A stretch of 35,356 nt of DNA from Pigoraptor vietnamica (taxonomy: Eukaryota; Opisthokonta; Filasterea). The notes under the pieces are model-generated. The model had not been told where the DNA came from. It worked only from the letters and a program-made list of their open reading frames with translations, and ran no database searches. The position numbers and the translations under genes are program-made. The stretch spans positions 1 to 35,356 of the forward strand of contig CALSCQ010002727.1 of assembly GCA_943704525.1 (NCBI GenBank). The letters are read 5' to 3'. Positions 1-35,356 of the stretch are shown here, in pieces. Each line of letters begins with the position of its first letter. Position 1 is the first letter of the stretch.

Positions 1-116
<116 letters not shown>

Positions 117-217
117 GCCTTGCAGCATGGTAATGCACGCAAGTGTCTGTAATAGAACCGGGCAACCCTGAACCAAAAAAGCCACAAAGAAAACAGACGG
201 CGAGTAACGGCGATTCG

Positions 218-244
218 TGACGTCACGCGCCCCATTCTGATTGG
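218..244. promoter_or_regulatory. CRE palindrome and inverted CCAAT box upstream of the Rab32 gene
   Basis: A perfect TGACGTCA palindrome (cAMP-response-element type, CREB/ATF-like bZIP site) lies at 218-225. It is followed by ATTGG (CCAAT on the minus strand) at 240-244. Both lie about 0.5 kb upstream of the first in-frame ATG of the Rab32-like gene. The motifs are seen directly; promoter function is inferred. Confidence 0.4.
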
Positions 245-263
245 CTGGCGCCCATTCAAAAAT

Positions 264-285
264 TTGACTATGGGGTGCGCCATAG
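264..285. promoter_or_regulatory. TTGACTATGG element forming a CTATGG/CCATAG inverted repeat
   Basis: CTATGG (268-273) and CCATAG (280-285) form a 6-bp inverted repeat with a 6-nt spacer. The leading TTGACTATGGG string recurs at 3400-3410. A related CACTATGGG core is tandemly repeated at 3213-3350. Function is unknown. Confidence 0.35.
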
Positions 286-720
286 TGAGCGGTCATTCAG
301 TATTGGAAGATGGATGGGTCATGTGATGGGGTCAGAAGACCGGCGGGCGTTCGCTTTGTGTGTGCGTGTGTGTGTTGTGTGTCGTCCACCGCCAACTGCG
401 CAGTCGTCCTCCTCTCCCCTTCCGCTTGCGTTTCTTGCGCAGGTGGGTGAGGGGCATTTGTCCTTTGCCTTTTTTTTTTTCAAAGTTATTTTATTTGTTG
501 CGATTTTCACTTCCGCGCGTTTGTTTACATCGGTTTTAGCGGCATTTTTTGGGAGTTATCAGCCGCCGATAACTGCCCGTTTCGAGTGGTGGTCCGTTGC
601 GAGTGTGCAAGAAAAAAGCCTACCCTCGTAGCCAGAAGGTGTGTGCATGCATATGCACGTTGGGGTTCGCGACTGCGCTCGAAACGTTCGTCGTTTTCTT
701 TCTCGTTTGAAAACGCACTC

Positions 721-2646
721 ATGGCTTTGCATTCAGGGCAGTTCGCACGAGGTTCAACAGGCGGAGGCGCGTGGCCCAGGGTCTTGGGAATGGTGTGTAC
801 CCTCAATTCCATTGTTGTGATTGAATGAATTGTATTGGTGTGCGTCCCTCTTCGCTCCGTTGTTCCTCTTCTGACTTTCGAAAGCTTGTCTCGTCATCTT
901 TTTGTGTTCTCACCGGCGCCGAACTTGTGTGCAGCCGGCCGATCTCAAGGAGTACCTGTACAAGGTGCTCGTGGTGGGCGACATTGCGACGGGAAAGACG
1001 AGCATCATCAAGCGATATGTGCACAACATCTTCTCGATGCACTACAAGGCCACCGTATCCGCTTCGTTCTACGTTTCTTCGTTTCTGTCCTCGATAATGC
1101 ATATATGCGTGAGCATGTGCGTGTGCGTGCGGCGTATGTGTGCGTCTCTGTTCGTGTTCCGCGTGTGCGTGTGCGTGCATGTGCGTGCGTGCATGCGTGC
1201 GTTGTGTACGTGCGTGTGTGCGTGTGTGTGCGTACATGTACGCAGGACTTGTTTGTGGTTACGGAGTCTCGTGCGGCCCATTTGCATTTGCCGTTCCTTT
1301 CACTCGAACTCTTTCTATCGCACACAGATTGGCGTCGACTTTGCACTGAAGGTGATCAATCTTGATCCCGAGACGGTGGTGCGATTACAGTTGTGGGACA
1401 TTGCCGGTGGGTGTCTGTGCTGAGACGCAAACGACGACATGCGTTTGCTTTTGCTTATCATGCCACTCGCACTCTTTGTTTGTGCACGGGCGGGCGCGTT
1501 GGCGCATGCATGAGTGTGTCGCTTTAGGCTGGTCATGTTTCAAAGAGATACACGATAATCTGCACTCACAATGGCATTCTATTCGCACACGCAGGCCAAG
1601 AACGGTTTGGCAACATGACAAGGGTGAGTTGGTGACCTGTCATGTACAACAAGAATGCACGCACGCACCACGCACGCACGCATACACACACACACACACA
1701 ACACACACACACACGCATAGACAGAACAGACACACACATACACATGTTGCTGTCGGAACGAACTTTTTCTCTCTCCCCCCACCTCATCCTTCAAGCCCAT
1801 CTACTGTGTTACTGCCACCGTTGACAAAGGAACCGCTTTAAATTGCCGCGTGCTGATGTCTTGCCGCGGATGCAGGTGTACTACAAGGAGGCTGTGGGCG
1901 CCATCATCGTCTTCGATGTCACGCGCGTGTCGACGATGGAGGCCGTGTCCAAATGGAAAATGGACCTGGTACGTGCGTGTGTGTGCGTGCGTGCGCGTGC
2001 GTGCGTGCGTGTGTGCACCACGGCGTAGTCGATGCGACCACGTACTTCTGTCAAGTGCTGAACGCTATCTCCGTTCCCAACGTAGGATCAGAAGGTTACG
2101 CTTCCGGACGGGTCTCCACTGCCGGTCATTCTGCTCGCTAACAAGGTGCGCACTCGGAGTGATCTCACGGACATGGGCTGTTAGGACATTAGCGGCGCAT
2201 GTGCAGTCGAAAGTCGTTTTTTTGTGTATGATCGCCGACCTAATCCCCCTGTCTGTTCGACGCGCGCCCGCAGTGCGACCTTGCGAAGGAGGGCATGGTG
2301 AAGAACAGCGCCCAGATGGACCGCTTCTGCGAGGAGCGCGGGTTTGTGGGGTGGTTCGAGACGTCCGCCAAGGAGAACATCAACATCGACAAGGCGTGCA
2401 AGTTCCTCGTGCAAAAGGTGCGACTGTCCTTATGTTCGACGCTCGCGCTCGTGCGCCCGCAGATTCTTTATGCGCCATTATTCGTCCCGTTGATTACTCC
2501 CCACCTTTTTGCAACGAAACTGACCGCTGTGCGCCCTGCAGATTCTCGAGAACGACCGCTCCAACAACTCGCAGAACGGCCAGTCGGACTCTGGCAAGAT
2601 CGACCTCAACGACAACCAGGCGCCAAAGTCGGGCTGCTGCGGATAG
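721..2646 (+). CDS. RAB32: Rab32-family small GTPase (8 exons)
   Basis: Exons: 721-792 (start exon uncertain), 935-1054, 1328-1406, 1595-1623, 1876-1968, 2086-2145, 2274-2417, 2542-2646. All introns are GT-AG and the frame is kept throughout. The product is about 233 aa from the ATG at 721, or about 210 aa if the ATG at 790 is used. P-loop GDIATGKT (residues 39-46 of the long form), switch I HYKATIGVDFALKV, and a G3 motif WDIAGQE with Ile in place of the usual Thr, followed by FGNMTRVYYKEA; this combination is the hallmark of the Rab32/Rab38 subfamily. G4 is LLANKCD and G5 is ETSAKEN. The C-terminus GCCG carries a cysteine pair suited to geranylgeranylation. Family role: traffic to lysosome-related organelles and endosomes, and contacts with mitochondria. 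Oddity: the P-loop has Ala-Thr where many Rabs have Gly-Val. Exon 1 is the weakest part of the model. Confidence 0.93.
1097..1244 (+). repeat. GT/GC-rich low-complexity array in Rab32 intron 2
   Basis: Imperfect GTGC/GTGT-rich alternating purine-pyrimidine sequence fills the middle of the intron 1055-1327. It ends at a decoy TACGCAG at 1238-1244. The true acceptor is the ACACAG at 1322-1327, because only that one restores IGVDFALKV. Confidence 0.85.
1655..1745 (+). repeat. CA-rich microsatellite in Rab32 intron 4
   Basis: GCAC repeats pass into an (AC)n array inside intron 1624-1875. Unlike other intronic arrays in the window, the CA strand is the sense strand here. Confidence 0.88.
1969..2021 (+). 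repeat. GTGC/GTGT array starting at the 5' splice site of Rab32 intron 5
   Basis: The repeat begins at the donor GTACGTGCG itself and continues as GTGTGTGCGTGCG units for about 50 bp of intron 1969-2085. Because the unit resembles the donor consensus, several cryptic 5' splice sites are present. Confidence 0.85.
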
Positions 2647-2875
2647 CGCGGTTTCACTGTCCGTCATGTAAAGTGCGCCCGCGTGCGCGTTGTGTGCGTG
2701 CCGTTAGCCGTGGCCCGTTGGGAAGCTTGCGTGCGAAACGTAACAAAATGCGTTGGAGTGACCGTTACACATTCTTTCAGTCCAAGAAGGTCCGGACGTG
2801 CGTTGCACCTCTTCCCGTCGTGCGTCATCGATGGACAGATTTAAACTTTGACTGGTTCACCTCTTTGTGGCTGTG

Positions 2876-3056
2876 GCGCAACACCCATTTGCGCAATCGA
2901 AAAACGACGGAATAGGGCGCAACACCCATTTGCGCAATCGAAATACGACGGAATTGCTTTGACGATAGGCGCAACACCCATTTGCGCAATCGAAAAACGA
3001 CGGAATTGCTTTGACGATTGCACAATCGAAAAACGACGGAATTGCTTTGTGACGAC
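2876..3056. repeat. Tandem repeat with a conserved hairpin core, 3 full and 1 partial copy
   Basis: Units start at 2876, 2917 and 2969, with a truncated fourth unit from 3021. Each full unit begins with GCGCAACACCCATTTGCGC, an inverted repeat with GCGCAA/TTGCGC arms and a 7-nt loop. An AATCGAAAAACGACGGAAT block follows. Copies 2 and 3 add TTGCTTTGACGAT, so unit length is about 41-52 bp. It lies 230 bp downstream of the Rab32 stop. No coding sense was recognised. Confidence 0.9.
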
Positions 3057-3212
3057 ACGCACTAAAGGCGTATGTCGAATTCATTGCGACAGTGACAGAA
3101 GCATGGAGCATGCTAACAATGAAAAACGCACGTGCGTCACTGGCGTCCTTCTTTAGCGCACGACAGGCGTACGCAGACATGCCTGTCATTCTTGTAAGCA
3201 AACTCGCAAAGC

Positions 3213-3350
3213 TTCACTATGGGCAATGTATGGATTACCTTTCACTATGGCTAATGTATGGAACAACGCCTCACTATGGGTTATGTATGAATCGCACTTC
3301 ACTATGAGCAATGTATGGAAGAGAGATTCACTATGGGCAATGTATGGACC
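3213..3350. repeat. 28-29-bp tandem repeat, 5 copies (TTCACTATGGGCAATGTATG)
   Basis: Copies begin at about 3213, 3241, 3270, 3298 and 3327. The conserved half reads TTCACTATGGGCAATGTATG with substitutions; the remaining bases vary between copies. The family is unrelated to the arrays at 2876-3056 and 4352-4750. Confidence 0.9.
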
Positions 3351-4351
3351 ACCGAAGTGCGTCAGCGGATTTTCGATGACGTCGTCGCATTGTATGGGCT
3401 TGACTATGGGTGGCGAAACGGCCTTTGTTTCTCCCTCTCCCATTGTTTCTCCCTCTCGCACTTTCGCGCACACGGCCACACTACGCCACTCTCCATACAG
3501 CTCTCCATACTGCGTGGGTGAGGGACGCACGGCATCTCCCTCCTTCGCTAAGACGCGAACTTCTCTCTCACGCCTCTTCCTTATCTCGGCGAGTGCGCTT
3601 CTTCTTCTGACCCCGTGCACGCGGGCGACGAGAGGGATACGCTCACAAGAGGTGCCGGTAACTGGGACGTATCTGTTTCCAATCCGGCTTGTTTGTTGGT
3701 GTATGTTCGTGGTGGTGGTTGGTGTGGAGTGAATGGGTGTGTGTGTGTGTGGATGTTCTCTGTGAGTGTGGGGTGTGCCGTCAAGTGTCGTGGGGTGTCT
3801 CGGTCTTGTCCAGTCATAAAAGAAAAAAGGTTGTGTGTCGGTCATCGTAATCTCTATGGCGATTCGATGGCGGGTGTGCCCTTTTGTCCATTACCGAAGT
3901 TACCATGTTGTGTCAATTGGACCTTACTGTGAGATAGAACGGGTGCTGACATTATAGTGTGTGCCGTGTAGTTATGATTCCAGTGCCTTGTGGTGTGTCG
4001 GTGGTGGTGGGGTCGTGCTGTCTTTTTTGTTGGGAAGTTGCCTGTCTTGTTGCATGACCAACTGATAGGACAGCTCTCGTCCACGCTAACGGCGTGTGCG
4101 CATCCCGCGTGCGCGTTCGCGTCCCACTCGCACACACCCACTCTTTTCCCTCCTACAGGTCCCATTCACACAAGGCGGGAGCTTCCATCGATGCCCCGAC
4201 CTCTTCACACACCAAGCAACCACGCCTACACACTTCTTTGCCCCTCGTGAGCCCGAAGCCGCGCTGGCGTTCACCCCTCGCGTCTCACACGTCGTGGATT
4301 CCCCTTCCGTCCTCGCCAGGATAGAGACTACATCTTCCGTCATCTTTCGAA
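3351..4351. other. Gene-poor stretch without a supportable gene
   Basis: I see no reading frame with recognisable protein content. Visible items are a TGACGTC at 3377-3383 followed by TTGACTATGGG at 3400-3410, which echoes the Rab32 upstream region. There is also a short direct duplication of TTGTTTCTCCCTCTC around 3425-3458, and a pyrimidine tract ending in CCTACAG near 4151-4160 that resembles a 3' splice site. An unrecognised noncoding transcript or UTR exon is possible. Confidence 0.4.
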
Positions 4352-4750
4352 GTGGCTCGTGTTCCACTCCTTCAACAAGTGGCTCGTGTTCCACACGTCA
4401 ACAGTGGCTCGTGTTCCACACGTCAACAGTGGCTCGTGTTCCACACGTCAACAGTGGCTCGTGTCCACACTCAACAGTGGCTCGTGTTCCACACCCTTCG
4501 CACTCGTCATCTTCCACGTTCTATTCGGCAACTTTCCCATCGCTCCATCGCCCGTCCTGTTGAAAAGGTGGCTCGTGTTCCACCCTCGCTCTAAGCAAAG
4601 GTAGTGGCTCGTGTTCCACACCGTCCGCCGGTGGCTCGTGTTCCACCCCGCCCTGTGGCTCGTGATCCACACGTCGTCGAGTGGCTCGTGTTCCACATGT
4701 CGCCGAGTGGCTCGTGACCACAGCGTGTCGCGTGGTGGCTCGTGTTCCAC
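4352..4750. repeat. Minisatellite-like array of 13 copies of a 16-bp core GTGGCTCGTGTTCCAC
   Basis: Cores lie at 4352, 4379, 4404, 4429, 4454, 4477, 4568, 4604, 4631, 4655, 4681, 4707 and 4735. Nine are identical to the core, two of them (4454 and 4707) are 15 bp, and one (4655) has a T-to-A change; the remainder match closely. Spacing is 23-27 bp in most of the array, with a 75-bp gap between copies 6 and 7. The core has GTGG/CCAC ends. The spacers of copies 2-5 (ACGTCAACA) are nearly identical, while later spacers diverge, so the core is conserved better than the spacers. Confidence 0.93.
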
Positions 4751-5686
4751 CTGTCGCCGTTGACAGCCTCTCACGCGATTATTCGTTTGTTCGTCGGTCG
4801 TAGCGTCGTATCGAACGGCCTATCGTCGCGTCGTCCGCGTCTTCGTTCGCGCATATCTCCTCGGAGGATCGGATCGGATCGTCCGTTGGTCGTTGCGGTC
4901 GTCGTCATCGGTCGGGACGCCCTTCGCTTGACTCCAGTCTTACATGTCCGTGTCGCTTGTCCACGAAACGCCTTATCCTCGCGTGTCAATCTTCCGCCGT
5001 GCCCCGTGTGCACGTGCCCGCTATCGTCTCTTTCGACGCACATTCTATTTTTTCTCACGAGGCTTGGCGGTTTGGACTCAGCTATCGTAACGCTGTCGCC
5101 GTTGGACGTCGCCTCACGCATTGCTCGCCTCGCACCGCACAGTGGATCGGATCTATTGGTACTTCGCACATCGTCTCACGCGCGACAAGCCAAGGCCAAG
5201 GTCAACTTCCAAGTAGCTGCCGCTGTGGTGTGTGCCATCTTTGGCGAAGAGACGAGGGAGAGTTTTGAGATTGGACAGCCCGTTCTAGTCGGATCGCTCG
5301 CTGTGTTCGACACGCCGCGTCCCTCCTTTCGCCGTCACCGCCCAATAGCCTCGGCGTCCACTAACGGGCCCAAGTCGGAAGCAAGCCAAGCCAACGCGTC
5401 AAGCAGACGAGAAGGTGTGTGCCTGCCTTTCTTCGTTTGTCCAATTGTCCAAATTGGACATATTTCTCGATATCCTCTCAACGTTGTTCTTCTGCTCCGC
5501 AGCACATCGCTGCGACGCGCAATAGTCCTCGGGATACACGGGCGCACGGCGAAGGGTATTTAGCTCAAAACAACTACCACGGTCTCGCGTTTCTCGTTCT
5601 TCCGTTCCATAGGTCTAGCGCCAGCCCAGCAACGCCGTTCCCGCCTCTTCTACATCAGCCCCTTGTGCGACCCCCGTCGTGTAAAG
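4751..5686 (+). other. Uncertain stretch upstream of the mitochondrial small-protein gene; possible 5' UTR exons
   Basis: An open frame of about 270 codons runs from 4742 to 5563, but its Ser/Arg-rich translation matches nothing I recognise. An intron-like pair, donor AAG/GTGTGTGCC near 5413 and acceptor CTCCGCAG near 5503, suggests a spliced transcript. Joining these exons soon meets a stop, which fits a spliced 5' UTR of the gene at 5687 better than coding sequence. The region also holds GGATC repeats near 4864-4880. Confidence 0.25.
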
Positions 5687-6591
5687 ATGATCCGGGGAGT
5701 ATTCGTTTCCACGCTCGTGCGTGCGCGTCCTCGTGCCGTTTCGTCAGCGTTCGCGTCGATGCCATCGGCGGCGGTGCGACTAACGCCTCAGGTTCCGAGC
5801 CCGCGTGCGACGACGCGGGTCTCGACGTCCTTTCCGACATGCATCTCGTCCGTCCGTTTCTACACGACGCACGATCCGCCGGTCGCGAACCCCGAGGAAC
5901 GTCCTCGCGGGTATTCGATTGATAGGAACAAGAAGAAGAACCCACGCGGTACGTGCGAATTTTGTTGTAGGGCGGTTTTGTGTTGTGTTTTTGTGTTGTG
6001 TTTTTGTGTTGTTGTGTGTGTGGTGGTCTGATAAAGTGTGCTTGCGGTTTTGACGCGCAGAGTGGGATGAGTCCCTCGCCAGCCGCAGCGAGGCCATCGT
6101 GAAGGCCGACCGCTCACCCGACCGCGACATGCGCACGCTCCAGGAGGAGACGGTCGAGCGTCTGTCGAAGCACAAGCACGTCAAGGAACATAAGCGCGAA
6201 GGAGCATCGGCAGCGGGGTCGAAGGAGCACCAGCAGCAGCGGCAGGAACCCAAGCGCGACGACGACGAGCACATCGAGGACAAGACGAAGGACAAGATGA
6301 CGACGACGACGGTTATACGGCGGGTCCGCGTGGACTCAACTCGTGGGTACCATTCTTGTAACGGATCTCTTCCGTGTGGTAGCGCACGTTGATAAACCAT
6401 TGTGTCTCATGTTCCGCAGAGATGTGAGGACGTGCGTTCGAGTCTCGGGTACTGCCGTGGTTCTTGCTTCGGATTTTTTTGGTGGTCGGCCCTACGGCAT
6501 GGATGTATACGTTCCAACCCCCGACGACTGGCCGTCCCTCTTTGTCGAGAGACCGCATACTGACCACGACATGCGCCTCTCCAGCCCTTGA
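5687..6591 (+). CDS. Small mitochondrially targeted protein with SEAIVKADR motif, function unknown (3 exons)
   Basis: Exons 5687-5948, 6061-6346 and 6420-6591; introns are GT-AG and in phase, giving about 239 aa. The N-terminus is rich in Arg, Ser and Ala with few acidic residues and ends in an RFYTT-type processing context near residues 64-68, a typical mitochondrial presequence. Next comes WDESLASRSEAIVKADRS with a following LQEETVERL. I recall this short conserved block from small uncharacterised fungal and plant proteins, but no function is known to me. A highly charged Lys/Asp/Gln segment follows (about residues 130-185). The third exon is the least certain: without it the frame stops at 6392, giving a slightly shorter protein. 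The ATG at 5687 was chosen because it opens the presequence. Confidence 0.65.
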
Positions 6592-6835
6592 CAGCCCTTA
6601 ACAGCTTACCCTCTCGAAGGCGCGGTGTTCGTGCGCGCGTGCGCGTTGTTCGTTTCAAGTCGCTAATGGCTCGTACCCGCTGACCGTCGCGCTCTACAGT
6701 TCATGGAGACGAATTAAAGAGCGGGGGTGCCGCAACGCACACCGCGTCGTTTTAACAAAAAAAGTGTCGTGCGCTTGAATGACCAAGGAAAACTACACTG
6801 AACCCAGAATTCTTGACGTGTGGCAGTAACACGTC

Positions 6836-6890
6836 GTAACAAATTTTGTTACTAGCACACGTGACAGACGTAACCCACGTGTTAGCCAAT
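6836..6890. promoter_or_regulatory. PWP1 proximal promoter: palindrome, two CACGTG E-boxes, CCAAT box
   Basis: Within 110 bp of the PWP1 start codon lie a perfect 17-bp palindrome GTAACAAATTTTGTTAC (6836-6852), CACGTG at 6858-6863 and 6876-6881, and CCAAT at 6886-6890. CACGTG is the binding site of Myc/Max/USF-type bHLH-zip factors, which in animals drive ribosome-biogenesis genes. PWP1 is such a gene, so the site fits its neighbour. The motifs are seen directly; use is inferred. Confidence 0.55.
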
Positions 6891-6946
6891 TTTTCAACTC
6901 GACAAACCAGCTCCGCCTTTGTGCAGGCTTATTTGCGGCCCAAAAA

Positions 6947-9717
6947 ATGGCGTCCTCGCTCGTGTCGTGCGTGGCGTGGGTTGCCCGTGGAGTCGCGAAG
7001 GAGATCCCCGACAGGGTTGAACTCGACGCGGAGCAGTTGAAGGAGCTTATCGCGGATGCACGTGACGAACTGCGGTGCGTGCATCCCACACCGCGCTTTC
7101 AGTGGCTGGCCTGGCCTAGTGCTGAACTCAATTGTACCTTCCGTGAGCAGTGAACATGAAGAGGAGCGCGCAGCCGCGACTGCGCACGCAGCGCAGGTGG
7201 CGGGCTCGATTGGGCGTTCGCCAAAGGGCCAGATGTCTGCGGATGAATTGGCCGACGAACTCGCCATGTACGATCTCGACAACTACGACAACGAGGAAGG
7301 TGAGGGAGTGCGAGGAATGCGTGGGGATAACTGTGAGATGACGGACGGAGTGTGCGTGGGTTCGGAAGTGTGGCTTATTGTCGACTCACGGGCAGATGAT
7401 GTGGCGATGGACGCGATCACCGGCCTCAAGGGCGTCGCGTATTACGGATCGAACGCCGAGGATCCGAACATCACTGCGAGGGACGAGGTAGGCTTTCGTA
7501 TGAGTCGTTGAGTTTCGCACAGCCTTGACGAGTGTCGACAGTGTGGAATGTGGACCGCGGCCATCTCACGACGCCGCACGCAGGACGACGACGACAGCGA
7601 CCTCGAGGATTTCACGATCCGTCCGACAGACAACCTCATTCTCGCCGGGCAGACGGAGGAGGAATACAGCCGCTTGGAGGTGTATGTGTACGAAGAGGAC
7701 CAAGACAACCTCTACGTTCATCACGAGATTATTCTGCCGGCCTTCCCCCTGTGCCTCGAGTGGCTTAATTTCCACCCCGGCGAGGAGCAATGTGGGCATC
7801 TGTTCCGTGGATGTGTTGTGTGTGTGCGCGTGAGTGTGCGTGTGCGTGTGCGTGTGCGGGTGTGTGTGCGTGACCATTGAGATATGCAAAACGGTACGTT
7901 TTGGAGGCTCACATCAAATGCATCCTCCAGCCGCGAACATGGTGGCTGTTGGGTCCATGAGTCCGTCCATCGAGATTTGGGATCTCGACATTGTGGACGC
8001 CGTGCAGCCGGACATAACGCTCGAGGGCGCGAAGAAGAAGAAGAAGAAGGGAAAGAAGGCAAAGGTGCGCTTCCATACTGCTTCGCGTGTGAGCGCTTCC
8101 GCTCGCAGACCTATGGCTTCTGCGCCGTTGTGTCGATGTGACTTTTTATGACGTGGCGGCCATCTTACGGTGTTGTTGATGTTGTCCTCTGTCGTCCTCA
8201 GGCGCCTGCCGCGGAGGAAAGCGGAGAGCAGGGTCACTCGGATGCAGTGTTGGGGCTTTCGTGGAACAATCGCAACAGGTGCGCTGTGCTCTATGTGCGC
8301 GCGCGGGTCATCGAGGAAAGGGGCGCGCGGGTGTGTGTGAATGCGGAACACTTGCTGGAGTGTGCGCTAATTGCGCCGCTTCTTGTGCCAGGAATTTGCT
8401 TGCGAGCGCGTCGGCGGACACGACAGTGAAGCTGTGGGACATTGGGGAGGAGAAGTGCCTCCACACGTACCGCCACCACTCGAACAAGGTGCGTGTCGCT
8501 GTTGAAAGTGGAAAGGGTACATTGCGACACAGAAATTACTTAGATGCAGTTGCTCACAATCACACGGGCGCGCGCACACTCGCACATGCCACCACACACC
8601 CACAACACACACACATGCGTACAAACCAATTCTGTTGTTCTTGTCCTTTCACAGGTCCAGACAGTGCGGTGGAATCCCGCCGAACCGACCGTGCTTCTTA
8701 CGGGTTCGTTCGATCGGCGCGCGTCCGTGTTCGATTCGCGGCACCCGGGGGTTGTCGGTCTCTATTCCGTGCCTGCGGACGTCGAGTCGGCCGTGTGGAA
8801 TCCCTGTGCCCCTCAGTATCTGCTGGTGGGTTCTCGGTGCCGTCACGCAGGTGGCAATGTGACCGCGTCGACGCTCGCTAAATGCACTTCTAAACATTTG
8901 CTTGTGTGCGCAGGTGAGCTGCGAGGACGGCAGCGTCACCTGCCACGATGCACGGCAGCCCGGGGGGAGCCCCGTGTTCATGCTGGGCGCACACGACAAG
9001 CCCGCCACGGCCATTGCGATGTCGCCCGCGGTGAACGGGCTCCTTGTGACGGCGTCCGCGGACAAGACGATCAAAGTGTGGGACGTTGCGGGGGCGGCGC
9101 CGGCGTTCGTGTGGGGGATGCAGTACAAGCTGGTGAGTTGCGCCACGTGTTTGTTCGGCTACGTGTTCGTACGTATGCGCATCACACTATGTGGGTGCAT
9201 GAGTGCGTGTTCTCATGAGTGCAGATGCCTCTCGTTTGCCGTGCTTATTCTCTCATTCCTTGCAGGGTCCGCTCTACGGCCTCGGCTTCTCTCCCGACAG
9301 CCCGCTCACCGTTGCGTTTGGCGGCGGCAAGGGCGTCGTGAAGGTGGTCGACCTCGCAGAGTCCGCTGCAGTGCGAAAGCGATTTGAGGACCGCTTTGCG
9401 TTTGCGCCGCCGCGCGAGCAGCCTGCCGAAGCTGAAGAGGTTCGTGTTGAGTCCTTGCGGTTGGTACTTGTTTCGATTTACCTCTTCCCTCACGTATTCG
9501 AATGTGTTTGTGGTATATTTCCTTCGTTGCTATCTACGGCGTGGCGTACTAATGTCGTCCACGCACCTCTTGCGCGCACGCGAAGATGGAAGGTGTCGCC
9601 GAGCCCGACAGTGACTTTGAGGACGCCAGCGACGGCGGCGAGGCCGTTGCCGCGCCATCGGTTCAGGCGAAGGACAAGAAGAAGAAGAAGAAGAAGTCGA
9701 AAAAGGCGAAAGTGTGA
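6947..9717 (+). CDS. PWP1: PWP1, WD40 ribosome-biogenesis/chromatin protein (11 exons)
   Basis: Exons 6947-7074, 7151-7299, 7396-7487, 7584-7791, 7931-8064, 8202-8278, 8392-8488, 8655-8825, 8914-9132, 9266-9439 and 9586-9717 join without a frame break to about 526 aa; human PWP1 has 501. The N-terminus reads [20 protein letters not shown], the conserved opening of the family. An acidic [17 protein letters not shown] block and [17 protein letters not shown] follow. The WD40 propeller includes [42 protein letters not shown] and [10 protein letters not shown]. Two lysine runs, after the first WD unit and at the C-terminus ([14 protein letters not shown]), look like nuclear/nucleolar signals. Family role: pre-rRNA transcription and large-subunit assembly. 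Every exon boundary was fixed by matching the family sequence across it. Confidence 0.95.
7811..7872 (+). repeat. GT-rich array near the 5' end of PWP1 intron 4
   Basis: TGTGTG/GTGCGT units in the sense strand start about 20 nt after the donor of intron 7792-7930 and contain many donor-like GTGCGT and GTGAGT strings. Confidence 0.85.
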
Positions 9718-9979
9718 AAAAAAGGGAAATGAAAACGGCAGTTCTTAAGTCTTTAGTGTGGGACTGTTTTTGAGTACGAATTGTCTGTGACGGGCTTTTG
9801 CTGTTTGCCTTTAGAGTGATTCTAAGCCAACCCTATCTCAACACACCAGCGTAACATGGTACTCCCCACATGGCATTCCGCTTGCGATGGTACAAAGTGG
9901 GAGATCTTTCGCTTTTATAACCAGAGCAGCGATTGCATGTGCGCAGAAGAGGCAGCAGGGATTCTCACGACGCACCCCT
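9718..9979. other. Convergent 3' intergenic gap between PWP1 and the hydrolase gene
   Basis: This 262-bp stretch separates two stop codons facing each other. No canonical AATAAA was found. It must hold both 3' ends, which may overlap. Confidence 0.5.
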
Positions 9980-10688
9980 TCACACGCTGTCCCCGCTCTC
10001 AATAGCAAACCACGTGAAGCTGCGCGCGGGGAGCGACACGTCGAGCGAGATCGAATAGTCCCTCTCGAGGGCCACCTTCTGAGGAGCGGCGCCCTTTTCA
10101 GACACCACCGCGACGCTCGAAATCCCGGCGTAGTAGAGGGGAAGTGCGAGGCGCGCCTCCTGCGCCGTGTCGGTCGGGTTGTACGCGAACGCAAGCGCAC
10201 GGACGCCGTCGAGAGAGGCGTCTGCGTGCATCATGCAGTCAATGCCGCGCATGTCCGGACGCCGGACGTGGATAATATCCGCGTTGAGAATGTCGCGGTA
10301 CTGCTTGTAGAAGTCGACCCATCGCTTCACGACGGCGCGCGTGTCGTCAGAGTCGTAGAGACGCGTGCCACGGTAGCACGCAGCGACGCCCATGCCGAGA
10401 TACTGTGCAAGGGCCCACTCGTATTCGGAGATGTGCTGGGAGAGGGGTTCGAAGGTGGCCGCCGCGCCGCCCCCGTGATACTCGACGAGGGGGACGAACA
10501 TCCAGCCCTGGGATGGGATGCGCGCGTATGTGTCGTCGTAGATGCTTTGCCGGCTCACGGTCAGGTCTTCCCAGCGGGGAAGCGAGTACTGCGACGACAG
10601 GGTGTCGGTGGCGAGGCAGCGATTTGACGCAGCGAGAGTGTGCTAGCCAACACCAGCCTTTTCCGTTGCCACTGACTTCCAACACGCT

Positions 10689-10779
<91 letters not shown>

Positions 10780-13039
10780 CGCAGCACACGCACCTGATTT
10801 TCGTTGTAACCCATGCCCGTCTTGGACCCCCCCGCGAAGAAGTAGTCGTCCGGCTGATTGATGAAGACGCCCCTCTCGCGAAGGCGCGCGAACATCTCCG
10901 CTTGAAGCATCGTCTGCTGGTACACGCTGTCCGAGAGGCTCGAGTGGTGGGGACTGCGCACACGCAGTGAGCCAAGAGTCCTCTACGTCCCGACCGCAAA
11001 GAGCGAACCAGCGCAACACATGGGAGAGAACAAGCATCTCTCTTCTCTCCTCTACCCATTATCGGCTGTGCTCCTGTGTGTGAGGGCAGCGCGACAGAGG
11101 ATTTACTCACTGCGATGTGGATGCGCACTCGGTGCCGCCGTACGGTCCGTCGGTCTCCACCATCGAAAGCCCCGTTGCGTTGAGAAACCCAAAGACGTAG
11201 CCGTCGAGCTGTTCCCACCAAGCAGACGCAAGGCACGCGTCGCCGCCCGGCTTGCCTGTCGCCGGGTCTGCAGTGGAAATATGGGGGATATAAGCGCTGG
11301 AATACGTACACACAAACAGCGAGGCACGCGTGCTCATTACACCGACACGGGCAGGCTTTTAGGGACATTGTTGAATTCGCAGAATGCGCATGCGACGAAA
11401 GACTTTCAACTTGCACGCCACCAAACACACGTCCACGCATCGCCGCACACCCACCGATGACCTCCTTATCGTCGCCAACGCTCCTGTCAAGCACGATGAG
11501 GTCATACCCGCCGACCTCAATCCCCTTTGCGCGCGCGTAATCCACGTTCGCCTTGACCGAGGCGAAGTACGCCGCGTCCGTCGACTCCATGTTGAACGAC
11601 GTCCCGAACGAAAAGATGACCATCTCAAAGCCGACGTCCGCCAACTGATCAATCGCACTGCGGAAGCCGGCGTCAGAGGCGTCGGTGAGGTGGAAGAAGA
11701 CGGGGTTCTCGGTCGTCCACGGGGCGAGGAGCCGCGTCAGCTTGCGCCCAAAGAGACTCCAGCGCTCCGGGTCGCGCGAGTCGTGCACCACTTCGAGCAC
11801 GCGGTAGGAGACGAAGGCGTTTCCCCGCGAGGCGCTGAGGGGAACGCCGGGTCCGGACAGGTAGCTGCAGTTGAGGAGGGGCTCGCTGGCACCTGGCGCA
11901 TCGCCGACATCCGGGTCGTCAATCCACTGGATCTGCGGACGCAATGCGGGCGTAAGTACATGCTGCGCCCACTCATACGTACTGCACGCGCACACGCTAT
12001 GCCTGTTATATGCACTTACCGCCGTCGAGTGCGGGATGGACGCGACCACGGAGAGGAGGCTCGTGATGTCCACCTGTCGCGACGACGGCGGATAGGGCGC
12101 AAACGACAGCGGCGCGTAAGGCGGGTTCGTGGCGAGGAGCTCAATCGACACTGACGCCACAACGACGTCATCGTCCGCAGCAGCCCTCACAGCGCGCTTA
12201 TTCTCCGCAGGGGTGCGGTGGCCAAACGCACCGACGGCCTCCGCGTCGCAGTCGTCCGTCACGTTGGCGCCCACGCGGACGGCGACCCACTTTGCGAGGA
12301 AGGGGTGGCCGGCGTACATCTCGTAGAAGACGCACACGTTCACGAGGCGGTGCGCGGGTTCGGCGTCCGCAGGCGGCGCAAAGCGCACAATGAGCGTCAA
12401 TCCCTCGGGCGGCCACGAGCCCTTGCGCGGCGAGTGGCGCGTGCCGGGCGTCCACGTGACGGCGGCGGTGGGCGCGCGCGTGGTGTGTCCCACATACTGG
12501 AAGGCGGAGGCGTCGACTTGCAAATTGGCTGAGGAGGCGTTGTAGTATGCATCAGGGCCCGCCTGCTTGAGGGCGCCGACGGCATAGCGACGGCCGTCCT
12601 GCGAAGAGGACATGACACTCGGAGATCAGCGGTGTTCGGGTGAATGTAAAGGGAACATGAATGGTGGTGAAGCTCCAACAAACTCGCACTCACTCGCACA
12701 CATGCATACTGAACAACTATTATTGCGGCCACCCACAAGGACAATCTCGGCTTCGGGCCGGACGGCGCGCACGATGGACTCTTCCAGCTGGTGATTCACA
12801 AAGTCGACGGTTCCGAATGCGGGCGCAGTGGCGAACACGCGGGACACAAGCCCGTTCGTGAGCGCAATCTGGCCATCGGGACCGCTCTCGACGCGCACTC
12901 GCCACGGATGTCCCGTCCCCTCGTACGACGAAGGGGGCTTCGAGATGAGCCAGTCCTTCACCGGCGTGCGCGAGAGAGGCGCGGCGTGTGCGACGAGGCC
13001 ACACAGAAGCAGCAGCGTCGCAAGTGACGTGCGCGGCAT
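9980..13039 (-). CDS. Secreted alpha-galactosidase-like glycoside hydrolase (6 exons)
   Basis: Exons on the minus strand: 13039-12737, 12598-12020, 11932-11455, 11267-11111, 10953-10794 and 10588-9980; about 761 aa. An N-terminal signal peptide (residues 1-19, SLATLLLLCGLVAHA core) indicates secretion. A beta-sandwich-like N-terminal part carries IALTNGLVSRVF and VDFVNHQLEES. The second half looks like a (beta/alpha)8 barrel: GIEVGGYDL (residues 432-439), SMVETDGPYGG with Asp493 as candidate catalytic acid, INQPDDYFFAGGSKTGMGY, GWMFVPLVEYHGGG (Glu595), ACYRGTRLYDSD and HVRRPDMRGID. I recall this series from poorly characterised bacterial alpha-galactosidase-like proteins related to clan GH-D. 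Substrate and exact GH number cannot be read from the sequence. The 87-nt second intron is stop-free and in frame. Confidence 0.82.
10690..10777. repeat. (AC)n microsatellite in intron 5 of the hydrolase gene
   Basis: A pure 88-bp AC repeat. The gene is on the minus strand, so the transcript carries (GU)n, starting about 16 nt after the 5' splice site of intron 10793-10589. Confidence 0.97.
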
Positions 13040-13299
13040 TCTGCGTATGTGCCGAGTCGGTGCGGAAAAATTATGCAGCAGATACAGTTATACGAGCGAG
13101 GGGTGACAATGGATGCGTCCTCACTCACGCGCGCGCTCCCTCTCTCTTTCCCTCTTTTTCAACAGAGAAACGACGTTCGCGTCCACTTGGCCAGTGTCAA
13201 GCTAAAAATGTGCACAGTCACATGTGCTCTGTCCGCGGAGTCCATGGTGGGAGTTACGGTGATTGGTCCGAGAACGCGGACAAGGTGTCAAGCCCTGAC

Positions 13300-13345
<46 letters not shown>

Positions 13346-13440
13346 CGTGTGCTCAACTCGAACTTTGAGATGAGAGCTGTTGTCCCCACACGCACGCACC
13401 CACAAGCAACCGAAACTTAAGCCATTATACAAACACACAA
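13040..13440. promoter_or_regulatory. Divergent promoter region between hydrolase and cupin genes
   Basis: This 401-bp gap lies between two start codons pointing away from each other, so it should hold both promoters. It contains ATTGG (inverted CCAAT) at 13262-13266, pyrimidine tracts near 13138-13160 and a (GT)n array at 13302-13343. No TATA box was recognised. Confidence 0.5.
13302..13343. repeat. (GT)n microsatellite in the divergent promoter
   Basis: A 42-bp GT array lies about 100 bp upstream of the cupin start codon. Such tracts can adopt Z-DNA and exclude nucleosomes; no effect is shown here. Confidence 0.95.
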
Positions 13441-14216
13441 ATGCTGCTCGCAACTGCCTCACTCGCGTGCCTCGCCCAGCGCCTGTGCCGTCGTTCTCTC
13501 TCCACCGGCGCGCAGTCTTCCAACAGCGGCACCGCATCGGGCCTTCTCCGCAAGTACGTGCGCGGAGAAAGCGCCGAGCAACTACGGATCGAAGGCGGCG
13601 AAATTACGCGCGTGTTACTCTCTGGCACCGACGCGGGTGGGCGACTGTCGCTTTACGAGAGCATCCTCCCGAAAGGCAACTCTGCGCCTTACCACTTCCA
13701 CGAAATCGATGTCGAGATTTTCTACGTTATTGACGGGGAGATTGAGTTTGGAGTCGACGGGGACGTCTTTGTGGCGAAGAAGGGCGATGCCGTGCTCGCG
13801 GGACCATTCGTCAAGCGGCGGTTCATTGCGGTGACGGACGCGCGCCTTCTCGTGATCAATTCCCCCTCTGGGCCTTCGGAAGGCCTCATGCGCGATATTG
13901 CCTCACTCGCGCCGGGACAGCATCCGCCGCCCGAGATGATTGAGAGGTGTGTTGTGTGTTTTGTCACTGTGCGATGGGATGTCGCGAGCGAACTATCAGG
14001 CCTTCATCCTGCGGTTTGATAGTGGGCTTGCACCCGCGAAGTTGCGTTTTGTGTGCATGAGTAGTGTATGTGCGTGTGGGAGAGCTCATATGAGCGCACG
14101 TGTCTTGTGTGTGCAATGTGCGTGTGGCTGCGCACATCATATGCACAGTCTGTCGTTGACTTTTTTCATTTTTCGACAGGTTTGAAAATGTGTACAAGAT
14201 ACACATCGTTCGCTGA
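13441..14216 (+). CDS. Mitochondrial cupin-domain protein (2 exons)
   Basis: Exons 13441-13946 and 14180-14216 encode about 180 aa. Exon 2 adds only RFENVYKIHIVR after an AG/G split codon, with a clear ATTTTTCGACAG acceptor. Residues 1-27 form a presequence-like segment (LAQRLCRRSLSTG). A single cupin barrel follows. Motif 1 is PYHFHEIDVE with His85, His87 and Glu92 as likely metal ligands, then FYVIDGEIEFGVDG. In motif 2 (GDAVLAGPFVKRRF, residues about 115-128) the usual ligand histidine is replaced by a basic residue. Cupins of this size range from dioxygenases and isomerases to non-catalytic binders, so the reaction is not assigned. Confidence 0.82.
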
Positions 14217-14652
14217 AAGCCTGTCACCGCTCTCAGGCCTGCGCGGCACTCTGCTTGTTCGCCGCTCTCTCGAGTGCTAACGTACGTGTGCGCGTGCTCT
14301 CGTGTGCGACATGGCGCACAGTCAGGTCTTATCGCTAGTCCTGCGTCGGTTCAAATCGTTGGTGTTTGTTATTGGGTGTTGTGTTTGCGCCTGAGTTGCG
14401 CAACGTGACTGTGTGTGTACGGTGGAAGCGTGACGTGCGCCGCAGTACAGGGTCATTTGGTCGAGAGTCGTGTATTGCCACTGTTTTCTTACGCGTTGCT
14501 ATGAGAGGTGCACGAGTGTGCGCCCGTCAGACACCGAAACGCGCGCGCACACACACGCGCACACACGTACGCACAACACGAAACACACACACACACAAAC
14601 ACATGCACACACATTGATACGCGAACGCATTCGCGCACACGACTCTCGAGAG
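14217..14652. other. Convergent 3' intergenic region with a CA-rich tract
   Basis: This 436-bp gap lies between the facing stop codons of the cupin and the fibrocystin-L-like gene. A CA-rich low-complexity tract lies at 14541-14613. No gene is supported. Confidence 0.6.
14541..14613. repeat. Imperfect CA/CGCA-rich tract
   Basis: Interrupted (AC)n with GC and AAC interruptions, 40 bp beyond the stop codon of the minus-strand giant gene and therefore probably within its 3' UTR. Confidence 0.85.
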
Positions 14653-17600
14653 TTACTCGTGCTGGTCCCTGGGGGCCTCCTGGCTGGGACGGCGCTCGCC
14701 CGCATACCCAGGCGCCTCGTGGCTAGGGCGGCGGCTTATGTTGAAGCCCGGCAGCGACTTGAGCTCCTCCTGCAGTGGCGTCTCCGCGTGTTCCCAGCCT
14801 GGCACCGGACTGCGCCGCGTGGGCGAGGGAATCGGGCTGCGACGCGTCGGCGTGCGGGGACGGGGCTCATCGACCGCGTGCGGGACGACGTCGCCGAGCA
14901 GGGTGGGAGGGAGCGACTCGACCTCCGGGACGGCGAACGGGTGCGACGAGTGCGAGCCCTCGAGCTCCGCGTTGAGCGAGTGCGTCGAAGGGGTGGGCGA
15001 GGGCGTCTGCAGGGACTCGACGCAGCACTTCGGGATGCGTCCCCACTTCTGCGTCGCCGTGTTGAGGCCCATGTACCAGCTCGCGTTGGACGAGTCCGTC
15101 ACTTGCACAATGTCGCCAACGGACAGCGAGACCTCGTCAGGGAACTTGGGCGAGTAGCTCAGCTTGGCGATGGCCCGCGCGTACCGCGGCGAACTCTCGG
15201 CGATCGGCTGCTTGACGTTGAGCGGGTCGCTGCTAGGCAGAGACGTTGACAGCGGGGCGTCTTCGTTGGGGTCGACGGGCGGAAGCGGCACGAACCCTTG
15301 GCCGGCCGAGCTCGACATGACCGTGTTCATAGCGACAGGGGCCGTCTTGCCGGGCGTCCATGCGCTGACGGCGGGAGAGGGGGGCGCATCGGCCACTTTG
15401 GCCTTGTCGTCGGCGGTGGTCTCGGGCTGAATCGCCTCGACGCGCTTGGGAGCCCACGCCTTGTGCGAGCGCGCGTACCACACGTAGCCTCCAACGCAGA
15501 GTGCGACGAGAACGGCGCCGCCGATGGCGACACCCGCGATCATGGATGTGTTGCTGGACGAGCTCGGAGAAGGGGGCATAATGTTCGCGATGCTCGGAGT
15601 TGCGGCCGCCGTCGCACTCGAGGCAATGCTACTCGCAGCCGCGGACGTTGTTGTCGGAGCGTTCGAGGAAGCCACCGACGACGCGGAAGGCGGAGGCGAC
15701 GAAGACGCGGGCTGTTGCCCAACGACGGTCGTAGAGGCAATAGACGGGGTCGGCGTCGCGGACGCGGCGGCGCTACTTCTGGGGACGGGATACGTGACGG
15801 CGATCTCCGCAGAGACGACGGCGAACTGGCCGTTGCCAGTGCTGAAGCGCAGGCGGACGGTCACCTGCTGCGTCGTGTTCGCCACATTGAGGGTCACGTT
15901 GGTGAAGTTGGCGCGGCCGCCGGAGAAGTAGACGAGCGTCGTCCCGCCGAGAGAGAGCTGCGCGCCGGGCGCCGTCTCGTTGGCCATCGTGTCAATGGAC
16001 ACGGACGCATTCCACGGCGTCAGAATCCCGAGCTGGTTGACGAGCGCGCCCGAGCCGTCGCGAACCTCTAGCTGAAACATGCCCTGGAAGACGCCGTTCG
16101 CCACGACGCCCGTCGACGACGACGTGAGCGCCATCGACGAGGGAATCTGGATGACCGCTCCGGTGCCAGTGCCGCTGCCACTGCCGCTCCCGTCGTCGCT
16201 GCCCGACCCCGTCGTGTCCGGTGCGTTCTGCGCCACGGGTGGTGCGGCGAGCGTGACGCCGGCGCCGAGCACCTCGACGCCGAGCCCGGACGCAAGCTGG
16301 TTCGATTGCACGAGGGCTACGAACGACTCGGCCAGGCTGTTGAGCTGGTTCATCGCTTCCATCTGGGCGGCCGTGTTGTCCGGGAGCGTCGTCGTGCTGT
16401 TCGCCACGCCGCCCACGCCACTGGTCGACCCGTTGCCGCTGCCTGAACCCGAGCCGCCGTCGGTGCTTGTGCCGTTGTTGGTCGACCCGCCGGTCGCCGT
16501 GTCGTTGCCGGCATTGGGAACGTTGTCGACGATGTCGGCGGGTGGCGCCTCCGGGTTGGGCTGCGGCGCGGGCGTCTGCGGCATGACGATTGTGTCCGCG
16601 GGCGGGTCGGCGATCTGGATGACGACAGTGGTCGAGGGGGCGTCCCTGCGGCCGCGCGTTTCCGAGACGACGTCGACGACCTTGATCCTGTCCGGCGTCG
16701 TCCCGAGGAGCGCCGCGAGGTTCTTGATGAGATCCGACCCATAGAAGGCGTCCACGGACATGCCGAGCGTGAGACCGAGCTGCACGACGGGAGAGATGAC
16801 GACGTCGACGACGGCGCGTCCGCGCAGCGTCACGTAGAGGAGCTTGCTCTTGCGGTCAAAGTAGTTGGCACCGGCGCTGTGCGACACCGTCGGGATGTAC
16901 TGTGGCCCCTGCGGCACGGTGGCGCCGTTGGCGTTGTTGCCGGTCACGAAGGCGCTGTTCTGCGGCTCGATGAAGCGGCCGTCGCGGTATACGTCGATGC
17001 GCTGCGGGTTCGTGAACCAGTAGGCGAGCACGATGGCCTCATCGGTCTCGGCGTTCGGCAGGTGGAAGCGCGTGCGCGTCGGATTCGTGCCCGTCATGTA
17101 CATGGTGTAGTTGCGCCCGGCGGCGACGGTCGCGAAGAAAGTCGAGAGGCGCTTGAGGCACGTGTAGTTTTCGCACCAGCCGTGGTCCTGGGGTCCGTTG
17201 ATGAGGTCCATCGTCCCGTCCGCCGTGAGCGAAATGGGCGACAGGCGCCGCGTCTCCGTGTCGGCGTCGAGGCTCTCGATGACGAACATGCGGTGGGTGC
17301 CGCCGGCGCACTTGTACGCCTTCCACGCGGGCACCTTCTCGCACGACAGCCCCTCGCGCACGATGCCCTGCTTCGGCGCGACGTCGGCGACGGTGAGCGC
17401 CTTGCCGCCGGGTCCCTTGAGTGCCGCGGGAGGAATCTTCGTCTCGTCAAATCGGAGTTCGGCGATCGGAATGACAGTGCCGCCGCGCGCCCCAAAGAAG
17501 GAGCCGTCCGCGTCGACGGTGATCACGTGCTTGGGCCCGTCGCAGTCCATGTCCACGCAGTCGAATTGCGTGCGCCACGCGGGATTCGGTTCGTAGTAGT

Positions 17601-20600
17601 ACAGCTTGCTCTCGTCCTCCACCGACACCCACTCAACCCCGGAGAAGTAGTGAGGATGCGTCCCGTCTGGGGCGAGCGGGTTCGAGGCTACGGCGTAGTT
17701 GCGCCGTCCGCACTCGTCGAGCCCGAAGCCGGCTAGCGTGATGCCCTTCGCGATGAACTTGCCGTAGAGCGACGGGTACGACATGACTTCGTCCCACATG
17801 TGAGGAGGGCCGCCGACCTTGTCCATGTTGAAAGCGCCCATGTGAATGCCGACGCGGAGTGTGTCGTCGCCGAGGGACAGCACGGACATGTTCGCGGGCC
17901 TGGGCTCGCTGCACGCGCCTTCTTCGGAGATGCCGACGACGAGTGCGTTCGTGACCGTCGTCGTCTTGTCGAGCGCAAAGTGGGCGATCACGTTGGGGCC
18001 GTACACGGCGAGGAAGACGGCCTTGTGCGCGTCGGCGACGACAAAGTCGTGCAGCTCCAGCGAGGACTCGAGCAGCGCGTACACGCCGTAGTCCCAACTC
18101 TTGAACACGCGGAAGTTGCCAAACGTCGTGCACGCGGGGACGCCGTCGATCTTGAACCCGAAGGAAACGCTGTGCGCCACGTTGTCGTCGAGGTAAGGGC
18201 GACCGTCCGGCGCCGTCACGTTGCACGTGTCGCCTCGCACGCGGAAGCCATTGCGCTCGGACCCTCCCGCCGCATTGCCGCGGAGAATGCTGAGCGGACC
18301 GCGCACGTTGAAGCCCGACGACTCGTCGTTGTAACCGGCCTCGGTCAGGTGGTTGAAGGCGACCTCCACGCGGAGAGCGAGGTTTCCGACCACCGACGCG
18401 AGTCGCGACGAGACGTAGTAGGCGTCGCCGACGGTGCGGTACGCCACGTTGTTGGAGATTTCCAGACCGTCCGACGCGTGTGCGCCGACAGCCGTGTTGA
18501 AGTTGAAGTTGAAGGAGCAGCGGCGCACGAACGATGGCCCCGCGTTGCCGACGTCCTTGAAAACCAGGGCGTATCGGGGGTCCAGGTACGACGGCCACCC
18601 GCGCTGTCCGCACTCGCGGAACTCGACGCCGTCGGCGCGGAAGCGGCCCGTGAACACCGCGGGCGTGGCGCCGGCGTCGGGGTTCGCGTAAGACCCGACG
18701 AGCACGCGCCCGCCAAACTCGGCCGCGTTGTCGATGCCGCGAACGACAATGTTGCGCGAGAGGACGCCGACCTCTGCCGTGTACTCGACGGAGCGGCTGC
18801 CGTACGTCGCCTTGGTCGCTGCGTGGCGGAACGAGAGGGGCTGTGCGAACGAGAGGATGCGGCCGTTGGGCGACACTGCGGCGAGGACGCGCGTCTCGGA
18901 TTCGAAGACGCTGTACCCGGTGGGCGCGATCACAATCTCGTCGCCGACCGCCCAGGGAACGCTCTTCTCCAGCGTGATGCTCGTCGCGCCCGCCACCGCC
19001 GTCGCGCTGAGGCGCGTCCACGTGACGTTCGGGGGCGCGCCGACCATTTCGACGTCGCCAAACACGGCGAGGACTTTGCTGCCGAGCGGAAGGCGCGTCG
19101 TCGCGGTCATCTCGGGCGTCGTGCGGCTGCCGGTGAGCGAGATGGTTGCGCGGCTGCGGAACGGCGCCGTGCTATTGCCGATGCCGAGGCGGCCATCCCG
19201 GACGATGATGTACGTCGCCGTCAGCTCCCGGTTGCCGCCGTCGACGAACTCGAGCGTGCCCTTGATGTTCAGCAGATGAAGCTTGGCCGTGTTGCAATCG
19301 AGGAGGACGACCTCGTTGCTCTCGATCGTGACGTCGTCGCCGTCCTCCGGCACGCGGCCACTCGCCCACCCGTCGGCGTCGCACCAGCTGCGGACGGCCT
19401 TGGGCACGTGCGTCTGGTTGACGGGAGGAAGGACGCACCCGGTCTTGGGGCACTTGATCGCGTGGAAGTTGATCTCCTGCGTGAAGCTGCCGTTGCCGGC
19501 GACGACGTACGTGTGGCGCATCGTCGCGTTGTCGAAGAAGTACGCTGTGTTGGGGTCGCCGGCGGCCACGGGGCGACCGAGATCGAGTGACTTGCCGTTG
19601 ATTTCAAAGTGATCGTGCTTGACGAGGTAATCCGATGCAACGCCGATCCAGTCCTGCTGGTCGAGAAGGTACGCGTTGAGGAGATAGTCGGTGACGTCGA
19701 CGCGGTCCTTCGCCTCGACGTCGTATGCGATCGCGACCGTGTCGTTGCCGGGGACGAGCGCCATGTAGCCATTCGGATGCGTCGTCCGCCTCAGGCGCCA
19801 CGGCACGCGGGAGACGCCGAACCGGCTCGTGAGCGTCGCGTTGTGGCCGAGCAGGCTGTCGGGGACGACGGCGTTCCATCCGATCTTGCGAAATTCGACC
19901 TTGTCCGTACACACCATGCCGGGGTAGAGTCCGGACGAGAAGCTGGGCGAGTCTGTGCACGCGGAGGGGTCGTAGAGATTGCTGCGGGGAACGGCCCAGC
20001 CGCGCGCGCCCGTGAGCGAGCCGTCCAAGTCGCGCCACATCAGCTCGTGCTCCCACTGAAATGCGCCGACGTGCGGGCAGTTGATCATGGCGATGCCCTT
20101 GAAGCGCGTCTCGCTGCCCCCGTCGTAGTCGCGGCAGTGCGCGCACCCGCGCAGCATCGATTGCTTGTCGCCGTCAAAGTTGACGAAGGTCACGTTCTCC
20201 ACCGTCATGTAGTGCGAGTTTGGCGTGACGATGCCCGCATGCGAGCCCGTGTAGTTGGCCACGTTGATCAGCCCGCTGCGACCGACGATGAGGCAGTTTG
20301 CGACGAGCGGACCGCCCCACGTGCCCTCGACCGCCGTGAGCTGTACGTTGACGTTGTAGCTGTCGAGAACCACCGAGTCCAGCACTTGCGCGTGTCCGAC
20401 CTTTGCGAGCTCGATGCCCTTGCCGTTCGCGTACGCCGTCGTGCGCACCAGCTGGGTCGTCGCGTAGGCGCCCTTGCCGCACTCGTCGACGCGCGAGATC
20501 CACTTCTCCCACGAGCGCACGCCAAACTCGTAGTTCGAGTGCGCCACGTTGTCGCGGAACGTGCCGAGCGGCGAGTAGATCGGGCACACCGCGTCCGTCG

Positions 20601-23600
20601 CCGACGGTCCCGTCGGGTGCTCGAGCGTGTTGAACCAGAAGCCCGCGCTGTCGGAGCCCGCGGCGTGATTGCCGATGAAGTGGTTGCGCGCGTTGGTGAT
20701 CCAGAACGTCGCCGGCAGCTGGTCCGTGTTGAGGAGGGACGCGGCCCCGCGCGTCGAAATGCCGAGGTTATAGCGGATCATGTTCCCCGTCTCGATGCCG
20801 TCCTCGAGAAAGTACGTGTGGCCCAACACGTCGTACGCCACATTGCGCTCCACGAGCAGCTGGTGCACGCCGTGCATAGTCACGGCACGGTTGAACGTCT
20901 TGTGAATGGCGCAGCCCCGGATGTACGAGCCCGCCGACGTCCCCGGCATGTGGAAGTGGAGAGGGTAGCGGCCGAGACGGAACGCCTGGCCCACGTGACG
21001 CGCCTCGAGGTACTCGATGCGGGCGCCCTGGTGCATGTGCACGAACAGCTGCGCGCCGAACGTGTCGCCAGTCGGCGTCGACGGGTCCAGCGCGCCCTGG
21101 AAAACCACGTTGCGCGTGAGGAGGCCGACCTCGGCGCGCAGCTCGGCCGAGCGCGAGCCGTACGTCACCGTCTCGCCGAGGTGCTCGTGCGCGAGCCGCG
21201 ACGTGAACGTGAGCGTGCGGTTGTTGTCGGTGATGGACGCGATCGTCATGACTTCTGCCTCGGTCGTGTCGAAGAACGACGCCGCAATGACAACGCGGTC
21301 GCCGACGTGCCAATCGTTCACGGGCTCGCGCAGGCGGATCGAAGTCGCGTTGACGTGCGCAGTCTCGGCGAGGACCGTCCACGTGTGCTCGATGGGGCGG
21401 CCGTGGATTTCGAGGGTGCAGTTGCGGCACGCGAGGACCTTGCTTCCGTACACTGGCAGCTCCGTGTCCTTCGTGTGGCCGTAGAGTGTGATGGTCGCGC
21501 GCTGCAAGAACGGCTCGGCCTCCGTGCCAATTTCAAAGTATCCACCGTTGATAAGGACGTACTTCGCGTTGAGCTCAACGCCGTCCACGCGATCGAACAC
21601 GAGCGAACCCTCCACGACGAGTGCGTCAAGAACGGGCGTGGCTTCGTCCAGCAGCACCGTCTGCCCCTTCTTCACGTAGGCAATGTCCCCGGCGACCGGC
21701 TTGTTGCAGTCCTTGCCCCATGTCGCGCACGAAGACCAGCGGTCGACGTAATCAAACGTGGCGTCCGTGGCAAAGGCGTCGCCCCACTCGGGCGCGTTCA
21801 CGCGGATCTGCGCCTTGCGCGACGTTGCGTGCGAGCCGGTCACGCACACAATCGCCGTGGCGTTGACGGAGGATATCTTACACTCGCTGCCGCTGATCGT
21901 GACGCCGCTCGAGGGGTGGAAGTTGGACCCCGTAATCGTCAAGACAGTCCCTCCCATGGTGCCGCCGCGGCGGGGCGAGTGGCCTGTGACAATCGCCGTC
22001 CACGCAGCCCGGAGCGTGAACTTGGAGGACCACGAAGCCTCGGCGCCGTTGACGTGCGCGACGACAGAGCACTGCGCGTCGGCGTTGGGAGCCGCCTGCC
22101 CGGGATGCCGCGAGAGCACGCATTCAACGCGGCCGAACGACGCGGACGTGGGAATGCACGCCGCGCCGCACACGTTGATCGCGTTCGCGCTCGAGTTGCC
22201 CTGACGCCCGTCAAAGCCGTCGCCGTCGATCACAAGCGCGACGCCGCCTCCAAAGCCGCTCTGCGTCGTGCTGACGCTGTCGACGAGCAGGCTGTGCGTG
22301 AAGTGCACGCTGCTGAGTGCGTTGCCGAGTCCGTCGACGCTGACGCGCACGCTGTGCGAACCCGCAATGTTGGCGCCGAGCGTGCATGTGATGCTGTCCT
22401 CAGCGGCGGTGACGACCTCGCACTTGACGTCGCCGACGGTGACCTTGACGCTCGCCGTGTCGTTGGCAAACGCGCTCCCGAAGACCGCCAGCTGCTGACC
22501 CGCGCGGCCCGACGACGGCTGCACAAAGTTGACGCGAGGAGTCGCGTCGTCCGCGTAGCTGAACCGTTGGGGAGAGAGAGACGATGCGTCGCCGACGGTC
22601 ACAATGACCATGGCGTCCGCGACAGGCCCAGAGTGTGCAGACGTCTCGCACTGGAGCGTCGTCGCGGTCACATCGCCAACGACCGCACACTTGCTTCCGC
22701 CGACGACGACGGCATTTTCGCTGGCGACCGTGGAGAAACCGTGGCCGTTGATCGTGAGAAGGGTGCCGCCCGCAATGCTGCCGGACGTGGGCGCGACCGT
22801 CGACGCCTGGAGGGAGAACGAGAGCGGCTGCGCAGTCGAGTTGGCATCGCCCTTTCCGGCGACGTTGACGCGCACGTGACGGCGACCGGCCTTGGCAGCG
22901 GGCGCGTTGCAAGTGAGGGAAGAGCCGTCCGACGACACGACCACGCACGGCACGCCTTCGAAATCGACGGCGTTTTCGGCTGCGACCGACGAGAATCCGC
23001 TGCCGGTGATCGTCACGGCGAACGAAGGCCCGTTGCCCTCTCGAGGCGAGACGCTGTCGACCGTCGGCGTGAGTGCGCTGCTCGCAGTGTACGCGCAGGA
23101 ATCCGCAGCGCACGCAGAGCTGACGCTGACGTCAACGAGGGAGCCCTCGGCTGTGCGCTCGACACCGCCAACGCGCGCGCCGACGACCTCGTAATAGGGT
23201 GCGACAAATCCGACGCCATTGATGGCGGCAGCTCGCGAGTGGGCGACGACGAAGACGGGCTGCGCTGCCGTGCGACCGTACGAATAATGCGACGCGACAG
23301 CAGTGTCGGTGGGACCGCGGTAGAGCGCAACCTCATCGATCACTCCCGAAAACTTTGTGGCGCTGCCAATCGGAGCCGGCAGGCCACCGAAGACAAGGGC
23401 CTGGGGCGCGCATGCGACGGGCGTCGAGGGGGTCGAACCGACGAGTTCGCCGTTGACGAAGAACCGCTGCGTGCCGTCGGACACGACGCCAACCATGTGG
23501 TACCACTGGTCGTGCTCCACGGCGGGCCCTTCCGTCACCGCCCAGCGGCCGGGGAGCGGGGACACCGAGGCGGGTGCGGGCGTGACGACAGCGTTGGTGG

Positions 23601-26600
23601 CGTCCACCTTGGCCTCGGGCGTGGGGACCGCTGTCGGGTGCGGGCGCCCCTGCGTGAAGACGTTCTCTCCGGCGACCATGCGCTCGTGTACGACGTGCTC
23701 CTGGCCGCTCGTCAGCTCGTCAAAGGCCTGCGCGTCGCCCGCAAACAGGTTCGCGACGTTGACCTCGGCGTGCCACGCGTGCCCTTCCGCTCGACGCGAC
23801 TCGCTCGCACCGGCGCCGGTCCAAAACTCGACGCGGCCAGAGGGGTTGATGAGGAACGCAGCACCACTGCCGGCATCCGCGCCAAGCGCAGAGGCGATGA
23901 GCGTGTACTGCGTCGGGTTCACAGCCGGCTGGACCCACATTTCGAACGAATATCCCGAGGACCGCTCGCCGAAGATCGCTGCGGACGTCCACGCATCGAC
24001 CGGCACCGTCTCCGTGTTCGACCCGAACTGTCCGCCGACACCGACGACGCCCTTGAGGCGCACGAGGTCCTCGTCGTCGCCCACCGATTCGTCGAAGGTG
24101 CGGGTGAACACGGCGCCGTCGGCCTTGACAGCCGCGCTGTAGCCGCCCTTAGCGTCCGAAGCCGTTGTCGTGCACTCGATTTCGGACGACGAACTGTGCT
24201 GCACGATGCACTCTGACGCGCCAACGAACACGCGTGCGCCCGCAGAACCGAAGCCGGTGCCAGTCATGCGCAGCGTGCGGGCGCCCATCAGCGAACCGGC
24301 GTGTGCATCGAGCGAAGTGACGACGGGACGGACCTCCACATCGCCGCCAAACGCCGCCGAATCCGCGGCGCCCACGTCCGAGAAGACGAGCTTGACGCGG
24401 TGCACGCCTGCGGGCGTGGCGCCGATGACGCATCGGATGGCGTTCGAGCCGGCCGAAGACAGCGACGTGCACGCAACGCCGCCGATCGAAACGGCCGCAT
24501 GCCCGACATCCCCAAAGTGAAGTCCCGAAATCGTGACGGAGTCGCCCGCGGTGCAGTGGAAAGGCACCACGGAGGTGATGAGGGGCGTCGTCGACGCCGA
24601 CCGTGTGAAGGTGCCGCTGAACGACGCGGATGTGCTACCGATCGACACGGAGACGAGGCCGACAGCCGGAGAGCGCTCACGCACGACGACCACGCCACGC
24701 ATGCCGATCTCGCCAAAGTCCGCGGACACGTAATGGTACGTGCCCGGCGCCGTGAAACGAACCGAGAAGAGGCCGCTACCGCTGCGCTCGCTGCGGAATC
24801 CGACGCCGTTATACGAAAGTGCGTCCTGCGACGCGACCTGCTCGACCGAGTGCAGCGTTCCAGTGAGCGACGAGCCCGTCCACGACCACTCGACCGTGTC
24901 GCCAACCTCGACCTCTACGCGTGCGGGGGACCACGCGTAGCCAGCGCCGTACTTCGGGTGGACGCCGCCGTTCGTCACGCGCACAGTGCGTGCCGCAGGA
25001 GCCGTCGTGCACGCAATCGAATCGTACGAAATGTCCGAGATCTCGCAAGGCGCGCCGGCCACAGTGACGGACGGGTTGAGCGAGGCGTTGACGGCCGTGA
25101 AGCCGGCGCCCGTCAGCGTAATGCGCTGTCCACCGAGCGCCGACCCGGCCGTTGCAGAGACCGTGGACACGACGAGCTGGTACTCAAACGACGCTGCGGT
25201 TGCCGACAGGCCCATTCCATGAATGCCCGCGACGACGGCGTGAGTGCCGACGGCTCCATGAGACGTGACGCACTCGACAAAGCCTGCGCCCGTCCGGCGA
25301 ACGTCGCACGCGAAGGCGCCAACCTTGACCGTGACGACGTCGTTGGCTTGGAAGTCGCCGTGGAGAGTCAGCACGGTGCCACCGCCGACACTTCCGTGCG
25401 TCGGGCTCACGCTCGACACGTGCCTCGTCGCGCTCTGAAGGAAGGAGAGGGCACCGGCAACGGCAGTCTGTCCGCCCACAGCGACGGAGACTGCACGCGA
25501 AGACACCTCGCCGGCAGCCGACCGGGGCGTGAGGCACTTGATCGTCGTGTACGAGCTCTCGACAACGATGCACTCGCCGACGCTCTCGACAGTCACGGCG
25601 TTGTTCGCGATGGAGGGCGAAAATCCGTCGCCGGCTATGGTGAGCATCAGGCCACCCTCAACGCTCGACGCGGCGTGGGACACAGAAGTTGCGGAGAGAC
25701 TGTAGACGAACGTCGCCGTGGACTTGGCGCGGCCCATTCCGGGAACAATGACCACGACAGCGTTAGAACCCGCCGACAAGCGCGGGACCGTGCACCAAAC
25801 GGCGCCAGCAGCGGCGACCGCAACGTCACGGCACGGCTCTCCGCCAACGTTCACGAGAGGAACCGCGCCAACAGGGAGGCCCTGGACGGTCATGGTGATG
25901 CGCGCGCCCTCGCCGCCCGACTGCGGGGCGACGGACGCGACGAAGGCGGCGTCGGATTCGCGGAACTCAAAGCCGCAGCCGCTCTCGGCGCTGCACACGG
26001 CGAGGAACTCGGAGTTGTCCGGGAGCACGCGCGTGACGGTCACCTGGGGAGTCGCGTGAATCGTGCGCAGCATGTCCGCCTGGATCGGCGCGAGGAAGAG
26101 GCCGCCCAGCCGCATCTCATCGACGATGACCCTGGCGTCCGTGCCGGTCAGCGCGGAGGCATTCGCGACGAGCATCGGCTGGCGACCGTTGAGCGAGTCG
26201 AAGGTGATGTGCCATGCGCGGCCGTCGCAGCCGCGCGGTTCGAGCGTCACGGTGGACTTGCCGATGAGGGGGAAGAGCGCGTCTGCGACGTCGTCTCCGT
26301 CGGCATCGTGCGCGATGGGGCGCGTCGTGGCCGAGCCGAAAGAGAGGGTGAAGTTGCCGCCGATGGGGTGTGAGGCGTTCCGCGCCCGCTCGACGGCAAC
26401 GCCGAGGTCGCTCGAGATGGCCTTCATGACGGGATATTCGACGGGGCACTCGGTGGACGCGAGGCGCACGACGAACGAGACGTCGTCGCCGACGATATCC
26501 TTCGTGACGAGGGCGCCGCTGATGGCGACCGGTCCTACGTCAGCGCGCGACGTCTGCTTCACGTCACGCGGCGTGGCCGATATGGAGAACTCGTCGATCC

Positions 26601-29024
26601 ACAGCTGCCCCCAGGACGAGCCGTCTTCGCGAGGCGGGTACCACACGACGCTGTCGATGTTGTGGCTGGGGTCCTCCGGGAACGCGGCGTTGAGCATCTC
26701 GTCCACGTTGATGCACTTGTAGTGCCAGTGGTCGTCTATCTGCGTCGGCGAATCGTCCGTGAACCACGCTCCGATGCGGGGGTACGTGTACGTCGTGTTG
26801 GGGCCGTACGTGTCCGTGAGCGGAATAGAGTACCAGCCGCGCGCCTTCTCGCGAATGAGCATGTTGGCCCTTCCCTGCGACATGCGGTACGCCGTGCAGA
26901 TGTACGGGTAGCTGCGCGTGTTGAACCCTTGGCTCGTCTGTCCGTCCTCGAGGCCCCGGTCCATCTCAAAGTCGACGGCGTAGGGAACAGGCATCGTCAT
27001 CGAGGCCATCCCGCAGTAAGAGACGCCCGGGTGCGGTATGATGACCGGGTTGCCGTTGCCGTTACGCGGTGTCCACAGGTCGCTCGAGAAGTATCCGTGC
27101 TCGAAGTCGTCCAGGTCGTAGAGGTCGTCTCCGTCGGTCACGACGCAGCCCATGCCGAGAATGCCGTGCAGCGCATCCGCGATCTCCTGTGGGGTGGACC
27201 TTGCGCTCAGCGGCACCGTCTGCTTGCCCCCGAGTTCGATCACGAACGTGCCGTTGGAGTGCGCGCCGCCGGCAATCGTAATCCGCTGCGTGTCGTAGTT
27301 GCCGTTGACGATCGCCGCCACGAGCTGCTTCTCCTGCACTGCGCTGCCAGTCTCCTTCTCTGAATACGGCGAGTGGTCGGCGAGGGCGCCGACTGCGCAC
27401 GTGTCGCGCCCATAGCCCTCCTTGCAGATCAACTCGAGGTACACGGGCTCGCCGGCGACGAGCGGGACGGGCGACGTCGAGCGCTGGCGAGCCCCGTAGT
27501 CGAACCAGTGGTTTTCCAGGACCCACTCGTCGAATGTGGCGACGGCCACTGCGTCTGAGCCATCGAGCTTGCTGCCGATGCGCACTTCGGAGTTGTCGTC
27601 GCTCGCGAGGAAGAACGTGTAGTTGTCGGTCACCGGCGGGACGAACGCGGCGACGATGCGCGTGCCGTAAAGATCGAACTTGTCGACGAAGCCGGAGGCC
27701 TCGCCCGTGAGGACGATCGACGCGTCGGGGCTGTTGGGAAACTTGGGGGCGGCGCGGAGGTCCACAATCCTGTCGCCGCCAATGTCGAAGAAGAGTTCCA
27801 TGCGGGCGCCGCGGTTACCTGCCGGTTTGCGCGAAGTGATTGAGCAACAATGTGTGCGACTGCGACGCAGCGAAGCATGTGCTGCGTTGAGAGGCCCTCG
27901 TACAAACCTGTGAACGCCGTCGCGCTGCTCTGGAATCGCCCGGCGATCTTGCACGTGAGGGAGGTATCGGAAAGCGTTGCCTGTTCGACCTCGCAAGGCA
28001 CGCCGCCAACGCTGACCTTCAGGCCGGCCGCGCTCGTTCCAAAGCCGCTGCCGGCGATGGTAATCGTGCTGCCACCCTCGACGCTCCCGTGCGAAGGAGA
28101 CACGGACGTGATATCTGCAGTGCAACGCAAGAGGGCGCTTCGGTGAGTGTGCCGTGGGGCCGTCATTGTGTCGGAGAACATTGGGTCGTGCGATGCTGCG
28201 CTCACCTGGCACCACTTGGTACATGTATAGCTTGAGGTTGGAGGAGACCTTGACCGCGCTCAGCTCGGCGTACGAATCGCCGCGCGCAGGCATCGAGGCG
28301 AGTGCGTTGTAGTATCCGACCTCCGTCTCCGCGGGGACGCACTGCACGGTGGAGCGGTACGAGTCGTAGCTGAAAGTGGTGTCGTAATAGGCGCGCGTGG
28401 CGGGGTCGCGCATGTCGCACACGTCGTCGCCGACGTAGATGCGCTCAAATAGGGGGAGATCGTCCGTTGTCGTCGTGAAGAAACGGCCTTCGATGGCGAC
28501 GCGGGTGCCGGCGGGTCCTCCCGAGGGCGTGATACGCGATATCGTGGGCGTCTCGTTCTCGATGAAGGAGAACTGGCAGTAGCCGGCGCACTCGGACTTC
28601 GCCGTGCTGTCGACAATCACTGTTACGGGAACGGGAGAGGGAGTCGTCGCGTGACGGGGATTCATGGGTGTCGTGATGCACACGAGCGAGGTCGTCGTGC
28701 TATAGAACCAGACGTTCTTGCACGGGACGTCACCAAACATGATGACGTTCCCGCCGGCGTAGATGTCCGAGCTGAACCCGGAGCCACGGATGGTCACGCG
28801 CGTGCCGCCGGACACGCTGCCGTAGTTCGGCTCAACCGACGTAATCACTGGGTGGGCCGAGGGGTCAGTATGCATGGGGCTGTGCGGCATTGACTGACTG
28901 GGTCAGTTGGGTCGGTGCCGGCTTAGCTTCCCAATAGCTTGTACTTACCAACGCCGTCTGCGTGCGCAGAGGACAAGCAGAGAGCAAGGGCCAGTGCCCA
29001 CGCAAGGACCTTGAGGGGCTGCAT
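14653..29024 (-). CDS. PKHD1L1-like: Fibrocystin-L (PKHD1L1)-like giant membrane protein with LamG-like insert and cytoplasmic SH3 domain (4 exons)
   Basis: Exons on the minus strand: 29024-28949 (signal peptide ending AHA, residues 1-22), 28847-28206, 28114-27908 and 27818-14653; about 4,696 aa. Approximate order: IPT/TIG 1-3 (26-305), PA14 (312-455), a beta-sandwich-like region (546-726), IPT 4-7 (about 935-1260), a cupredoxin-like domain (1261-1360), IPT 8-9 (from 1385), a LamG/ConA-like domain (1586-1823), IPT 10-14 (1895-2335), G8-1 (about 2335-2545), beta-helix, G8-2 (3115-3335), a second beta-helix, a Ser/Thr/Ala-rich stalk, a transmembrane helix (4398-4422), SH3 (4521-4576) and a Pro/Arg/Ser-rich tail. 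Fourteen IPT domains with PA14 after the third, followed by two G8/beta-helix units, is the known fibrocystin-L plan. The human protein (about 4,243 aa) is a ciliary/stereociliary surface coat protein with a short tail. Introns occur only in the first 1.2 kb. Confidence 0.94.
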
Positions 29025-29799
29025 CCCCTTGCGCCTGCTCAGCCGCCGCCTGATGGCTCAGGTGGGGTCGACTGAAGACTCTCAGTAACTGACTTGTCGA
29101 TGCCGACTAGAATGTACGAAACAGTTTCTCTCTCGCGGCCAGTTCGGCTTAGTGATGGAGATACATGGACCGATAGCAATTGACACTTTGGCCCGCACTT
29201 GAAGAAGGTTGGCAGAGCAGGGAATGCGGATGCAGCGGCCAATCGGAATGGGCGACGACGCCGGCAAGTCGGTTGTCCAGCCAGTGACTGTCACGGTCCG
29301 GGGAACCGAGACTGGCCCTATTGCCGCCTGCTCATCTTACCAAAAACAGGGCAAGTCGTTGTCTTTTTCAGGCAGTTACCCGTTTCCACGCGGGTGTCCA
29401 CCTTCCTTGTTTAGAAGACATAAGGCGTCGGGACGTGCCGGCGTGTGGACGCTCCAGCGGTGGGGATTCGCCCGCGGACAGAATAAACAGAAGTCCGATT
29501 CCAAAATAGGAAGTTTCCGTGATCACCATAAAAGGAAATTCGGGGAACTCCCACTTGGCAACGGAATTGCGAGCACTGCGATCGACGCGTGTGTCTTCAC
29601 TCTGCTTGGCACCTCTGCCTCGTAAGCACCTTTTCTCATACTGGCGCCAGCTTAAAAGACCTCTAAGCAGCTTGAGAGCGGTACTGCCCCATGTGAGTTT
29701 GTGAACTTTAGTGCCTCAATTGTTTATACTGTAATCAACTTCGCTGTTAGTTTGGTATATTTCAACACATGACAATGCTTCGTCCCACTCCGCTTCCTC
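29025..29799. promoter_or_regulatory. Intergenic region upstream of the fibrocystin-L-like gene
   Basis: This 775-bp gap lies between the stop of the upstream minus-strand gene and the ATG at 29024. It contains CCAAT at 29239-29243 on the plus strand, about 215 bp before the start codon. An open frame of 138 codons on the plus strand (29209-29625) has no recognisable content and is not called. Confidence 0.4.
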
Positions 29800-30539
29800 T
29801 CACCGAGGGAGCTTATCGATCGCCGCGGTAATCATGCTTGTGAGGGCGTTGTGATTTGTGGAATGCGCGGCGCTGAGCGTGCGCAGGACATGGTCGATCC
29901 CGATGCTTCTGCCGGGTGCGTAGCGTCGGCGCTTCAACTGCTCGTTCCTGCGTGTCGCGCTGGTGCTGAGCCTGTGTTCCGTCATGCTTCTCCGGCGGGC
30001 GGTGCGGGTAGTTGGCGTAGTGCGCTTCGCCGTAGATTGTCGGTTCAGGGTTGAAACCTGCGCGCCGTCCAAATCGAAAACGGCCTCCGTCGTCGTCATC
30101 GCAGCCTTTGCGCTCGACGACGGGAGAATGCAACCCTCCATTGGCTGCCCATCGACTTGAGTGGTCGTCGGCGCTTGCGACCTAGTGGGCGCAAGTTCGC
30201 TTGCGGGCACCGGCGCCGAGGGGTATACGTAGGCGCTGATGAGTTCTGACTCATTTTTTAGGACGAGGTCGATGTAGTCCCAGTTCCAGTCGTCGTAGGC
30301 TGGCTGCGTGCTCCCGAACCCGTCCGATGGCGTCCCCGACGAAAGGAAGCTCACGGGATCTCCACGGCACGGCTGACCCGAAGGGAAGTCATTTCGTGTT
30401 GCGGATTGCACGTGCGTGCACGTCCCGGCCGCTGGGCAGCTGCACGTTGCTGTTGGACATACTGTCAGTTGTGGGTTAGCGTTCGACATCCGTGAAAAAA
30501 TTGCGGCTTACCTTCGAACAGGCAACAGCCGCCGGCCAT
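29800..30539 (-). CDS. Small Ser/Thr-rich protein with a bHLH-like basic segment (2 exons)
   Basis: Exons 30539-30512 (MAGGCCLFE plus one base) and 30449-29800 encode about 225 aa; the junction is a G/CA split codon with donor GTAAGC and acceptor CCAACAG. The N-terminal third is Cys- and Pro-containing. The middle has an aromatic acidic patch, DDWNWDYIDLV, which could be an activation-type motif. The C-terminal 58 residues start HRLSTSATRRNEQLKRR (from His168), resembling the basic region and helix 1 of bHLH factors (H-x7-9-RR-x-E-x-L-K), and end NHNALTSMITAAIDKL, resembling helix 2. The Glu normally contacting the E-box is absent at the expected place. Assignment as a transcription factor is tentative; nothing else was recognised. 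Confidence 0.5.
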
Positions 30540-31150
30540 GCTGATACCTGTGTGGATCACTCGCCGTCGTTACTGAAGCTGTGATGTGGCCGCAGAATGG
30601 GTGTTTGGTTGCACTCACCTTTCATCAAACGGCCCATTTTTTTTTCTTGTTTAACGACGCCTTGAAGCGAAACCTGTTTGTTATTATGTTCGCGGTCTCG
30701 GTGGACGTCTGCCGCTGAGGCTGCCCGTCAGTAAACGGCGTCGGGCACTCGGCGGACGGTCACTGCCGTGACTGAACGCCGTGCACGATGGCGTTGCAAT
30801 TGTTGCGCGGCGTGTGTTGCCGACGCTCTAGCGCGGCCTTTATATATCATGAGCTCTCCTGTCGTGCGAAGGCACTTCCTTCCTTCGCCCGCCGTTCAGA
30901 CGTCACAACAGCCGCTGTGCCGGCGAAGGCTGGTTTCCCTTCGCCAGCCACACAGAAGAACCCAATTTATTTTTAGTATCACGTTGGGAGCAATCCGCAT
31001 GTTTCTACTTATGTTGCATTTTCAATTCGCTATAAGTCGATTAGGTACCATGTTCGAAAAAAAAAGCCACAGAGTTTAAACGTTTTTCGCGCGACACCCT
31101 CACGCAGCGCACACACGCACACACACTTTGCGGGACCTGCGAATGGGGCC
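30540..31150. promoter_or_regulatory. Divergent promoter region with TATA-like sequence and two hairpins
   Basis: This 611-bp gap separates the divergent start codons at 30539 (-) and 31151 (+). It has a TTTATATAT stretch at 30839-30847 and two inverted repeats of the same arm sequence: GCGAAGG/CCTTCGC at 30866-30888 and GGCGAAGG/CCTTCGCC at 30922-30945. A short CA-rich tract lies near 31108-31130, just before the receptor start. Confidence 0.45.
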
Positions 31151-34100
31151 ATGGCGGCGCGCGTCTCTGTGCCATGTGCGCGCACGCTGCTCCTGCAGTC
31201 CGTGCTCTTGCTGACGGCCGCGGTGTGTCTGAGCAGTGCGTCCCCGCCCTCGTTCGTCGGCCTCGTGAAGGCAGCCGTCTTCAGAAATGCGTCCTTCGAC
31301 GCGCAAGCCTCCCCTCGCGTCGACATTGCGTACGACGAGCCCTCACTCACGATCACAGCCACAGTGTCGAATCCGTCAGCGGGCATGCTGTGGGCCAACG
31401 CGTCCACTGACGGCACTCTTCCCGTAGACATTGTGTTCCCCGGTAACGGCCGACCGGCGCGACTCGTATTCGCTGGCGGTGGCGTCGTCGTGGACTGCCG
31501 CGGCCTTTCTCCCTCGCCGCTTGTTGTCGTGAGCGGTGAGATGGCAATCTCCGACGTCTCTTTCCGCAATTGTAGCAGCCCGAGGACTTCGCCGCCGGCC
31601 GTGCTGTTTCGCGCGACGGGCAGCGCCGTATTGAACGCGACCGATGCCGGCTTTTCGAACATGCTCGAGTTGCGCGCCTTTGAAATTGTTGGGCCCGCGC
31701 GTGCCCACCTGACCCGCGTGACGGCGACGGACATGAGCGCAGCGTCGGCGGTTTCCTCCTGCTCCAACGACAACTCTAAAGACTGCGGCGGCGGTCTCTT
31801 GCTGAGGGCGGTTGCCGGTGGCCAGGCCATCGTCTCTGGCACCATCGTGGAGCGTTTAAGCTGCGGCAATTGCAGCGGCGGCGTCTTCGTTGCGGCGGAT
31901 TCCGCCAATCTGCGTGTGGGAGGGCTGCGGGCGACCGACACGAGGGCGTACAGTGGCGGCATCGCGTACGTGAACGGCGCATCGCTGACGATGACCGATG
32001 TGCGCATCGACAGCTCGTTTGTTTCCAAGCACGGCGGCGTGGCCTTTGGCGTAAAGACGGCGAGCGTCAACATTCTCGACGCGACGATCACGAACACGAA
32101 ATCGTTTGAGCGCGGCGGCGTCGCGTGCGTGCAGGACGCCGCCTCGTTGGTAATGACGCGCATCAACGCCACGCACACGGTTGGCGGCACGGGTGGCTTG
32201 TTTGTTGCGATTGGCACCAGAGGCATTTCCGATTTGCCGACGGTGTTGGTCGAGGACGTCCGCTCCGAGGACTGTTGGGCGACGTCGGCAGGCGGCATTG
32301 CGTGGATGAATTGGGGCTCGCGCGTAACAGTTCGGCGTGCGTCTTTTAACGGGACGTGGTCGGGGTCGTACGGCGGCGGCTTTGCTGCGTTCGACTTCAC
32401 GTACTTGCTCGCAGAGGACTTGACCGTGCACAATGTCTCCACCGTGACGACCGGCGGTTTCATGTACACCCAGGACCAGGCAACGGTAGAAATGCAGCGA
32501 CTGCGCGTGTCCATGGCGAGAGCTCAATTCGCGGCCGTCGTTTCAACCCTAAGCGAAGCGAAGGTGGCGATGAGCGACGTTGTTGTCGACGACGTGCAGG
32601 CGGATGTTGGCGGGTTCGCGGGGGTGGAAGTGCAATCCGAGCTGGTGATAGATGCGCTGATCGTCTCCCGTGCCAAATCGGCCTTCGGCGCCGTTTTCTG
32701 CGTCTTGAACACTGCCACTTTGACGGCCACGAACGTCAACGCCAGCATTCTCTCTTCGTCGGACTCAGGTGCCTTTTTGTATGCGGACACTGCGTCAACG
32801 ACATCCATAACAAACGCCACCATCTTGAACAGCACGGCCGCGACCGGCGGCGTCCTCTACACGGAGCTCGGCGTGGACGACGACGGTAACGCGGGTTCCG
32901 TCGTCCTCAGTGGCATCGTGGCTCGCAACGTGTCTGCCGATCACTTTGGAGGCTTTGCCTCTTTCGCCGGCACGGTCGCCCTCCCAGTGATACTCGACTC
33001 CGTGTTCGTGGACGGGGCGTCTGCGGATGCCGGCGGTGTCTTCGCCTGTTCGAATGCGGCGATTCTCCAGGCGTCGAACGTGCACGCAACGGGCGGGAGC
33101 GCGGCGAGCTTTGGCGGTTTCCTGTACGCGCGCGGCGCGTCAGTCGCGATGGTGACATCCGCCATTCTCGCCGACATGTATTCGCGTAACGATGGCGGCG
33201 CGATCGCAGCGCAGGACACGGCACAGGTGTCTGTGACGGATCTCGAAGTGACGAGCGCGGTGGCAGACGACACGGGTGGCTTTGCGTACGCGGGCAATCG
33301 CGCGGTCATCTCGGCCGTTGGCGCGCGCATCCTCGGCGCGCGTGCGACGGACGGCGGTGCCGTCGCTGCATCCACTTCCGCATCCATGAGCCTTTCGGGG
33401 AGCTCTATTGCGGGCGCGCGGGCAGACCGGCGCGGCGGCTGCGTCTGCGCGGTCAACGAAGCAAAAGTGCACTTGGACTCCGTCGACGTGGTCGATGCGT
33501 TTGCGCTGGAGAGCGGCGGCGTCGCGTCTGTCTCGCAGTCCGCGTCTGTTACTGTGTCCGGGGGGACGTTCAGCGACGTCGGGGCTTCCATGTCGGGCGG
33601 TGCATTCTCTGCCGATCGCAACTCGCAGCTCACAGTGTCCTCGCTCGTCGTTCGTAACTCGTCGGCGTTCGAGGCAAACGGCGGCGCCTTTTTTCTCGGC
33701 AATGCGGCGAGGGCCGTCCTCTCGCACGTCACCATCGAGGGCGCGTCCGCCGCCGACTCGGGCGGTTGCATGTATGTCGGGGGAACGGCGCGGCTGGAAA
33801 CGTGGTGGGGGACGTTTCGCAATTGCACCGCGGGCGCGCTCTCCAGGACGGGTGGCGCCGGCGGAGTGGCGTTTGTCGAGCGCAACGCCACGCTGTCGCT
33901 GCGCACTCTACAGAACGTGTCGCGCGCAACGGCGGTGCTGGGACCGGCGGTGTATTCGGAGTCGCCGTTTGACAACGCGACTCGTGCCATGCTGGTGGCA
34001 ACGGACCTTCGCACGCCGGCGGACCTGCTGAGTGTGCTGCCGGGCTTCCAGCCTGGGCGAGAGTTTGCGAGCGCGCCTGTGGAACTCGAACCGCGCCTAC

Positions 34101-35356
34101 CCACGGGAGAGCGTCTGTTGACTGCGCTGACCGTAACGAGCGGGCAGCTGTTCTCGTTTAACGTCGCGTTGCTCGACGCTTACAACAACCCCATCTCGGT
34201 CAACGGGCGCCGTCCGCTCTCGATTCGGCTGCAGGTGGAAGGCACCGGCGCGCCCGTCCTCAGCGGCGACGTCGAGAGGACTTATGGCGAGCTGCCCAGC
34301 GTCACTTTTGGTATGTTCGCCAGCGCGTTTTGCGGCGGGGCATACATGGCATATATCCCGTGTTTACTGTCCGCCCTCCCTGACCCCCTTTCCCGAGACT
34401 GACTGCAAATCCTCCACACTATATCGATGTGCGTGGCAGACTCTCTTCAGCTCTTCGGGCCCGTCGGCGTGTACCGCGTGGTCGCGCGATCGCCGAACCC
34501 CTTTCTCTACGGCAGACTGGACGACGATGCGGCGAGGGCCCTCGTGGACACGTTCCGCGTCACCCTCAACCTCACCGACTGTCCGCTGGGCTCCACGCTG
34601 TCTGCGGGCAGTCGGCCCACGTGCATCCCCATCACGGCAAGCAGCGGGACGAACGTCGCGGCGATTGCGGCGCCGCTCGCCGTCGTCGGTTTTTTGCTGG
34701 TGGGAACGCTCGTGTTTGTTGCTGTTCGGTGGCGCGTTGCGGCCCGAAGGCTGCGGATGAGCCAGGCCGCGCACGCCGAGTTCTTGGAGCGGCATTTGAA
34801 GAACAACGGGGCACTCGCCGCGCTGGAGATCAGCCGCGAGAACGTCGAACTGCTTGAAAAAATTGGCGGTGAGTGTCGTTTGCGTCCGCAGTGAGTGTCG
34901 CGGTGTGTTGGAGCAGCAGGGGTCTCTTGCTTATCTCAGAGCAACCTGTACCGCAGAGGGAGAATTCGGCGTCGTCATGCGAGCGCGTGTCGTCTCCGGC
35001 GACCGTCCCCGTCTTTGCGCGGCAAAGATGCTGAAGGAGGGCGCGACGCTTGATGAGCGCGTCGTCTTCATGAAAGAGGCCGACATTATGCGGGTGGGGA
35101 CAGCGCGGCCACCGTGCTCACGTCGTGTGCGACTGCGAGACATTGTACGCATCAAGCCGCATGTTTTTGTGTTTGTGGCCAAGCGTAGTGGCTCACGTGA
35201 CGGGCCGCTCAACCGCAGGGATTGTCGCATCCACACGTGGTTTCGCTCTGCGCGATCGTCGCCATTGGTGCGTTTGAAATTTCCGTGCCGTTTTGCTAAC
35301 CCTGTGATTGTCTGATACGGTGCGAGGCTAACTGTTCGTCCCTCCTCTCCCCCCCC
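31151..35356 (+). CDS. Beta-helix receptor kinase, partial at the right edge
   Basis: Visible exons: 31151-34310, 34440-34868, 34957-35093 and 35219-35267; the gene continues past the window. A signal peptide spans residues 1-30 (TLLLQSVLLLTAAVCLSSA). About 800 residues then repeat 25-30-aa units carrying GG-[AFV]-[AFV] motifs (GGVAFG, GGFAAF, GGFMYT, GGAFFLG, GGCVCAVN). This is the right-handed beta-helix pattern of chlamydial Pmp-type repeats. A beta-rich membrane-proximal part with two Cys, a transmembrane helix (about 1125-1148) and a basic juxtamembrane segment follow. The kinase N-lobe then starts: glycine loop IGEGEFGVV, lysine in CAAKMLKEGA, helix C Glu in FMKEADIM, then GLSHPHVVSLCAIVAI. 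The KMLKEGA and EADIM strings resemble receptor tyrosine kinases, but the HRD and DFG motifs lie outside the window, so Tyr versus Ser/Thr (TKL) type stays open. Confidence 0.88.
35349..35356. repeat. C-run at the right edge
   Basis: Eight consecutive C bases, preceded by CT-rich sequence, end the window inside an intron of the receptor kinase. Confidence 0.9.

What the first reader, a model, noticed from the sequence alone, without database searches (positions are those of the whole stretch)
14653..15475. SH3 domain in the cytoplasmic tail of a fibrocystin-L-like protein
After the transmembrane helix (codons at about 15550-15475) the frame encodes AKLSYSPKFPDEVSLSVGD, then ASWYMGL and WGRIPKCCVES, the ALYDY, GD, W and G-x-P-x-x-x-VE landmarks of an SH3 domain. 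Vertebrate fibrocystin-L has only a short tail, as I recall. An SH3 would connect this huge surface coat protein to proline-rich or phosphotyrosine-pathway partners. This may be a lineage-specific adhesion-signalling receptor.
Basis: partly seen in the sequence, partly recalled or inferred. Interest (0 to 1): 0.72.

Follow-up and report, generated by a model that had tools for sequence, protein, structure and literature searches.

The report
SH3 tail on giant fibrocystin-L-like protein
A giant cell-surface protein related to the fibrocystin-L coat protein of animal hair cells carries, in what is probably a single-celled relative of animals, an intracellular SH3 domain that the vertebrate protein lacks, which suggests a way for a surface coat to be wired to the cell interior.

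Summary
The predicted minus-strand gene (four exons, 29024-14653, 4,696 residues) encodes a signal peptide, 13 TIG/IPT stretches, a weak PA14 match, a LamG-like domain, two G8 plus beta-helix modules, a Ser/Thr/Pro stalk, a transmembrane segment and a 273-residue tail with an SH3 domain (Pfam SH3_1 29.7 bits, cut-off 22.9), in one open frame with most of the ectodomain. A colinear paralogue (58% identical) keeps TM and SH3; the SH3 is 77% identical (dN/dS 0.22) and a second tail block 84%. A 25-sequence model is a confident SH3 barrel. Five other G8/beta-helix contigs in the genome have no SH3 match; two TSP1-repeat proteins seem to have TM-SH3 tails too. Src-like and Grb2-like genes point to a unicellular holozoan; the species is unidentified. 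Against the simple reading: both paralogues lack two of five canonical SH3 groove aromatics, the tails have no conserved tyrosine outside the SH3 region, and no ligand is known. I file it as a new architectural variant of a known family, most likely a surface-coat or adhesion protein docked to a cytoplasmic scaffold.

The parts
28949..29024 (-). predicted exon 1: start codon and signal peptide (MQPLKVLAWALALALCLSSAHADG)
   Evidence: GT-AG intron 28948-28848 restores the frame into exon 2; the paralogue has a like signal-peptide exon (by eye); signal peptide judged by eye
28206..28847 (-). predicted exon 2: TIG/IPT domain(s)
   Evidence: TIG stretch 28564-28851 (its last 4 bases lie before the predicted exon); gene model
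27908..28114 (-). predicted exon 3: TIG/IPT domain
   Evidence: TIG stretch 27936-28112 in another frame; introns 28205-28115 and 27907-27819
14653..27818 (-). predicted exon 4 (13,166 bases): rest of the ectodomain, TM, SH3 tail and stop codon
   Evidence: open frame; aligned to the paralogue over 4,237 codon pairs
27433..27699 (-). PA14-like region
   Evidence: Pfam PA14 21.4 bits, below its cut-off of 24
21748..25938 (-). TIG/IPT domains in exon 4
   Evidence: 11 TIG stretches over the cut-off here, 13 on this contig in all
23314..23541 (-). LamG-like (Laminin_G_3) domain between the IPT stretches
   Evidence: Pfam 67.2 bits, cut-off 27.6
21367..21723 (-). G8 domain 1
   Evidence: 111.9 bits
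20521..21063 (-). CEMIP/TMEM2-type beta-helix 1
   Evidence: 196.9 bits
19006..19368 (-). G8 domain 2
   Evidence: 111.4 bits
18238..18645 (-). CEMIP-type beta-helix 2
   Evidence: 45.0 bits
15481..15543 (-). transmembrane segment MIAGVAIGGAVLVALCVGGYV
   Evidence: highest Kyte-Doolittle window of the frame, 2.19; a TM-like segment at the same place in the paralogue
15031..15171 (-). SH3 domain (Pfam match)
   Evidence: model pLDDT 90.8; PDB fold matches
14842..14940 (-). conserved tail block PFAVPEVE...DEPRPRTPTR with one PxxPxR motif
   Evidence: 84% identical over 32 aligned residues, dN/dS 0.10; motif number no higher than in shuffled tails

Best explanation
It is a giant type I membrane protein of the fibrocystin-L (PKHD1L1) kind whose cytoplasmic tail carries an SH3 domain. 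The ectodomain (IPT array, PA14-like, LamG-like, two G8/beta-helix modules on a Ser/Thr/Pro stalk) projects from the cell as a coat or adhesive filament. The SH3, about 100 residues inside the membrane, binds a cytoplasmic protein and so anchors the coat to, or signals to, the cortical scaffold (actin, endocytic or Src/Grb2-type proteins). Shown: domain order, one frame, SH3 profile match and fold model, and constraint on the SH3 and on a second tail block between two paralogues. Inferred: membrane topology, surface location, that the SH3 binds a partner in trans, and which partner.
For: Pfam architecture. TM and SH3 in the same open frame. Colinear paralogue with the same tail. Constraint: SH3 77% identity, dN/dS 0.22 (95% 0.09-0.49); tail block 84%, 0.10 (0.02-0.27); rest of the tail 47%, 0.43 (0.26-0.65). 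Confident SH3 barrel, 227 PDB matches at E<=0.001. RT-loop acids, groove Trp, Pro and one groove Tyr kept. Src-like and Grb2-like genes and 27 SH2 stretches in the genome.
Against: Two of five canonical groove aromatics are missing in both paralogues (LYWPC and RYWPC). SH3 identity is not exceptional within this protein: 322 of 4,177 windows of 61 residues are as conserved, and its dN/dS interval overlaps those of the rest of the tail and of the whole alignment. The 25-sequence model was built with SH3 sequences as its alignment, so it is not independent; the two-sequence model of the whole tail was poor (pLDDT 48.6). A second hydrophobic window (1.78, residue 4030) leaves the single-TM topology unproved. 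No expression, localisation or binding data.
Confidence: 0.62

Rival explanations
1. The SH3 acts in cis: it folds back on, or pairs two copies through, the conserved PRTPTR (PxxPxR) motif in the same tail, as a switch or dimer contact rather than a dock for other proteins.
For: PRTPTR and its surrounding block are conserved in both paralogues, about 50 residues after the SH3.
Against: One PxxPxR per tail is what shuffled tails give (mean 0.59 and 0.50); the whole-tail model is too low in confidence to show docking; the groove is atypical.
Confidence: 0.15
2. The SH3 no longer binds peptides: a folded, structurally kept but functionally inert or purely spacing domain.
For: Loss of two of five canonical groove aromatics in both copies.
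Against: dN/dS 0.22; the runs VGDIVQVTDS and NASWYMGLNT are identical in both copies; W, P, one Y and RT-loop acids kept.
Confidence: 0.13
3. The SH3 segment belongs to a separate gene, or the join is an assembly or splicing artefact.
For: No transcript data were available.
Against: One open stretch of 13,166 bases in the predicted last exon; the same join at the same place on another contig, 58% identical.
Confidence: 0.03

Closest known systems
PKHD1L1 / fibrocystin-L (vertebrates)
   Same: IPT array (13 in the 4,249-residue protein of PMC6707252, passage; 13 TIG stretches on this contig), one TM, similar size (4,696 residues predicted here); G8 and beta-helix modules in PKHD1L1 are recalled, its TMEM2-like region is in PMC11043200 (passage)
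   Different: vertebrate tail is 8-9 residues; here 273 residues with an SH3; a LamG-like match is present here
Fibrocystin/polyductin (PKHD1)
   Same: related ectodomain and a long cytoplasmic tail (192 residues, PMC13424714 passages)
   Different: its tail is described as unique among vertebrate proteins, with ciliary, mitochondrial and nuclear targeting; the term SH3 does not occur in that paper's main text
TMEM2 / CEMIP
   Same: G8 plus CEMIP beta-helix; five further contigs with this module in the same genome. Human TMEM2's intracellular part has a proline run proposed as an SH3-binding site (PMC10276149, passages): the mirror image of a tail that carries the SH3 itself
   Different: no IPT array (recalled); no SH3 in the tail
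Grb2, OSTF1, SORBS1, CIN85, spectrin SH3 domains
   Same: SH3 fold and sequence
   Different: those are cytosolic proteins (recalled); this SH3 hangs from a transmembrane protein and lacks two groove aromatics
TM-SH3 proteins such as yeast Fus1 and Sho1 (recalled; a Sho1 paper is in the listing)
   Same: membrane protein with a cytoplasmic SH3
   Different: small unrelated ectodomains (recalled); homology of the SH3s was not tested

Membership tests
Fibrocystin-L (PKHD1L1) family | N-terminal array of IPT/TIG domains | tested here: met
   13 TIG stretches on this contig over the cut-off; 414.6 bits in the ORF
Fibrocystin-L (PKHD1L1) family | PA14 domain | tested here: inconclusive
   21.4 bits against a cut-off of 24
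Fibrocystin-L (PKHD1L1) family | two G8 domains each followed by a right-handed beta-helix related to TMEM2 | tested here: met
Fibrocystin-L (PKHD1L1) family | signal peptide and one C-terminal transmembrane helix | tested here: inconclusive
   hydropathy supports a TM at 4454-4474, with a weaker window at 4030; signal peptide in predicted exon 1 by eye; no dedicated predictor was run
Fibrocystin-L (PKHD1L1) family | very short cytoplasmic tail (vertebrate fibrocystin-L; not a family-wide rule, fibrocystin has 192 residues) | tested here: not met
   273 residues with SH3 against 8-9
SH3 domain | profile match over the curated cut-off | tested here: met
SH3 domain | SH3 beta-barrel | tested here: met
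   pLDDT 90.8, best PDB matches are SH3 domains; the alignment used was of SH3s
SH3 domain | five canonical groove residues (Src Y90, Y92, W118, P133, Y136; numbering recalled) | tested here: not met
   3 of 5 in both paralogues; of 52 own-genome SH3s 34 have 5, 11 have 4 and 7 have 3
SH3 domain | binds proline-rich peptide | not testable with these tools
   needs a binding assay

The most novel reading that the evidence does not exclude
In this probable unicellular holozoan, a TM-SH3 tail is a reusable plug-in: one SH3 lineage was joined to two unrelated ectodomains, fibrocystin-L-like coat proteins and ADAMTS-like TSP1 proteins, giving a class of SH3-docking surface proteins that tie matrix and coat to the cortex alongside Src and Grb2 before animals arose.
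Probability: 0.2. Interest if true: 0.68.

Novelty: new variant of a known kind. Interest (0 to 1): 0.46.

Why it matters
How the fibrocystin-L coat is linked to the cell interior is, as far as I know, unclear in animals, where the tail is 8-9 residues. A relative with a conserved SH3 tail in a species with Src-like and Grb2-like genes gives a concrete intracellular handle: its ligand can be fished out, and it can be asked whether the animal protein lost a tail or this lineage gained one. It would also add to the adhesion-type receptors with signalling modules in single-celled relatives of animals (recalled).

Tried and rejected
Separate gene, splicing or assembly artefact for the SH3: rejected on the paralogue and the single long frame.

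Whole-tail structure from two sequences: low confidence, not used.

Single origin of the TM-SH3 tails: with all kept columns the SH3s of the four TM-SH3 proteins form one clade (98/89, 98% of 200 bootstrap trees, 0 of 500 shuffles as low). With the distal-loop columns left out the clade is gone (2 changes, 0% of bootstrap trees), though the four are still clustered (1 of 500 shuffles as low). In both runs the bootstrap had not settled. So the grouping rests largely on the N-x-x-T-x-x-x-G loop and is only a lead; an SH3 without a TM found (C1063) also has that pattern.

Organism: not identified. The ribosomal RNA search RF01960 was unanswered all 11 times. Chromosphaera was considered from its 34.6 Mb genome, but its L75 of 187 scaffolds (PMC5560861, passages) seems too few for 1,395 contigs in 32.5 Mb; not settled. 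Holozoan is inferred from the Src-like and Grb2-like genes, recognised by eye.

In print: two searches asked for SH3 together with fibrocystin-L, PKHD1L1 or G8 (10 papers, all listed; 167 papers, 12 listed). Of the ten I saw passages of three (PMC7852580, PMC10276149, PMC10731465) and only the listing of the others; none of what I saw reports an SH3 in a fibrocystin-L protein. Searches used other word sets; listings only, except passages of PMC13424714, PMC11043200, PMC6707252, PMC5560861 and PMC6040629 and the abstract of PMC5876402 (a paper listed). The library is open-licence PMC only, so absence is weakly supported.

Full report
What was checked. The minus strand of the window is open from 28902 to 14653 (4,749 codons). 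Pfam finds TIG, CEMIP beta-helix, G8, Laminin_G_3 and SH3_1 over their cut-offs (also Beta-sand_ComC_2nd, at residues 1086-1132), and PA14 below its cut-off. Scans of the window's own genome (G000, 32.5 Mb, 1,395 contigs) place 13 TIG, 2 G8 and 2 CEMIP beta-helix stretches on this contig. This is the domain set of fibrocystin-L.

Gene model. Predicted exon 1 (29024-28949) encodes a signal peptide; three GT-AG introns of 101, 91 and 89 bases join exons 2 (28847-28206) and 3 (28114-27908) to a last exon of 13,166 bases (27818-14653), giving 4,696 residues without an internal stop. No transcripts were on hand. The paralogue has a comparable signal-peptide exon (by eye). Third-position GC is 0.863 in the first 4,300 codons and 0.874 in the last 230, so the tail looks like coding sequence of the same gene.

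The tail. The best hydrophobic window of the frame is residues 4454-4474 (15543-15481); a weaker one lies at 4030. The SH3 match is residues 4578-4624 (15171-15031). A model of the 65-residue piece on an alignment of 25 own-genome SH3s (itself included) has mean pLDDT 90.8 and five strands; Foldseek gives 227 PDB matches at E<=0.001, and the 50 rows shown are SH3 domains or chains that I know or read to bear one, FUT8 among them. The alignment was made of SH3s, so the model tests compatibility rather than discovering the fold; the two-sequence model of the 273-residue tail was poor (48.6).

Paralogue. Contig C351 (23964..10960, minus; 4,334 codons) is colinear and 58% identical over 4,237 aligned codons, with stalk, TM and SH3 in the same order. 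SH3: 77% identity, dN 0.13, dS 0.61, ratio 0.22 (95% 0.09-0.49). Block 4655-4687: 84%, ratio 0.10 (0.02-0.27; 491 of 500 resamplings usable). Rest of the tail: 47%, 0.43 (0.26-0.65). All aligned codons: 0.37 (0.35-0.41). The SH3 is under constraint, but not unusually so for this protein: 322 of 4,177 windows of 61 residues are at least as conserved.

Other members. Beyond the two giants, CEMIP or G8 stretches lie on five contigs (C316, C837, C650, C481, C147). None of the 81 SH3 matches in the genome lies on these contigs. Open frames on C837 and C650 end after a TM-like segment in short tails, and the frame that continues C316 ends about 16 residues after its best hydrophobic window (its letters were not printed); C481 and C147 were not resolved.

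Groove. In an alignment of 52 own-genome SH3s (those of at least 42 residues among 69 examined; 17 shorter ones dropped), 34 have all five canonical groove residues, 11 have four and 7 have three; the window (LYWPC) and C351 (RYWPC) are among the seven (Src numbering recalled). They keep one Tyr, the Trp and the Pro and lack the Y90 and Y136 equivalents. Ordinary PxxP binding can therefore not be assumed. Each tail holds one PxxPxR motif (PRTPTR), about the number in shuffled tails (0.59 and 0.50), no [RK]xxPxxP, and no conserved tyrosine outside the SH3 region (tail Y98 at its edge, Y107 and Y134 are shared; Y257 is not).

Is a TM-SH3 tail unusual here? Of 81 SH3 stretches in the genome, 69 could be read with upstream sequence; 12 could not. 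A TM-like segment within 130 residues upstream in the same open frame, with hydropathy above 2, occurs in 4 of 69: the window, C351, C869 and C798. Four further rows pass the script's 1.6 threshold (two on C734, two on C807; at most 1.96) and were set aside by eye as Cys-rich or weak. One search, which allowed other frames within 1,500 bases, flagged eight more of the 69, several of them translated simple repeats; because of introns, a TM in another exon cannot be excluded for them, so 4 is a lower bound. Pieces near the C798 tail give a reprolysin-type HExxH match (26.5 bits, just under its 27-bit cut-off) and an ADAMTS-type TSP1 match (30.5 bits, cut-off 23.8); a C869 piece gives a TSP1 match of 20.3 bits, under the cut-off. 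In both, the TM-SH3 frame is separated from these pieces by presumed introns, so that they are one gene is inferred. The tree of SH3s groups the four, but this depends on the distal loop.

Setting. The genome has 27 SH2 stretches, some with stops inside. L007 shows an MGCVGSKEK start, SH3, SH2 and tyrosine-kinase motifs as in Src; L004 shows SH3-SH2-SH3 as in Grb2 (names by eye). This points to a unicellular holozoan, but the species was not identified.

Mechanism. Shown: architecture, join, fold model, constraint. Inferred: the ectodomain is a coat or adhesive filament by analogy with PKHD1L1, a stereocilia coat protein (PMC6707252, title and passages); the SH3 docks it to a cytoplasmic protein. 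In a distant flagellate, Cafeteria burkhardae, G8 and IPT (filed under cell adhesion) and Fibrocystin-L (filed under signal transduction) appear in a table of enriched functions; the text ties cell adhesion and signalling to the stationary phase, not to exponential feeding growth (PMC7852580, passages). That fits a surface role but not specifically prey contact, and says nothing of SH3. In human TMEM2 a proline run in the intracellular part has been proposed as an SH3-binding site (PMC10276149, passages), so a link between this ectodomain class and SH3 proteins has been suggested from the other side.

Novelty. Putative orthologues of the fibrocystin ectodomain are reported across eukaryotes including green algae (PMC13424714, passage). 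What I saw in the searches listed under Tried and rejected reports no SH3 in such a protein; most of those papers were seen as listings only. I rate it a new variant of a known kind.

Noticed in passing
window 30977-34402 (+): Open frame of 1,141 codons with a signal-peptide-like start and many GG-containing repeats like a pectin-lyase-type surface protein (by eye); no Pfam match at E<=0.1.
   Followed up: partly
window 13369-14019 (+): Cupin_2 protein (49.2 bits), convergent with the 3' end of the giant gene.
   Followed up: partly
window 10643-12625 (-): 660-codon open frame; its first 403 residues have no Pfam match at E<=0.1; part of the rest is TG-repeat intron-like sequence.
   Followed up: partly
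L058 (C798:6000-11400) and L043 (C869:11900-14200): TSP1-repeat loci with a TM-SH3 frame, C798 also with a reprolysin-like HExxH piece; the C869 SH3 is followed by a long proline-rich tail.
   Followed up: partly
L007 and L004: Src-like (SH3-SH2-kinase with MGCVGSKEK start) and Grb2-like (SH3-SH2-SH3) genes in the same genome (by eye).
   Followed up: partly
many loci, e.g. L058, L033: Introns and spacers are rich in TG/AC dinucleotide runs that translate to Cys-Val or Thr-His stretches and can mimic hydrophobic segments.
   Followed up: no
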